In this document: piece by piece, positions 1 through 64,000 of the stretch
How the letters are laid out: every line of letters begins with the position of its first letter
Numbering within the stretch: the stretch's first letter is position 1
DNA from: Roseiconus nitratireducens
GTDB taxonomy: Bacteria > Planctomycetota > Planctomycetia > Pirellulales > Pirellulaceae
Reading direction: 5' to 3'
Length of the DNA stretch: 64,000 nucleotides
Assembly (NCBI RefSeq): GCF_008629675.1
Contig: NZ_VWOX01000005.1
Span: 1 to 64,000 of the forward strand
Program-made: the position numbers and the translations under genes
Notes under the pieces: model-generated
Told to the model about the DNA's origin: nothing
The model's input: the letters and a program-made list of their open reading frames with translations, nothing else
The model's database searches: none

Positions 1-1
1 T

Positions 2-295
2 GACAAAGGCTTTCTGGACGTGTCGCTTGGCGACTACCTGGGCCTGTTGAATTGGACAGCCAAGCAGAACTTCCAGGGCAGCGGTCGTCGTCTACCGCCC
101 GGTCTGCGAGAGCTAGTGTCCAGGCTGGGAATCGACCTGTCGATGTGGCGGGATCTGGTTTGGGACTTCCAGCGTTACTTCGGCGGCAGCAGTTGCGTGG
201 GTTCACCGAACAGCATGGCACGGTTTGCAGAATCCACCGGCCGCCATTGGGTCAAAGGGCACCGGCAAGCCGCCGAGTGCTTTGTCCCGTCTTAG
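2..295 (+). CDS. REP-associated tyrosine transposase (RAYT), C-terminal part, 5' end outside window
   Basis: The frame is open from the left edge to a stop at 293-295, giving about 97 residues. The segment reading GDYLGLLNWTAKQ followed by a LGID..MW..LV..F helix resembles the C-terminal tail of planctomycete Y1/IS200-like RAYT transposases, recognised from memory of the family. The catalytic HUH and Tyr motifs would lie upstream, outside the window, so integrity cannot be judged. RAYTs are single-copy nucleases thought to spread REP palindromes; REP-like palindromes follow within 200 bases (463-507), which supports the call. It could equally be a decayed remnant. Confidence 0.6.
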   Translation, partial: DKGFLDVSLGDYLGLLNWTAKQNFQGSGRRLPPGLRELVSRLGIDLSMWRDLVWDFQRYFGGSSCVGSPNSMARFAESTGRHWVKGHRQAAECFVPS

Positions 296-544
296 CATCG
301 CCCTGCAGATCAAAGCCATCGTGCCCGTACCGGGTATTACTTGCCCGGCAAATTCGTGGGCAACGTCCGTTCTCGACGCGCCAAATAGCTCACAAAGGGC
401 TACGAATTCCCGTCCAAGCTTCGTCGGGAGACGGGCGCGGGAAAGGCAATCCGATTTCAAGCTGGTGCCTGGCACCAAATGACGAGGCGATCTGGTGACT
501 GGCACCAACTCGGTGATCTGGTTGCGTGTTGCTACTTCGAAGTG
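286..544. repeat. Direct repeat copy 1 (with REP-bearing insert)
   Basis: This stretch shares its order of blocks with 1102-1269. Both start cccgtcttagcatcgccctg, pass through 'tagctcacaaaggg' and end 'gatctggttg.gtgttgct'. Copy 1 has about 105 extra bases (about 408-513) between 'acgaat' and 'gatctggttg', which hold two REP-like palindromes. Its right end encodes the last residues and stop of the leftward small secreted protein gene. Confidence 0.75.
463..507. repeat. Pair of REP-like palindromes
   Basis: The near-palindromes tggtgcctggcacca (463-477) and tggtgactggcacca (493-507) lie 30 bases apart. The core 'tgcctggcaccaa' recurs at 1083-1095 and 1313-1322, and 'tggcaccaa' at 1287-1296. 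Placement just after a RAYT gene end fits REP sequences mobilised by that transposase; that link is inferred. Confidence 0.65.
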
Positions 545-918
545 TAAAGCTTCGTCACGTTGGCGTATCGAGTCGCGACCGGATAGAAGTTCCATTCGTA
601 GACGGTTTTGAGTCGAACATCAACTGGGACCCAACTCGTCACGTCACAGCCGAGGATCTCGCAAAGAGTACCGTTCTCAAAAGCGGACTCAAACAGATTG
701 AAGACCAATTGCGCGTCGCCGAGATCACTTGTTTCGTACTCGGTGGACCAGTAGGAACCTCCGCTTCGCCAAAACGACCATTGCACTTGGACGCAGTAGG
801 TGGTCGTGTAAAGCGGCATTGATGTTTGGGCCTGTGCAGTCGGCGCGGCATAGAAACCTGCCAACAACAACAACGCTGGCATTATGCGTTTGGCGGAAAG
901 CATTGTTTCGGTCCTCAT
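532..918 (-). CDS. Small secreted protein of unknown function
   Basis: From the ATG at 916-918 this encodes 128 residues; a second ATG at 901-903 gives 123. Either way the N terminus is a signal peptide: a Lys/Arg start, the hydrophobic stretch PALLLLAGFYAA and a cleavage site after AQA. The mature part, about 100 residues, is rich in Tyr, Trp, Ser and Thr and has three Cys, suggesting a small folded exported domain. No family is recognised. No clear ribosome binding site marks the start. The gene sits between two direct repeats (286-544 and 1102-1269), and its last codons lie inside the first repeat, so it may have been duplicated or carried with them. Confidence 0.55.
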   Translation of the reverse strand: MRTETMLSAKRIMPALLLLAGFYAAPTAQAQTSMPLYTTTYCVQVQWSFWRSGGSYWSTEYETSDLGDAQLVFNLFESAFENGTLCEILGCDVTSWVPVDVRLKTVYEWNFYPVATRYANVTKLYTSK

Positions 919-1101
919 TCGGTCGGGCTGGAGTGTGCGGAAAACTCTGAAAGCACACTCCCAAGCGAGGATTTCCAAGGTCTGCTACGGAGAACCGGTG
1001 AAAAAGAAGACGAAAACAATCACCGATGCCCCCGCTGACCGATCGATTGAAAAGTGGTGCCAGATGAATAATCACCATCTGCTGCCTGGCACCAAGTCAT
1101 G

Positions 1102-1330
1102 CCCGTCTTAGCATCGCCCTGCGGATCAACGCTGCGGATCAAAGCCGTCGTGCCCGTCCCGGGTATCACCTGCCCGGCCAGTCCTTGGGCGAGGTCCGTT
1201 CTCTACCCGCCAATAGCTCACAAAGGGTTACGAATGGATGATCTGGTTGAGTGTTGCTCCTTCAAAGTGGATAGAAGAATGGTGGATGGCACCAAATTGA
1301 CTTTATTGATGCCTGGCACCAATTAGAGCA
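1102..1330. repeat. Direct repeat copy 2 and REP-like cores
   Basis: The second copy of the repeat seen at 286-544 runs from 1102 to 1269 without the REP-bearing insert ('acgaat-ggat-gatctggttg'). A further 60 bases contain two tggcaccaa cores (1287-1296 and 1313-1322). Together with 919-1101 this is a gene-free stretch of about 430 bases. No coding sequence is credible here. Confidence 0.7.
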
Positions 1331-1351
1331 AATTGCGGATGGGTCCAAGCG

Positions 1352-2566
1352 TCACTTGTTTCGAAGGGTGGTCAATCGTTCTTGGGCTACTCGATCGATC
1401 CAACTGCCGCGGTACTTCTTGCGCAAGCGGGCAAAGGCCTCGATTGCCTCGGCCGTCTTTTCCGCCCGCACTAGCGACTCCGCTTGACGGAACTCTTCTT
1501 CGCCGATCGTCAGGACTTCGGATGCGATCCGTCCCGCTTCCTGCTGAGAAATCTCAATCGGCACCTTGTCCAGAATTGGAGGGTGGGGATCCGTCAGCAT
1601 CGCGAACGCGGATGGATTGCGTTCACGAAACAACCTGGCCCGCATGTCGCTCTGGATGTTCATGGCATCGCCGCTCCGGCGGCCTTGGGACGGATTGATG
1701 TCGGCGTACACGATTCCGTCCGGCCCTTCCGCTCGCGAGAGGATTTCGCCTCGCGGCGAAATCACCATTGCTCCCGATCCCCGGAACGCGACCACCAGAT
1801 AAACATGATTCTCTGCCGCGCGGACGCGCAAGGCCTGCATTCCGATGTCTCCGTCACCCACCGCTCCGCCGCCCATGGTGGGGAAAAAGATGATGTCCGC
1901 ACCGGATAAGGCGAGGCATCTGGCCGTTTCCGGAAACACAAGGTCGTAGCAAATCAACATCCCCACCGTCCCCAGATCGGACGTTTGGAAAACGGGAAAC
2001 GACTGGCCACGCTTCCTTGACGCCGCCTCACTCCAGGTGGGGCACACCTTGTGGTACCGACCAATCTCTTTCCCGGCGCGGTCCAGAAGAAAAGCCGTGT
2101 TGTAGGTGTCACCGTCCGATTCGACCAAGTCACTGCATAGAACGAGGTACATCTGGTGTTTCTCCGCGGCCTTCCCCAAGCGATTGATCATTCGCGCCAC
2201 CGCGGCGGGAAGCACCTCCGGAGCGAGTTGCTCGTTCATCCCGTGCCAGTTCAGCAGGCCAAGAGTATCCTCGGGGAAAGTCAGGACGTCGCACCCCAGG
2301 TCACCCGCGTCGTCAACGATGGATTCGAGTGCGACCAAGTTCTTGTCTACCGCAGCGAGTACTTGCTGAGGATCTCTGAGACGCCAGTCAATCATTCTTG
2401 GTTTGGTTTGCACCGCGGCGACGCGAAGCAATTGATTTTCATCAACGGCTGGTTGCGTGTCGGATCCCGCCTCGTCGGCTGCAACCGTCATCGAAAGACC
2501 GCTTACGGCTATCATCAGCATGATCCCCGCGATGCGCAAAGCCATTCGTTGTCCACTTTCGACCAT
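1352..2566 (-). CDS. Exported nitrilase-superfamily carbon-nitrogen hydrolase
   Basis: The 404-residue protein starts with a signal peptide (hydrophobic residues 9-30, cleavage near VAA-DE). It is followed by a nitrilase/CN-hydrolase domain over about residues 47-300. The catalytic triad is visible: Glu99 in FPED, Lys173 in YHKV and Cys206 in LICYDL. Members cleave C-N bonds of amides or nitriles; the substrate cannot be read from sequence. A C-terminal helical extension of about 60 residues looks like a TPR-type hairpin. Export of the enzyme is unusual for the superfamily but common among planctomycete paralogues. An alternative start is Met8. It lies 13 bases downstream of the gene on the same strand at 2580-3770, so the two are probably cotranscribed. 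Confidence 0.85.
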   Translation of the reverse strand: MVESGQRMALRIAGIMLMIAVSGLSMTVAADEAGSDTQPAVDENQLLRVAAVQTKPRMIDWRLRDPQQVLAAVDKNLVALESIVDDAGDLGCDVLTFPEDTLGLLNWHGMNEQLAPEVLPAAVARMINRLGKAAEKHQMYLVLCSDLVESDGDTYNTAFLLDRAGKEIGRYHKVCPTWSEAASRKRGQSFPVFQTSDLGTVGMLICYDLVFPETARCLALSGADIIFFPTMGGGAVGDGDIGMQALRVRAAENHVYLVVAFRGSGAMVISPRGEILSRAEGPDGIVYADINPSQGRRSGDAMNIQSDMRARLFRERNPSAFAMLTDPHPPILDKVPIEISQQEAGRIASEVLTIGEEEFRQAESLVRAEKTAEAIEAFARLRKKYRGSWIDRVAQERLTTLRNK

Positions 2567-2579
2567 CAGTCCGACTCGC

Positions 2580-3770
2580 TCACTGTGTCACAAAAGATTG
2601 ATGCCAGGGGCTCCACGCGGACCAGAGTCCGGCGTCGCTCTGCTGACGAACCCGACAATGATAGACCCGTCCCGCATCCAACTGCCCCTTTGATTCTGAC
2701 GCATCTGTGAATGCTCCCGTCGCAGCGTCAATCGTCAGTCGATCGGACGATTCGACAGGTTTAGACTTCCAAACAACGTCCTCTCCCAAACTGTCAACCG
2801 CGAGTTCCACCTGCCACGCCCGCTGTTTTCCCGGTCCCCGATAAGGTGTCTTGATCAGGACGGGGTTTCTTGAGCAGACGACCGGACCGATCGGTTTCGT
2901 CGAGACGATGAAATTGTCGAACCAGCGAGCCTGATCGACCGGCGATCCCTGGTTCCAATAGGCCTCCAGGAACACGGCGTTGATTCCGCGTTCGTCGAAG
3001 TCCCCTCGCCAATCGAGATCCCTTCGTTCTGCTTCCAGCCGGCCGTCAATCCACAACTGGTTCAATCCGTCTTTCTTGCCAGGTGTATTCAGACGCGCGC
3101 GGGCTTCGACACAAACCCACCATCCGGCCCCATCGCTGCCGTGCAATTTAAAACGCGAGGCCGGCTTGTTTCCAAGCCAACGCAGGTTGTCAAAGTCATT
3201 GTATTTGGTCGTCACGACACGTCTCTCTCGGACTCCCGAGGCGGGGTCCAGGGTGAGAGCTTCGCCGCTGCTCCAGACATGAGCAATCATTGCCTGTCGC
3301 CAGCCGGGGGGCACCAAGCTGGTGGCTCGAGAAAGTTTTGCCGGACCGCCTCCCTCCCAATCGTGAGGATGCTTCACGTAGATTCGCCAGTAGACATCGT
3401 TGAAAGTTTCCCCGGCACGAACGACGTGGGGGCGGTGGGTGGGCGAGTCGCCAAAGAAAACTTTGCGACCACCGATCCCGCGACTTCCCTTCGGATAGTT
3501 CATCCGGAGCGATCTTCCACGTCCGCCAAATCGAGGCTGGTCCACTAGATCGCCACTCTTCTCGGCGTAACGCGATTGCCGTTCGGCGCTGTCAAAGTCG
3601 TCGAACCAAATCACGTTCAAATCCGATTCCGCGGGCTGCTGCTCCAGAATCACCAGGCTGTCGATCCGCGGCACCTCGGGAGCATCTTGGGCGGGCAATG
3701 CGGAACATGCACTGGCGAACCACGCACTGAGAACCGACAAACCAATCCACGACCGAAACCATCGCTTCAT
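2580..3770 (-). CDS. Secreted lectin/polysaccharide-lyase-like protein with C-terminal FN3-like domain
   Basis: The start at 3770 is chosen because ggaagatg lies just upstream and the N terminus becomes a clean signal peptide (KRWFRSWIGL...ALPAQ). An 'ASAC' sequence could alternatively be a weak lipobox. The 396-residue protein has a middle part with features of concanavalin-A-like jelly rolls: 'FDDFDS', 'YWRIYVKHP', a WWVCVEARA strand, 'NQLWIDG' and a WFDNFIVS strand. This suggests glycan binding or polysaccharide-lyase ancestry. The last 90 residues, ending in SDAGLWSAWSPW, look like a fibronectin type III domain. The enzymatic role is uncertain. It is upstream of, and probably cotranscribed with, the exported CN hydrolase. 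Confidence 0.6.
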   Translation of the reverse strand: MKRWFRSWIGLSVLSAWFASACSALPAQDAPEVPRIDSLVILEQQPAESDLNVIWFDDFDSAERQSRYAEKSGDLVDQPRFGGRGRSLRMNYPKGSRGIGGRKVFFGDSPTHRPHVVRAGETFNDVYWRIYVKHPHDWEGGGPAKLSRATSLVPPGWRQAMIAHVWSSGEALTLDPASGVRERRVVTTKYNDFDNLRWLGNKPASRFKLHGSDGAGWWVCVEARARLNTPGKKDGLNQLWIDGRLEAERRDLDWRGDFDERGINAVFLEAYWNQGSPVDQARWFDNFIVSTKPIGPVVCSRNPVLIKTPYRGPGKQRAWQVELAVDSLGEDVVWKSKPVESSDRLTIDAATGAFTDASESKGQLDAGRVYHCRVRQQSDAGLWSAWSPWHQSFVTQ

Positions 3771-4019
3771 TGCATCTTCCCTTCCAACGTCTGCGTCAAA
3801 TCTCGACTGACCTGTTTGATTGACTGGTTTGGCATCCAATCCTAGCGGAATCCGGGCCGCCGCGCAGCGTCGTCGCGAGCGAGCTTGACCCGTTGACCGA
3901 TTGCTTGCGTCGCAGGCGCGCGTGCATCGAGTGGACATGTGGTTTTCCACATGCTGCTCAGAATACGATCGGCAGAGCCATTGAACTGTACGGATACGCA
4001 TGCCCGGCAGGAGGATCCA

Positions 4020-4115
4020 ATGTCAGCGACGAGAGGGATCGAACCGAATCAAACGTCACAAAGTGATCTTGTAACCCCATGGCAATCTTTCAATTGGTTT
4101 GACATCGTCGCTTGA
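4020..4115 (+). CDS. Possible 31-residue small protein
   Basis: ATG at 4020 is preceded by aggagg at 4009-4014 with 5-base spacing, an unusually strong ribosome binding site for this genome. The frame gives 31 residues (MSATRGIEPNQ... ending WFDIVA) and a TGA at 4113-4115. It has no signal peptide or membrane segment and matches no family known to me. Support is the binding site alone, so it may be chance. Confidence 0.2.
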   Translation: MSATRGIEPNQTSQSDLVTPWQSFNWFDIVA

Positions 4116-4491
4116 CATAGTAGTTTTCCGATTGAGCAGAGCCATGCTTTGCTTCCACTCTTTTCATCACTCCTCTGTCGCCTCGCGAAGGCAACGAGAA
4201 AGGCAAACCGACTGCGAAGTCGGGACGCAAAGCCATGGGTCTCCCCGAGATCGCCAGGCTACCGAATTGACCACGAACCATGAGAGGCAGCTTCACGCAA
4301 CATCAGATTTGAGGTTGCAGTGTGCGCCCGGGCCGCGCCCGGTTGACCGCGACGACAGTCGGTTTCGCTCGCGCTTGAACAAATCAAATCTCCGCTCGGA
4401 ACTTTCGCTGGACGATCACACGTTTGATCGGGTGATTGCTGCCGACCGGGATTGCGATCGATCCGCGCTCATTCTGCAGCCATCGCACGGG

Positions 4492-4539
4492 GAATCACGG
4501 CATGGGGGATCACGGCATGGGGGATCACGGCATGGGGGG
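4492..4539. repeat. 15-bp tandem repeat, about three units
   Basis: The unit gatcacggcatgggg is repeated about three times head to tail, the first copy with one changed base, ending 41 bases before the thioredoxin start codon. Slippage could vary copy number and leader length. Confidence 0.8.
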
Positions 4540-4580
4540 AATGTCCCAGTGAATCCAATATCCGACGAAGGAGTTTTCCA

Positions 4581-5087
4581 ATGAAGTTCGCATTCGCAAT
4601 CACCTGCAATCTGATGGCCCTCATCGCGTCAGCCTCAGCCGCCGGTTCGCACCAAATCGCTGAAGACGTCGTTCCCCGTCAACCAACAACCGTCAACGCA
4701 GCAAATCAAGTCGTGCCTACGCCAACACCGCATGCGGTCCGCGACCACAAAGCCGATCGAATCGTCGTGTACTCGGCGACCTGGTGTGGCCCCTGCCAAA
4801 GACTCAAGCCGGTCCTGGCAACGCTCAAGCAGGAAGGCTACAAGGTGGAGCACCTGGACATCGACAGAGACGCCGACAAGCTGAAGTACTCCCATCGCTC
4901 GGTTCCCACGATCTATTTCTTGCGTGGTGAAACCGTCGTTGGGAAAGTAATCGGTTATCGCTCGAAAGATCAGATTACTCGGATGCTCGTCACGAGCCCC
5001 GATCGTCTCGCCCCACAAAAGCCATTGGCACCCAAGCCATTGAACGAGTCCGTCACCCATTCAGTCGCGGGCGTCTCACGGTTCTGA
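4581..5087 (+). CDS. Periplasmic/secreted thioredoxin-like protein
   Basis: The start at 4581 is preceded by gaaggag (4567-4573) and opens with a signal peptide (MKFAFAITCN... to SASAAG). The 168-residue protein has a thioredoxin fold over about residues 58-140, with the redox site WCGPC (Cys69, Cys72) and the cis-proline loop SVPT (Pro109). It should reduce or exchange disulfides outside the cytoplasm. The linker after the signal peptide and the Pro/Lys-rich tail are low complexity. A longer in-frame start at 4452 would read through the tandem repeat and destroy the signal peptide, so it is rejected. Confidence 0.88.
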   Translation: MKFAFAITCNLMALIASASAAGSHQIAEDVVPRQPTTVNAANQVVPTPTPHAVRDHKADRIVVYSATWCGPCQRLKPVLATLKQEGYKVEHLDIDRDADKLKYSHRSVPTIYFLRGETVVGKVIGYRSKDQITRMLVTSPDRLAPQKPLAPKPLNESVTHSVAGVSRF

Positions 5088-5288
5088 GCGGGATCGAACG
5101 CACCGGCGGAGCAGCAACCGGACCGCCGCAACAGCCTGAGCGCCGTTGCCAGTCCAGAGCTCTTGGAAAGCCGGCGAAGTGCGTCTTCGTCCCTTGATCG
5201 GGTCGAGCGTGCCGATTCGGCCCGCCAGTAACGAAAGTCCTTGGGCCCGACGCTCAATCAGAGCTGGCAATAGTCGGTTCGAACGAGA

Positions 5289-5321
5289 GCCGGTCGGATG
5301 ACCGAAAGAACACCGACCGGC
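5289..5321. other. Stem-loop between thioredoxin gene and tRNA
   Basis: A perfect 9-bp inverted repeat, gccggtcgg (5289-5297) and ccgaccggc (5313-5321), encloses a 15-base loop. No T-run follows directly on either strand, so it is only a possible terminator for the thioredoxin gene. Nothing else is seen in 5088-5379. Confidence 0.35.
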
Positions 5322-5379
5322 GCATGAAAAAACCCTGACAACCGCACAGAAACACGGAATCTCAGGGCATTCTGCAAAG

Positions 5380-5453
5380 TAGCGGCAGAGGGACTCGAAC
5401 CCCCGACACGCGGATTATGATTCCGCTGCTCTAACCAGCTGAGCTATGCCGCC
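5380..5453 (-). tRNA. tRNA with CAU anticodon, probably elongator tRNA-Met
   Basis: On the minus strand the 74-base sequence folds into a complete cloverleaf: acceptor GGCGGCA/TGCCGCT (with a G1-U72 wobble), D arm GCTC/GAGC, anticodon stem GCGGA/TCCGC and T arm with GGTTCGAGTCC. The anticodon loop ATCATAA gives CAU. The body resembles elongator tRNA-Met rather than the lysidine-modified tRNA-Ile2, but the latter cannot be excluded. CCA is not encoded. Nucleotides 1-39 are the left attachment site of the integrated element, so the 5' half and the upstream promoter now come from the element. Confidence 0.93.
5415..5453. repeat. attL: 39-bp direct repeat, 5' half of tRNA
   Basis: It is identical to 16178-16216. 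It spans tRNA nucleotides 1 to 39, from the 5' end to the last base of the anticodon loop. Homology stops exactly there, as expected for crossover in the anticodon loop. Confidence 0.92.
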
Positions 5454-5496
5454 GAACCCGTTTTTTACGGGGTTTTGCGTCGCCCTCTTTCGAGCG

Positions 5497-5530
5497 TGTA
5501 CAACAACTTGTACAACAAAGGCTAGCAAAA
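5497..5530. repeat. Candidate integrase arm sites, left end
   Basis: Two direct copies of tgtacaacaa lie at 5497-5506 and 5509-5518, followed by gctagcaaaa at 5521-5530. A copy of tgtacaacaa recurs at 16053-16062 and the inverse, ttttgctagc, at 16163-16172 near the right end. Short repeats near both ends of a tyrosine-recombinase element are typical arm-type binding sites; binding itself is inferred. Confidence 0.55.
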
Positions 5531-5592
5531 ATGCCGGACCGGTGCTGTCACACCGATTCCGGCTGCCACCTACTCGATTTGAGGACCAGTAG

Positions 5593-6801
5593 ATGACGGC
5601 ACGAAGTGTACGCGGAAAGTCTGTCCGCTCCAAGCCTCCCAAAATCAAGGGAAGCCCGCTCACCCCACACGCAACGGGACAGTACTGTGCCCGCCTCGCT
5701 GGGAAGATTAGGTATTTCGGACGGGACCATGACGAGGCTTTAAGGAAATACCAGAACGCCCTGGCGGGCTTCGACCCGAACGAAAAGCGAGTGAGTGTTC
5801 GGGCTGTCTGCAATGCCTACATGGACGCCCAGCAGAAGAAGGTGGTTCAGGGCAAACTGGACCCCCGGACGCTCGAAGACTACCACGCAATGGTCAAACG
5901 GTTCTCGTCCTACGTGGGGCGTGACCGCCCTTTCGAATCGCTGACCCCGAAAGACTTCGAGAACCTGCGGGCGACCTACAAAGGGGCATCATCGACCATC
6001 GACCGGGAAATCGGGATGGTGCGTGCGGTTCTAAATTGGGCGGCACAGTCTGGATTCGGTCGGGTGAACGTGGGTCCCGATTACGGGATGCAGCCGCGGC
6101 GGCTGAAACGCCTGGAGCGGAAGGCGAAGGGCAAGAAGATGTTCACAGCAAGGGAGCTTCATCTAGTTCTCCGCCATGCCTGCCCCCAGCTACGAGCGAT
6201 GACCCTGCTCGCCATTAACTGCGGGTTCGGGAACCGGGATTGCCACCTACTGGAAATCAGCGACATCGACTTTCGCCGCAAGTGGATTTCAGGGGCTCGG
6301 AGGAAAACCGGGATGGACCGGGACGCCTGGCTGTGGCCGGAAACGGTCGAAGCCTTGAAGGCGGCGATTGATTCCCGATACAAGCCGAAAGACGACCAGC
6401 TGGCAGACCGGGTGTTCATCACCAAATACAAGGGTCCCTGGCTGAAAGACGGCTCTCGCACCAATGCAATCAGCCAAGCGTTCACCAAGCTGACCAGAAA
6501 AGCCGGAGTCTACCGCACCGGTCTTTCGTTCTACGCTGTCCGCCACACTCACCGGACCATTGCCAACAAAGCCCGGGACCTTGGTGCGGCACGTCGCATC
6601 ATGGGGCACGTTGACGACTCCATTGACGCCATCTACGTCGAAGACCACGGGGAACTGCCGGCCGACGGCAGAAAGCGTGTACGGGCTGTCTGTAAGTTCA
6701 TCCGGCGTTGGTTCCTGACTGGACGCTACCACGGCGTTGCGATGACGCTGCCGCCTGATTGCCGAACCGTGGTTGTGCGTGAACCGGAGGATGAGGCATG
6801 A
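5593..6801 (+). CDS. Tyrosine recombinase / site-specific integrase
   Basis: The 402-residue protein has an N-terminal SAM-like core-binding domain (about residues 68-165) and a C-terminal catalytic domain. Visible catalytic residues are Arg215 (GFGNRDC), Lys238 (ARRKTG), Arg317 in YAVRHT, His339 in MGHVDD and the nucleophile Tyr348 in DAIYVED. The box II residue that is usually His is Tyr314, a tolerated change in the family. It lies 140 bases from the tRNA attachment repeat and should integrate and excise the element. Its stop overlaps the next start (ATGA at 6798), so the two are translationally coupled. Confidence 0.95.
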   Translation: MTARSVRGKSVRSKPPKIKGSPLTPHATGQYCARLAGKIRYFGRDHDEALRKYQNALAGFDPNEKRVSVRAVCNAYMDAQQKKVVQGKLDPRTLEDYHAMVKRFSSYVGRDRPFESLTPKDFENLRATYKGASSTIDREIGMVRAVLNWAAQSGFGRVNVGPDYGMQPRRLKRLERKAKGKKMFTARELHLVLRHACPQLRAMTLLAINCGFGNRDCHLLEISDIDFRRKWISGARRKTGMDRDAWLWPETVEALKAAIDSRYKPKDDQLADRVFITKYKGPWLKDGSRTNAISQAFTKLTRKAGVYRTGLSFYAVRHTHRTIANKARDLGAARRIMGHVDDSIDAIYVEDHGELPADGRKRVRAVCKFIRRWFLTGRYHGVAMTLPPDCRTVVVREPEDEA

Positions 6802-7286
6802 ACACCCCCGAATCAATTGACATGCTCACCGAATGGATGGGGCAATGGCGGGAGCTGTGCGAGAATGATTCAACAGCGAGTGAGGACGAACACTCGCACC
6901 TGGACCGTTTGGGTGACGTCATCGCCGTGATGGTGCTTGATTTTGAGCGGAACGGTCGGGACGCAACCACGCTCCAAACAATCTCCCGCAAGCATTCAGC
7001 AGCAAGCCGGCGAACAACCGAAAAACGGCTCGATGTTTTGGATGAACTGATGCCCGAGGTTGCAAAGTGGGTCCACGACATCGAAGGACCGCCAGCGGAA
7101 CCCCGGTACCAAGACCCGACCTGGGCGAGATGTTTCGAAACCGACACCCGGAGCATCCGGCGATGGCGGGCGAGCCACGATTTTCCGACGGCTCCGGCAT
7201 CACTCGGGGAGGTTCAGGAGTGGTGTGATACGAACGTTTGGGCAATCGACAACAACAAAAAACTGGTTGAGAAGCCCCGAACCTAG
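6798..7286 (+). CDS. Element protein of unknown function, coupled to integrase
   Basis: The 162-residue soluble acidic protein starts within the integrase stop codon (ATGA). It has no signal peptide or membrane segment. The middle (about residues 50-100) is predicted helical, and the end contains a 'SIRRWRASHDFPTAPA' stretch that resembles a small HTH motif, so a DNA-binding accessory role is possible. A terminator-like hairpin follows 70 bases downstream. The family is not recognised. Confidence 0.7.
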   Translation: MNTPESIDMLTEWMGQWRELCENDSTASEDEHSHLDRLGDVIAVMVLDFERNGRDATTLQTISRKHSAASRRTTEKRLDVLDELMPEVAKWVHDIEGPPAEPRYQDPTWARCFETDTRSIRRWRASHDFPTAPASLGEVQEWCDTNVWAIDNNKKLVEKPRT

Positions 7287-7356
7287 GACACCTTAGGACA
7301 GCCGAGGACAGTCGGGCTTTCTGAGTCTTTTGTATCGGTTCTGGATGAATAGAAAG

Positions 7357-7388
7357 ACCGTATCGCCTTTGGGCGGTGCGGTTTTTTT
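7357..7388 (+). terminator. Rho-independent terminator after the integrase operon
   Basis: A GC-rich stem, accgtatcgcc paired with ggcggtgcggt (two mismatches), has a short loop near 7369 and is followed by seven T at 7382-7388. It separates the integrase pair from the excisionase-like gene. Confidence 0.65.
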
Positions 7389-7411
7389 CATGGGCTGACA
7401 GGAGTGAACGA

Positions 7412-7654
7412 ATGAAAAAGGGATTCAGTGTGCCGAGCTTGGCGGAGCGGTGGGGCGGGTGTTCCATCGACCACGTGCGAAATCTGATTGCGATGGGGGA
7501 GCTTCGGGCAATCAACATCGGAACGAAGACCCGCAAGACCTGGATTGTGCCAGCTGACGAAGTGGAAGCCTTCGAAGAGCGGCGGTCCAACAAGCAGCAA
7601 CCGAAGACTCGGCAACGGCTGGCGTCAGTCACGCCGGAGCGGGAGTGGGTCTAA
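7412..7654 (+). CDS. Excisionase-like helix-turn-helix protein
   Basis: ATG at 7412 follows aggag (7400-7404) with the usual spacing. The 80-residue protein has the layout of MerR-like/AlpA/excisionase HTH domains: 'VPSLAERWGGCSIDHVRNLI', then a wing with 'ELRAINIG' and 'WIVPADEVEAFEERR'. Proteins of this type act as recombination directionality factors or regulators. Its position just after the integrase operon supports an excisionase role, which is inferred. The tail is short and basic. Confidence 0.75.
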   Translation: MKKGFSVPSLAERWGGCSIDHVRNLIAMGELRAINIGTKTRKTWIVPADEVEAFEERRSNKQQPKTRQRLASVTPEREWV

Positions 7655-7663
7655 CGAAAAAGC

Positions 7664-7693
7664 CCGCTCGGCTGGAAGCAACAGCCGGCGGGC
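7664..7693. other. GC-rich stem-loop
   Basis: gcccgctcggctg and cagccggcgggc pair with one bulge around a 7-base loop. The minus-strand copy runs into five T, the plus-strand copy does not. It is possibly a terminator or attenuator between the HTH gene and the helicase operon. Confidence 0.4.
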
Positions 7694-7725
7694 ATCAAAA
7701 CCACGGACGATTTTGAGGAACCCCA

Positions 7726-7902
7726 ATGATACCCGAGTATCAAGAGCCGGCAAAGCCAAAGCCGGCGAAGGGAGAGCCCGGAACGCTCGCCCAACAGCTC
7801 GCCATGATTGTCGTTTCAATCTATCTCGGCGAACGGCGGAGCACCGATGCCCGGACCGAATGGGATGACGCTCGGTCACTCGTGATGGAGGGGCGGCGAT
7901 GA
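7726..7902 (+). CDS. Small 58-residue protein upstream of the helicase
   Basis: The frame starts with ATG at 7726, preceded by gagg at 7715-7718. It ends in TGA at 7900-7902, overlapping the helicase start ATG by four bases (ATGA). Residues run MIPEYQEPAKPKP... then a helical stretch (LAQQLAMIVVSIYLGE) and a charged end. It is soluble and its family is unknown. Coupling to the helicase gene, repeated for almost every neighbouring pair here, is the main support that it is real. Confidence 0.6.
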   Translation: MIPEYQEPAKPKPAKGEPGTLAQQLAMIVVSIYLGERRSTDARTEWDDARSLVMEGRR

Positions 7903-9014
7903 ACTACACCCCATCCGAAGAGATGACTCGGCGGACCTACTTTGGAATCTTCGACGAAGCGTTGGAAAAGGGAGCCATCCCCTATGACAACGGCGACGGA
8001 ATCCAATGCAGCGACCCCAAAATCAGCAACTTCATCAACAATTTTGATGCAGCGGTTGGCGGGGCGTCTCAGTTCCTTACCCATTGGATGGAGGAACGCA
8101 GTGACAAACTAGGCACGGCACCATACGTGTTCAACGGTGCGAATCTATTTGACCAGGTTGTCGCGGACCTCGTTGCCGAGAAGAGAGACAAGCTGTTCAA
8201 CTGCGGGGTTGCGTTCCCCAGTATCGAAATCGGTCCGGGGCTCATGGCGGTGATTGGGGCTCCACCTGGACGCGGCAAGACCGCTCTGGCGATGCAGGCG
8301 GTTTACGATGCGGTCGCCAACGAAAGCGACCTGAGAGCCGTTGTGGCGTCCCTGGAGGTGACACCGCAAACGCTACTGAAGCGGCGGCTGGCGATGTTGG
8401 CTGGCGTCAGTTTCAACGCCATCCGGTTCAACACGTTGAATGATTATCAGCGGGATGAACTGTCCAAGTTGGATGGATTCCGGACCGTGTTGGAACGCGT
8501 CGGCTTTCTGCGGCCGGAGCTATCTGGATTGGGTGACCTTGAAATGATGATGAAGGCATCCAATGAGCCCGGTTTGCTGTTGCTGGATTACGTCCAGTTG
8601 TTCGGACCAATGGACGCCACGGCGGCGGACAGGGGGCTGGCGACGATGGCAACGGCTCGGCGGTTCTGCGAGGCAGGGTGGGCGGTAATCGCCGTCTCTG
8701 CGGTGAACAGAATGAGCTACAGCAAAAGCGACATCTCATCATTCCGGGATACGTCGTCAATCGAGTACAGCGGCACATCCGCCTACATGCTCGATGAGGC
8801 GACCGAGTACGACAGCGACGACGACAAGCCCGCCATTCGCCCGATGAAGTTGCGGAACGTGAAGAACCGCAACGGGCCACTGCGAAGCATTGACGTGCTG
8901 TTCAACGGTCCGCAAATGCTGTTCAGCCCCGCCGAGGTGGTCAACGAATACGAAGGCGACTTCGATGACTTCAACAACGGCATCGACAATCCGTTTGCGG
9001 AGGCGTCTGGATGA
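7899..9014 (+). CDS. DnaB-like replicative helicase / RecA-fold ATPase
   Basis: The 371-residue protein has a RecA-type core with Walker A GAPPGRGKT (residues 120-128) and Walker B LLLLDYVQL (Asp230). Further DnaB-like features are 'SLEVTP' after strand 2, 'VIAVSAVNR' (sensor region), 'SIEYSGTSAYML' and 'VKNRNGP' near the end, matching the loops of the DnaB C-terminal domain. The N-terminal 100 residues are not a standard DnaB N domain. It should unwind DNA, or load a host helicase, during element replication. It lies within a coupled operon with a winged-helix protein and iterons next downstream. Confidence 0.85.
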   Translation: MNYTPSEEMTRRTYFGIFDEALEKGAIPYDNGDGIQCSDPKISNFINNFDAAVGGASQFLTHWMEERSDKLGTAPYVFNGANLFDQVVADLVAEKRDKLFNCGVAFPSIEIGPGLMAVIGAPPGRGKTALAMQAVYDAVANESDLRAVVASLEVTPQTLLKRRLAMLAGVSFNAIRFNTLNDYQRDELSKLDGFRTVLERVGFLRPELSGLGDLEMMMKASNEPGLLLLDYVQLFGPMDATAADRGLATMATARRFCEAGWAVIAVSAVNRMSYSKSDISSFRDTSSIEYSGTSAYMLDEATEYDSDDDKPAIRPMKLRNVKNRNGPLRSIDVLFNGPQMLFSPAEVVNEYEGDFDDFNNGIDNPFAEASG

Positions 9015-9331
9015 CCAAGCGGAAGTCACAACGGCGGTTCGAGCAGTTGAATCGGATTGTTGACGTTATCGCCCCGACGTTGCCGACCAGCACCCACGTT
9101 GCCGTCCTGCTCGTTTGCTTCCGGCATGCGAGGCAGGGTGGAGCGTTCCAGGTATCGACACGGCGGATTGCCGATGCGGTGAACATCAAACGCCGGCGAG
9201 CTCAATACGTCCTCGATGAACTGATTGAACTCGGCGTCGTGGCCATCACCGAGGAGCACAAGGGACCGATTCCACGCAAACACCGAATCACCGGTGAGGT
9301 GGCAAATGAAAATACCCGCCCCCCGATTTAA
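9011..9331 (+). CDS. Winged-helix replication-initiator-like protein
   Basis: This basic 106-residue protein starts inside the helicase stop (ATGA at 9011). Residues 25-90 form a winged-helix pattern: 'STHVAVLLVCFRHAR', then 'VSTRRIADAVNIKRRRAQYVLDELIELGVV' as helix-turn-helix, then a wing. This is the pattern of DnaD/RepA/phage O-type N domains, where it binds origin repeats. Three 22-bp-spaced repeats begin right after its stop codon, which makes it the likely iteron-binding protein; that is inference. Confidence 0.7.
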   Translation: MTKRKSQRRFEQLNRIVDVIAPTLPTSTHVAVLLVCFRHARQGGAFQVSTRRIADAVNIKRRRAQYVLDELIELGVVAITEEHKGPIPRKHRITGEVANENTRPPI

Positions 9332-9332
9332 T

Positions 9333-9394
9333 GGTGCACTCCAGTGCGTCGGATGGTGCACCCCAGTGCACGCTAGTGTGCACTCCAGTGCACC
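9333..9394. repeat. Three iteron-like repeats at 22-bp period
   Basis: Near-palindromic units of the form GTGCACTCCAGTGCAC start at 9333, 9355 and 9377, exactly 22 bases apart (two helical turns). Each has inverted GTGCAC arms around a 4-base centre (TCCA or CCCA); the outer base pairs differ between units. They lie directly downstream of the winged-helix gene and before an unrelated gene. Placement and period fit an origin or operator bound cooperatively on one DNA face. Confidence 0.75.
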
Positions 9395-9498
9395 CCATAC
9401 AGAACAGAACATTACGACGGGTCGGTCCGGTCGCTTCGCTGGACCGCCTTCGGTCGCAAACTCAGTAACCAACCAACGCCATGAAAGGAGTATCCGAA

Positions 9499-9759
9499 AT
9501 GGATTGCGAACAAATCGACCTGGATGACATCGAACGGAAGCTGGACACGATGAAGGCGTGGCTATCTGACGAACGGCTCCAGTCCATCCAATGCGAGGAC
9601 TACACACGGCTAGTTCATTGGTTTGAATCCGAAATCGTGGTCAACGTCAACTTAGCAACGAACCAGATGCACCGCATCACCGACAGCATGGGGGCTATCG
9701 TCCGGTTCATGGTTAAAGAATCCAAACGCAGGGCGGCGGAAGATGGCGAGAACCAGTGA
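9499..9759 (+). CDS. Small element protein, unknown function
   Basis: ATG at 9499 is chosen because aaaggag at 9483-9489 sits 9 bases upstream; an ATG at 9481 would overlap that site. The product is an 86-residue acidic, helical protein (LDDIERKLDTMKAWLSDERL and a second helix at residues 35-75). There is no membrane segment and no recognised family. It overlaps the next gene by 17 bases. Confidence 0.6.
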   Translation: MDCEQIDLDDIERKLDTMKAWLSDERLQSIQCEDYTRLVHWFESEIVVNVNLATNQMHRITDSMGAIVRFMVKESKRRAAEDGENQ

Positions 9760-10024
9760 CCCGCAGCCACTGGCACGCATGACCCTAGTTGAGCTAAGCG
9801 AGCGTCAGAAGATTCTCGCCGGTCACTCGGCGGACTCGGAATCGGTGTTCGTTTTGAGAAAGACCGACGGCGGTGACTATCAACTGTTCAGCGTCCCGGT
9901 AAGCGACCTAGACGCCTCGCTGCGGTCATTCGTTAGCGGGGATGACTCGGAAGCCATGGAGCTAACCAAAGCGATTCTGACGACGTGTCAGAAGCAACCA
10001 CGGAAGCGGAGAAAGGCGAGATGA
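9743..10024 (+). CDS. Small element protein, unknown function
   Basis: The 93-residue protein ends in a very basic KQPRKRRKAR tail, which may bind nucleic acid. The middle has short beta-like strands (VFVLRK, YQLFSVPV). The start overlaps the previous gene, and its TGA overlaps the next ATG at 10021. The family is not recognised. Confidence 0.6.
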   Translation: MARTSDPQPLARMTLVELSERQKILAGHSADSESVFVLRKTDGGDYQLFSVPVSDLDASLRSFVSGDDSEAMELTKAILTTCQKQPRKRRKAR

Positions 10025-10212
10025 CAACCACGGATGATGAATGCGACCACGAGTGGAAAGTCTACCGCACCAGGACATCGGGACTACGGCGGACGCAATG
10101 GTTGAAGTGTGGTAAATGCAACGACACCGCCAAGCGTTCTTTTCCTGTTACTACGTCTGGTAACAAGATCATTGAATGCCCCTGTTGTCATGCGACAATC
10201 ACCACCAACTGA
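10021..10212 (+). CDS. Small zinc-ribbon protein
   Basis: The 63-residue product has paired metal-ligand motifs: C-x-H near the start (ECDHEW), CGKC in the middle and CPCC near the end, spaced as in a zinc ribbon. It starts in the stop of the preceding gene (ATGA at 10021). Such ribbons in phage-like elements are often DNA- or protein-binding accessories; no specific role can be read. Confidence 0.6.
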   Translation: MTTTDDECDHEWKVYRTRTSGLRRTQWLKCGKCNDTAKRSFPVTTSGNKIIECPCCHATITTN

Positions 10213-10243
10213 CGATCACCTCACCCCCGGCAAGGAGCCCAAC

Positions 10244-10687
10244 ATGAAGCCCGCCAACATCCAATGGATTCGCCGAACGTTCCCCCGCATGAAAGACGAC
10301 CGTGTTGTCAGGTGCATCGAAAAGGAGATGACCGAGGAAGAGGTTGGCGAGCAAGCCTACAAGGATGCCAAGGTTGAGAACGAATGGCTCAAGGGTCGCA
10401 TTGCCGAGTTGCAAACCGAGCTCGCCGCAATGAAGGAAACCGACGACGCCCAAGAAACCGAACAAGCCCGCGCAAGAGCCCGGGGCAATCGTCCCCTGGC
10501 AATGGGCGGCTATGGTCCCCACTCCCTTGCCTCTCTGAGCTCCGCAGCGGCCACCTGGCGAGCTGAAATCAATCGACTGGTCCGCGAGGGGCTGACACGT
10601 CCCAAAGCCGTTCAGGCGGTCAACAGGGCTAACCCTGGACTGCGTGAACGGATGATTGAGGAATCCAACCAGGGACGGCGACGATGA
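10244..10687 (+). CDS. Coiled-coil element protein, unknown function
   Basis: ATG at 10244 follows aaggag (10232-10237). The 147-residue protein has a heptad-rich coiled coil at about residues 38-70 (ENEWLKGRIAELQTELAAM). It ends with 'INRLVREGLTRPKAVQAVNR.NPGLRERM', a short helical motif that also occurs at the ends of phage head-protease or scaffold proteins, as recalled from memory. The N-terminal 35 residues look HTH-like. Its stop overlaps the next start. Confidence 0.6.
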   Translation: MKPANIQWIRRTFPRMKDDRVVRCIEKEMTEEEVGEQAYKDAKVENEWLKGRIAELQTELAAMKETDDAQETEQARARARGNRPLAMGGYGPHSLASLSSAAATWRAEINRLVREGLTRPKAVQAVNRANPGLRERMIEESNQGRRR

Positions 10688-10980
10688 AACTCTACGTGAT
10701 GGGCTGCGACCCACTGGATCCGCCTTTCGTCACGACTGCCGAGACGCCAGGCGAAGCGATCGCCAAGCGATGGCAAACGACCTGCGACCCTGCTGAAAGC
10801 CACTACGAAGTTCATCTGGGACGCTGGAGCGAAGCCAAGACCGTATCGTCGGCTGAAGCCCTGCCCTATTGCGATGAGCGGACAGCACGGCGGGCGATGA
10901 AGGAAATCGGCGAGCATGAAACAGCGGTGGACGTTTACATGTTCGCCAAGCAAGTCCACGCCATGTATGGCGACGGGTAA
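10684..10980 (+). CDS. Small element protein, unknown function
   Basis: The 98-residue protein starts with ATGA overlap at 10684. It has mixed alpha/beta content (MKLYVMGC, then ETPGEAIAKRW, and a helical end) and two internal Cys. There is no recognised family. It is the last gene before a strong terminator-like hairpin, so it closes the operon starting at 7726. Confidence 0.55.
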   Translation: MKLYVMGCDPLDPPFVTTAETPGEAIAKRWQTTCDPAESHYEVHLGRWSEAKTVSSAEALPYCDERTARRAMKEIGEHETAVDVYMFAKQVHAMYGDG

Positions 10981-10988
10981 TCCTCGCG

Positions 10989-11052
10989 GCCCCGGGGCGT
11001 CGTTGCGGTCTGGTTCCTTTTCTTCCTGGACATGCACCGCCCCGGGGCTTTT
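10989..11052 (+). terminator. Probable terminator after replication operon
   Basis: An 11-bp perfect stem, gccccggggcg (10989-10999) with cgccccggggc (11038-11048), has a 38-base loop and is followed by TTTT at 11049-11052. The loop is long for a classical terminator. Confidence 0.55.
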
Positions 11053-11087
11053 CAAACAACACACACCAACTAACCAAGGACGAACCA

Positions 11088-11819
11088 ATGGCGACGACCA
11101 CCAAAAAGAAGTTTGAACGAGCTGACGAAATCCTGCGGTCCATCGTTGTGGATGAGGGAGAGCCCGACTTCGAAGAGGTGTTGTATTTCACCTCCGAATG
11201 CGGCTGGGACGAAAAGGAGCTGAAGCGGCAGCGGCGACGGATGCACCACGTTGTCCGCCTTCAGCAAATCAGCGGGACCAAGCAACAGCGTGACGAACTG
11301 GAAGCGGCTGCGAACGATGCCGCGGAACTGCTGAAGACCAAGGGGCAAGAGCTTCAGGAGCAAATCGAGAAACTGCAAAAGCAATTGCAAGCGATGGAGC
11401 GTGATGCCGAAACCAAGCAACGTCGATTCGATGAGACGCAACAGGCGGTTGAGTCACTGCGTAATGAGCAGATGCTACGGGCTGACGTGCGGAGCGAATA
11501 CAACTCCCGCAAACGCCACATCAAGGCCTCCACACGTGCTGACGTGATGGCTCTGGAGAGTGAGCTGAAGTGCATCGACACTTACTGCAACTGGGACACC
11601 AACGACAGCCATAGACTTGACCTGATTCGCTTGAAGAGTCCGAGCTACGTTGCCCTCGGCCAGGACGGTCGGATGCGGGTCACGCCGAAGTGGGGCGAGT
11701 ACCTTGCCGAGCAGCGTAAGCGTATCCCCGAGCTTGAACGGGAACTGGCAGAAGCCAAGAAGATGTATGAGCAAGAGTGGTCGGAGTTGGAACGCTTGCT
11801 TGACCACTACGTGCAGTGA
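11088..11819 (+). CDS. Long coiled-coil protein, unknown function
   Basis: The 243-residue, highly charged protein is mostly alpha-helical. Coiled coil runs over about residues 60-130 (repeated LQEQIEKLQKQLQ heptads) and again at 200-240. The centre has a short non-helical segment with 'RMRVTPKWGEYL'. It has no membrane segment. Coiled-coil proteins of this size in phage-like elements can be scaffolds or tail parts, but no family is recognised. It starts its own transcription unit after the hairpin at 10989-11052. Confidence 0.65.
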   Translation: MATTTKKKFERADEILRSIVVDEGEPDFEEVLYFTSECGWDEKELKRQRRRMHHVVRLQQISGTKQQRDELEAAANDAAELLKTKGQELQEQIEKLQKQLQAMERDAETKQRRFDETQQAVESLRNEQMLRADVRSEYNSRKRHIKASTRADVMALESELKCIDTYCNWDTNDSHRLDLIRLKSPSYVALGQDGRMRVTPKWGEYLAEQRKRIPELERELAEAKKMYEQEWSELERLLDHYVQ

Positions 11820-11844
11820 CGACTCCTTGCTGTGGGCTGGGTAA

Positions 11845-11882
11845 GCGGCGGCTGCGGACTGGTTTCTCCCCGCAGCTGCCGC
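11845..11882. other. 13-bp stem-loop in the 11820-12019 gap
   Basis: gcggcggctgcgg (11845-11857) pairs with ccgcagctgccgc (11870-11882) with one G-U, around a 12-base loop. No T-run follows. It may be a weak terminator or RNA processing element; the rest of the gap shows nothing. Confidence 0.4.
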
Positions 11883-12019
11883 CCCCATACCCACCCCTGC
11901 CGGCTTTAGGTTCTTTGCGGTCAATCGTCCCTCTGCGGTTTTGGTTTTCGTGCAGAAATCTAAGACAAAGTCCGGCGTTTTTTAATCAGAAAAACCCCCG
12001 TGGGGCTGGGGCGAGAACT

Positions 12020-12223
12020 ATGCGAACTGAATCAGGGCTCCATCGTCGGGGCGAGATGCGAATGATTGAGCGAGCAATCAACCAGGGCTGGGAAACGTCG
12101 CCAGAGCAACAGGAACGGTCCCTGAAGCTGTGCTACGAAGTCCTCCACGATGACCACGCAACCGAGCGGGAGACGCTCACGGCGATTCGAGTGATTACCG
12201 CAGCCGTCAACAAAGGAAACTAA
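12020..12223 (+). CDS. Small phage-type protein preceding the tape-measure gene
   Basis: ATG at 12020 opens a 67-residue protein: MRTESGLHRRGEMR then two helices (EQQERSLKLCYEVL and ETLTAIRVITAAVNKGN). This arginine-rich then helical pattern recurs in small genes next to terminase or tail genes of planctomycete prophages, as far as I recall. It ends 3 bases before the tape-measure-like gene, so the two are cotranscribed. The function is unknown. Confidence 0.6.
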   Translation: MRTESGLHRRGEMRMIERAINQGWETSPEQQERSLKLCYEVLHDDHATERETLTAIRVITAAVNKGN

Positions 12224-12226
12224 CCA

Positions 12227-13765
12227 ATGGCAACCAGTGACTATGAGATCGTCGTCGGAGCAAAAGACCAAGCCACGCGAATCCTGGAACAGGTGAGTGG
12301 TCAAACCCGCGCGTTGACACGCAACATCCAGACAATGAGCAAACGCACCGAGCGTTCCACCGAGAAGATGGACCGTGCGTTCAAGGGGCTGAAAGCGACC
12401 CTGAAACCCCTGCTGGCTGCGTTCGCTGCGGTGAAGGTGACAACGGCTGGATTCCGAGTCGTCAGTAATGCGGCGGAAGCCTTCGATACGCAACGGGAAG
12501 CCGTGCGGGGTCTGACGCAAGCCCTCGAGCTTAACGGCGATGCGATGGGGCCAACGGTCGAGCAACATGCCGCCTTCGCTTCTCAGTTGCAAGATCTGGC
12601 GAACGTGGGCGATGAGGTGACGCTGGGGCTGATGAAGCAGGCATCCATGTTGGGCATCAACAACGAACAGCTACAGGATGCGACCCGTGCGGCTATCGGG
12701 ATGAGTGAAGCGACCGGGGCAAGCTTGGAAGACTCGCTCCGGAAGGTGAATGAGACTATCCACGGCAACACCGAAGCCTTCGCCGAGTTCCTGCCCCAAC
12801 TGAGACAAGCCAAGACGGACGAAGAGAAGCTGGCGATTGTCCTGGCGGCATCGGAGAAGGGATTGGCTCAGAAGGCGTCCAGAGCCAACGAGGCGGCCGG
12901 TAGTGCGGAGAGGCTGTCCAACACTTGGGGCGACTTCCTGGAGGTTGTAGGCGAGTCCCTGGCACCGGTCCGCGTGTTTATCAACAACGGACTGTCGGCA
13001 CTCATTGAAAAGATTCAAGGCGAGTTGATTCCCGTCCTGGCGTTCGCCGAAACGATCATCACCAACTTCGGCAAGGTGTGGGAGTTTATCAAACTGAAAA
13101 TCAACCTTGCGATGACGGGGATAGTCGAAGACGTCAAGCATACGTTCATCACGACCATCCCGACTTACCTGAACTGGTTTGCTGAAAACTGGCTGAACAT
13201 CATCACCGATGTTTTCAACGGGACAGTGACGGTCATCAAGAACGCAATGACCAATGCGGCGGACATCATCCGTGCGGTGGTTGAAGCCATCCGCAACGGG
13301 CTACAGGGCGGCATCGGTGGACTGATGAACGAGATTGGCGAGATTGCCGGTCGGAGTCTACTGGAAGGCTTCGAAGCCCAGACGAAGGCACTACCGGAAA
13401 TCGCCATGCGGAATCTGACCGCAGGTGAACAGGAGATGAAATCAAGGCTCGCACAACTGGCGGTCGAAATCGGAAGCGAGTACCAACGGAACCTCGCCGA
13501 GCGATTGACGGCTGACGGCGGGGCGAATGGACTCGGCAACCTGGCGTTGCAGTTGGGCGGCTCCAAGCCCAAGGGCGGCAGCGAGAAGGACCAGACCACC
13601 GGCGTTGAGTCCCGACTGCTGACCCGTGGACAGACTCAGAACGGCCCCCGGGAGATGCGAAAGCTGGTCGAGAACATCGCCAGGAACGTCAAACGGGTAG
13701 CTGACAACACCGACACCGACACCAGCCAGAGCGACGACACCTTCCGGGTGGAGTTGGTGAAATAG
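12227..13765 (+). CDS. Phage tail tape-measure-like protein
   Basis: The 512-residue protein shows tape-measure features. The N-terminal segment has 'VVGAKDQATRILEQVSGQTRAL' and long helices. Several hydrophobic helical stretches follow (LKPLLAAFAAVKV, LNIITDVFNGTVTVIKNAMTNAADII and a Gly/Ile-rich GGIGGLMNEIG segment), then a charged Ser/Thr-rich end. Residues 95-230 match the phage-related 'prophage tail length tape measure' pattern of helices with conserved 'ATGASLEDSLRKVN'. It is short for a true tape measure. No other tail, head or packaging gene lies in the element, which is odd. It could tune helper-phage tails, act on membranes, or be a relic. Confidence 0.7.
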   Translation: MATSDYEIVVGAKDQATRILEQVSGQTRALTRNIQTMSKRTERSTEKMDRAFKGLKATLKPLLAAFAAVKVTTAGFRVVSNAAEAFDTQREAVRGLTQALELNGDAMGPTVEQHAAFASQLQDLANVGDEVTLGLMKQASMLGINNEQLQDATRAAIGMSEATGASLEDSLRKVNETIHGNTEAFAEFLPQLRQAKTDEEKLAIVLAASEKGLAQKASRANEAAGSAERLSNTWGDFLEVVGESLAPVRVFINNGLSALIEKIQGELIPVLAFAETIITNFGKVWEFIKLKINLAMTGIVEDVKHTFITTIPTYLNWFAENWLNIITDVFNGTVTVIKNAMTNAADIIRAVVEAIRNGLQGGIGGLMNEIGEIAGRSLLEGFEAQTKALPEIAMRNLTAGEQEMKSRLAQLAVEIGSEYQRNLAERLTADGGANGLGNLALQLGGSKPKGGSEKDQTTGVESRLLTRGQTQNGPREMRKLVENIARNVKRVADNTDTDTSQSDDTFRVELVK

Positions 13766-13962
13766 TGATTGACGACGACGACGACCCCAGGGAACAGCCA
13801 CCGACCCCCGAGGAAATCCGGGAGATGTGTCTGGCGATTCAGGAGGGGCGAATCGTCGTCAGCGAATACTCTCGGCAGCGATGGGAGGAAATTCGCAAGG
13901 GCTGGCCGGATGGGCGGCGACCGAGGCGGGGCGGTGATGGTGGGGCGAACATCCGAGGTTGA
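13765..13962 (+). CDS. Small acidic protein downstream of tape-measure gene
   Basis: A GTG at 13765-13767 overlaps the last base of the tape-measure stop codon. The 65-residue product begins with an Asp run, then PPTPEEIREMCLAIQEG and a helical 'SEYSRQRWEEIRKGW' followed by a basic Gly/Arg-rich end. Similar short 'PTPEEI...' proteins occur in planctomycete phage-like regions. The function is unknown. A sigma70-like promoter overlaps its 3' end. Confidence 0.5.
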   Translation: MIDDDDDPREQPPTPEEIREMCLAIQEGRIVVSEYSRQRWEEIRKGWPDGRRPRRGGDGGANIRG

Positions 13963-13987
13963 CCCGGAAATCCGGTCGGATGATACT
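13959..13987 (+). promoter_or_regulatory. Sigma70-like promoter ahead of the structured RNA
   Basis: TTGACC (13959-13964), a 17-base spacer and GATACT (13982-13987). Transcription would begin near 13994, about 90 bases upstream of the long stem at 14084, and could drive both the RNA and the following gene pair. The hexamers are close to consensus; activity is untested. Confidence 0.45.
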
Positions 13988-14083
13988 GGAACGGTCGGCT
14001 GTGCCTGCAAGCGTGGCTGACACCCTCCGGCGGCTTCTAAATGCCCCGAGGCTCACTACACCATCTTTCGGACAAGTTTGAAA

Positions 14084-14210
14084 ATGCGAGCGGCCAACTA
14101 TTCGTGGGCTACAGCTCCGGCGAATCGGTCGGAGTGGAAGGGCCCGGCCTCTCGTTGGGGTGTAGTGACCCCGGCGAGCAGGTTTGCAACGGGTAGTTGG
14201 CCGCTCGCGT
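14084..14210 (+). ncRNA. Candidate structured RNA closed by a 15-bp perfect stem
   Basis: gcgagcggccaacta (14086-14100) pairs perfectly with tagttggccgctcgc (14194-14208), and two flanking pairs extend it to about 17 bp. The interior also folds: ctcgttgggg (14151-14160) pairs with ccccggcgag (14169-14178) using two G-U pairs around an 8-base loop, and ctccg (14115-14119) pairs with cggag (14130-14134). There is no credible reading frame through it. The G-U pairs favour an RNA structure over a plain DNA palindrome. It matches no class I recognise. The strand is assigned from the promoter at 13959 and could be the other. Confidence 0.55.
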
Positions 14211-14212
14211 AT

Positions 14213-14233
14213 GTGTGCAGAAAATCTGTACAC
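14213..14233 (+). promoter_or_regulatory. Hairpin abutting a ribosome binding site
   Basis: gtgtgcag (14213-14220) and ctgtacac (14226-14233) pair with one G-U around loop aaaat. The Shine-Dalgarno gggagg (14234-14239) starts at the next base. It could be an operator for a dimeric regulator or a translational control hairpin. Confidence 0.4.
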
Positions 14234-14244
14234 GGGAGGCACCT

Positions 14245-14520
14245 ATGCCTTACCTGTCTATCTCGGACGCGGAAAAGCGTTCCAGCGTAAAAGCCCACCG
14301 AATCAAGTCTCTGATTAATCAGGGCGAGCTTGACGGCTACGTGGGCGTTCCTGGCATCAAAGGACTAGCCATCGACGAAGGCGACCTTCCATTGCTGCGG
14401 ATTGTGCTGTGGCACTTGGATGAGTCACCTGACCGTCAGCCCAACGACCCGACCGAAGATGAAATCTGGTCAATGGCTGCCGAGCTTCGTGCCCTTCGTC
14501 CCGTGGAGGCGGTCGCATGA
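14245..14520 (+). CDS. Small element protein, unknown function (first of a coupled pair)
   Basis: ATG at 14245 has gggagg 5 bases upstream. The 91-residue protein begins with a possible helix-turn-helix (ISDAEKRSSVKAHRIKSLINQGELDGYVGV), which resembles short MerR/AlpA-like DNA-binding modules. An acidic helical end follows. It may be a regulator acting on the hairpin just upstream; that is inferred. It overlaps the next gene by four bases (ATGA). Confidence 0.6.
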   Translation: MPYLSISDAEKRSSVKAHRIKSLINQGELDGYVGVPGIKGLAIDEGDLPLLRIVLWHLDESPDRQPNDPTEDEIWSMAAELRALRPVEAVA

Positions 14521-14885
14521 ATGCTCTAACTCATCAAAAGCCGCACCCGGTTCTGACCCTGACCCAACTGGCCAACTATTACGACGTGTTGCAAGCGGCG
14601 GAACTGTTGGCGACGGAGCAACCGAAGGATGCGGTGCCGATTGCGAGAAGCGTCCTAGCGTCCCTCTTGCGGCTCGCATGGGCACGGGCGAGCGGAAAGC
14701 CGGATTCGGAGCCTAAGCCCGAGTCGGTGCCGTTGAAGCTTCGTAACCGTGGCATCGTAAGCAAGCCAGCGATGCAGCGACTTCGGAACGCTTTCGAAAA
14801 GTCCAAGAACCCGCCGGAGATGTTTTCAGCCTGCCGGGATTTGCTTGTCTGGCTCGCATCAAAGCCCGATGCGGTGATTGACTGA
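14517..14885 (+). CDS. Small element protein, unknown function (second of pair)
   Basis: The 122-residue all-helical protein starts in the stop of the previous gene. It contains LTQLANYYDVLQAAELL and 'RSVLASLLRLAWARASG' helices and a basic centre. No signal peptide or motif is seen and no family is recognised. A strong terminator follows at 14916-14975, so this closes the rightward genes of the element. Confidence 0.6.
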   Translation: MNALTHQKPHPVLTLTQLANYYDVLQAAELLATEQPKDAVPIARSVLASLLRLAWARASGKPDSEPKPESVPLKLRNRGIVSKPAMQRLRNAFEKSKNPPEMFSACRDLLVWLASKPDAVID

Positions 14886-14915
14886 GGCAGAACCCAGCGG
14901 TTCTAATCGCCATTG

Positions 14916-14975
14916 CCGGCGGAGTGACGACCAGCCCGATTGCCCCCGGGCTAACTGTTGCTCCGCCGGTTTCTT
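14916..14975 (+). terminator. Terminator between convergent element operons
   Basis: ccggcggag (14916-14924) pairs with ctccgccgg (14961-14969), with an inner agcccg/cgggct hairpin, and is followed by TTTCTT. It lies between the rightward genes and the leftward HicBA operon. Confidence 0.65.
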
Positions 14976-14984
14976 GTTGGGCCC

Positions 14985-15209
14985 CTACGCTTTCCAGAAC
15001 TCGTCAGCGTCGATACCTGCCTGCTCGATGATGCTTTTTAGGGTGCCCGTCTTGAGCGGCTTCTTGCCGTGGTCTGGAACCGTGGTCGTGCGACTCGAAG
15101 TCTCATTCCGGAAAACCACATGGCTGCCCCGTTGCCGGTCTTTATCAAAGCCGAATTTTTTGAGCTTCTTTGCCACTTGGCGAAAATTGAGTTGCGGCCT
15201 ACTACCCAT
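14985..15209 (-). CDS. hicA: HicA-type mRNA interferase toxin
   Basis: The 74-residue protein has the HicA (YcfA) double-stranded-RNA-binding fold: 'FRQVAKKLKKFGF', the GSHVVF motif with catalytic His (residue 30 from the chosen start) and 'TTTVPDHGKKPLKTGTLKSII'. HicA toxins cleave mRNA. The start at 15209 (MGSRPQLN) is chosen over one two codons upstream. It overlaps the end of the upstream antitoxin gene by 8 bases. Antitoxin-first order is a known variant of hicAB. In this element it should act as a maintenance or abortive module. Confidence 0.9.
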   Translation of the reverse strand: MGSRPQLNFRQVAKKLKKFGFDKDRQRGSHVVFRNETSSRTTTVPDHGKKPLKTGTLKSIIEQAGIDADEFWKA

Positions 15210-15510
15210 CAACAACTATTCGGATCACTCGCGAGTTTTCTTCCTGCTCGACGACTGGCAAATCCGAATACATCATTGATTCCCCGTGAGCCACCCGGCT
15301 CTCTAGCATCGCCAAGAACGCTTCCGAGATACCCTCCTTTGCCTCTTCGAGCGTCTCGCCCTCGCTAACAACGCCGGGGTAATGCAGGGCACAAATCGTG
15401 TAACCTCCACATTCCTCATCGGGGGTAAGAAGAGCCTGAAAGACGTGCCGCCGCACACCAGGCTCAACAAAAACCGGGATCTCGTTATGTGAAACGACTT
15501 CATGAATCAT
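15202..15510 (-). CDS. hicB: HicB-type antitoxin
   Basis: From ATG at 15508-15510 this is 102 residues; an upstream ATG at 15552 would add 14. The core 'GGYTICALHYPGVVSEGETLEEAKEGISEAFLAML' is the RNase-H-like HicB fold that blocks HicA. The C-terminal tail is short and lacks an obvious HTH or ribbon-helix-helix domain, so DNA binding and autoregulation may depend on another protein. It overlaps both neighbours, hicA downstream and the DUF6941-like gene upstream, which puts all three in one leftward operon. Confidence 0.87.
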   Translation of the reverse strand: MIHEVVSHNEIPVFVEPGVRRHVFQALLTPDEECGGYTICALHYPGVVSEGETLEEAKEGISEAFLAMLESRVAHGESMMYSDLPVVEQEENSRVIRIVVDG

Positions 15511-15985
15511 TTTTTTCACCGCTATGTTCGACAGGGTCAGCAACCGCTTCAATACGCCAGGACCCTATTTGTTCGTCAGACCAAATCAGGTCAAGCGAAT
15601 AACTTCCGGACTTTCTCGGCATCGCTAACTGTAGATGCGGCATTCCAAGACTGACTTCGGCGATTGCAACCGGATCTTCAAATTCTAACTTGAAAGGGTA
15701 CTCCATCAGTACTTTTGCATCGGAAAGATCGACAAGTTGAAGGCAAAACTGCTGCGAATTGCGTAGCCCAGTGAACGCGAGGTACAGGTACGGCGACCCC
15801 ATGCCTCCTATTGGCCCGGAAAACCGCTTCCTCTTTTCTCCGTCCTCCTGAACCTCTTCAGTAACTTTGGGCGGCTGCCTCAACTGAATTTGCGTGAAAG
15901 TACCGGCAATGATGTGCTTTCCGGATTGCCTGTCCTGGTAGACGTGGTCAGCAAGCACCATCGCCTGGAGTACGGGTTTTACCAT
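15500..15985 (-). CDS. DUF6941-like protein, first gene of the HicBA operon
   Basis: The 161-residue protein opens MVKPVLQAMVLADHVY, then GKHIIAGTFTQIQL and a beta-rich middle with 'GSPYLYLAFTGL', ending in 'GSYSLDLIWSDEQIGSWRI'. I recall this pattern as the DUF6941 family, a beta-sandwich protein of unknown function; the assignment is from memory. The gene's stop overlaps hicB, so it is cotranscribed with the toxin pair. It might be a third component or an independent cargo gene. Confidence 0.65.
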   Translation of the reverse strand: MVKPVLQAMVLADHVYQDRQSGKHIIAGTFTQIQLRQPPKVTEEVQEDGEKRKRFSGPIGGMGSPYLYLAFTGLRNSQQFCLQLVDLSDAKVLMEYPFKLEFEDPVAIAEVSLGMPHLQLAMPRKSGSYSLDLIWSDEQIGSWRIEAVADPVEHSGEKNDS

Positions 15986-16040
15986 CTAACCGAAGGGGGG
16001 AAGGGGCGTGGCAGTGAGGCGATTCCGGGTTATCCGGGCG

Positions 16041-16068
16041 GCTATATCGAGTTGTACAACAAATACAA
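16041..16068 (-). promoter_or_regulatory. Possible promoter of the HicBA operon
   Basis: On the minus strand TTGTAT (16063-16068), a 16-base spacer and TATAGC (16041-16046). It overlaps a copy of the tgtacaacaa repeat at 16053-16062, so integrase binding might affect it. This is a weak assignment. Confidence 0.3.
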
Positions 16069-16172
16069 CAACACTGCCCGGCTCCATCGTTTACAACGGC
16101 TTTTTCAGCGGTGCCTGAGACTTCGAAGTGCCGCAAATTGCGGGGCGAAACCGCATTTAGAGTTTTGCTAGC
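16053..16172. repeat. Candidate integrase arm sites, right end
   Basis: tgtacaacaa at 16053-16062 is followed by the related atacaacaac (16063-16072), and ttttgctagc at 16163-16172 is the inverse of the sequence at 5521-5530 by the left end. Confidence 0.5.
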
Positions 16173-16177
16173 TGGTC

Positions 16178-16216
16178 TTATGATTCCGCTGCTCTAACCA
16201 GCTGAGCTATGCCGCC
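16178..16216 (-). repeat. attR: leftover 5' half of the tRNA gene
   Basis: Identical to 5415-5453. It has the acceptor 5' strand, D arm and anticodon loop but no 3' half, so it cannot make a tRNA. Because it still adjoins the original upstream DNA, the old tRNA promoter should transcribe this stub leftward into the element. Confidence 0.9.
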
Positions 16217-16566
16217 TGGTGGGATCGCTGGAGCTTCGATCGGCTCGGCGAAGGGGGAACTTTAGCGAATTCGCGCCGCCTCGCAAAGGCATCCAACCAC
16301 AAGAGTTCCTCGCTGCGGTCGAGGTTCGTCGACTGGCATCGCCGCCGCCGGCGCGGCGGTTGGTGTGCCTGAGTCGCAGCCGCCACGCCCCAATGCTGGG
16401 CACAGAATCCTCAGCCTCCCACCCCCGCCGCTCGCGTCCGACGTGGCCTGCGGGATGGCACGCGGGCGGCGGATATTCGTCGACTTCGCCTGCAAGGTCG
16501 CTGCCGATTGGTCGGGTTCTGATAAACTTGGCCCTGATCTGTTTCCGCCAGCCGCCTCCGGTCAAG
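16217..16566. other. Chromosomal flank upstream of the original tRNA
   Basis: 350 bases between attR and the TPR gene. An open frame extends the TPR protein upstream into it, but that extension is low-complexity Arg/Pro/Ser sequence without a membrane start and is not accepted. It should contain the native tRNA promoter (minus strand); no clear hexamer pair was found. Confidence 0.5.
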
Positions 16567-18465
16567 ATGTTCGAATTCGGGACCCTGGAAATTGCGATTT
16601 TTTCCGTCGCGGGGCTGGTCGTGGTCGCGACCGCCTATCGGTCCCATCGGGTCAACCGCTTGAATCAGTTGGCCCATCGCTCGGTCCATCTGTGGGAAAG
16701 CGGGCGGATCGAAGCCGCCCTGGCCGGCTTTGCGCAACTGGGAACCGACGCCGGGCGGATCCGCAACGACGCCGTCCGCAAGGCCTTTCAGTTCACCTCC
16801 GGCCAAGCCTGTGGATCGATTCTGCGATTCCAGGGACGATTCGATGACGCGGAGCGACGACTGGGCGATGCCTTCGCCTTGATCGACCAGGATTTTCGGC
16901 CGGTTCCACAGTCAGAGATCGCCGCCAGGCTGGAGAAGATCTTGTGCCGAGCCGCCAGCGGCGACTCGGAAGCGCCGCGTCAGGCGATGGAACAATTGGT
17001 GGCGTTCGTCCGAAAAACCGATCCGGCGCAGCAACCCGCGGCACTGCGCCAGGTCTTTCAAACGCTCGGCGGTGCTTGCCACACGCCCGCGCTAGCCCAG
17101 ACCGGGCGTCAGCTCTTGCAGCAACTGACCGAATTTGTCGGGCCCGCAGATGAAACGGCCCAACCCGCTGGAAAAATCTTCGGCGGTGCCGAATCCACCC
17201 TCGGGACGCGGCCGCCAACCGCTGGCTCCACCAACGCTTACTCGCCGCCGCCCACCTCGGACCGGAATGAACCCGACACGGACTCCCGCGACCGGCAATG
17301 GCTGTGGGTTGAATCGCTGCTGGCGGACGCCCTGATCGCGATCCAAATCGGCGACTACGTGTCCGTCAAGCAGACGTTCGACCGCCTGTACGGCAGTTCG
17401 GTCTGGTGGTCCCTGCCGCCGGAGAAGATGCGCGAAGGAAACCGCTTGATGGCCTACCACGAAGAGTCTTGCGGGTCGCTTCGCCGCAGCGTCGAAACGC
17501 ACCGGTCGCTGTTGCTCGCCGCCGAAGCGTCACCGCACAACGATGGCTCCTTGGCAAATGAACAATTGGGCTACGCCAGCGCCCTGAGAAGCTATGGCTC
17601 GTACAGCGAAGCGCTTGAGCAAATGCAGTCGGCGCATGAAAACGCCGTTCGGTTCACCGGAGATCCGGGGCGGGTTTCGGCCACCTTCCATCAACTGCTG
17701 GCGTTGCTGCAGATGGAAACGGGCAACTATCACGACGCCGTTTCATTGCTCAGCCAGGCAAGACAAACGGCTGCGCTGCAGTACCACCCGCGCCAGACCG
17801 CGTTCGGGCTGTTGCTGGAGTCGATCCACCATCGAGAGTTGGGATTGCTGGATGAGGCCTGCGAGCTGACATGGTCGGCCTTGAGCCATCTGGTCGACGC
17901 GTTTGGCGAAGCCCACGTGATGACCGCCGAGTATCGCTTGAATCTTGCCGGTCTGTATCTCCGACAGCAACGGCTGGAGGACGCCGCAGCGGAAATACGC
18001 ATTGCGGAGAACGCGATTCGCGGGTCCTATCGCCGCAACGCCTACGCCCGAAGCACGTTGGATGAAGTCAGCGCGGCCTACCAGATTGCCACCGGCTCCA
18101 CCGAGCCGGCCGAGTTTCAACTTCGGCAACTGCGACAAGACCTGGTGCCGGAAGTTTCGGCGGAACATTTATCGTTGGCTGCGATCGATCATCTTTGGGG
18201 ATCGGCGGATCGGGTTCGGGGCGACCTGCCTTCGGCGATCCGCCACTTGAAGTCGGCTTGGTCGCAACGCTTGAAGACGCAGCCGGAAGACTGCCCCGAG
18301 TTGCTGCGGTTGTGCGAAGATCTGCGCGACTGCCATGCGGAGGCGGGCGAACACACCGTCGCCGATCGTTTCAACCTGCAGGTCCAACGCATCGAAGCAA
18401 TGCGAGATGCGTGCCGGCACACGCTCCTTGCATCAAAAAAGTCTGTCGACCGATCGTCGGGATGA
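16567..18465 (+). CDS. Membrane-anchored tetratricopeptide-repeat protein
   Basis: The start at 16567 puts a transmembrane helix (FGTLEIAIFSVAGLVVVATAY) at the very N terminus, as expected for an anchored TPR protein of 632 residues. TPR-like pairs of helices occur at about residues 30-100, 380-470 and 480-600 (for example LASYASALRSYGSYSEALEQ-type and EQLGYASALRSYGSYSEAL). A Pro/Ser/Thr-rich break lies at about 205-250. TPRs hold protein partners; no enzymatic domain is seen. It ends 67 bases before the dehydrogenase gene. Confidence 0.7.
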   Translation: MFEFGTLEIAIFSVAGLVVVATAYRSHRVNRLNQLAHRSVHLWESGRIEAALAGFAQLGTDAGRIRNDAVRKAFQFTSGQACGSILRFQGRFDDAERRLGDAFALIDQDFRPVPQSEIAARLEKILCRAASGDSEAPRQAMEQLVAFVRKTDPAQQPAALRQVFQTLGGACHTPALAQTGRQLLQQLTEFVGPADETAQPAGKIFGGAESTLGTRPPTAGSTNAYSPPPTSDRNEPDTDSRDRQWLWVESLLADALIAIQIGDYVSVKQTFDRLYGSSVWWSLPPEKMREGNRLMAYHEESCGSLRRSVETHRSLLLAAEASPHNDGSLANEQLGYASALRSYGSYSEALEQMQSAHENAVRFTGDPGRVSATFHQLLALLQMETGNYHDAVSLLSQARQTAALQYHPRQTAFGLLLESIHHRELGLLDEACELTWSALSHLVDAFGEAHVMTAEYRLNLAGLYLRQQRLEDAAAEIRIAENAIRGSYRRNAYARSTLDEVSAAYQIATGSTEPAEFQLRQLRQDLVPEVSAEHLSLAAIDHLWGSADRVRGDLPSAIRHLKSAWSQRLKTQPEDCPELLRLCEDLRDCHAEAGEHTVADRFNLQVQRIEAMRDACRHTLLASKKSVDRSSG

Positions 18466-18532
18466 GCCGTGCAGAACGCCCGAGAATAACCACCCCTGCG
18501 AACCTTTGTGGGTTCCACGAATTGAGGACCGG

Positions 18533-19444
18533 ATGAAGATCACCATCGTCGGCCTGGGACGCGTCGGTTCGGCGATCGCGTTTGCCAATGTGATGAACCC
18601 GATCGCCAGCGAACTGCTGCTGCTCAATCGCACGCGAGACAAAGCCGAAGGCGATGCGTTGGATCTTTCCCACGCCAGCGCCCTGAGGAACAGCAACATG
18701 CGAATCCGGGCCGGCGACATCGCCGATTCGGCGGAGTCGGACGTGATCGTCTTCACCGCGTCGGCACCCTATCGCGATCCGCAACGGCCGCGGTTGGATC
18801 TGGGCGCGGAGAACCTTCCGATTGTCCAAGAGTGGATCCCGCGGCTGGCCGAAGTCAGTCCCGATTCTATCCTGGTGATGGTCAGCAACCCGGTTGACCC
18901 GCTGACCTACGCTGCCTTGAAACTGTCCGGTTTTCCGGCCCAACGCGTGATCGGCACCGGCACGCTGCTGGACAGTGTCCGGTACCGTGAAATGCTGTCC
19001 AAGGAACTGGAAATCCACTCCGACGACATCCGCGCCTACATCCTGGGCGAGCATGGGGACACCCAATTCGCCGCCAGCTCGCTGGCGATGACCGGTGGCG
19101 AACGGTTCTACAGCAATGACACCGCCCAACGAATCTTTCGCGAGACCGTGGGCATGGGGTACCGCGTGTCCAAACTGAAGGGGCACACGAACTACGGGAT
19201 CGCACTGGCCACCATGCTGATCCTTGACTCGATCGCCTATGACTTGCGGCACACGATGCCGCTGAGCGTGCTGATTGAAGACTTTGTGGGAGTCAGCGAT
19301 GTGTGTTTGTCGTTGCCCGCGGTGGTCGGACGCGCCGGCGTGACCCGCGTCCTGCGGCCGACGCTGTCAGAGCAGGAACAGGCCGCCTTCCGGGAATCCG
19401 CCGCAGCCGTCCGAGCCGCGATCGCCAACATGGGCGAACTGTAA
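18533..19444 (+). CDS. Lactate/malate dehydrogenase family NAD-dependent oxidoreductase
   Basis: ATG at 18533 follows gagg. The 303-residue protein has the Rossmann motif VGLGRVGSA (residues 6-14), the NP-V-D loop (119-122), the Asp147-Arg150 pair in LLDSVR and catalytic His174 in GEHGDT. These are standard LDH/MDH residues, so it interconverts a 2-hydroxy and a 2-oxo acid with NAD. The specificity loop, TASAPYRDPQRPRLDL, has one residue more than usual and does not present the clear Gln (lactate) or Arg (malate) pattern. The substrate is therefore left open. It is about the usual length for the family. Confidence 0.88.
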   Translation: MKITIVGLGRVGSAIAFANVMNPIASELLLLNRTRDKAEGDALDLSHASALRNSNMRIRAGDIADSAESDVIVFTASAPYRDPQRPRLDLGAENLPIVQEWIPRLAEVSPDSILVMVSNPVDPLTYAALKLSGFPAQRVIGTGTLLDSVRYREMLSKELEIHSDDIRAYILGEHGDTQFAASSLAMTGGERFYSNDTAQRIFRETVGMGYRVSKLKGHTNYGIALATMLILDSIAYDLRHTMPLSVLIEDFVGVSDVCLSLPAVVGRAGVTRVLRPTLSEQEQAAFRESAAAVRAAIANMGEL

Positions 19445-19481
19445 ACGCAGCGGCCGATTCATCTTCTCCGAAAGAATCCGC

Positions 19482-19524
19482 TTGACCACGCCGCGTCGCC
19501 TGTGTATTACTGTAGCAATACACA
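19482..19524 (+). promoter_or_regulatory. Promoter with GntR/YtrA-type operator over the -10 box
   Basis: TTGACC (19482-19487), 17-base spacer, TATTAC (19505-19510). A perfect 8-bp inverted repeat, tgtgtatt (19501-19508) and aatacaca (19517-19524), covers the -10 and start region. This matches the GTGTA-N-TACAC layout of YtrA-subfamily operators. The regulator encoded next should repress its own operon here. Confidence 0.7.
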
Positions 19525-19536
19525 TGGATTCATGGA

Positions 19537-19932
19537 ATGACCGTCCAGCCGTCGCAGTTTGAAATTCATCCCTCTTCGGGGATCCCGATTTATCGCCAGA
19601 TCATCGATCAGGTCCAGGCGTTGATCGTCGGGGGGCATTTGCACGATGGGCAAATGCTGCCGAGTGTCCGCGCGATGGCGACCGAACTGGGCGTCAACCC
19701 GATGACCATCTCCAAAGCCTACGCACGATTGGAGGCTGACGGGGTGGTCGAACGCGTCCGCGGCAAAGGCATGAGAATCCTGCGTCCCGCCGTCGACGGC
19801 AGCGCGGCCCAGCGGCTGAAGCAACTGTATCCCAGCGTGGAATCCGCGATCGTTCGCGGACGCCAGTTGGGCCTGTCCGACAAACAGATCCTTGATCTGA
19901 TCCGCAAAGTCCTCCGGGAGAATCCGCTGTGA
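19537..19932 (+). CDS. GntR-family transcriptional regulator, YtrA subfamily
   Basis: The 131-residue protein has a winged helix with 'GIPIYRQIIDQVQALI', 'LPSVRAMATELGVNPMTISKAYARLEADGVVERVRGKG', followed only by a short helical tail of about 50 residues. That small effector domain is the hallmark of YtrA-type GntR proteins, which commonly precede and repress ABC transporter genes. An ABC ATPase gene overlaps its stop (GTGA at 19929), and a matching operator lies over the promoter. Confidence 0.9.
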   Translation: MTVQPSQFEIHPSSGIPIYRQIIDQVQALIVGGHLHDGQMLPSVRAMATELGVNPMTISKAYARLEADGVVERVRGKGMRILRPAVDGSAAQRLKQLYPSVESAIVRGRQLGLSDKQILDLIRKVLRENPL

Positions 19933-20845
19933 ACCTTCCAGTGATCCAGGCCGAACGCTTGGAAAAATCGTTTGACGGCCAAGCCGTTCTGGACGGACTT
20001 GACCTTGCCATCGCCCCCGGCCAGATCGTGGGGCTGTTGGGGACCAACGGGTCGGGAAAGACCACGTTGATCAAGTGCCTGTTGGGGCTGCTGCGACCCA
20101 CGGCAGGCGTTTGCCGCGTGTTCGGCGAAGACGCCTGGGACATGAGCCCGGCGACCAAGTCGCGGCTGGGCTACGTTCCGCAAGAGGCGGAACTGCTTCC
20201 CTGGATGACCGTGCAACAGATGTGCGACTATACGGGAGCCTTCTATAAGCACTGGCGTGCCGACGACGTGCAATCGCTGATCTGCCAATGGCAACTGTCA
20301 CCGGACCAACGCACGGGCGCTTTGTCGGTCGGACAACGCCAAAAGCTGGGTGTGATTCTGGCCCTGGGTCACCACCCGGACTTGCTGGTGTTGGACGAAC
20401 CGGTGGCCAGCCTGGATCCTTCGGCGCGGCGTCAATTCCTGAGCACGCTGATTGACCGCGTCGAAGTGGAACAAAACACCATCCTGTTCTCGACTCACAT
20501 CACTTCGGATTTGGAACGGATCGCTTCGCACGTCGCAATTCTCCGCGCCGGAAAATTGGCCTGGTTTGGGCCTCTGGATGAACTGAAGGACGGCTGTAAA
20601 CGGTTGCGGTTGTACTTCGCCGACGGTGCGCCAACCGATCTGGATCTGCCCGGCCTGGTTCGATGGGACCGACATCAGAACCATGCCGTCGTGACGGTCG
20701 CGTCATTTGACCAGGGTTTGCTGGACGCATTGCATCGACGTTGGAATTGCGATGTCCGCGTCGAAGACATGAACCTGGAAGAAATTTTCCTGGAGTGGTC
20801 GGGCGCCGCGGAGGTTCCGTCGACGGTCGCGACCGAGGTGGGATC

Positions 20846-20849
<4 letters not shown>
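19929..20849 (+). CDS. ABC transporter ATP-binding protein
   Basis: A GTG at 19929 overlaps the GntR stop. The 306-residue protein has Walker A GTNGSGKT (residues 38-45), Q-loop at PQEAE, signature LSVGQ (132-136), Walker B LLVLDEP (Asp156, Glu157) and an H-loop THI. A C-terminal extension of about 90 residues is typical of drug or bacteriocin export ATPases of the CcmA/NatA type. With the membrane protein encoded next (ATGA overlap at 20846) it should form an exporter or a membrane-protein remodelling unit controlled by the GntR regulator. Confidence 0.92.
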
Positions 20850-25438
<4,589 letters not shown>

Positions 25439-25750
25439 ATGGCCCGTCTGGCACACCACGTTTTCTTCACGCTGAAAGACAACAGCGATGAAGCCGTCGA
25501 AAGCTTGATCACCGATTGCCAAACCTACTTGAAAGATCATGACGGCGTGGTCGACTTTGCCGTCGGCCGGCGGGACGTGGAATTGGACCGTCCCGTCAAC
25601 GCAAAGTACGACGTATCACTGCACGTGATCTTCCGCGACCGCGCCACCCATGACGCGTATCAGACCGCCGAAAAGCATGTGACCTTCATCGAGCGTCAAA
25701 AGGAAAACTGGCAACAGGTGCAAGTCTGTGACAGCTTGCTGGAAGGCTGA
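25439..25750 (+). CDS. Dabb (stress-responsive A/B barrel) protein
   Basis: The 103-residue protein fits the dimeric alpha-beta barrel (Dabb) family: 'LAHHVFFTLKD', a helix with 'AVESLITDCQTYL', 'DFAVGRR', then 'YDVSLHVIFRDRATHDAYQTAEKHVTFI'. Its length is typical. Members of the fold are often small stress-related or enzyme-like proteins; no specific reaction can be assigned. gagga upstream supports the start. Confidence 0.85.
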   Translation: MARLAHHVFFTLKDNSDEAVESLITDCQTYLKDHDGVVDFAVGRRDVELDRPVNAKYDVSLHVIFRDRATHDAYQTAEKHVTFIERQKENWQQVQVCDSLLEG

Positions 25751-25779
25751 GTGCGCAACGATCAAGACCGCGGGTGAGG

Positions 25780-27024
25780 CTACGCCGGCACGCGGGCGCC
25801 GGCGAGCACCTTTTGGTAGACCCGAGCGGTTTGCTGAGCCATCGCCAGGTCGGAGAAATCTTTGCGGTGCCGGGCAACCGCTGCATCGGACATCCGCGTC
25901 CAATCGTGTTGTCCGCTGACCAATGCATCCATCTTGCCGGCCAGGCTTTCGGCGTCACCAGGCTCTGCCAACAATCCTTCCACGCCGTCGGTGATCGCTT
26001 CCGGCGTGCCTTCGACGCGAGTGGCAATCACCGGCAAGCCGGCTGCCATGGATTCCAGGACGACCATCGGTAGGCCCTCGCCGAACAAACTGGGCAGAAC
26101 CATGGCATCCAACTTGGCCAGTTCTTCGGGCACGTCGTCGGTGAACCCGACGAACTCCACCAGGTCGCGAATCCGCAAGCGTTCGATTTGATCGTCGATT
26201 CCGATTCGATAGGAATCCGATTCGAAAGGTCCGATGATGCGAAGCGTCAGGTCATGTTTTGTTCGCAACCTGGCCAGCGCGTTGAGCACGACTTCCAGAC
26301 CTTTTCGAGGCCGCATCAGGGCGACCATTCCCAGCACCCAGTGCCCCTCCGGTTCGGGAGTTCTCAAACGCAGCGGACGCACGGCCGGAACGCCGTTGTG
26401 GACCACCGTCACCTGTTCTTCTGCCACACCGCCGGAAACGCAATTCATCCGCAGACTTTCCGAGACGGTGATCAGGTGGGCGCAGCCACGTAGCGACAAC
26501 CGTTCAATCGTGGCGTTGACCTGATTGGAGACCGACCGAGAAGAATCTCGTGAAGCGGGGCTGTGCACGTGGTAAACCCAGGGCACGCCGCTCAACCGTG
26601 CCGCGACCGACGCGAGCATCGCGGTCCGCGGGGTGTGGGCGTGCAACACGTCGTAACGGCCTCGGCGAACCAACGCCGCGATCGACCAGGCCGCCCGCAG
26701 ATCGAAACGGCTTCTCATCGGAGCTTGGAATCCTTTTCCCCAACAACCGTTTTGCCCCCGCAGGATTTCGGCAAATCGCCCGGGTTTGACGCAGACGAAA
26801 TCGGCTGTGACGCCAAACGTCGGCAAGCACCGGCCCAGGTGAGATTGGACGCGTTCGGCCCCGGAAAAATGCTCGCCGTTGACCACGTTCAGGACCCGCG
26901 CATCGCACACGAACCCGCTCTCGACCGAGCCGACCGCGGGCTCCGCGTCGGCGGGTCGGATCACGATGGGTGCCGCGGTCGGTGCCCAGGATGCGAGGGG
27001 AGTGTGAGTGTTTCCAGGGTGCAT
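25780..27024 (-). CDS. Glycosyltransferase family 4 (GT-B fold)
   Basis: The 414-residue protein starts at ATG 27022-27024. It has the N-terminal GT-B domain (about residues 40-210, 'YDVLHAHTPRTAMLASVAARL', 'HVHSPASRDSS') and a C-terminal Glycos_transf_1 domain with 'LGMVALMRPRKGLEVVLNALARL' and the EX7E motif in FGEGLPMVVLESMAAG. It transfers a sugar from a nucleotide donor, probably in surface polysaccharide synthesis; acceptor and donor are not readable. The first 35 residues are a low-complexity leader, so the start may lie further in. No other polysaccharide genes adjoin it. Confidence 0.88.
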   Translation of the reverse strand: MHPGNTHTPLASWAPTAAPIVIRPADAEPAVGSVESGFVCDARVLNVVNGEHFSGAERVQSHLGRCLPTFGVTADFVCVKPGRFAEILRGQNGCWGKGFQAPMRSRFDLRAAWSIAALVRRGRYDVLHAHTPRTAMLASVAARLSGVPWVYHVHSPASRDSSRSVSNQVNATIERLSLRGCAHLITVSESLRMNCVSGGVAEEQVTVVHNGVPAVRPLRLRTPEPEGHWVLGMVALMRPRKGLEVVLNALARLRTKHDLTLRIIGPFESDSYRIGIDDQIERLRIRDLVEFVGFTDDVPEELAKLDAMVLPSLFGEGLPMVVLESMAAGLPVIATRVEGTPEAITDGVEGLLAEPGDAESLAGKMDALVSGQHDWTRMSDAAVARHRKDFSDLAMAQQTARVYQKVLAGARVPA

Positions 27025-27437
27025 GACGGAGACTCGTCGTCGGGAAATGGAGCCGGCGGACCAACCGGGCGGAGGCCCAGGTGCGTCAACCGCCCCGTGG
27101 CACAGCGCACCAACCGGGCGGAATCCCGGCGCACCAAAACGGTGGGTCGTGAATCCGTCATCGGGTGGTCTTTCGGGCCAGGATTCGTCGGCTCCGGTCG
27201 GTTGCCACGTCCAGCTCCGTGGACGACACGGGTCGCAACGGTTGTTCGGCCGGATTCTCGCTCCGAGTGGGATGGGCTGGCGGGCGACAAATCGCCCGGC
27301 GCGGTGGCACCGATTCGTCCCGCCTCTGTGGTAATCACGACGCGTCGGCTAAGTTATCGGCCTCGCATTCCCCCAGGATTCGTTCGTGGTGCCGCCGCGA
27401 ATCGAGTTCCCTTCCTCCAACGACGCGCACATCGACC
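27025..27437. other. Divergent intergenic region glycosyltransferase / leuB
   Basis: 413 bases, GC-rich, with short open frames of Arg/Pro/Ser composition that I do not accept. No promoter hexamers stand out and no leader peptide or T-box-like feature is seen ahead of leuB. Confidence 0.4.
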
Positions 27438-28511
27438 TTGAAAGCTTCCATCGTTCTCCTACCGGGCGACGGCATTGGCCCGGAAATCATCGACCAGGCC
27501 CGACGTGTTCTCGAAAAAGTGGGCCAAACCTTTGGTCACGAATTCAACTTTGAATCGCACCTGATCGGTGGCATCGCGATCGACAAAATCGGGGACCCGC
27601 TGCCGGATTCGACGTTGCAGGCGTGCCGCAAGTCCGACGCCATCCTGCTGGGCGCCGTGGGCGGTCCGAAGTGGGACGACCCTTCGGCCAAGACGCGTCC
27701 CGAGGCGGGGCTGCTGCGAATCCGCAAGGAGTTGGGGCTGTTTGCGAACCTGCGTCCCATCAAGATGTTTGATGAATTGGCCGACGCCTCCCCGCTGCGG
27801 CGGGAAATCATCGAAGGCACCGACATCCTGTTCCTGCGTGAACTGACCGGCGGGATCTACTTTGGTCCCTCCGAGCGCAGCGGTAGCGGCGCCGAAGAAT
27901 CGGCGAGCCAGGCGATGGTGTACACCGTCGGTGAGGTGGAGCGGATTGTGCGGCTGGCCGCCGAAGCCGCACGCGGCCGAAAGAATCGTCTGACCAGTGT
28001 GGACAAAGCGAACGTTTTGGAACCCAGCCGGTTGTGGCGTCAGGTTGCCGCCCGCGTGATGGCGGAGGAGTTCTCCGATGTGCATTACGACGTCGTGCTG
28101 GTGGACGCGATGGCGATGCACCTGATCAATCGCCCCAGCGACTTTGACGTCGTGGTCACCGGAAACATGTTCGGGGACATCCTGACCGACGAGGCGTCGA
28201 TGCTTCCCGGTTCGCTGGGCATGCTGCCGAGTGCCTCGCTGGGCAGCGACGGCCCTGGGTTGTACGAACCGATCCACGGTTCGGCGCCGGACATTGCCGG
28301 TCACGGCATCGCCAACCCGCTGGCAACGATTCTGGCAGCGGCCATGCTGCTGCGACATTCGCTGTCGGCAAACGCCGAAGCCGACGCGATCGAAGCGGCC
28401 GTCGGGGAAGTGCTCGCGGCCGGGTTGCGAACCAAGGACATCGCGCGCGGTGGCGAGTCGATCGGCACCGTGGCCATGGCGGACGAAGTGCTCAAACGCA
28501 TCCGATCTTGA
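27438..28511 (+). CDS. leuB: 3-isopropylmalate dehydrogenase
   Basis: The start is a TTG at 27438 because the conserved N terminus begins there ([16 protein letters not shown]), giving 357 residues, the usual LeuB length. The upstream open frame has no similarity. Visible family features are '[11 protein letters not shown]', '[21 protein letters not shown]', 'ELTGGIYFG', Lys/Asp metal and substrate residues in '[16 protein letters not shown]' and '[27 protein letters not shown]'. It oxidises and decarboxylates 3-isopropylmalate in leucine synthesis with NAD. Other leu genes are not adjacent. Confidence 0.96.
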
Positions 28512-28576
28512 CCATTCTCGAAGCGATGTCTCCGGCCGGGGCTGCCTGCCACGGCGTCTGAGCACGAAATCCAGGA

Positions 28577-29617
28577 ATGACCGCATTGGAACAAGCCGCG
28601 CCGACCGAGCTGTTCGCCGAAACCGTTTGGTTGTCGACGCGATCGATGATTCTGTTGGCCGTCATCTTGACGGTGCTGGGGATCGCGACGCTGGTCGGCT
28701 TCCTGCTGTCGCGCCGCGAAACGATGGGGATCGAATCCGCCATCGTCCGCCGATTCAACCAGAAGGTGCGGGTGTGGTGGTTGATGACGGCGATCTTCGT
28801 GTTCGGGTTTCTGCTGCAGCGGATCGGCGTGGTCATTCTGTTTGGACTGGTTTCGTTTTGGGCGCTCCGCGAGTTCATCACGATGACCCCGACCCGACGG
28901 GGTGACCACCGAACATTGTTCTGGGTGTTTTTCATCTTCACACCGCTGCAATACGTGCTGATCGCGTTCGGAAGCCACCCGCCAAGTTTCGTCCCTCAGA
29001 ACGACTACTACGGCCTGTACAGCATCATGATCCCGGTTTACGCCAGCCTGTTCATTCCGGCCCGGGCGGCGATCGCCGGCGATTACAAGCGATTCCTCGA
29101 ACGCTGTGCAAAGATCCAGGCCGGATTGCTGATTTGCGTGTATTCACTTTCCTACGCACCGGCGCTGTTGGATTTGGATCTGGTTCGCACCGGGGGTGAA
29201 CCGTGGGACGGTGGAAATGTCAGCGTGCTGATTTTTTTGGTCGTGATCGCCCAATTGGCATCGGTGCTGGAGCGTGGCTGGAGCAAGCTGGCCGGCCGCC
29301 ACGTGATCGCCGAAAAGATCAACGGCTCGCGGACCTGGGAGGGCTTCCTGGGCTCCATGGTGACCACCGGCTTGATCGCGGCCTCGCTGGCATGGGCCAC
29401 ACCGTTCTACCCTTGGGAAGCTGGCGTGATGGCCGCGGTCGTCACGGCCATGGCGTGCGGCGGGGCGATGACAATGAGTGCGATCAAACGCGACCGTGGC
29501 GTGACCGATACCGGCACCCTGGTTCAAGGCCACGCCGGGGTGTTGGACCAGATCGACAACATCTGCTTCGCCGCTCCCGTCTTCTATCACCTGACACGCT
29601 ACTTCTTTTCCGCCTGA
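28577..29617 (+). CDS. cdsA: Phosphatidate cytidylyltransferase
   Basis: The 346-residue membrane protein has about eight transmembrane helices. It ends with the CTP-transferase signature 'SAIKRDRGVTDTGTLVQGHAGVLDQIDN', matching the family pattern S-x-KR-x-x-x-x-KD-x-x-x-x-x-PGHGG-x-LDR-x-D with a few changes (Thr-Asp for Lys-Asp, VQGHAG for PGHGG). It should make CDP-diacylglycerol. The altered signature could affect substrate preference. It overlaps the tatD start by one base. Confidence 0.85.
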   Translation: MTALEQAAPTELFAETVWLSTRSMILLAVILTVLGIATLVGFLLSRRETMGIESAIVRRFNQKVRVWWLMTAIFVFGFLLQRIGVVILFGLVSFWALREFITMTPTRRGDHRTLFWVFFIFTPLQYVLIAFGSHPPSFVPQNDYYGLYSIMIPVYASLFIPARAAIAGDYKRFLERCAKIQAGLLICVYSLSYAPALLDLDLVRTGGEPWDGGNVSVLIFLVVIAQLASVLERGWSKLAGRHVIAEKINGSRTWEGFLGSMVTTGLIAASLAWATPFYPWEAGVMAAVVTAMACGGAMTMSAIKRDRGVTDTGTLVQGHAGVLDQIDNICFAAPVFYHLTRYFFSA

Positions 29618-30396
29618 TGACGCTTCGCCTGTTTGACACGCACGCTCATTTGAATCTGGATCCGTTCACCGACCAGATCGATCAGGTGGTGGACCGCGCC
29701 CGGGACGCCGGAGTCGAAGGCATCCTGGTGATCGGGATCGATGCAGCATCCAGCCGCCGCGCGTGCGAGTTGGCGGCGGAATTCCCCGGCTACCTGTTCG
29801 CGGCAGTCGGCATCCAACCGAACTCCGCCGCCGAAGCCGACACCGCCGACTTTGCGGTGATCGAAGACCTGGCGGGCTATCCGGGTGTCCGTGCGATCGG
29901 CGAAACCGGGCTGGATTGTTATTGGGACGACACACCGATGCCGATGCAGCACGACTACTTCGATCGGCATCTGCAACTGTGCCGCGACACCTCCCTGCCG
30001 ATGATCATCCACATGCGAGAAAGCGGGGAACTGATTGTTGAACAGCTGCGGCGCCAGGATTCTGTCCCGCCCGGGGTGATGCACTCCTTCACCGGCGATT
30101 GGCCGCTGGCCGAGGCGTGCCTGGACTTGGGCCTGCACATCAGCTTCGCCGGCATGGTGACGTTCAAAAAGAGCGATGAACTGCGAGAGGTTGCCCGCCA
30201 CGTTCCGGACGATCGGCTGCTGGTGGAAACCGACTCGCCGTACCTGAGCCCCGAGCCGCTTCGTGGAAAACGTCCCAACGAGCCCGCTCGAGTCGAACAC
30301 ACGCTGCGTTGCCTGGCCGACGTCCGAGGTGTCAGCGCGGAAAGTTTGGCGGAACTGACGTCGCAGAACGCCCGGCGTTTGTTGCAGCTGCCCTGA
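29617..30396 (+). CDS. tatD: TatD-family metal-dependent DNase
   Basis: ATG at 29617 shares a base with the cdsA stop. The 259-residue TIM-barrel hydrolase shows the metal ligands: 'FDTHAHLNLD' (HxH), 'GETGLDCYW' (Glu), 'IIHMRES' (His), 'HSFTG' (His) and 'ETDSPYLSPEP' (Asp), all in TatD order. Length is typical. It acts as a 3'-5' DNA or RNA exonuclease in repair or degradation. Confidence 0.94.
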   Translation: MTLRLFDTHAHLNLDPFTDQIDQVVDRARDAGVEGILVIGIDAASSRRACELAAEFPGYLFAAVGIQPNSAAEADTADFAVIEDLAGYPGVRAIGETGLDCYWDDTPMPMQHDYFDRHLQLCRDTSLPMIIHMRESGELIVEQLRRQDSVPPGVMHSFTGDWPLAEACLDLGLHISFAGMVTFKKSDELREVARHVPDDRLLVETDSPYLSPEPLRGKRPNEPARVEHTLRCLADVRGVSAESLAELTSQNARRLLQLP

Positions 30397-30566
30397 TCGT
30401 GTGACCAGACCCGGAGCGTCTGGACGCCAATCGCACACAAACGGCCGGGCCGTTGGCCCTCGCATTCTGTGGCGGGCTGTTCTCCAGCCCTGCTGGCTGG
30501 GCTAAACAAAATGTCGGGGCGTTGCCCCTCCGCTCGGCCCCTCGAATGCAAACGGTCGGGCGTCGC
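30397..30566. repeat. Repeat-rich intergenic stretch
   Basis: It holds imperfect inverted segments of 'aaacggccgggcc...' and '...gcaaacggtcgggcg' type around a 'cagccctgctggctgggct' palindrome, the look of planctomycete dispersed repeats. No gene is supported. Confidence 0.45.
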
Positions 30567-31409
30567 TTAGTCGGCGGAAACCGCGGCGAAATCGAACGGT
30601 TTGCTCTTGGCCGCCTGATGTTGCAAGCGTTGCAGCCAGACCAGCTTTGGCACCCCGCTCTGATCGAACAACTCCGGCCGAAACAGGGCCAGGGCCGCTG
30701 CGGCGACCTGGTGATTGGCATTGGGCAGAGCACTCGATTCACTGGTTCGGCGGTACAACATGTCTCGCATCGCCGCGTTCATCAGCCAAGTACTCAAATC
30801 GTCACCGCGATCGGCGCCTGTTTCGTGAACCTCCTGGCAGAACGCACGGGCCCGCTCGGGCCGAATGCTGTAGGCGAACGATCGATTCAGATCGACGCTG
30901 ACACGCCCGATCAGCCAATCCGTCCATCGCTCCACGCCGTGACGAAGTCGATTCAGCCGGACCAGGTCCGAGACACGTGCCCCGCTGGCTTCCAAGATCA
31001 ATTGGCCCACCCTGTGACTGGCCTCCAGCTGAGCTTCGAAAACGCCATGAGTGATCGCAGCCAGGCTGGAAGGATCCTGCTTGCCTTCGCAGGGCAATTC
31101 CGAGAAGCCATGACGTTCCGCCGTTTCGCGTCCGATGGCGGCAACCACGCGGGCCAGCAACTCGCTGACCAGGATTTCCTCCAGCACCACCAGGTGATCG
31201 GACCACCATTGCCGCATTTCAAAGTAGTCACCGCCCCGTTGAGCTTGGCGGTAGCGTGCCATCACCCGATGCCATAACTCATGTCGACTGCGTGACGCGG
31301 TCCAGTAGCGAAAGATCGTTTCGGTCGGGACTCCGCGGTGCCGCTCCAACAGACTGGGTCCGTGTTGTGCGAGCATGGCCGCCAGATCGGCAAGGGTGAC
31401 ACAATGCAT
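30567..31409 (-). CDS. Hypothetical protein conserved-looking, soluble and helical
   Basis: With the start at 31409 (MHCVTLADLAAMLAQHG) the protein has 280 residues. It is alpha-helical, without signal peptide or membrane segment. Notable parts are 'ELWHRVMARYRQAQRGGDYFEMRQWWSDHLVVLEEILVSELLARV' and a Trp-containing 'RWTDWLIGR' helix. No motif ties it to a known family. An upstream in-frame ATG (31613) would add a Cys/Arg-rich segment that looks non-coding. Confidence 0.6.
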   Translation of the reverse strand: MHCVTLADLAAMLAQHGPSLLERHRGVPTETIFRYWTASRSRHELWHRVMARYRQAQRGGDYFEMRQWWSDHLVVLEEILVSELLARVVAAIGRETAERHGFSELPCEGKQDPSSLAAITHGVFEAQLEASHRVGQLILEASGARVSDLVRLNRLRHGVERWTDWLIGRVSVDLNRSFAYSIRPERARAFCQEVHETGADRGDDLSTWLMNAAMRDMLYRRTSESSALPNANHQVAAAALALFRPELFDQSGVPKLVWLQRLQHQAAKSKPFDFAAVSAD

Positions 31410-31632
31410 GGGAAAGCGGTGGCGAAGGGGAGTCGAACGGGTGAAGACGACCACGTCCGTTTGCTCTTCGCACTTCCCATGCCGGCCGCTCAATCGTGGG
31501 AGAAACCGGCTGGTTGTACCTGTCCACGTCGGCCAATGTTGACCGGACACCTCATCGCAGGTTGCAAAGTGGCAACACGGTGTCCTGAACGCACCGGATT
31601 CACAGCCAGCCACCGGCGTCTGCTTGGCGGCG

Positions 31633-34600
31633 TCACGGAGCCCGGTGGTAGTACCCGGGTTCGTCCCTGCCGTCGCCGTCCCAGTCCCCGACGATCGGCT
31701 GACTTTCCGGGGCGTCGGCCGGCAGATCGAAGCGTTGGTCCGCCGCGGTCAACCGCCGATCGCCGTCGGAATCGATGATCCACTGACCACCGCGAATCAC
31801 ACCGACTTCGTCGATGCCGTCGCCATTGAAGTCGCCCACGATCGGTTGATCCCCTGGACGGCCGAACTCGAACATCACTTCGCCCTTCTTCTTCCGTCCG
31901 TCGCCTTCGGTATCCAACACCCAGTTCCCGCCCCGGAATGTCCCGATTTGATCGATCCCGTCCCCGTTCCAGTCTCCCGAAATCGGCGTATCGACGTCCT
32001 CGCCAAATTGGAACACATGGTCGACCGCGTCGGCACGCAGTTGGCCGTCACCCCGGCGCAATAACCGCTCTTGGGCTTTGCCGCGGAGCCGCATGGAGAC
32101 CAACCCCATCCGCTTGTTGGACTCCAGGAATCGGCGGGTGCGGTTGGCCGGGTCCGGCAGTCCGGCGTCAAAACGGATTCGTTGGGGATCCCGTTCCCAA
32201 CTCCGTCCATAGATCCCGATGTCGTCCTTGCCGTCCCCGTCCCAGTCACCGACGACCGGTCGATCGCGTTCGGTGCCCAGTCGGATCCACAAGTCGCCTT
32301 CGTCCCACACGCCATTGCCGTTCAGATCCACAAACCATTCACCGGCGACAAAGATCGCAACTTCGTCGTCGCCATCGCCGTCAAAGTCGCCGACCAAGGC
32401 GACACCGTCTTCATGCCCCAAGGTCATCTTCTGGCTTTCCTGGTGGACCTCTCCTTCCAGTGTCAGCAGTTGCCAACGTCCCTGATCGTGACGGCCCTCG
32501 CTGAAATCGCGCTTGCCGATCTGTGCCGCCACGTGACGGATGACGCCCTCCGCGATGACGGAACCACGCGGGTAGCCTGCGTTGATGACACTCAAGTGCC
32601 ACGTCACTTCGGCAACGTCGCCGTAGATCTTCGGCGGAAGCCGGTCGGACGGAACATCTGCCGAGAAAGGAATCTGCTTGGCGGCAAAGGATTCCGGCGG
32701 CGGCGGCGGCAACCGTTCATCGACCGGTTCCTGTCCCGGCAAAAAGTCACTTGGCGGCGGAGGATCGACGATCACGATCTGGACTTCGCTGAAGTTGTTG
32801 TGCTGGCTGTGGTTCGCGGCGCCAACCGAAATCGCCAGGATCGCGTCCGGACCATGGTCTCCGACGACCGCATCGATCATGGCCAACTGCGCGTCGGTGT
32901 AAAGATCGGCCAGGTTGACTGCCAGGCCGCCCGTCGTCCCCGGGGTATCCAGCGAATCGGTCAATCCGTCGGGTTGACTCTGGAACAGGGTGTAGGTCCC
33001 GGGCCGAAGACCACCGATGCGATAAAAGCCTTCGGCGTCAGACATCACGACGGAATTCGCCAGGGCATTACCGCCCAGAAACGCGTCGTCCGACAGCGGC
33101 TGACCGACGGCGTCGCGGATCTCAATCTGGATGTTGGCCAACCGCGTGTCGTCACTGGTCAGCACGCCGTCCTTGTACTGTCGCAACTGCTCCGCCGCGA
33201 TCTCCGTTTCGGTTTCGATCGGCGGGCCATCAATGAACACGAAACCGGAAATCACGGAGGGCGGGATCTCGAAAAAATTGTAATGCTCCGCGACCGTGCC
33301 ACTCAAGATTTCGATGCCCTCGATCCAGTCCGGACCGGCGATCACTCCTCCCTGATTCCCAATCTGCTGCCCGCCGTGGAAATAGCCCGAGGGCTGCAAT
33401 TCGCGGACGGAGTAAACACCTGGCGGCAATTGGTCGAACGCGTAGCTACCCTGCCCGTCCGTCGTCGTGATGTCGATTCGGTTTCCCTGCCCGTCGATCA
33501 GTTCGACGGACACGCCGGCGATACCGCCTTCGTCGGGATCTCGGTCCTGGTCTTCGTTCACGTCCGCCCACACGAAGCCCGAAATCGATCCGGGCTCGTA
33601 TTCGCAGAACAAATAGTCCACCGCATCGACGCCGGGGTTCAGCGAGACGGACATCAGGTCAACGCCAACGATCGCGCCCCCAGCCGATCCCAGCTTTTGT
33701 CCGCCCTGGTAATAGCCGTCCGGCTGGACTTCAAAAACCATGTAGTCGCCGGCGGCCAACCCCTCGAAACGGTAGCGTCCCGACGCATCGGTCGTCGTGG
33801 TCCGGATCCGGTTGCCGTCGGCATCACGCAATTCAATGGTCACACCTGCCAGACCGCGTTCACCGACGTCGCGGACGCAGTCCTGGTCGGAATCGACGTA
33901 CACCGATCCAGAAAGGCTGGCCGGTGGCAGCTCGCAAAAATCGTAGTCGGTGGCGGCGACGCCCGCGGCAAGATCAATGTCACGGATCCGGTTGGCGCCG
34001 ACGGTCCCGCCGACCGAACCTGCTTGGGCATGGCCGTCAAAGAATCCGTCGGGTTGCAATTCGACGACCGTGTAGGTGCCGCTGCGGAGTCCTTCGAAAC
34101 GATAGTTTCCGTTCGCGTCCGTCACGGTCGTTGCAACGCGGTTACCATCCGAATCGCGGAGTTCGATGGTGACGCCGGCAATTCCATCCTCGTCGGGGTC
34201 CTGGTAACAGTCGTCGTCCAGATCGATGTACACCGTTCCGGACAAACTGGACGGCGGCTGTTCGCAGAAGTCGTAGTCCACTGCATCGATCCCGGCGGCC
34301 AGCTGGATCTTGCTGATCCGGTTGACGCCGATCGTTCCACCTTCCGATCCTGGGATCGCACTGCCGTCAAAGTATCCATCGGGCTGAAATTCCACGACCG
34401 TGTATTCACCACGACGAAGTCCTTCGAATCGATACTTTCCTTCCGCATCGGTGGTGGTGGTGGCAACGCGTTGCCCGTCGGCGTCGCGCAGTTCGATCCG
34501 CACGCCTGCGATCCCCTGCTCCGCTTCATCCAATTCGCAATCGTCGTCCAGATCGACGAAGACGATTCCGGACAGGCTGGAGGGCGGTTCTTCACAGAAA

Positions 34601-37209
34601 TCGTAGTCGACTCCGTCGATCCCCGATCCAAGCTCAATTTGGCTGATTCGATTGACGCCCACCTGGCCGCCCGCCGATCCGGCGCTGACACCGCCGTCGA
34701 AATAGTCTTGGGGCTGGACTTGGACGACGGAATACCGTCCGGGCGTCAAATGGTTGAATCGGTACAGCCCGTCGGGTGACGTCGTCGTGCGTGCCACTTC
34801 TTTCCCGTCAGCGTCCAACAGCCGCATCACTACATCGCCCAATCCGACTTCGTCGTCGTCACGGACGCAATCCCCATCGGTGTCGACGTGGACCGATCCG
34901 GAGAGCGACGCCGGCATCAGTTCGCCAAAGTTGTATTCGACACCGACCGTGCCCTGTGGAAGTGCGATCTGCGAGATCAAGTCGTTGAACGCCACACCGA
35001 CGCGTTGCCCGTCCACACGTCCGGCCGAATCGATGCCGTCCAGGTAGTCCCCAGGCTGTACCTGACGCAGTTCATAGGTTCCCGGCGGTATCCCTTCAAA
35101 CTCATACCGGCCCAGCGAATTTGTCTTCGTGGTTGCAACGGTGTTTCCGGAGGAATCGACCAACGACACCGTCACGGCAGGGATTCCCTGCTCGCCCGTG
35201 TCACGACGACCGTCGTTGGAAGCGTCGTGATAGACGTACCCGGAAATCTTGGCCGGAGCCAATTCGCAAAAGTCATATTCGACGCCGACACCGCCGGGGA
35301 TCATGGTGATCTGCGTGATCGTCGTGCCATCAATCGAATCGCCGACCTGGACGCCATCGATGCGTCCGACGTGTGAACCGCCGTCGATCAGTCCTTCAGG
35401 CGTGTACTGCACGATCTGGTAGGTCCCAGGCGCCACCCGGCCAAAATGGTAGGTGCCCGCCGGCGTCGTGGTGACGCGTGAGATCACATTGCCGTCAGGA
35501 GCCTGCAGTTCGACAATCACGCCGGAAAGTGGCTCGTTGCCCGGGTCATCGTGGTCCCCGTCGCAATCTTGCCCCGGCGCGACCAGGTACACGTTCCCCG
35601 AAATCTGTCCGTAGGCCAGTTCGCCAAAGTTGTAATTCAATCCGACGACACCGCCGCCAAGCTGAATACCGCGGATCGCGTCGCCGGGATTGTCGGCCAC
35701 GCCGACACGAATCCCGTCGACCGTTCCGGCAGTGTCCAATCCGTCCACGAAGTCCGCCGGCTGATTGACTTGGACGATGTCGTAGATTCCCGGAACGAGT
35801 CCGTCGAACCGGTACGCACCGTTGGCATCCGTGACGGCGGTCACCGTCGGCTGGGAAGCGATCGTGCCGTTGGGAATCGCTCGCATCGAGACGCCGGAGA
35901 TGGGTGCTTCACCGGGGTCCCGGATGCCGTTGTTGTTGTCGTCCTGGTAGACGAAACCGGCGATCGAAGACGGAGCCGCCTCCGCAAAATTCATTTCGAC
36001 CGCTTCGGTGTCGCCAAGCGGAATCGAAATGGACGACAGCACGTCCACGCTGGTTGCCAACCCGGTGGGCTGACCGGCGACCGATCCCGGAACCGCCGCG
36101 ACGCTGTAATAGCCGTCCGGCTGTGTCTGCACGACACGGTATTCACCGGGCATCAGCCCCAAGGACTTGGGAAATTGATAGGTCCCGTTCCCGTCCGTCT
36201 GGGTTCGATGTCCCGTGTCGACATACTGCCCGTTGGAGTTTTTCGCAAACAGGGCCAGTTCGACGCCCGACAATCCGGCCTCACCCGACTGACGCGTGGC
36301 GTCCAGATTGTTGTCCAACCAAACGTTGCCGCTGATGGCAACGGGACGAGGTGTCTGGACGGTCGAGCCGATGGCCGCGGCACTGCGGTTGGGTCGGCTG
36401 TCGAGGTCCGTTCCCTCGTCAGGCGGCAGATCCAACCCGTATTCATCGCCGGGGGATCCGTAGTCATTCAAAAAGATCGCATCAGCCGTTGCCGACTCGA
36501 AGTGCGGAGCTTCGAAGACCGCCTCCAAGATTGAATCTTGAAACTCTTGCCCGGAGGTGATGACGTCCAGCCGGTCATTGAAAATCGCGAGGTCAACGGA
36601 GTTGCGCAACACCTCGTCAACGTCCAGCGTGAATTCCAAGCGATCGCCGGCGCGAAAGTTTTGCAGGTCCAGCACCAATTCTTGGCCGCCGTCGGACACG
36701 CTGGCGGTCGCGGTCGCCTGTCGCCCGTCGGAGGTTTCGATCCGCACGACCTTGAAATCGTGCCAGCCGCTTTTTCCTCGTCCTCCCGCCTGCGTGTCGA
36801 AGATCGGATCACCGACCGAAATCCCGTCGCCGTCCTTGTCGGTGCGAATCCGCAGTTGATTCAGTTCCGTGTTTTCAGCCCCCCCGGTGAACGACAGCAG
36901 AAAACGGTCGCCCTGAGAATCGCTGCCGACATCGTTGTCGGTTTCCAGATAGTCGGTTTCCAGATACACGACACCGACGTGAATCGGATCGGCGGCAAGC
37001 AATTCTCGCCGCTCAAGTATCTGCGGACCGAGCGAACGACGCTTGATGTCCGCCGTAACCGCACGCGGAGTTCGACGAGTTCGTTTCGGTTTCCAAATCA
37101 CGCGTTGGCACCTCCGTGTGCCCGATACACCCAACCGCTGCCCGCACCGAACGAATCCGGACACGATCCGAATCAAGCGTCCGAATCGGATTCGGATCAT
37201 CGCCTTCAT
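31633..37209 (-). CDS. Giant surface protein with ten SdrD-type B repeats and C-terminal FG-GAP-like repeats
   Basis: With ATG at 37209 the protein has 1858 residues; a GTG at 37239 is possible. The N terminus is basic and carries LGPQILERRELLAAD (about residues 60-74), the planctomycete 'LE.R.LLAA' motif of large exported proteins. After a 220-residue domain come ten SdrD/Cna-B-like repeats (from about residue 290 to 1430), each with 'ISG.V..D....D..E.GIAGV...L.D..G', 'TTTD..G.Y.F..L.PG.Y.V' and 'QP.GY.DG'. The last 250 residues hold about five 'GDWDGDG.D..G.....W' calcium-type FG-GAP/VCBS-like repeats. It probably forms an extended, calcium-stabilised adhesin or matrix stalk. Repeats 5-9 are strikingly alike, a sign of recent duplication. 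Confidence 0.88.
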   Translation of the reverse strand: MKAMIRIRFGRLIRIVSGFVRCGQRLGVSGTRRCQRVIWKPKRTRRTPRAVTADIKRRSLGPQILERRELLAADPIHVGVVYLETDYLETDNDVGSDSQGDRFLLSFTGGAENTELNQLRIRTDKDGDGISVGDPIFDTQAGGRGKSGWHDFKVVRIETSDGRQATATASVSDGGQELVLDLQNFRAGDRLEFTLDVDEVLRNSVDLAIFNDRLDVITSGQEFQDSILEAVFEAPHFESATADAIFLNDYGSPGDEYGLDLPPDEGTDLDSRPNRSAAAIGSTVQTPRPVAISGNVWLDNNLDATRQSGEAGLSGVELALFAKNSNGQYVDTGHRTQTDGNGTYQFPKSLGLMPGEYRVVQTQPDGYYSVAAVPGSVAGQPTGLATSVDVLSSISIPLGDTEAVEMNFAEAAPSSIAGFVYQDDNNNGIRDPGEAPISGVSMRAIPNGTIASQPTVTAVTDANGAYRFDGLVPGIYDIVQVNQPADFVDGLDTAGTVDGIRVGVADNPGDAIRGIQLGGGVVGLNYNFGELAYGQISGNVYLVAPGQDCDGDHDDPGNEPLSGVIVELQAPDGNVISRVTTTPAGTYHFGRVAPGTYQIVQYTPEGLIDGGSHVGRIDGVQVGDSIDGTTITQITMIPGGVGVEYDFCELAPAKISGYVYHDASNDGRRDTGEQGIPAVTVSLVDSSGNTVATTKTNSLGRYEFEGIPPGTYELRQVQPGDYLDGIDSAGRVDGQRVGVAFNDLISQIALPQGTVGVEYNFGELMPASLSGSVHVDTDGDCVRDDDEVGLGDVVMRLLDADGKEVARTTTSPDGLYRFNHLTPGRYSVVQVQPQDYFDGGVSAGSAGGQVGVNRISQIELGSGIDGVDYDFCEEPPSSLSGIVFVDLDDDCELDEAEQGIAGVRIELRDADGQRVATTTTDAEGKYRFEGLRRGEYTVVEFQPDGYFDGSAIPGSEGGTIGVNRISKIQLAAGIDAVDYDFCEQPPSSLSGTVYIDLDDDCYQDPDEDGIAGVTIELRDSDGNRVATTVTDANGNYRFEGLRSGTYTVVELQPDGFFDGHAQAGSVGGTVGANRIRDIDLAAGVAATDYDFCELPPASLSGSVYVDSDQDCVRDVGERGLAGVTIELRDADGNRIRTTTTDASGRYRFEGLAAGDYMVFEVQPDGYYQGGQKLGSAGGAIVGVDLMSVSLNPGVDAVDYLFCEYEPGSISGFVWADVNEDQDRDPDEGGIAGVSVELIDGQGNRIDITTTDGQGSYAFDQLPPGVYSVRELQPSGYFHGGQQIGNQGGVIAGPDWIEGIEILSGTVAEHYNFFEIPPSVISGFVFIDGPPIETETEIAAEQLRQYKDGVLTSDDTRLANIQIEIRDAVGQPLSDDAFLGGNALANSVVMSDAEGFYRIGGLRPGTYTLFQSQPDGLTDSLDTPGTTGGLAVNLADLYTDAQLAMIDAVVGDHGPDAILAISVGAANHSQHNNFSEVQIVIVDPPPPSDFLPGQEPVDERLPPPPPESFAAKQIPFSADVPSDRLPPKIYGDVAEVTWHLSVINAGYPRGSVIAEGVIRHVAAQIGKRDFSEGRHDQGRWQLLTLEGEVHQESQKMTLGHEDGVALVGDFDGDGDDEVAIFVAGEWFVDLNGNGVWDEGDLWIRLGTERDRPVVGDWDGDGKDDIGIYGRSWERDPQRIRFDAGLPDPANRTRRFLESNKRMGLVSMRLRGKAQERLLRRGDGQLRADAVDHVFQFGEDVDTPISGDWNGDGIDQIGTFRGGNWVLDTEGDGRKKKGEVMFEFGRPGDQPIVGDFNGDGIDEVGVIRGGQWIIDSDGDRRLTAADQRFDLPADAPESQPIVGDWDGDGRDEPGYYHRAP

Positions 37210-37348
37210 CGATCTGCGTCCGGTCCGGTCACCGGCCACCGGTTAAATCACATGCCCCTTCACCACTCACTGTCTCCCTCAGGAACTGCGGTTGCCCACA
37301 CGTCCATCAGGATCCGCCCTTTGTTCAATCCCCCGTCCGCGAATGTCC

Positions 37349-38479
37349 TTAGCGATCGATCGGACGATCGCGTTCGGCAATCCGTTCGCGGTCATTCTGA
37401 ATGCCCTCCAGAATCCAGCGGCGGAGCGTCGCATCGTAGCCTCCCGAAAACAGCTGGCCTCCGTGCGATGCCAGCGCTGCGATGGAACCGACGTGACCCG
37501 ACAACTGTTCGACAACCCGCCCCACGGTGACATCGACAATTCGAATCACGTTGTCGCTGCCCGCAACCGCCAAGTGCTCGGAATCCACAATGCTTAGCGA
37601 AAACAACTTTCCGCTTGTCACGGGAACCTTGGCAACCACTTGCTTCGCTTCGGTATCGAATAATCCCACCACACCGTCTTCCCCGACACTGACCACGACG
37701 GGGCTGGATGGGGCAAAGGTCAAGGCGTGTGCCCGGCCGCGATGGACGGGAAAGCCGCCCACCAATCGGTTGCTGCCGCGATCAAACAGATGCAGATCAC
37801 CGCTTCGACCCGCGACGACCAACATTGCCCCGTCGCCACGATACGCCACCGCCCGCAGGTCATTGCAAGCACAGTTCAATCGCGGCGAGTCTCCGTCGGC
37901 ACGGCCGATCAGATACAGATCGCTTTCAAAACCGACGGCTGCCATCTCCCGTCCGTCCGGCGAAAAGCGCACGCACGTCAGAGCCATCCCTGCGGCCATC
38001 CGCTGCAACACCTGAAAATCGGTTTGCCGGTCCCAGACGATCAACTGCCCGTCGTTACCGGCCGATACCAGTCGCCGCCCCTGGGCATCGAACGCCAAGG
38101 TGCGAATCAGATCGGAATGCCCCTGGAGCGTGGCGACCGTTTGCAGTGTCTGCACGTTCAGCAAGCGGATCGCATGGTCGTCGCCGGCCACCGCAATCAG
38201 TTGCCCACGCGGATCCGCCGCGATCGACCGGACCACCGTGCGACCGTAGTCGGCACTGATCGGCTGCAGCTCAATCGTTTTTTGACGCACCGGTCCGATC
38301 GTCCGCGAGGCTCGACCGCTGGTCCAGGTGGCGGAGGGATCCGACGGATCGGTTCCCTCGTCCGCGGAGAGTGCGCCGGCGAACGTCCCCCTGGTCGAAA
38401 TCCCACTTGCCAATGAAAGCAACAGAGACCGACGCGAGACGGTTCCGATCCGCGGGGGTGCAACGAGTTGCTGGGGCAT
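37349..38479 (-). CDS. Tat-exported WD40 beta-propeller protein
   Basis: ATG at 38479 gives 376 residues and a twin-arginine-like start (VSRRSLLLSLASG) ending near ALSADE. WD40-like repeats follow, with blades such as 'VRSIAADPRGQLIAVAGDDHAIRLLNVQTLQ', 'IRTLAFDAQGRRLVSAGNDGQLIVWDRQ' and a last 'IAALASHGGQLFSGGYDATLRRWILEG'. About seven blades fit a complete propeller. Such periplasmic propellers are common in planctomycetes with unknown partners. It lies 139 bases downstream of the giant surface protein gene's start codon side, on the same strand, so it may be upstream in a shared transcript. Confidence 0.78.
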   Translation of the reverse strand: MPQQLVAPPRIGTVSRRSLLLSLASGISTRGTFAGALSADEGTDPSDPSATWTSGRASRTIGPVRQKTIELQPISADYGRTVVRSIAADPRGQLIAVAGDDHAIRLLNVQTLQTVATLQGHSDLIRTLAFDAQGRRLVSAGNDGQLIVWDRQTDFQVLQRMAAGMALTCVRFSPDGREMAAVGFESDLYLIGRADGDSPRLNCACNDLRAVAYRGDGAMLVVAGRSGDLHLFDRGSNRLVGGFPVHRGRAHALTFAPSSPVVVSVGEDGVVGLFDTEAKQVVAKVPVTSGKLFSLSIVDSEHLAVAGSDNVIRIVDVTVGRVVEQLSGHVGSIAALASHGGQLFSGGYDATLRRWILEGIQNDRERIAERDRPIDR

Positions 38480-38730
38480 GCGTGAAGGTTCTCCCGGGGC
38501 GGGACGGAATCTGCCAATGGTGGACGAAGTCGCCGGACGCGCCCTGCGCACGGCTACACCCGCTTCTCCCATCGGCCAATTTGCCCGGCACGCATGACCG
38601 GATCATTCGGAAATCTTTACCAAGCGAGAACTTCGGACCTGAATAAAAGCACACCTGGCGTCCGCCAGAGTGGCTGCCTTCTGGTCGCGTCGCGGGGGAA
38701 CGGACGGGTGGGTTGAGGGGGCGGAGCGAG

Positions 38731-39097
38731 GATGGCGGAGCCATCCCAGCAGTGCGTCCCCGGGCGGAGCCCGGGAACCAGGGAGCGGGAGGTTTGTCTG
38801 GTTCCAAGGCTCCCGCCTTGGAACCCACCGCAACGCAGGCTCCGCCTGCCGCGGATGGCGGAGCCATCCCAGCAGTGCGTCCCCGGGCGGAGCCCGGGAA
38901 CGAGGGAGTGGGAGATTTGCCTGGTTCCAAGGCTCCGCCTTGGAACCCACTGCAACGCAGGCTCCGCCTGCCGCGGATGGCGGAGCCATCCCAGCAGTGC
39001 GTCCCCGGGCGGAGCCCGGGAACGAGGGAGCGGGAGGTTTGTCTGGTTCCAAGGCTCCCGCCTTGGAACCCACCGCAACGCAGGCTCCGCCTGCCGC
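38731..39097. repeat. Three tandem copies of a 122-bp palindrome-rich repeat
   Basis: Units start at 38731, 38854 and 38976 with 123- and 122-base spacing. Each contains gatggcggagccatc, cccgggcggagcccggg, a 'ccaaggc...gccttgg' stem and aggctccgcct, so it folds into several hairpins. The region 38573-39268 has no credible gene; open frames on both strands merely read through the repeats. Confidence 0.9.
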
Positions 39098-39268
39098 CGA
39101 CGCCTTGCTAGCAACCAAAATCTCTGAGGCACAAAACCTTCTTGCCGGAAACCGGCATTGGCCTATTCCTGATGGCAGCCAAATTGCTAAAACCCCCCGG
39201 CATCGCGGCGGCGGAAGAACCGCTGGGCCGCGTGAGCGTGCAACGGAAACCGATCGAGAACTCCAAGG

Positions 39269-40228
39269 ATGGTGATGCTGGTGATGGGAAAACGCCGCCT
39301 CAAGAATCAAAGACTGCTTGCCGCCGGTTGCCTGATTGCATTCGGCGTGGGCTTCCCGATCCACTCGGCTGAACTGTCAGCCCAACAACCGCAAACGGCC
39401 GCACCGGCGGCCGTCAAGCAACCGTTTGACCCGTTGCCTGCGGAAAAACAAGCGGAGCTCGATCAAATCCTGCTGAAGTGGCAGGAGCAGAGCCAGGGGA
39501 CGCGAACCCTGGAATGCAAATTCGAACGTTGGCACTACGACCTGTTGGCCGCTCCGGCCGGCGTGCACGCGCACAAAGCCGAAGGTTTTGTGGCCTATGC
39601 CAAGCCGGACAAAGGTGTCTTCCGTGTCGACAACATCCTGTTTTACAACGGCATGAAGGACCAGAAGCCTCAGTACGGAGCCGATCCGACGAAACAGGGA
39701 GAGTACTGGGTGTGCAACGGGACCGAATTGATTGAATACGATCGCGGTGAAAAGAAATGCACCGTTCAAACCTTGCCCGAAAACATGCGAGGGCAACAGA
39801 TCTTCAACAGCCCGCTACCGTTCGTCTTCAACTTGGACGCAGCGGAAATCAAACAACGGTATTGGATCCGGACACTCAAGTCGCCCAAGCCGAACACGTT
39901 TCTGATCGAAGCCTGGCCCAAACGCCAGGAAGACCGCGCCCAGTACAAAACCGTCCAGGTCGTGTTGAACCAGCAGTTCGAACCCGAAGTGCTAATCATG
40001 TATGCCCCGAATTTTCACGCCAAGTTGGCGCCGCAGTGGGATCACTATCAGTTCAGCAACGTCAAACGGAACGCGCTGACAGCCACCTTGCGGCAGTTCA
40101 TGGGCAACTTCATTCCGAAGAAGCCGCCATCCGACTGGGAAGTGGTTCGCGAAAACTTTGTCCCGCCACAAATTGCCAATCAGCCCAACGGCGGCGAACA
40201 ACAACCGGCAGCACCGCGTCGCGAATAG
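39269..40228 (+). CDS. Secreted TIGR03009-like protein
   Basis: The 319-residue protein starts with a signal peptide (a basic GKRRLKNQR then LLAAGCLIAFGVGFPI, cleavage near HSA-EL). The body, 'WQEQSQGTRTLECKFERWHYD', 'GFVAYAKPDKGVFRVDN', 'WVCNGTELIEYD', 'RGQQIFNSPLPFVFNLDAAEIKQRYWIRTL' and 'WPKRQEDRAQYKTVQVVL', matches what I recall of TIGR03009, a planctomycete family with a LolA/LolB-like lipid-binding look. The function is unknown. It has a Pro/Gln-rich end. ATG at 39284 is an alternative start. Confidence 0.75.
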   Translation: MVMLVMGKRRLKNQRLLAAGCLIAFGVGFPIHSAELSAQQPQTAAPAAVKQPFDPLPAEKQAELDQILLKWQEQSQGTRTLECKFERWHYDLLAAPAGVHAHKAEGFVAYAKPDKGVFRVDNILFYNGMKDQKPQYGADPTKQGEYWVCNGTELIEYDRGEKKCTVQTLPENMRGQQIFNSPLPFVFNLDAAEIKQRYWIRTLKSPKPNTFLIEAWPKRQEDRAQYKTVQVVLNQQFEPEVLIMYAPNFHAKLAPQWDHYQFSNVKRNALTATLRQFMGNFIPKKPPSDWEVVRENFVPPQIANQPNGGEQQPAAPRRE

Positions 40229-40562
40229 TCGACATCAATGCAGATGCTCGCGAACGACCTTCACCTTGCGTCTTGGAGGTTGTGACGCTGTTTCACCCTA
40301 AAGGTCGAGCGCAGCCGGGGAAGAATCGCCTGGCTGCTCGCGGACGGCGTTGCTGTCGCCGATTTGCGGCTCGTTGGACATCGCGAAGTTCAATCAAAAA
40401 CACCGTGATTTGCAGTGCGGTGAGCGGCAAGTCGATTGAGGCGAGAAAACCCGCGGCTAACGCCGCGCGGCTCACCCGAAGAAAACCACGCTCTGGCGAG
40501 CGTGGCTACTCGCAGGGGGCTGTCGGCGGTTCGTGACCTCCGATGCAATTCAACGAAGGTCG
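40229..40562. other. Intergenic stretch with dispersed repeat
   Basis: 334 bases between convergent genes. It contains a dispersed repeat (40388-40477) and short inverted segments such as cacgctctggcgagcgtgg, the layout of bidirectional terminators or REP-like elements. No gene is supported. Confidence 0.5.
40388..40477. repeat. Dispersed repeat, copy A
   Basis: Shares 'gttcaatcaaaaacaccgtg', 'gagcggcaag', 'ttgaggcgagaaaacccgcg' and 'gcggctcaccc' in order with 63003-63112. The 3' part holds a gcggctaacgccgc palindrome. Confidence 0.85.
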
Positions 40563-42029
40563 CTACGATCCGTCCGACGCTTGCAGTGCCCGATCGATCG
40601 CTGCCTCGGTTTCCGGGTTCGGCTTGAACGATCCTGGTCGTTTCCCCTGGGCAATCTGTTTCGGCGTCGAGCCGAGTTGATTCTTTCGGTTCCAGTGTTC
40701 TGGCTGGGCCCCCAATTCAACCAACAGATCCACCACCCGAGGAAAGCTGCGGTAGGCGGCACCGTGGACCACCGTTTCGCCATGTTCATCCCGGTCATCC
40801 AAATGCCCGCCCCACTGGACCAGCTGTCGCACCATGGCCAACGTCTCCGCTTCGGTCCCAGGAAACTCGTCAGCGACAAAGATCCCGACACCGGCTGCGG
40901 CCAGCAGGGGCGTCGTGCCGTCCGCGTTGGCCAGTTGAACGTCCGCGCCAAGTTCGACCAATAGCCGCGCGTAGGGCAGGTCCGACGTGTAGGCGGCATA
41001 CAACAATGGCGTCGCGCCGCGATCATTCAAGCGGGCCGCGCGGTACTTACCGTCTTCCAACTGCAAATTCACGTCCGCGCCACGCCGGACCAATTCCCGG
41101 GCAAATTGCAGGCTGCCAACCTGTCCGGAACCGACCGGCGGCGGATCGCCCATCGCGTTGTCTCCACGCGGCGGTCGGCGAACCCACGAGAGCGCGTGCA
41201 GCGGAGCAAACCCGCTGCGTTGGTCGTTGGGATCGGCGCCCCAATCCACCATCATCAGTGCTAACTCAAAATGCCCGCTTTCGACCGCCAACAGCAGCGG
41301 CGACATGCCCTTCCGCGGCGCCCGGCCCGACGTCCTTAACGGGTTCATCGTCGCCTGAATGTCCGCGCCGGCGTCCAGCAACCGCCGCACGATGTCGGCG
41401 TGTCCCTGGCGAGCCGCAAAATGCAGGGCAGTGAAGCCGCTGCGCAAATCGTGCTGCCAATCACAGCCGTGCTCCAGCAACACGTCGACCGCTTCCAGAT
41501 TGCCGCGTGCGGCCGCCCACATCAACGCCGTTTGGCCGTCGCGTTGCTTGGCATCCACCGCCGCGCCGCGTTCAATCAACGCTTCGACCAACGCAGCGTT
41601 GCCTGCCCGAGCTGCATGCATCAACACGGTTTCGCCGCCAGCCAGAACCGTCTGGGCGTCGGCTCCGGCCCCCAGCAACACGTTCGCGGCTTCATCATGT
41701 CCCAGGCGGCAGGCAACCGCGAGCGGCGTGATGCCGTATTCGGTCGCCACGTCCTCTTTCGCGCCGGCCGCCAGCAATTGTTCGACCACCTTGGGTTGAT
41801 TCCAAAACGCGGCCCAGTGCAAAGCCGTCATCCCGTCCGGCTGCGGTGCGTCGACCTTCCCCTGGTCGCCGAGTCCCTGGTCGCCAAGCGAGGCGACGAC
41901 GTCTTTCCAACGCTGCTGCTCGGCCAAGTCAGCGATCGATGATTCAGCCGATTGGGCCTTGCTCGCCCCGACCAGGAACTCGACCGATCCGGCTAGAAAC
42001 AGCGTCAACAGCAGCAACGGAAATCGCAT
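40563..42029 (-). CDS. Secreted ankyrin-repeat protein
   Basis: From ATG at 42029 the 488-residue protein has a signal peptide (MRFPLLLLTLFLAGSVEFLVGAS) and about ten ankyrin repeats of the form 'DG.TALHWAA..N...VV..LL.AGA'. Clear units are GMTALHWAAFWNQ, GITPLAVACRLGHDEAANVLLGAGAD, GFTALHFAARQGHADIVRRLLDAGAD and GTTPLLAAAGVG. Ankyrin arrays bind proteins; the partner is unknown. Upstream in-frame ATGs lack a signal peptide at the start. It lies 118 bases after smc on the same strand. Confidence 0.85.
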   Translation of the reverse strand: MRFPLLLLTLFLAGSVEFLVGASKAQSAESSIADLAEQQRWKDVVASLGDQGLGDQGKVDAPQPDGMTALHWAAFWNQPKVVEQLLAAGAKEDVATEYGITPLAVACRLGHDEAANVLLGAGADAQTVLAGGETVLMHAARAGNAALVEALIERGAAVDAKQRDGQTALMWAAARGNLEAVDVLLEHGCDWQHDLRSGFTALHFAARQGHADIVRRLLDAGADIQATMNPLRTSGRAPRKGMSPLLLAVESGHFELALMMVDWGADPNDQRSGFAPLHALSWVRRPPRGDNAMGDPPPVGSGQVGSLQFARELVRRGADVNLQLEDGKYRAARLNDRGATPLLYAAYTSDLPYARLLVELGADVQLANADGTTPLLAAAGVGIFVADEFPGTEAETLAMVRQLVQWGGHLDDRDEHGETVVHGAAYRSFPRVVDLLVELGAQPEHWNRKNQLGSTPKQIAQGKRPGSFKPNPETEAAIDRALQASDGS

Positions 42030-42147
42030 GGACAACCCCGACGGTAAAGGAAGACCATTCATTGTAGCGAACCGCGCGGGCCGATCGGATAAGGAGCGAA
42101 AGGGCGGCAAAACAGGCGAGCCCGTGGGAACTGCGGGGGCAAGCGAA

Positions 42148-45100
42148 TCAGGCCGCTTCGCCTTCGCTGATTTCGCCGTCGTCGCTGACGTCTTCGAAAC
42201 GGATGGAGACGCGTTTGCTGACACCCGATTCCTGCATCGTGACGCCGTACAACGTCGTCGCCGCCGTCATCGTCTTCTTGCTGTGCGTGACGACGACAAA
42301 TTTGCTGTGATCCAGAAACTCATTGAGCACCGTCACAAAGCGGCCGATGTTCGCTTCGTCGAACGGTGCATCCACTTCATCCAGCACGCAAAACGGGCTG
42401 GGACGGTATTGGAAGATGGACATCAGCAACGCGACCGCGGTCAATGCCTTTTCCCCGCCGGACAACAACGAGTTGCTGAAACTGGGCTTGCCGGGCGGCG
42501 TTGCCAGGATCTCGACGCCGGCTTCCAGCGGGTCTTCGGATTCCTCCAGGACCAGATCGGCGTGCCCGCCCCCGAACGACTTGCGATAGAGTTTTTGAAA
42601 GTTTTGGCGGATCGCTTCCAACGTATCCAAAAACAGCCGTCGGCTGTCGGCATTGATCCGCCCGATGATGCGTTGCAACGAATCCTTGGCGGCGGTCAAA
42701 TCCTCATACTGGCCGTTGAGATGATCGAATCGCTCTTGCAAGCCCTCCAACTCCGCCAAGGCTTCCATGTTCACGCTGCTGGTGCGCTGCAGTTGGTCAC
42801 GCAACCGATTGATTTCCGCATCCATCGCCGCGCGATCGTCGATGTCGGCAATTTCTTCCGGCGGTTCATCATGCTCGAGGTCAATCTGATAATCCTCCTG
42901 CAACCTTTCGGCCAACGTCGCCAATCGGTGTCGGGCGTTGTCGCGGCGACTGGTGATCGCGTGCACCGACTCACTGGCCTCGGCGGCCAGCTTGATGATC
43001 TGCTCGCTGGCACGTGCGGTTTCGCGATTCGCCTCGCGCACGGCATCCGCCTGGCGGGCCAGATCGTGCAAGGCCTTTTGGTGTTGCTCGCTTTCCCAGT
43101 GCAGCGTTGCCAATTCCGTGGTCGCCGAAAGCATTTGCTGGACCAATGATTCCATCCGCCCGCGCGCCGCATCGGCCCCGGCGCGTGCCTCGCCAACGGC
43201 GGTTTCGCGTTCCGCCTGATCGCGCCGCTGTTTCTCGATGGCGCTCACCAATGCTTCATGCTTTTGTTCGGCTCGCGCCAAATCAACCGAAATCGTCATC
43301 ACGCCCGCGGTTGCCGTTTGCAACGCCTGTTGCGTCTCCGACAACATCTCTTCGATCTCCGCCGACTCGCTTTCCAGCAGTTCGATCTCGTGCCGTGCCG
43401 ATGCGATTTCCGCCTGAATCTCAGCGGCTTCCTCGCGGCCGCGCGCCTGTTCGGCGCGATTCGCTTCAATTTCCGACGCGATCCCCTCGTGCAATTGGCG
43501 ACCGGATTCGACACGCTCGCCGGCGTGACGCTGATCGGCCTGGGCGGTCGCCAGCTCGGTCAGCGCATCCCGGTGCCGTCGTTCCAGCCGCCCCAACTCG
43601 GCGGACTGCCGGTCGACAAGCTGCGCCAGGGTGCCGATCTCTTGATCGTTCTCAGAGATCTGGAGGGTGTAATCTTCGATCTGCTCCGCAGCCGCGGTCA
43701 GTTCGCTGCGGCGGCTGACCAATCCGGTGGCTGAAGCCACGGTCCCCAGAATCATCGTCCCGTCGCTTTCCAAGACTTCGCCCTGACGGGTCACGAACCG
43801 TTGGCCGCGGCCGCCGAGTTTGCAAATCTTGTGGGCCGCATCCAGGTCTTCGACCAGCCACGTCGACGAAAGCAGGTGCGAGATCAGCTTGAATTGATTC
43901 GGTGCGCACTCGATCACCCGATCGGCGCGGCCAATCACGCCACGCAGACCCGCCAGCTGAATCCGGTTTTCCGTTGGTGGTTCCGGTAGCTGATCGGTGC
44001 GGATGATTCCGACGCGCCCGTCGGCCGTGACTTGGCCGCTGCGGATCGCTTCGGAAAGAGCCGGCCCGGAGGTGACCAGGTACTGTGCCCGGTGCGCCAA
44101 AGCGGCATCGATCATCGGTGCGGTGTGCATGTCTGCGCTGACCAAGTCGGCCACCATCCCGTCGACGATGATCTTGTCGGCCAACTCCTCCGACTGTGCC
44201 AACTGTTGAAGCACTTCCCGGACGCCGCCGGAAACACCTTCCTGACGATGCTGCAAATCTTCCAGGACCAGGTACCGCTGCCGAACACCTTCCAGACGCG
44301 CTCGAAGCTCTGCCGTCTCTCCGCTGCGACGGTCCAAGACCCGACGGTTCTCGTTCGCTTCCGTTTCCGCATCGCGAATCTCGCCGGCCAACGTTTCAAT
44401 CGTCCCGGTCAGTTCCTCCACCCGTCGCGCATGCTCCTGGGCATCTTGTTCCGCCTGGCGGAGCTGCGTTTCAGCGGCCTGTTGACGATCCGTCAGATTC
44501 TCCAAGGCCCGTTCGGCCTCGGCCAGCTTGATCTCGACGCGTTGCAAACCGGACTCTTTTTCCGTCACGCGACGCACGGTGATCAGGTGACGGCGCTGCA
44601 ACTGGTCGCGTTGCTTGATGATTTCATCGGCCTCCGCCTGGACCCGATCGCGATCGGATTCGGCTTTCGCGGCCCGTTGGCGAACCGCAATCAGATCCGC
44701 ACGACAAGCATCCTGCTGTGCGACGGCCTGACGCAATTGGGTCGCAGCGGCGCCGGCTTGGGCTTGCATCGCGCGGACCCGCCGCAACGACTTGGCGATT
44801 CCGGCGCGAAGCTCTTCGACCGACGCCTGGTCGGCATCGCGGCGCCCCGAGAGTGCTGCGATCCGCTGTAAGGAATCGCTCCGCTGCGTTTCCAATTGCC
44901 GGGCCTGGTCGGCGATCTGCTGCAATTCCAAGTCCGCCGCCTGACGACGCTCCGTCATCGACTCGCGCTCGGCCTGCAACGTCTTTTGCCGCTGCACCGC
45001 TTCGGCCAGTTCGCCTTCGCAGCCTTCGATTTCGGAGGTCAGGTTGGCCCAATCGTTCCAGGCCGCTACGGTCCTCAACTCCTTCAACCGCTCGCTGGCC

Positions 45101-45747
45101 TGGCGATACTTTTCCGCTTTGCTGGCTTGGCTGCGGACGCGTTTGAGCCGGGAACCGACCTCTTCGACAATGTCGCCCAACCGAGTCAGGTTGGATTGGA
45201 CGCGGGCCAGGCGTCGTTCGGCCTCCAGTTTTTTGGCCTTGAACCGGCTGATGCCGGCGGCCTCCTCAAAGATCGCGCGGCGGTCCTTGGCGTTGGCCTG
45301 CAGCATCCGGTCGACTTTGCCCTGCTCAATCAGGCTGTAGGCATCAATGCCGACGCCGGTTCCGCGAATCAGATCGCGGACGTCTTTCAGGCGAACAGCC
45401 TGTTGATTGATCAGGTACTCGCTCTCTCCGCTTCGATACACCCGGCGGGTGACATGGACCTCGGGGGCGTCGACCGGCAGATTGCCGGACGAATTGTCAA
45501 AGATGATGGTCGCTTCGGCCGCACCCGCCGCCGGACGGGTCTGGGACCCCTTGAAGATCACATCCGACATCTCCTTTCCCCGCAGACTCTTGGCACTCTG
45601 CGATCCGAGCACCCACTTCATTGCGTCGACGATGTTGGATTTCCCGCTCCCGTTGGGCCCCACGATGACGGTGATGCCGTCGGGAAAATCAAACCGCGTG
45701 CGATCTGCAAAGCTTTTGAAGCCGGCGAGTTCGAGAGCTTTGAGCAT
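42148..45747 (-). CDS. smc: Chromosome segregation protein SMC
   Basis: The 1199-residue protein has the N-terminal ATPase half (MLKALELAGFKSFADRT, Walker A GPNGSGKS at residues 30-37), a long coiled coil, and a hinge domain at about 500-670. The second coil and the C-terminal half follow, with the signature LLSGGEKALTA and Walker B CVLDEVDAPFDE. Length is typical of bacterial SMC. It compacts and separates chromosomes together with ScpA and ScpB, which are not encoded nearby. It is divergent from the TPR operon at 45927. Confidence 0.97.
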   Translation of the reverse strand: MLKALELAGFKSFADRTRFDFPDGITVIVGPNGSGKSNIVDAMKWVLGSQSAKSLRGKEMSDVIFKGSQTRPAAGAAEATIIFDNSSGNLPVDAPEVHVTRRVYRSGESEYLINQQAVRLKDVRDLIRGTGVGIDAYSLIEQGKVDRMLQANAKDRRAIFEEAAGISRFKAKKLEAERRLARVQSNLTRLGDIVEEVGSRLKRVRSQASKAEKYRQASERLKELRTVAAWNDWANLTSEIEGCEGELAEAVQRQKTLQAERESMTERRQAADLELQQIADQARQLETQRSDSLQRIAALSGRRDADQASVEELRAGIAKSLRRVRAMQAQAGAAATQLRQAVAQQDACRADLIAVRQRAAKAESDRDRVQAEADEIIKQRDQLQRRHLITVRRVTEKESGLQRVEIKLAEAERALENLTDRQQAAETQLRQAEQDAQEHARRVEELTGTIETLAGEIRDAETEANENRRVLDRRSGETAELRARLEGVRQRYLVLEDLQHRQEGVSGGVREVLQQLAQSEELADKIIVDGMVADLVSADMHTAPMIDAALAHRAQYLVTSGPALSEAIRSGQVTADGRVGIIRTDQLPEPPTENRIQLAGLRGVIGRADRVIECAPNQFKLISHLLSSTWLVEDLDAAHKICKLGGRGQRFVTRQGEVLESDGTMILGTVASATGLVSRRSELTAAAEQIEDYTLQISENDQEIGTLAQLVDRQSAELGRLERRHRDALTELATAQADQRHAGERVESGRQLHEGIASEIEANRAEQARGREEAAEIQAEIASARHEIELLESESAEIEEMLSETQQALQTATAGVMTISVDLARAEQKHEALVSAIEKQRRDQAERETAVGEARAGADAARGRMESLVQQMLSATTELATLHWESEQHQKALHDLARQADAVREANRETARASEQIIKLAAEASESVHAITSRRDNARHRLATLAERLQEDYQIDLEHDEPPEEIADIDDRAAMDAEINRLRDQLQRTSSVNMEALAELEGLQERFDHLNGQYEDLTAAKDSLQRIIGRINADSRRLFLDTLEAIRQNFQKLYRKSFGGGHADLVLEESEDPLEAGVEILATPPGKPSFSNSLLSGGEKALTAVALLMSIFQYRPSPFCVLDEVDAPFDEANIGRFVTVLNEFLDHSKFVVVTHSKKTMTAATTLYGVTMQESGVSKRVSIRFEDVSDDGEISEGEAA

Positions 45748-45926
45748 TCGCGGGTGGGGCGACGAAGGGACGAAGGAGACACCCTAAAGCGTAGATAAAA
45801 CGCCTGGTTGGGGATAGTTGGTATTGTCGCAATCGCCCCGGGAGAGCGGTTGGGAGCCGCGATTCCGCTTGCCAGCGAAGCGAGTTTTCCGGTAATCCGG
45901 AATGCACCGATTTTATCGCTGGTCTC

Positions 45927-47921
45927 ATGCCCGATCCCGGATCCTTTCTCGACCGCCGCCGGCCGCTCGTGACGTCCCTTTTTCCCTTGCGACACCGCGA
46001 TCGATGCTTGCGCACCTGTACATTTGTTGCGGTTCTGGCTGCGCCGATGCTGTCTCCCCTGCAAAGCCAAAGCGACGAGCCGGCCTCGCAGGAAATCCGA
46101 AACGACCAAAACTCGGGTGACATCCAGTCCGCCTACGAGTCGCTGGTTCGCCTGCACGAAACCACGCGGCAGGACAATTCGGTTGATTTCGTGGTGTTGG
46201 CCCGGAAGGCTGAGGGACAGTTGGACGCCGAGCAGGTTCGGTCGCTGTACCGCATGGCGGCCCAATCGCTGACTCGCAGCGAGCCGTCGGCGGACCACGC
46301 CGACCGGCGGTTGCTGATTCGAATGGCGGCGGCGACGCGACTGGAGGCCCCCGAGCAGGTCACCCCGATCCTCACGGACGCCTTGGCGGAGCTCAGCCAG
46401 CCGGGAATCCAAGCCTCCACTGCCAGGGAAACGTCGCTGGTCCAAATCTCGCTGCGTTCCGCGTGGTCCCACCTGACCCGATCGGAACCGGCCGCCGCCG
46501 AACGCCTGTACGTGGCGATTCTCGAGCTGCTCGGCCGACGTATTTCGGCGGAGGATCCGCCAGCAGCAACCTGGGACTCCCAGCGAGCTCTCGCAATGCT
46601 GGGACGAGGCTGGGCCACTGCAATGCAGGCAGACAAAGCCGATCAAGCCGCACAGCGGTTGCAGGAATTCATTGACGCCTATCCCACCCACGCCGACGCG
46701 GCGCGTGCCCAGGCGATGCGAATCCGATGTCTAAAGTCCGCTGGAAACGAAGCAGCGTGGAAAGAATCGATCGCGGAGTTTCTCCAACGCTGGCCGAACG
46801 ATCCGACGGCTCCCGAAATCGTCGCGGAGTTGCTCGCCGAGTCGGATCCGGAGCGATCCGAGTTGCAACAAGTGGTGATTCGATGGTTGGATCGCGACGG
46901 TGATCTCGACCGCTGGCCGTTGGAACTGGTCGGTCACGCGCTGATTCTTCGGGGCGATTCCCTGCCGGCGGAACGGTATGCCGCGTTGCAGCGCCGCGCG
47001 GCCACCGAAAGCTCGGATGGTCGGATCATTGCCATGGTCTTGAACGCTTTCAGCGACAGTGGCCGGGACGCGGCATCGGAGCGGATTGCCGCGGCAGTGA
47101 TCGGCGGTTCGATCGAGCAACCGACTCCGATGAGCATGGAAGCGGCTTGTCGTTGGGCGGCGCGGACTCAACGCTGGACGCTGCTGGCATTGGCCGCGGA
47201 AACCGTCAACCTGCTGCCGGGCGAAGCCGATGCGAGGACGATTCACGTCGACCGCTTGCTGGCCGAAGCGTTGCTGCAAACCGGTCGCGGAGACTTGGCA
47301 TGCACCTGGTGGGCGTGGGTCGTCGATGTCCGCGGAGCCACCGATTTCGCCAGTCTGCTGCGGTGTGCGGAAACCGCCGTGGCCGACGCCCCGATCGACG
47401 AAGCGACGCGGCGACTGGATCGCGTCCGCCGTTGCATCCAGGATTCCGACGGAAGGTTGCAAGCAAAAACACACTTGATCGATTTGCTGGACGCCGACTT
47501 GGCGATCCGGCGATTGGACTTTGATCGTGCCCGAACGCTCTTCGATGCGGTCGTTCGAGCTCCGGGGACGACCGCGGCGCTGCGTGGACGGGCGCAGTGG
47601 ATGATCGGCGAAACTTACTTTTTGCAGCATCGCTTTGCCGACGCGATTGACGCCTACCGCCGCGTCGACGGTCTGGATCCGGGCGGCGAGTTTGCCCCGG
47701 CTTCTTTGGTTCAAGCCGGCAAGGCGTTTGAACAATTGGGGCGGACACGGGACGCCGGAGTTTGCTACGGAACACTGATGGAACGTTTTGCCGACAGTTC
47801 GTACGCCACGGAGGCGCGCCACCGGATGGCGGTGCTGTCGGGCAGGGCAGAAACCGCCCCGGCCGGTCAGGATTCGTCCTCCCGCGACTCCCAGCCCGCC
47901 GGCTCTCGATTGCGACGATGA
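45927..47921 (+). CDS. Periplasmic TPR protein, first gene of ExbB/ExbD operon
   Basis: The 664-residue protein has a basic N-terminal leader (RRRPLVTSLF...) with a hydrophobic segment CTFVAVLAAPMLSPL, a likely signal or anchor. Helical TPR-like units follow, for example 'AQRLQEFIDAYPTHADAARAQAMRIRCLK' and, near the end, 'MIGETYFLQHRFADAIDAYRRVDGLDPGGEFAPASLVQAGKAFEQLGRTRDAGVCYGTLMERF'. The terminal part resembles YbgF/CpoB-type TPR proteins that pair with Tol-Pal. The ExbB-like gene starts 12 bases downstream, so a scaffold role for that complex is reasonable; this is inferred. Confidence 0.72.
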   Translation: MPDPGSFLDRRRPLVTSLFPLRHRDRCLRTCTFVAVLAAPMLSPLQSQSDEPASQEIRNDQNSGDIQSAYESLVRLHETTRQDNSVDFVVLARKAEGQLDAEQVRSLYRMAAQSLTRSEPSADHADRRLLIRMAAATRLEAPEQVTPILTDALAELSQPGIQASTARETSLVQISLRSAWSHLTRSEPAAAERLYVAILELLGRRISAEDPPAATWDSQRALAMLGRGWATAMQADKADQAAQRLQEFIDAYPTHADAARAQAMRIRCLKSAGNEAAWKESIAEFLQRWPNDPTAPEIVAELLAESDPERSELQQVVIRWLDRDGDLDRWPLELVGHALILRGDSLPAERYAALQRRAATESSDGRIIAMVLNAFSDSGRDAASERIAAAVIGGSIEQPTPMSMEAACRWAARTQRWTLLALAAETVNLLPGEADARTIHVDRLLAEALLQTGRGDLACTWWAWVVDVRGATDFASLLRCAETAVADAPIDEATRRLDRVRRCIQDSDGRLQAKTHLIDLLDADLAIRRLDFDRARTLFDAVVRAPGTTAALRGRAQWMIGETYFLQHRFADAIDAYRRVDGLDPGGEFAPASLVQAGKAFEQLGRTRDAGVCYGTLMERFADSSYATEARHRMAVLSGRAETAPAGQDSSSRDSQPAGSRLRR

Positions 47922-47933
47922 TCGCCGACTGAC

Positions 47934-48986
47934 ATGAAACACCTTTCCCCCAATCGATCCACGCTGAAGCTGCGACCGGAGAATTCCCGTCGGCGGATGG
48001 CCGGACTGCTGTCGCACCTGCTGCCGGTCGTCGTGCTTTCCGCCGGACTGCTGTGTTGGCTGGTCTCGATCGACAATGCCGCGGCTCAGAACGGATCTCC
48101 GTATGGAAACAACCAGTTTGGAAGCCAGTTCTCCGGAGCGGCGCCACTGAATCCGAATGCCGCGCAGGGCTATTCGTCTCAACCCGCGTTTCGGGTCGCC
48201 CAACAAGGTGGCGGTGCGGCGGCGGGGGGTGGTTCCGGGATTCCGGCATTGCCCAACGAACAGGCCAACGCCGCCAGCGAAGACGCACAAGACGGCGAAG
48301 GTTCCGGATGGTTCCAAACACCGGCGGTGGTGCAAAAGGTGATGTCGGGCGGCTGGCTGATGTTGCCGCTGGCGATTTGTTCGCTGATCGTGTTCGCCCT
48401 GTCGCTGGAACGCATGATCGCGTTGCGACGCGGACGCGTGATTCCGCGGCCGTTCGTCCGCCGGTTCACCGAGTGCGTCGAAGACGGAGTGCTCAGCTAC
48501 GAAGAAGCGACCGAGCTTTGCAAAGAATTCGATTGCCCGGTCAGCGAAGTATTCCGAGCGGCGTTGCGTCGCTGGGGGCGACCGATGTTGGAAATCGAAC
48601 AGGCGGTTCTGGATGCCGGTGACCGCGTGTCCGACGGTTTGCGAAAATACCTGCGTGTCTTTCACGCAATCAGTAACGTGGCCCCGCTGATCGGACTGCT
48701 GGGAACCGTGATCGGCATGATCCAGGCGTTCGAAGTCATCAGCGATCAACAATCGCTCGGTCGCCCGGAGATGCTCGCCAGCGGCATCAGCACCGCCTTG
48801 ATGACGACCGCCGGCGGTCTGTCCGTCGCGATTCCTGCCTACCTGGCGTACATGTACTTCAGCAGCAAGTCGGACCGCTACCTGGGAGAAATCGAGCGGC
48901 TTTGTCAGCGCGTCATCGATTGCATCTCCGCGGAGGGCTTGGAAGACGCGGGTTCATCCCGGGCCAAGAAACGCAGGGCGGCCTGA
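47934..48986 (+). CDS. MotA/TolQ/ExbB proton-channel protein
   Basis: The 350-residue protein has an extra N-terminal helix (residues 26-46), a Gln/Gly/Ala-rich exterior loop, and then the conserved three-helix TolQ/ExbB core. These are 'GGWLMLPLAICSLIVFALSLERM' (about 139-161), 'ISNVAPLIGLLGTVIGMIQAFEVI' and 'GISTALMTTAGGLSVAIPAYLAYMYF'. The Thr/Gly pattern of the last two helices is the proton path. It forms a pentameric motor with the ExbD-like protein encoded one base downstream. Confidence 0.93.
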   Translation: MKHLSPNRSTLKLRPENSRRRMAGLLSHLLPVVVLSAGLLCWLVSIDNAAAQNGSPYGNNQFGSQFSGAAPLNPNAAQGYSSQPAFRVAQQGGGAAAGGGSGIPALPNEQANAASEDAQDGEGSGWFQTPAVVQKVMSGGWLMLPLAICSLIVFALSLERMIALRRGRVIPRPFVRRFTECVEDGVLSYEEATELCKEFDCPVSEVFRAALRRWGRPMLEIEQAVLDAGDRVSDGLRKYLRVFHAISNVAPLIGLLGTVIGMIQAFEVISDQQSLGRPEMLASGISTALMTTAGGLSVAIPAYLAYMYFSSKSDRYLGEIERLCQRVIDCISAEGLEDAGSSRAKKRRAA

Positions 48987-48987
48987 C

Positions 48988-49419
48988 ATGGCAAATCGAA
49001 ATCGGTCCGCCGACGACGTTACCATCAACCTGACGCCAATGATTGACGTCGTGTTCCTGCTGGTGATCTTCTTCATGGTCGGCACCAAGTTCAGTGAATC
49101 CGAAAGTCGCATCAAGGTCAGTGTTCCATCGGTCGGACGCATGAACGCGATCTCGCGCGTCCCGGATGAACGCGTGATCGAAGTCACCGCCGACGGCAAG
49201 ATACTGCTGGATGGCCAAACGATCGATGTCGACCAGCTGGCAGAATCGCTTCGTCAGCAGCACGCCAACTATCCGGATCTGAAAGTCGCCGTGCGCGGGG
49301 ACGGATCCAGTTCCTTTCAACGTGTCGCCGAAGTGTTGCACGTGGTTCGCCAAAGCGGCATCGAGCAATTGGGAATCGCCGCCAAGGTGGATCCCAGCGG
49401 CGGAGGGATGCGCCGTTGA
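48988..49419 (+). CDS. ExbD/TolR biopolymer transport protein
   Basis: The 143-residue protein has one N-terminal membrane helix, 'LTPMIDVVFLLVIFFMVGTKF', with the essential Asp in 'PMIDVVF'. A periplasmic domain (about residues 45-140) ends in 'RVAEVLHVVRQSGIEQLGIAAKV', all typical of ExbD/TolR. Length is usual. It is the stator partner of the ExbB-like protein. Its stop overlaps the TTG start of the next gene (49416). Confidence 0.94.
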   Translation: MANRNRSADDVTINLTPMIDVVFLLVIFFMVGTKFSESESRIKVSVPSVGRMNAISRVPDERVIEVTADGKILLDGQTIDVDQLAESLRQQHANYPDLKVAVRGDGSSSFQRVAEVLHVVRQSGIEQLGIAAKVDPSGGGMRR

Positions 49420-51302
49420 ATCGCATCGGTGCAGATCTTCCGTTATGGGCAGATCCGCGTCTGGTGTATGCGGTCGCGATTGCTGCCATCGTCTTGCTGG
49501 CGGCCACGGTGTGGCTTTTTCGCCGCACCAAACGCGACGGTCGGGGTGCCGGGATTGTCTGTCTGATTCTGTCGGTTGCCTTGCACGTGGCGCTGCTTTG
49601 GCTGGTTCCCTACCAGGCCCAAAACGCCGGCGGCTCGTCGACCGAAGATGACTCACCCGACCACGTCGGTGTGGATGCGATCACGTTTTCGACTTTCGAG
49701 TCGGACCTGCAAATCGCCGAAGCGTCCGGATACAGCGATCCGATGCCGATCGCGCCGCTACCGGTGCACTCGCTGCAGGAACTGCTCGCCGAACCGACCG
49801 TTCCCGATGACGCGAAATCGGCGGTCGACGCGGGATCGGTCGAAGAAGATGCCTTGTCGATTCCCGAACCGCCGGCGGAGACTCCGCCACCGCCTGCGGC
49901 CCTGGCAAGCACGCTCGAACCACCTGCCGTCGAGGATTCAGAGCTGGCCGCGGAATTGGATTCGGCCCTGGATCAGTTGCTGAAGACGCAGCTGGAAATC
50001 GCTCAAAGCCCCGCCGAGGCCCCGTCACAGATCGAGCCGTCGGCGCCATCAGCGGATCCACCGAAGCAGGACGATCAGCCGGCAGCGGATCCGTCGATGC
50101 TTACCGAACAGCGCGAACCCGCCGTCCGCCCCCAGGCATCGCCTACTGTCCGACCGTCCGCGGCAAACGCGTCGCGTCAGGCTGCTACCACCGCCGCCGC
50201 GGCGACGGTCCCCGGCGAAACCGCGTCAGATTTCGCCAACCGCGTCGGATCGGCCAAACAGATCGCTTTGGCGGAAACGGGTGGTGACGCCCAAACCGAA
50301 GCGGCGGTGCGCGCGGCGCTTCGTTTTCTGGCTGAGTCACAACGGGATGATGGATCCTGGGATCCGCGGGCGTCCGGCGCCGGTGTCGAACGCATGCCTT
50401 TGGGGGAACACCGTTTCGGGGCGGGGACCAAGAGCACGCATGCCCTGACGGGGTTGGCGCTGCTGACCATGATGGGAGCCGGCAACACGCATTTGGACGG
50501 CGACTACAAAGACAACGTCTACCGCGGCCTATCCTACCTGATCCAAAACCAGAACCCCGACGGCTCGCTCAGCGGCGACGCCACGTTGTACGCCGCCAGC
50601 TACTGTCATTCGATGGCGGCACTCGCCTTGTGCGAAGCGGCGGTGATGACCCGAGACGCGTCCGCGGTCGAATCCTCCCGGCGGGCCGTCGGTCACACCA
50701 TTCGGATGCAGCATCCTGTCACCGGCGGTTGGCGCTACACCCGTGGTGATCCCGGCGACCTGAGCCAACTGGGCTGGCAGGCCATGGTGCTGGATGCCGC
50801 CCGACGCGCCGGCGTCGCGATTCCCAACGAGCGTTTCGACGGGATCGCAAGGTTCTTGCACAGCGTGCGTGCCGGTTCGGGCGGCCTGGCAAGCTATCGG
50901 CCGGGCGAAGCGGCCAGCCGCACGATGACCGCCGAAGCCTTGGCCACGCGGCTGCTGATCGGTGAAGCCGTCCCACAGCGAGAAATCGATGAGGCGGAAC
51001 GCTATCTGTTGGACCGACCGCCCGGGACGGGGCAAGACAACTATTACTGCTGGTACTATGCCACGATTGCGTTGCACCAGTTGCAGGATGATGCCTGGCA
51101 GCGGTGGAACGCGGCGTTGAAACGACGCCTGCTTTCGACGCAACGTCCCGACGGCAGTTGGCCCGCAGGAACGGTGTGGGGCGGCTACGGGGGAACCATC
51201 TACACCACGTCCATGGCGGCGTTGTGCCTGCAGTCCTACTACCGACACACGATTCGCGGCACCCGCGGCCGCGTCGCACGGGCGCCCGGAACGACACGTT
51301 GA
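49416..51302 (+). CDS. TonB-like N terminus fused to a prenyltransferase/squalene-cyclase-like barrel
   Basis: A TTG at 49416 overlaps the ExbD stop. The 628-residue protein has two N-terminal membrane helices (about residues 16-34 and 46-64). The second, with ILSVALHVALLWL, places Ser53 and His57 in the SxxxH spacing of the TonB energy-coupling helix. A Pro/Glu/Ala-rich linker (about 70-285) follows, as in TonB. Instead of a TonB C-terminal domain it ends with an alpha/alpha barrel (about 300-610): 'ALRFLAESQRDDGSWDP', 'GLSYLIQNQNPDGSL', 'AVGHTIRMQHPVTGGWRY' and 'RLLSTQRPDGSWPAG', the QW-like repeats of squalene-cyclase/prenyltransferase folds. The DxDD-type acid is not apparent, so catalysis is doubtful. 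Confidence 0.75.
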   Translation: MNRIGADLPLWADPRLVYAVAIAAIVLLAATVWLFRRTKRDGRGAGIVCLILSVALHVALLWLVPYQAQNAGGSSTEDDSPDHVGVDAITFSTFESDLQIAEASGYSDPMPIAPLPVHSLQELLAEPTVPDDAKSAVDAGSVEEDALSIPEPPAETPPPPAALASTLEPPAVEDSELAAELDSALDQLLKTQLEIAQSPAEAPSQIEPSAPSADPPKQDDQPAADPSMLTEQREPAVRPQASPTVRPSAANASRQAATTAAAATVPGETASDFANRVGSAKQIALAETGGDAQTEAAVRAALRFLAESQRDDGSWDPRASGAGVERMPLGEHRFGAGTKSTHALTGLALLTMMGAGNTHLDGDYKDNVYRGLSYLIQNQNPDGSLSGDATLYAASYCHSMAALALCEAAVMTRDASAVESSRRAVGHTIRMQHPVTGGWRYTRGDPGDLSQLGWQAMVLDAARRAGVAIPNERFDGIARFLHSVRAGSGGLASYRPGEAASRTMTAEALATRLLIGEAVPQREIDEAERYLLDRPPGTGQDNYYCWYYATIALHQLQDDAWQRWNAALKRRLLSTQRPDGSWPAGTVWGGYGGTIYTTSMAALCLQSYYRHTIRGTRGRVARAPGTTR

Positions 51303-51445
51303 TCCCCGTGATCAATTCTGGGATCCAAGTCGCCGCCGAACGAGTCTGCGCCGAGGGAATCGTCGCGATGGTTGCACCGGCAACAGGCCGAGGTTATCGT
51401 CGCAGGCTTTCCCACCCTGCTCCTCCGCACCCCGCCCCGACGATC

Positions 51446-52480
51446 ATGTTTCACGCTGTGCCGCGTCTGTTGCCGTTGATCCTGATGCTTGCCGCCGTCC
51501 CGCAACTGTTCGCAAACGATCCCGTCCCCTTGGTGTTCGATACGGACATCGGCAACGACTGCGACGACGTCTTGGCCTTGGCCATGATCCATTCGCTGCA
51601 ATCGCGAGGCGAATGCGAATTGAAGGCGGTGACGATCACGAAAGACCACCCGTTGGCTGCCGCGTTCACCGACGTCGTCAACACTTTTTACGGCCGCGGC
51701 GACGTCCCGATTGGTGTCTGCGACAGCGGCGTCACACCGGAAGCGGGCCGGTTCAACACGCTGGCCGAAGTTCAGGACGACGGACAGGACCGATACTCGC
51801 ATGACTTGCGTTCGGGCCAGGATGCCCCTCCGGCGGTCGACGTTCTGCGTCAGACGCTGGCCGATGCAAAGGACAACAGCGTGGTGATCTGCCAGGTCGG
51901 CTTTTCCACCAATTTGGCCAACCTGTTGCGATCGGACGCCGACGCGATCTCTCCGTTGGCCGGCCCGGAATTGGTCCGCAAGAAAGTTCGCTTGCTATCG
52001 ATCATGGCCGGGGCCTTTCGCGACATTCCCAACGGCCAAACGGGAAAGCCGGCGCCGTACCGGGAGTACAACGTCATCAAGGACTTGGACGCGGCCCGGT
52101 ATCTGTCGCAGCACTGGCCCACCGAGATCGTTTGGAGCGGTTTCGAAATCGGTTTGAACCTAAAATACCCCCACCAGAGCATTGATCAGGATTATGGCTA
52201 CGTGGAGCACCATCCGGTGGCCGAAGCCTACCGGCTCTATCGCGAGCCGCCCCACGACCGTCCGACCTGGGATTTGACGTCCGTCCTGCATGCGGTCCGT
52301 CCGGACCATCAGTACTTTGATCTGTCACCCGCAGGAACGGTCACGGTCGATCCGGAAGGCTACACACGGCACAACGCCAAATCAGACGGACGCGATCGCT
52401 ACCTGATCATTCGCGAGGACCAAAAGCCGCGCGTGATGGAAGCGCTCACGCTGCTGTCCAGCCAACCACCCGCACCCTGA
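51446..52480 (+). CDS. Exported nucleoside hydrolase-like protein
   Basis: The start at 51446 gives a signal peptide (MFHAVPRLLPLILMLAAVPQLFA) and 344 residues. The metal motif DTDIGNDCDD (Asp32, 34, 38, 40, 41) is the calcium site of inosine-uridine-preferring nucleoside hydrolases, in the variant with an extra Cys seen in secreted relatives. 'KAVTITKDHPLAA' and 'NLLRSDADAISPLAG' fit the fold. It probably cleaves N-glycosidic bonds of nucleosides or related compounds outside the cytoplasm. Longer upstream frames lack the signal peptide start. Confidence 0.85.
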   Translation: MFHAVPRLLPLILMLAAVPQLFANDPVPLVFDTDIGNDCDDVLALAMIHSLQSRGECELKAVTITKDHPLAAAFTDVVNTFYGRGDVPIGVCDSGVTPEAGRFNTLAEVQDDGQDRYSHDLRSGQDAPPAVDVLRQTLADAKDNSVVICQVGFSTNLANLLRSDADAISPLAGPELVRKKVRLLSIMAGAFRDIPNGQTGKPAPYREYNVIKDLDAARYLSQHWPTEIVWSGFEIGLNLKYPHQSIDQDYGYVEHHPVAEAYRLYREPPHDRPTWDLTSVLHAVRPDHQYFDLSPAGTVTVDPEGYTRHNAKSDGRDRYLIIREDQKPRVMEALTLLSSQPPAP

Positions 52481-52493
52481 GCCTTCGCGGGTA

Positions 52494-52649
52494 GGAAAAG
52501 GGGACGGGGGTCAATAGTGGGGGGGGCGGAAAAGGGGACGGGGTTCAATAGCCGGAACGGCCCTTCGGGTGCTTTGCACTATTGACCCCCGTCCCCTTTT
52601 CCCCGTCCCCTTTTCCCCGTCCCCTTTTCCAGGTCCGTCCCCTTTTCCG
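52494..52649. repeat. 26-bp perfect inverted repeat and GGGGACGGGG-type repeats
   Basis: ggaaaaggggacgggggtca... (52494-52519) and its exact reverse complement at 52577-52602 form a 26-bp stem. Related 'gtccccttttcc' units follow at 52606-52649 in direct order. The stem could terminate both convergent genes. The unit is like the AAAAGGGGACGGG sequences dispersed in planctomycete genomes, as far as I recall. Confidence 0.9.
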
Positions 52650-52650
52650 C

Positions 52651-54063
52651 CTACTGAACGCCGTCGGGTTTGCTGACCGGCAAGGTCACGACGGCCGAGG
52701 TGCCTTGGTTGGGCTGTGATTGAAACACCAGGCTGCCGCCCAGTTGCGAGACGACGTTGCGGGTCAGGTACAAGCCCAGGCCGATTCCGCGGCCGGGCTC
52801 CTTGGTCGTGAAAAAGGGATCGCCCAATCGTCCCAACACGTCGTCGGTCATTCCCTGACCCTGATCGGTGACAATGATTCGCACCCCGTTGCCATCGAGC
52901 AACGATTCCACTCGGACACGTCCGCTGGCACCGCTGGCATCCAACCCGTTGTGAATCAGATTGCGAATCGCTTGAGCAACGGCCTCTTCCGGCATCCACA
53001 GCGTTTGGTTCTCCACCGCGTCGACGCCGTCGACCACATCGACCCGGTGCGGATCGCGGATGCCTTCCAGGGTCGCATCGATCAGATCACCGACGGTCGT
53101 CCGGTACCATTGCTGGGCCATCGAATCGCCCGCTGCGCCGCGCATCCGCTGCAGAATTTGGCGGCACAATTCCAACTGATGATCGATCAGTTTCAAGTCT
53201 TCATCGACCGACGGCGGCTTGTCGACTCCTTCCAGGTGATGCGTCAACTCGCGGGCAATCACGTCGATCGTCGACAGCGGCGTCGCCAGTTCGTGCGCCG
53301 CTCCGGCCGCCAACGTGGTCAGCGCTTCGAGGCGACGGTCGGCCGCCTGGGCGAGCTCTTTTTCGCGGAGTTCGCGTTCCCGCTCTCGCAACAGACCGCT
53401 GGTTCGGGTGACAAAGTAGGTGACCACCGAGGCACAGGCGGCGAACGCCAACATCATGCCCACCGAACGCAGGTCGAATTCGCCGGAAGCGTCCGGCGGC
53501 GTCAATCCCATCACGGGAACACTGTGCCGCAGCACGAAGGCGTAGCCCAGCGTCGCGACCAGCGTCAAGGACCACGCCGCGCGAGGCCGAATCATCACGC
53601 CACCGACGGCCAGGTTGACGAAGTAAAAGAAGCTGAACGGGTTGGCCGCCCCGCCGCTGAAATACAGCATCGCCGTCAGCGTGATCAGATCCAGCAGCAT
53701 CAATCCCAACGCCACCGAACGTACGCCCGGAGACTCTTCCAGATCCATTACGGCCGGACGCCCCGAGCCGATCAACGGTTCGGCGGAGTCACGCAGTTGC
53801 GGATCAAACCGCCGCAACCAGAAGCCGTACCCGATGTTGGTGACCGCAGTTAGCGCGACCAGGGCCAGCAGCGGCGTGTACCAGAGCTGGACACCGACAA
53901 ACCAGCCGGCGAACAGGATCGTCGCCAACTGACCCGCAACGGCAAACGTGCGAAGGTGCAGCAACCAGGTGGACGATCCGAGCCGCGCCGAGGGGATCAT
54001 CGGCAGCGCGAGACGGTTGATGCGTTCGCTGGGGAGGACGGCTTCATGGGGAGTTGCATTCAC
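52651..54063 (-). CDS. RegB-like membrane sensor histidine kinase
   Basis: The start is uncertain: GTG at 54063 (470 residues) is preferred because residues after it ('LPSERINRLALPMIPSARLGS') resemble RegB-type leaders; ATG at 54000 is the alternative. Six membrane helices come first. The loop GGAANPF (about residues 137-143 from the GTG) matches the GGxxNPF quinone-binding motif of RegB. A HisKA domain has His257 in GAAHELATPL. The ATPase domain shows N (HNGLDAS), G1 (DQGQGMTDD) and G2 (GRGIGLGLYL) boxes. It should sense the quinone-pool redox state. No response regulator gene adjoins. It starts 49 bases after the PP2C gene ends, probably one operon. Confidence 0.85.
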   Translation of the reverse strand: MNATPHEAVLPSERINRLALPMIPSARLGSSTWLLHLRTFAVAGQLATILFAGWFVGVQLWYTPLLALVALTAVTNIGYGFWLRRFDPQLRDSAEPLIGSGRPAVMDLEESPGVRSVALGLMLLDLITLTAMLYFSGGAANPFSFFYFVNLAVGGVMIRPRAAWSLTLVATLGYAFVLRHSVPVMGLTPPDASGEFDLRSVGMMLAFAACASVVTYFVTRTSGLLRERERELREKELAQAADRRLEALTTLAAGAAHELATPLSTIDVIARELTHHLEGVDKPPSVDEDLKLIDHQLELCRQILQRMRGAAGDSMAQQWYRTTVGDLIDATLEGIRDPHRVDVVDGVDAVENQTLWMPEEAVAQAIRNLIHNGLDASGASGRVRVESLLDGNGVRIIVTDQGQGMTDDVLGRLGDPFFTTKEPGRGIGLGLYLTRNVVSQLGGSLVFQSQPNQGTSAVVTLPVSKPDGVQ

Positions 54064-54112
54064 AGGGCACGAAGCGACTTGGCGTGGGCGTCGGACGGGG
54101 TCGGGACGGCGT

Positions 54113-55576
54113 TCAGGGTTCGACCGCCGTCTCACCGGCGGCCCGGTCGTGCTGTTCCCTCAATTGCTGCATCGTTTCCACGATCGCCTCGGCCTGCCTG
54201 CGGATCGCCGTCTTCCCGTCGCCACTCCGCATCGCCTCCATTCCTTCGTCTTGGAATTGATCGATGTCCCTCCATTCCATCGACCAGTTCTTCAGCTTCG
54301 CCGCTTCGCGCAGCTCCTGGACGGTCTTGCCCAAACGATCAAACAGTGCCTGGCCGGGATCGGATCGGTAACGTCGATAGGGACCTTTGCCGCCGTTACA
54401 CCGCGACCGACCGGACGACACCGAATCGCCGTGGTAGGTGCGCCGCCGTGTCTGACGTCGGAGCGCGGTGTACGACGTCGTCGTGATCACACCGGCGATG
54501 ATTGCACCGACCAGCGTGATGATCATGGAACCCTGCAGCTGCAGGTACCGGAACGCGATGGCGGCCATCAAGCACAGGGCCGTCGCGGTCGCCGAAGTCA
54601 CCGTGCCCCAGAACGCACTGTTGTCGCCCGAGTTTGACGGAGGGGCGGGGACGTGATGATCGACCAGGGGACCATCGGTCACCGACACGACCACGACGGT
54701 ACTGTTGTCGGGGCCGCCGCGGAGGTTGGCCAAATCGACCAGCACCTGAACAGCCAACTCATCGGGCAAGCAGTCCAACAGCGTCGCGATTTCGACGTCA
54801 TCGACTTGTCCGGAAAGACCATCGCTGCACAACAGAAAGCGATCGCCGGGATGAACTTCGAACGGACCTTCCATGTCGATCTGGACGTTCTCATTGGGCC
54901 CCAGCGAGCGTGTGATCACGTTCTTTGGCAACGCCTGACCGAGCGCGCTATCGGGATGGACCTGGCCGCTGGCTTGCACTTCCCAAACCAGGGAATGGTC
55001 AAACGTCAGCTGTTCCAACACGCCGGCGCGCAACCGGTACACGCGGGAATCACCGACGTGGGCGACGATCGCTCCCTGAGGCAACAGCGCCAACGTGCTG
55101 GCGGTCGTCCCCATGTTATGAAATTCCGGGTTTTGCTGACCGCGCTGGTAGATCTCGTTGTTGGCGTCACTGACCGCCAACCGCAAAGAGTCCTTGGCGT
55201 CCTCCGGCGAAGCCCGGAAGTAATGCATGGCGATCAACTCGGTCGCCATCCGGCTGGCCAGCTCGCCGGCGGCGTGGGCTCCCATTCCGTCGGCGACGAT
55301 GAACAGGTGCCCGCGGCGTTGAAACCGGTCCATCGAACCGGCGGGAATCACCGAATGGGAATCCTGGTTGTTCGTCCGGCGCATACCGACATCGGTTCGC
55401 GACGCGCAGGCGACTCCAGGATTCCAGGATTCCGACACCGATTGATAATTCCGAGTGGTCGTGGATGTGAAGTTGGCTTTGCCCGCCGATCCGGATTTCC
55501 TGCGATCGGCTGGAGACAACACAGGCCCTACGGCAACACCGGGTTGCCAAAATGTGGTTCCGAGCGACACCGCCAC
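54113..55576 (-). CDS. PP2C-family serine/threonine phosphatase with membrane helices
   Basis: The 487-residue protein has a PPM/PP2C domain at about residues 55-305 with the metal-binding Asp motifs intact: 'RRTNNQDSHSV', 'FIVADGMGAHAAGE', 'VAHVGDSRVYRL', 'LLCSDGLSGQV' and 'GGPDNSTVVVV'. Two membrane helices follow (about 330-375), then a Ser/Thr-rich basic linker and a C-terminal coiled helix. It should dephosphorylate Ser/Thr phosphoproteins and be membrane-tethered, catalytic side in the cytoplasm. It is upstream of the RegB-like kinase. Confidence 0.9.
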   Translation of the reverse strand: MAVSLGTTFWQPGVAVGPVLSPADRRKSGSAGKANFTSTTTRNYQSVSESWNPGVACASRTDVGMRRTNNQDSHSVIPAGSMDRFQRRGHLFIVADGMGAHAAGELASRMATELIAMHYFRASPEDAKDSLRLAVSDANNEIYQRGQQNPEFHNMGTTASTLALLPQGAIVAHVGDSRVYRLRAGVLEQLTFDHSLVWEVQASGQVHPDSALGQALPKNVITRSLGPNENVQIDMEGPFEVHPGDRFLLCSDGLSGQVDDVEIATLLDCLPDELAVQVLVDLANLRGGPDNSTVVVVSVTDGPLVDHHVPAPPSNSGDNSAFWGTVTSATATALCLMAAIAFRYLQLQGSMIITLVGAIIAGVITTTSYTALRRQTRRRTYHGDSVSSGRSRCNGGKGPYRRYRSDPGQALFDRLGKTVQELREAAKLKNWSMEWRDIDQFQDEGMEAMRSGDGKTAIRRQAEAIVETMQQLREQHDRAAGETAVEP

Positions 55577-55805
55577 CGCCGGTCCATTGTGCTACGCGTC
55601 AACGGCGTGCCGTATCCGCACTCCCCCGCGGTGGACCGCCCGTCCCCCTGTCGTGGTCTGGCTCTCTGCCATGCGTCGACCGCCCCTTTGCCGTCCGCGC
55701 CTCGGTCGCATGCCGCCTGGCCATCGAACCCTACCGTATTTCCGTCCAAGTGCCGCGGATCCAACACAGCACCTAGCCAAAATACCAAGAAACGTGATCG
55801 TTTCA

Positions 55806-56408
55806 TTACCATTGGAACCGATTCCCCCAGGTTCCGGCAAACACTTGCTCCGAAATCGGCCGCCGCTGACGCGGCCCAGCCTCACGTGCCGCCAACGTTT
55901 TATCCTCATCGTTCTGTGGCGGATCAACAACGGGATATCCGATCGCAATCGCGGTTGCCGGCTCAAAATCTTCCGGGATCTGATACTCCGTGCGGATTTG
56001 GCTGAGATTGACTCCCGCCATCTGATGGGCTTGCAACCCCAGGGCCGCGGCTTGCAGGGCCAGGTGGGCGGCGGCCTGTCCGAGATCATGCAACGCGACC
56101 CGATTCGGATTCTCGTTACGTGAAAACTTCGTGCGATAGGCGGTCAGAATCAACACGCCGGCGTTCGCGGCCCAAGCACGGTTGGCTTCTAATAGACACC
56201 CCAGCGCCTTGTCGAAGGCCGCCGAATCCTCGCGTTCGGCGAGGATCCACCGCCACGGTTGTTCGTTGAAACTGCTGGCCGCCCAGCGAGCCGCTTCAAA
56301 GCAGCGTCGTAACTTCTCCGGCTCGACGCCGCGACGTTCGAATCGATACGGACTCCAACGCCGATTGACGGCATCCAGAACGTCCTGTTCGGTTGGATTG
56401 ACAGACAT
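55806..56408 (-). CDS. Nitroreductase-family flavoprotein
   Basis: ATG at 56408 gives 200 residues, the family norm. The pattern RRWSPYRFERRGVEPEKLRRCFEAARWAASSFNEQPWRWILAERED is the FMN-binding N-terminal half (Arg and Ser/Asn/Gln/Pro residues that hold FMN). 'HDLGQAAAHLALQAAALGLQAHQMAG' is the dimer and substrate helix. Members reduce nitro groups, quinones or related acceptors with NAD(P)H. The frame extends further upstream, but only the M at 56408 begins conserved sequence. Confidence 0.9.
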   Translation of the reverse strand: MSVNPTEQDVLDAVNRRWSPYRFERRGVEPEKLRRCFEAARWAASSFNEQPWRWILAEREDSAAFDKALGCLLEANRAWAANAGVLILTAYRTKFSRNENPNRVALHDLGQAAAHLALQAAALGLQAHQMAGVNLSQIRTEYQIPEDFEPATAIAIGYPVVDPPQNDEDKTLAAREAGPRQRRPISEQVFAGTWGNRFQW

Positions 56409-56679
56409 CACAGACTGGAAACGGGGGCACGGTGGTCCAGAGCTGGAAACGGCATTCGGCACGTCAAACCGCCTGCCGGTCGAAATCGGCGTCGGACGGT
56501 TCGTCGCCGATGATATCGACTTCGCGGTCGATCGTGCGATCCGTGCGACCGGATTGCCGCAAAGTACGCCAGATCGTTCTAAAGTTTGCCGCCCAGCGCT
56601 CCGCTTGTCGGTTCTTCGCCGCTGATGACCGCACCATGGCAACTGCCGTCACCGGGACAGATCTAATTCACCCGCGGGT
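56409..56679. other. Intergenic stretch
   Basis: 271 bases between two leftward genes. It contains no accepted gene. It ends in 'cgcgggttcactcgcgcg' just before the next stop codon, a short inverted segment that may help termination of the GAF/SpoIIE-like gene. Confidence 0.35.
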
Positions 56680-58338
56680 TCACTCGCGCGTGAGTGCAAC
56701 CAGGCCCCGTTCATTCCGTGTGGGAAACGCGGCCATCTCGCGTCGGACCACGGCCAGCGGACTGTCGGAACCGCCGGCCGCCTTCTTCAGGCAACACCCC
56801 AGCAGATCCTGACCGATGCCGTCGGCGGCCAACCCGGGGCCGTAGGCGAGCAGGGTTTCGCCGCTGCCCAGATGGAAGGTCGAGTGGAAAAATTCTGCGT
56901 CCATCGCGCTGGCCAACGGCGTGGTGCCCGAGCCGATCAGGGGACGGTAGCCGTACTTGCTGGCGACCAATCCGCCCAACTGCCCCGCCGACACGACTTC
57001 GCCTTCGCCCGTGTCGGGATCCAGTCGCGCGTACAGCATTCCCAACAACTGCTCCGCCGTGTTGGTCTGCCACAGCGTGTCGTTGGTGCGCTGCATCAGT
57101 TGCGGCAGGCTGTGTCGGTACCCGCAGTGAGCCGTCAGGGCGGCCCGGGCAATCGCGGCAACCATCGCGCCGCTGGCCGTGCAATCCTCCGCCTGCGCCA
57201 ACGCGATCATCAGGGAACCATCGGGCAGGACATCCCAGGCATGCCATCCGACGGCCCAGTCGTTGTGCGATTCGATCATCCCGTCGACGGACCAGCCTTC
57301 CGCCAACTGGATGCCCACCGGCAGCGAAGTGAATTGCCATGCGGCGACGTCGCGGACGGCTTCCAGCGCTTGGCGGCGCGACGTTTCGTGACGCGCGGAG
57401 ACGGCTTCGGACAGGTGCAGCGTGATTTGCGCCGCTGCCATCTTCGCGACTGAGGCCACGGATTCTCCCAGCGGGATCGGCTTGTCGCGAAACAGCCACA
57501 GGGTCCCGATGGGAAGGTCTCCCTTGTACAGCGCCGCGCACACCGCAGCGCCGGCCGGTTCGGGCGCGCACCAGGTGGCTGCCGCCGGTCCGGTCAGATC
57601 ATCAATCAGCACCACATCCTGCACCAGGGCTTCCAGGTCGGCGCGGCTTCCCCGAAGCGATCGCGGTTGGGCGCGCAACCGATCGGCCGGCAGGCCGGTC
57701 ATCGCGCGCAAATTTAAATACTGCGTTTGATCGTCCAGCATGTAGATCGCCGCGGCGTCGAAGCCGATCGATTCGACGGCCAGTTGAAGCGTCTCCTGAA
57801 CGGCCTGGGCGCCTCGCTGGGAGGGTTGGAACCCGATCGCCGCGGTCGCATGAGCCGCCAGTTCGACTTCCTGACGCCGGATGACCGATTGCAACTGATC
57901 GATTTCGGCGACCATTGATGAGGCCAATTTTGCCAGCTCGGCCGCGTTGGCCCGCACCACCGGCGGGTGCGAAGGTCCCGGCTGGTCCCCCATCAGGTCC
58001 AGGTCGACCGTCGGTAACACGTCGATCTGATCGCCGCCGTGCTGATCGTCGATCCGCCACCCGGTCGCCGCCGAAAACGCGTTCCAAAACTGCTCCTTCG
58101 AAGACGGCTGCGAAGAACGCGCGAGGGAACGGTCATCACCGCGATGGACGCGCAGATAATTGGGGACCGGTGGTGTAGTCACGAAAAAGAACCCGGGCTT
58201 GAGGAATGCTTGGATGAATCCGGTCGCGACACTCTGTCCGAATGAGCCGCGCCCAAGGCAGTCCTTGCCGAGTTGCTTTCGAGAGCCGGAACGCCGCTGC
58301 CTGACGGGGGCGGCTGTCCGTTTGCTGTCGAAAGACAT
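56680..58338 (-). CDS. GAF plus SpoIIE-like domain protein, probable pseudophosphatase
   Basis: The 552-residue protein has a basic leader, a coiled linker, a GAF domain at about residues 155-315 ('ESIGFDAAAIYMLDDQTQYLNLRAMTGLPADRL'), and a C-terminal PPM/SpoIIE-like domain from about 340. In that domain the usual 'VGGDFYD' is VGWHAWD and the 'GDVSGKG' motif is 'AQAEDCTASG', so metal-binding Asp residues appear lost. The final 'DD' strand is also missing. It may bind partners rather than cleave phosphate. The GAF domain would sense a small ligand. No partner switching genes (anti-sigma or STAS) are nearby. Confidence 0.75.
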   Translation of the reverse strand: MSFDSKRTAAPVRQRRSGSRKQLGKDCLGRGSFGQSVATGFIQAFLKPGFFFVTTPPVPNYLRVHRGDDRSLARSSQPSSKEQFWNAFSAATGWRIDDQHGGDQIDVLPTVDLDLMGDQPGPSHPPVVRANAAELAKLASSMVAEIDQLQSVIRRQEVELAAHATAAIGFQPSQRGAQAVQETLQLAVESIGFDAAAIYMLDDQTQYLNLRAMTGLPADRLRAQPRSLRGSRADLEALVQDVVLIDDLTGPAAATWCAPEPAGAAVCAALYKGDLPIGTLWLFRDKPIPLGESVASVAKMAAAQITLHLSEAVSARHETSRRQALEAVRDVAAWQFTSLPVGIQLAEGWSVDGMIESHNDWAVGWHAWDVLPDGSLMIALAQAEDCTASGAMVAAIARAALTAHCGYRHSLPQLMQRTNDTLWQTNTAEQLLGMLYARLDPDTGEGEVVSAGQLGGLVASKYGYRPLIGSGTTPLASAMDAEFFHSTFHLGSGETLLAYGPGLAADGIGQDLLGCCLKKAAGGSDSPLAVVRREMAAFPTRNERGLVALTRE

Positions 58339-58726
58339 CCGTTCTTGGATGGGGTATCACGGTGAGCTATCGACCCGACCTGAAAGACTCGCTGAACCGA
58401 TTTGCCGTCAAAGTCAACGAAGTCGGGCGGGACCGTCCCTTGATCCGCACAACCGCTGCGACCGAAAGCGTCGCGAAGCGTGCCGCAGTCGCACGCATCG
58501 ATCGGCCGCACCGATTCATCCGCCAAACCGGTCAATCACTACAAGTGGCGCAATGCGTGTTTTGCCAAAAACCGAAGGTGACGAACCAAATCCGGTCGAA
58601 GGAAAGAACGCGGCTAATCCGCCGAATCGAACCTTCGTCGGTGGACGCGGACAGGTCACGCCGCGGTTGCCGTTCGCTGCGGAATCGTCGCCTTACTGAA
58701 ATGTTGACTGGGAACAGGATGCCCCG
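58339..58726. other. Divergent intergenic region
   Basis: 388 bases between the GAF/SpoIIE gene and a secreted protein gene. It should hold promoters in both directions, but no clear hexamer pair, riboswitch or repeat is seen. Confidence 0.4.
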
Positions 58727-59515
58727 ATGAAACGCACCACCATGCCCCATCACGCGTCGCTTGGATCGCGTGTTCGAACCTGCCTTCCGTTCGCGGCGGT
58801 CCTGCTGGGGTCGCTGGTCGGAACGTCCGCCGCCCACGGGCACCATCCAAACAAGGAGTGCCAACCGGTCTGGCCACGGATCGACTGCATTCCCCCGCTG
58901 GGCAACAACCTGCCCATTGGATACCGGCGGAAGTACAACCGCCCCAGTTACATCGAGGGCAAGATCGCCTACTGGATCGCCCCCAGCAGCCAGGAAGCCA
59001 TGGCCTGGCACCGAGCCGTCCATGCCGGCGCGTACCAGAAGCCCAAAAAACACCTGCGTCTGGAGCAGCACTACTTCTATCCCAAGCCTTGGCAAGCCCT
59101 GACGGTCGGTCCGCGCCGTCCAGTCAACGATCCCGACAACGTCTACGGCACCATCGACATCAATCAGACGGAAATGATGGACGCTCCCGAAGTCGATGTG
59201 GAAGAATCCGACGACACGATCGCGCCGGAAGTCTTGGAGGAAACCTTGGACGTCCCGGAAGAGATTCCCGCCGACGCGATCGAATCGCAATTGGACCTTC
59301 CGCCCGCCGACGCTCCGGGTGCCGAAGCCGCCGAGGGATCGCCGGTTCTGCAAGGTCCTGACACGGACAGCGGAGCCCTGCTGGGTCCGGCCCGCAGTGG
59401 CGTGCGGACCGCATCACGGAATGCTTCGGCCGCCGGTGTTTCGCGCCGCAGTGTTTCACGCCCCACCGGCACGACGTCGAAACCGTCTTCGTTTCGGCAA
59501 TTGCTGGGACTTTAA
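58727..59515 (+). CDS. Secreted protein of unknown function with acidic tail
   Basis: The 262-residue protein opens with a signal peptide (ASLGSRVRTCLPFAAVLLGSLVGTSAAHG). The mature N-terminal 100 residues, with Cys, His, Trp and Tyr ('PNKECQPVWPRIDCIPPLGNNLPIGYRRKYNRPSYIEGKIAYWIAPSSQEAMAWHRAVH'), form the conserved-looking part. An acidic segment (about 150-200) and a Ser/Thr/Arg-rich end follow. It is 304 bases upstream of the TolC-family gene and may be cotranscribed. No family is recognised. Confidence 0.65.
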   Translation: MKRTTMPHHASLGSRVRTCLPFAAVLLGSLVGTSAAHGHHPNKECQPVWPRIDCIPPLGNNLPIGYRRKYNRPSYIEGKIAYWIAPSSQEAMAWHRAVHAGAYQKPKKHLRLEQHYFYPKPWQALTVGPRRPVNDPDNVYGTIDINQTEMMDAPEVDVEESDDTIAPEVLEETLDVPEEIPADAIESQLDLPPADAPGAEAAEGSPVLQGPDTDSGALLGPARSGVRTASRNASAAGVSRRSVSRPTGTTSKPSSFRQLLGL

Positions 59516-59819
59516 GCCCAGTCGTACGGGCGGTGCCCGACGTTACCACGCGATAGAATTGGCGGCCGAGCACCCACCGGCGGCGGCCGCCGGAGCGTCT
59601 GATCGGATTCTTCAGATTTTTCTTTAGAACCGTCAAAGTTTACCACCGCCGACTCCGATACCAACTCTCGGACAAGGTTCCTGCCGACGTCGCGTGACGC
59701 TCCGGTGGAATCTTGGTGGGGGGCTTCCATTTGGACTGCCCGTGGCGAATCTGGTCTTGATGCGATCCTCCTTCGCATCGGAGTGCCGGTTGACGCTGCG
59801 GCCTAGGGAAGCTCAGGGC
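59516..59819. other. Intergenic stretch before the TolC-family gene
   Basis: 304 bases. A ccggcggcggccgccgg palindrome and a short tctga/tcaga hairpin with 'tttttcttt' after it (about 59600-59630) may terminate the upstream gene. No other feature is seen. Confidence 0.35.
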
Positions 59820-62324
59820 ATGAACAGCTTGCTGTTTCGCATTGCGGCAAACGTGCAACTCGCATTGGCGATTGTGTTGGCGACTGGATGTACGCCAACG
59901 CAACCGTTCTTCGTCAACGAGTCGCCGGACTTGCAGCATTATCTCAATTCGGCCACGTCGATCGAATATCCCGACGTCGAAGTCGCAAGCCTGGCGGAAA
60001 CCACCCAGGCCTTGCCGCCTCTGACGCTGGGCAATCACGACTACGAATTCTGGAATCTGTCGCTGGAAGAATGCGTCTCGATCGCGCTGGAAAATGCGCG
60101 AATCTTTCCGACCACCGGCGGGACGGCCGAACTGCGGCAAAACATCGCCGCCCAGTTTGTCAGTGGAACGCCCGACCAGTTCGGCAGCATCTACGATGTC
60201 GCCGTCCAGCAGACGACCACCCAATCGGTTCCGCTGACGACCGACGGCAACGGCAACCGCCTGCTGCCTCGCGGCGTGGTGCGTGCCAATCAGGTCGGCG
60301 GCGTGGAAGACGCCTTGGCAGAGTTCGACGCGGTCGCCAGCGGATTCATCGACCTGTCGACGACCGACCGTCCGCAGAACGTCGGTGCCAACAACACCAT
60401 CAACCCGCAGAACCTGGTCGCGCAGAACACCACGCAACAGGCCGCTCTGAGCAAACGGCTGGCGACCGGTGGCGTCGCCACCTTGCGGCAGCAAACGCTG
60501 TACTCGCGCAACAACACGCCGATCAACGCCAACGCCCGCGCCGTGCCCAGCGACTACACCGCCGTGCTGGAAGCCCAAGTCCAGCACCCGCTGATGCGTA
60601 ATCGCGGCACCTACATCAACCGAATCCCCGTCGTCCTGGCCAGCCTGAACGAAGATATCTCGATCGCCGAATTCGAAGGACAGATCCGCAACCTGGTTCG
60701 CGACGTCGAAGTCGCTTACTGGGACCTGTACCTGGCTTACCGAAACGTCTCCACCGGGATCATCGCCCGCAACAGTGCCTTGGCGACCGCCGAATTCGCA
60801 AAGTTGAATCTGGAAGCCGGTGTCGGCACGATCCAAGAACTGGCCCAGGCTGTCGGCCAGTACTACACCTTTCGCGGCCGGCTGGAAGCGGCCTTGGCCG
60901 GTTCCAACCTTCCCGGCGACGATCGCAACGGCGTGTACGGCCGGGAACGAGCGTTGCGTGAGCTGATGGGGCTGTCCGCCACCGACGGCCGGCTGATCCG
61001 ACCGATCCAGGAACCCACTGTCGCGCGGGTCGAATTTGAATGGACCGATTCGATCGCGCAAATGCTGTACCTGATGCCCGAACTGCGTCGCACCAAGTAC
61101 CGCATCAAACAAGCCGAACTGGAAATGGCCTTGGCAAAGAATCAGGTGCTGCCCGACGTGAACCTGTCCCTGCTATATCGCTGGGTCGGCGTGGGCGACA
61201 CGCTGGGACCTCCCGGACGACGTGACCAACGATTCCCGGCCGCGGGTAGCAGCGCCCTGGGGGAACTGACCAGCGGTGACTACCAGGAAGGTGCGGTGCG
61301 ATTGGAAATCTCGCAACCGGTCGGCGTGCGGCGTGAACTGGCACGCATCCGCAACACACAAATCCGACTCAAACGCGAAAAAATCTACCTGCAGGATCAG
61401 GAACGCTTCGCGGTCAGCCAGCTGAGTGACGCGGTGGCCTTAGCGGCGTCGCACTATGGCCTGATTCGAACCAACGCTCAACGCTGGCAAGCCGCCGAAC
61501 AGGAAGTGGAAACCCGGCTGGTCGAGTACCAGAAGGGACTCAGCCCGGTCAACGTCGTGCTGCAAAGTCAGGAACGATTGGCGGAAGCTCGCGTCGCCTA
61601 CTACCGAGCCCTGACCGAATACAACAAGTCACTCAACTACGTCGATTATCTCAAGGGCACGCTGCTGGCGAACAGCAACATCACCCTTCGCGAAGGCCCC
61701 TGGAACAGCAAGGCTTACTGCGACGCATTGGAACGGGCACGTGAGCGTGCCGCCGGACATCAACTGCAATACGGCGTCACCCGACCCGAGGTCGTGCGTC
61801 GTGGTCCTGTCAAAGATGCCGAAGCGGCTGTGGGCATCATGGGTCTGAGCGACAACTCGGAGGGTCAACTGGTCCCCGGTCAGATGATTCCGGGTGCCAA
61901 CGCTCCGATGGACTTGGAACCGTCGGTTCCGGGACTGAACGCTCCGCAAGGACTGAACGCTCCCAACCAAGACGCGCCGGTTCCGGTCGAAGACATTCCG
62001 CTGGGCGAAATGGGAACGCCCGCAGAAATGTTCGAACCGGCCGGCGAGGCTCCCTCGTTGGAACCGCTATCGCAACCCCGCAACGCGGCACCGGCCGGTC
62101 AGGGCGAGAAAAGCATCCTGACCCCGGAAGCACTGCCGGCCCCATCGGGCAACCAAGCGGTCGCTCCGATGAGCTATCAGACTCCGGTCGGCACGGGACT
62201 GCGTTCGGGCGGCTCAGCCGCTCCCGCGCCGGTCAACCGAATCCCGCTGGGCCAACCACTGCCCGGTCAAAACGCATCGGGTCCAAACCCATCCGGTCAA
62301 ACGACCGTCACGACCGCCGACTAG
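59820..62324 (+). CDS. TolC-family outer-membrane efflux lipoprotein
   Basis: ATG at 59820 gives 834 residues, much longer than the usual 450 for TolC. The N terminus is a lipoprotein signal with lipobox LATGC (residues 19-23). Outer membrane efflux protein (OEP) helical segments are seen at about 280-390 ('EDISIAEFEGQIRNLVRDVEVAYWDLYLAYRNVSTGIIARNSALATAEFAKLNLEAGVGTIQELAQA') and 430-620. A Pro/Asn/Ala-rich tail of about 180 residues is unusual. It should form the outer channel of an export pump; inner parts are not nearby. A clear terminator follows. Confidence 0.87.
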   Translation: MNSLLFRIAANVQLALAIVLATGCTPTQPFFVNESPDLQHYLNSATSIEYPDVEVASLAETTQALPPLTLGNHDYEFWNLSLEECVSIALENARIFPTTGGTAELRQNIAAQFVSGTPDQFGSIYDVAVQQTTTQSVPLTTDGNGNRLLPRGVVRANQVGGVEDALAEFDAVASGFIDLSTTDRPQNVGANNTINPQNLVAQNTTQQAALSKRLATGGVATLRQQTLYSRNNTPINANARAVPSDYTAVLEAQVQHPLMRNRGTYINRIPVVLASLNEDISIAEFEGQIRNLVRDVEVAYWDLYLAYRNVSTGIIARNSALATAEFAKLNLEAGVGTIQELAQAVGQYYTFRGRLEAALAGSNLPGDDRNGVYGRERALRELMGLSATDGRLIRPIQEPTVARVEFEWTDSIAQMLYLMPELRRTKYRIKQAELEMALAKNQVLPDVNLSLLYRWVGVGDTLGPPGRRDQRFPAAGSSALGELTSGDYQEGAVRLEISQPVGVRRELARIRNTQIRLKREKIYLQDQERFAVSQLSDAVALAASHYGLIRTNAQRWQAAEQEVETRLVEYQKGLSPVNVVLQSQERLAEARVAYYRALTEYNKSLNYVDYLKGTLLANSNITLREGPWNSKAYCDALERARERAAGHQLQYGVTRPEVVRRGPVKDAEAAVGIMGLSDNSEGQLVPGQMIPGANAPMDLEPSVPGLNAPQGLNAPNQDAPVPVEDIPLGEMGTPAEMFEPAGEAPSLEPLSQPRNAAPAGQGEKSILTPEALPAPSGNQAVAPMSYQTPVGTGLRSGGSAAPAPVNRIPLGQPLPGQNASGPNPSGQTTVTTAD

Positions 62325-62414
62325 GCGATCGCATCACCATCCATCCGTAGGGCGGAGGAACCGCAGGCCGGCCCCGAATTCGCGTCGGGAACCATGCCGA
62401 TCCTGCAAACGACT

Positions 62415-62449
62415 AGCTCGAGTCGCATCGCAAGGTGCCTCGAGCTTTT
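62415..62449 (+). terminator. Rho-independent terminator after the TolC-family gene
   Basis: agctcgag (62415-62422) pairs perfectly with ctcgagct (62439-62446), followed by TTTT (62446-62449). It lies 90 bases after the gene. Confidence 0.75.
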
Positions 62450-62511
62450 CGTCGTTTCCATCCAGGTTCGTTCGCGGAGACGCGTCCGCTGGAGCTCACT
62501 CCGCAAACGGG

Positions 62512-62871
62512 TCAGGCGACTTCGTCGTAAATCAGCGTCTGATCGATCCAGATCCGAAACCGGCGGATCCGCAGACCGCGGGAGAATTCGATTTCCATCC
62601 GGCCACTGCGTTGCTGCGGGTCCAACTCCACCGGCAACCGGAACTCCGCTTGGCGCCGGATCGCCATCCAGCTGATCTGGCCCCAGACCGTGTGCCCGTC
62701 CAGCTCGATGGTCTGGCGGAACCACCAACCGGAGTAGACAAATCGGAGTCTGACCGGATGGGAAACTTGCACCACCCGATAGAGGAAAGTGCCGCGGACT
62801 AATTCGGCGTGTTCACCGAAGAAGCCAGGTTGGCCGGCGGTGGCGGTGGTCACGGCGTAGGGATTGGTCAT
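62512..62871 (-). CDS. Hypothetical protein, beta-rich
   Basis: The 119-residue protein begins MTNPYAVTTATA, a start seen in many short planctomycete proteins. It is beta-rich with aromatic residues: 'LYRVVQVSHPVRLRFVYSGWWFRQTIELDGHTVWGQISWMAI' and 'RMEIEFSRGLRIRRFRIWIDQTLIYD'. No signal peptide or membrane helix is present. The family is not recognised. It converges on the TolC-family gene. Confidence 0.65.
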   Translation of the reverse strand: MTNPYAVTTATAGQPGFFGEHAELVRGTFLYRVVQVSHPVRLRFVYSGWWFRQTIELDGHTVWGQISWMAIRRQAEFRLPVELDPQQRSGRMEIEFSRGLRIRRFRIWIDQTLIYDEVA

Positions 62872-63002
62872 CGGCGTGGGGTCGTCAATCGGAGATTTGA
62901 CCGAGACAAATCGAGATTTCCCGGCATGCTTTCAAGGCGACGGCTAATCTGGTTCACAGGGGTCGTTTTACTGGGCGTTGTCGAATAGCTGGACAGCGAT
63001 GC

Positions 63003-63112
63003 GTTCAATCAAAAACACCGTGATTTGCGGTGCAATGAGCGGCAAGGCGCTAGCCGCCGGTTGAGGCGAGAAAACCCGCGGCTAGCGCCGGCTAGCGCCA
63101 CGCGGCTCACCC
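63003..63112. repeat. Dispersed repeat, copy B
   Basis: Second copy of the element at 40388-40477, longer by about 20 bases because of an added 'gctagcgccg' duplicate. The rest of 62872-63463 has no gene except the promoter at 63374 and the start of the next gene. Confidence 0.85.
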
Positions 63113-63373
63113 ACCCTGATAAGGGGCTAGGCGTCAATAACGTGCAGCACCTAAAGGGGCATTCTGGCTTTTGAGGTCCGACATTTCGGACAGGGCCTCG
63201 CCCGCCCGCCGCTAGATTCTGCGGAACCCAAAACCACCCCAACAGACCAACCAACAGAACCCCAGAAGGGGCATTTGGTCTGCAGCGAGATTCTGGGTCA
63301 GTCGGATCGAATCGGTTCGAACACAACACCGCCATCAAGACCTTCCTAAATTGCCAAAATTGCGTTTGTAGCG

Positions 63374-63402
63374 TTGAAAGCGCCTTTTGACGGTTCTATA
63401 GT
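63374..63402 (+). promoter_or_regulatory. Strong sigma70-like promoter for the 63464 gene
   Basis: TTGAAA (63374-63379), a 17-base spacer and TATAGT (63397-63402), close to consensus. Transcription would begin near 63409, about 55 bases before the start codon. Confidence 0.65.
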
Positions 63403-63463
63403 CGAGCACAGTCGGGGGATCCGCTGGATAGATCTAAGCAAGAAAATAGCAAAGGTATAGGCA

Positions 63464-64000
63464 ATGAAAGGTTTGACATGCGGTCTGGCCACTTTGGCGA
63501 TGTTGGTTTCGGCCACGATCGTGTCGGCCCAAGACGTCACGCTGCACCAGTGGGTGCGAAGCTCAGCGGACGGTACGGTGACGGGCAACGTCGTGATTGC
63601 TCGCGATTACAGCGTTTCATCGCTCGGCGATGCGCAAGTTTCGTTGATGACTTTGGACGGAAAAGAAGCGTCCGCACCGGTCAGCACGGACAAGGACGGA
63701 AAATTCGTCCTCAGTGATGTGCAGCCGGGCGTTTACAACGTCATGGTTCGCGGCGACCAAGCGTTCGCCTGCTGTGCCCTGCACGTGGTAATGCCATCGG
63801 TACCGGTTGCCAACAGCTTTGAAATCGCCGCCGGATCGATCGATTACAGCGTGGTTCGCGGAGCCATGATTCGTTACCAGCCGGCTGGCAAGCCCGCGGC
63901 AATCGAATTCGACCCCACCAAGGCTCCTGAAGCCGCGCCGGAAGCACCGCTGGAAGCTGTCCGCGTGGCACAGTTCGACGGCGGCATGAAAGGCCGCTTG
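63464..64000 (+). CDS. Secreted protein with carboxypeptidase-regulatory-like domain, cut by window end
   Basis: ATG at 63464 opens a frame that stays open for 179 codons to the last base, so the 3' end is missing. The N terminus is a signal peptide (MKGLTCGLATLAMLVSATIVSAQ). Residues 30-110, 'GTVTGNVVIARDYSVSSLGDAQVSLMTLDGKEASAPVSTDKDGKFVLSDVQPGVYNVMVRG', match the carboxypeptidase-regulatory-like (CarboxypepD_reg, Ig-like beta-sandwich) fold. A Glu/Ala-rich linker follows. An aaagg ribosome site precedes the ATG and a strong promoter lies upstream. The function is unknown; such domains are common on planctomycete cell-surface proteins. Confidence 0.8.
   Translation, partial: MKGLTCGLATLAMLVSATIVSAQDVTLHQWVRSSADGTVTGNVVIARDYSVSSLGDAQVSLMTLDGKEASAPVSTDKDGKFVLSDVQPGVYNVMVRGDQAFACCALHVVMPSVPVANSFEIAAGSIDYSVVRGAMIRYQPAGKPAAIEFDPTKAPEAAPEAPLEAVRVAQFDGGMKGRL

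Follow-up and report, generated by a model that had tools for sequence, protein, structure and literature searches.

Organization of the locus

The stretch of DNA analysed here, referred to as the window, comprises 64,000 nucleotides of the planctomycete Roseiconus nitratireducens (contig NZ_VWOX01000005.1). On its forward strand lie, in this order, genes for a tetratricopeptide repeat (TPR) protein, ExbB, ExbD and a protein of 628 amino acids with an alpha/alpha toroid domain, separated by gaps of 12 and 1 bases and then by an overlap, as the TTG start of the toroid frame (49416-51302) overlaps the exbD stop. The next gene 3' of the toroid gene encodes a nucleoside hydrolase. The features of the operon are as follows.

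45927..47921, + strand: TPR protein, probably exported, with BamD/YbgF-like TPR repeats (TPR_6, E 6e-10)
47934..48986, + strand: ExbB/TolQ-type motor subunit (PF01618, E 3e-29)
48988..49419, + strand: ExbD/TolR-type motor subunit (PF02472, E 6e-29)
49416..51302, + strand: putative TonB-like transducer composed of a transmembrane (TM) hairpin, a Pro/Glu linker and an alpha/alpha toroid (reading frame, Pfam, AlphaFold, fold match)
49455..49523, + strand: predicted TM helix 1, residues 14-36 (AlphaFold/DSSP)
49542..49613, + strand: predicted TM helix 2, TonB-like, residues 43-66 (AlphaFold/DSSP)
49572..49586, + strand: SxxxH motif, S53-V-A-L-H57 (column conservation, named-locus counts)
49614..50240, + strand: predicted disordered Pro/Glu-rich periplasmic linker, residues 67-275 (mostly pLDDT <50)
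49671..49697, + strand: candidate D-box/motor-box strand VDAITFSTF, residues 86-94 (position matches the D-box strands of relatives)
50247..51251, + strand: alpha/alpha toroid of squalene-cyclase-like fold, residues 278-612 (pLDDT ~97; Z 25.9)

An earlier note, made from the sequence alone, had described the toroid gene as the fourth of an operon with TPR, ExbB and ExbD genes, and this arrangement is borne out both by Pfam matches in the window and by comparison with other genomes. Among 60 relatives, the best match to the toroid protein is nearly always found 3' of TPR-ExbB-ExbD, and the TPR gene lies 5' of ExbB in most. A separate collection of 80 named public loci, which partially overlaps with the 60 relatives, included 66 loci with at least 2.2 kb of upstream sequence, to which scoring of gene order was confined; ExbB followed by ExbD was directly upstream of the toroid gene in every one (66/66). 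No gene families other than those of the motor, the TPR protein and the toroid are found again and again across the majority of the 80 loci. Elsewhere in the window, the reverse strand encodes an 1868-amino-acid surface-type protein with many SdrD_B/SpaA-like repeats (31633-37239) and an ankyrin-repeat protein whose gene overlaps the end of an SMC gene (40563-45747).

A TonB-like membrane helix and linker

The AlphaFold2 model of the toroid protein, built on an alignment of 62 sequences, places Ser53 (TCG at 49572) and His57 (CAC at 49584) inside TM helix 2, with the SxxxH spacing of TonB that the earlier note had pointed out. The same note had assumed a single membrane helix; the SxxxH helix stands, but two TM helices are predicted. 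The loop that joins them, RRTKRDGRG, is rich in Arg and Lys and, by the positive-inside rule, would be cytoplasmic, from which we infer that TM2 runs N-in/C-out, the orientation of TonB.

Conservation of the motif among orthologues had been set beforehand as the test of its significance. In the 74 of the 80 named loci with an intact N-terminus the His is present in all, and the Ser in 70, being replaced by Ala in the other four. This count selected the helix by its His, but a hydrophobicity-first scan that makes no use of the His agrees with it, and the MAFFT alignment stacks all aligned His residues at a single position. Outside the toroid region, the edge of which is marked by R276, no column of that alignment but H57 is invariant, and the columns of C49 and S53 are at least 90% conserved, which argues that the motif is not due to chance. 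The remaining residues of the longer SHLS motif, Leu at +7 and Ser at +11, are missing (V64 and A68 here) and are not conserved in relatives either; these positions are described as less well conserved for Ton systems (PMC12215075). A profile of the TM1-TM2 region retrieved only chance matches among PDB sequences, TonB and TolA not being among them, and a match of the whole-protein profile to TolA/TonB was dropped as support because the aligned stretch is the low-complexity linker.

The Pro/Glu-rich linker that had been noted after the membrane helix is recovered in the model as some 200 residues of predicted disorder. In E. coli TonB, the D-box (45-ISVTMVT-51) pairs with ExbD (PMC12215075), and it begins 25 residues from His20. 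An alternating hydrophobic strand occurs at a median of +25 from the His in 49 of 62 orthologues, the spacing of E. coli TonB, as against a mean of 8-13 and a maximum of 23 sequences in shuffled controls; in later linker windows such a strand was seen in only 0-4 of the 62. The genus of the window has a divergent version, VDAITFSTF, which fails the strict D-box pattern.

The motor subunits

The residues on which proton flow would depend are retained. The pore threonines T258 and T292 and the TM3 proline P301 of ExbB align with T145, T178 and P187 of TolQ and are conserved in 125 of 125 sequences, and D20 of ExbD corresponds to residue 25 of solved ExbD, the aspartate in the TM helix that carries the proton. 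Ser16 and His20 of TonB contact Ser34 and Trp38 of ExbB, and the Ser-His pair of TonB/TolA contacts S34 of E. coli ExbB or S28 of TolQ (PMC12215075). The equivalent of this serine is S150 in the window's ExbB (Ser in 120/125), whereas the equivalent of Trp38 is not conserved, being F154 here and Leu or Val in most. The window's ExbB begins with a signal-peptide-like N-terminus and a Gly/Gln-rich extension of ~90 amino acids (47934-48330), in which it resembles the 'long ExbB' proteins; in these, HasB, a paralogue of TonB, is contacted by the extension (PMC9008036). A Zorya-type phage-defence motor was considered and rejected, as the ZorA match was marginal (E 0.003, in the generic channel region) and no ZorB was found. 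In Rhodopirellula baltica an exbB and exbD pair, RB12053/RB12055, is induced by high salinity (PMC2754498).

Absence of a conventional TonB beside the operon

The toroid protein has no match to TonB_C (PF03544/PF13103) at E<=1. As regards INDEPENDENCE FROM TonB, the window's genome holds one TonB_C protein, encoded on another contig (C19), which does match the TonB_C models, along with one clear Plug match. The earlier note had observed that no normal TonB gene lies nearby, and had named a TonB always encoded with the operon as a finding that would speak against its proposal. No TonB_C-like open reading frame was found around the 80 named loci (~0.95 Mb). Moreover, at least three relatives (G011, G038 and G039), the first represented by a complete chromosome, keep the operon and have no TonB_C or Plug match in HMM searches. 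Judged by TonB_C, the toroid protein thus falls outside the TonB family, yet it probably works like TonB.

The toroid domain

The earlier note had proposed a cyclase-like barrel, and with respect to the fold this was correct. The predicted structure aligns with squalene-hopene cyclase (2sqc_A) with a Z of 25.9 and 3.2 Å over 291 residues, the best Foldseek match is another cyclase (E 7e-7), and Pfam SQHop_cyclase models match; the NCBIfam cyclase models give 49.7 bits, short of the curated cut-off of 322.7. A cyclase function did not hold up: the catalytic DxDD motif, present in one of 62 toroid sequences, is absent here, so that cyclase chemistry is unlikely and was rejected. An alpha-2-macroglobulin thioester domain was likewise rejected, there being no CGEQ in the sequence, though complement chains are among the fold matches.

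In toroid enzymes the pocket lies where every other helix begins. A set of polar residues that hardly vary (Y396, H398, E407, D448, S450, E507, Y544 and Y547) is clustered at just these positions of the toroid and, if the inner helices are those we take them to be, would face such a pocket.

Distribution and paralogues

One other family of the class, f21, has this architecture as well, with ExbD adjacent. In yet another, f74, SxxxH is retained in the toroid protein while the adjoining ExbB-like protein has lost TM1 length, the pore Thr and the TM3 Pro (seen in L260, L261 and L263-L266) and no ExbD is adjacent; SxxxH therefore persists there without a local motor. Our guess is that f21 is Planctomycetales-like and f74 Gemmatales-like. 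In a phylogenetic tree, the operon toroids of the Pirellulales form one well-supported clade, which is joined by the f21 toroids and then by those of f74. A second motor-linked toroid lineage, which includes a protein from contig C53 of the window's own genome and L268, stands apart.

Toroid proteins occur at three of the five ExbD loci of the window's genome. The C53 locus is a second ExbB-ExbD-toroid operon (L197, 6112-10487), whose 914-amino-acid toroid protein carries SxxxH as FSVCVH and belongs to the separate lineage; 3' of it (10838-15425) lie genes for an ExbB-like protein and for two proteins with an N-terminal MotB/ExbD-like TM, e.g. HDAFLDIVANLVGILIILVVV, which Pfam does not call as ExbD. 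Contig C11 has the third of the ExbB loci (L191, 4444-9600), at which ExbD is matched several times; it starts with a toroid and HEAT-repeat protein that lacks SxxxH, and a Pro/Glu linker is found there in another protein, which has a single TM helix.

Interpretation

As judged from sequence and predicted structure, the toroid protein is likely to be a periplasmic force transducer of ExbB-ExbD, of the TonB/TolA type, in which an alpha/alpha toroid replaces the C-terminal domain of TonB. TM2 would dock onto TM1 of ExbB by way of S53 and H57, and the candidate D-box strand just past the membrane would pair with the periplasmic domain of ExbD. Proton flow involving ExbB T258, T292 and P301 and ExbD D20 would then pull on the long disordered linker, and the pull would carry the toroid, whose conserved pocket may grip a ligand; one might guess at an envelope glycan, lipid or protein. 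Since the motor helix of TonB is kept and a toroid sits in place of the usual head, the target of its pull is probably not the customary set of nutrient receptors in the outer membrane. The earlier note had ventured as much, and its suggestion gains support from the SxxxH motif, the absence of a TonB beside the operon and the D-box-like strand, while the action of force on the toroid is what we infer from these features. Several observations count against the transducer reading: the poor conservation of the Trp38 equivalent in ExbB, the missing SHLS residues at +7 and +11, the divergent D-box of the window's protein, the SxxxH kept without a local motor in f74, and the TM1-TM2 profile that did not bring up TonB or TolA.

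One special form of this reading, whose probability overlaps with that of the general one, is a Tol-like machine that stabilizes the envelope, the toroid standing in for TolA domain III and moving a partner bound to the outer membrane or wall during growth or division. The motor subunits score best against the TolQ/TolR models, the operon is near-universal within the order of the window, and the TPR protein, likely a periplasmic partner of the transducer, resembles YbgF/CpoB (E 7e-19 to the ybgF-like model TIGR02795, under its cut-off). Set against this, no TolB or Pal gene recurs beside the operon across the 80 loci, and we regard the Tol-like form as a possibility of lesser weight.

It is rather unlikely that the toroid is instead an envelope enzyme whose SxxxH helix only docks on ExbB, to anchor or gate it, so that the motor is regulated by the toroid or scaffolds it and does not pull. 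The D-box-like strand and the disordered linker are what a pulling transducer requires, and no known catalytic signature was found (DxDD in 1 of 62). Such an enzyme would nevertheless fit the polar residues at the alternate helix starts, the fold neighbours of the toroid, which are mostly enzymes (cyclases, epimerases, AprG and GH76), and the retention of SxxxH beside a degenerate motor in f74. That SxxxH is merely a generic planctomycete membrane-anchor motif is very improbable: toroid proteins across the phylum also carry it where the stretch examined has no motor gene, but TM2 used as a query against the window's whole genome gave significant E values for toroid proteins only, and the operon copies add a D-box-like strand at the TonB spacing and fixed adjacency to ExbB-ExbD.

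A broader version of the force-transducer reading can be put forward tentatively, as rather doubtful: that toroid-headed proton-motor transducers, distinct from Ton and Tol, exist throughout the phylum, that the toroid under mechanical force binds a ligand or is catalytic, perhaps as an enzyme driven by force or as a mover of glycans or lipids at the planctomycete envelope, and that one motor or more serves several paralogues in trans. As far as we could find, SxxxH-type transducers have so far been tied only to receptor import (TonB), envelope stabilization (TolA) and, by prediction, vWA proteins. If the coupling proposed here is true, a toroid transducer conserved through much of the class, and retained where TonB and plug go undetected, would put this proton motor to work in one more function of the envelope, and H57, S53 and ExbD D20 offer planctomycete cell biology a concrete target for mutation.

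Comparison with known systems

A literature search found no report of a toroid-type transducer or of a planctomycete ExbD in connection with squalene, and the main text of the essential-gene papers on P. limnophila and V. spinosum does not mention ExbB, ExbD or TonB. With squalene-hopene cyclase the toroid shares its fold and QW-like repeats; unlike the cyclase, it has no DxDD, consists of one toroid only, is tethered to the membrane and is predicted to be periplasmic. The toroid protein shares with E. coli TonB the SxxxH within a TM helix, the Pro-rich linker, the association with ExbB-ExbD and, in most orthologues, the D-box-like strand at +25, but differs in lacking TonB_C, in its extra N-terminal TM helix and far longer linker, and in that no dependence of its operon on TonB-dependent receptors was detected. 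It resembles TolA in having SxxxH and a strand after the TM helix (IDAVMVD in TolA, VDAITFS here), and differs from it in having neither domain III nor the helical domain II, and no TolB/Pal beside its gene.

Among published systems the vWA force transducer comes closest (Williams-Jones et al. 2025, PMC12204202); neither toroids nor cyclases are mentioned in that paper. Shared with those proteins are the TM helix with a conserved motor-binding His, the disordered linker, a predicted motor box, a globular C-terminus that is not that of TonB, and an operon of TPR, TolQ-like and TolR-like genes in PVC bacteria. The vWA systems differ in having a pair of TolR-like genes, as opposed to the one ExbD here, and in their C-terminus, which adopts the vWA fold where the planctomycete protein carries an alpha/alpha toroid; the two TM helices of the latter are a further difference.
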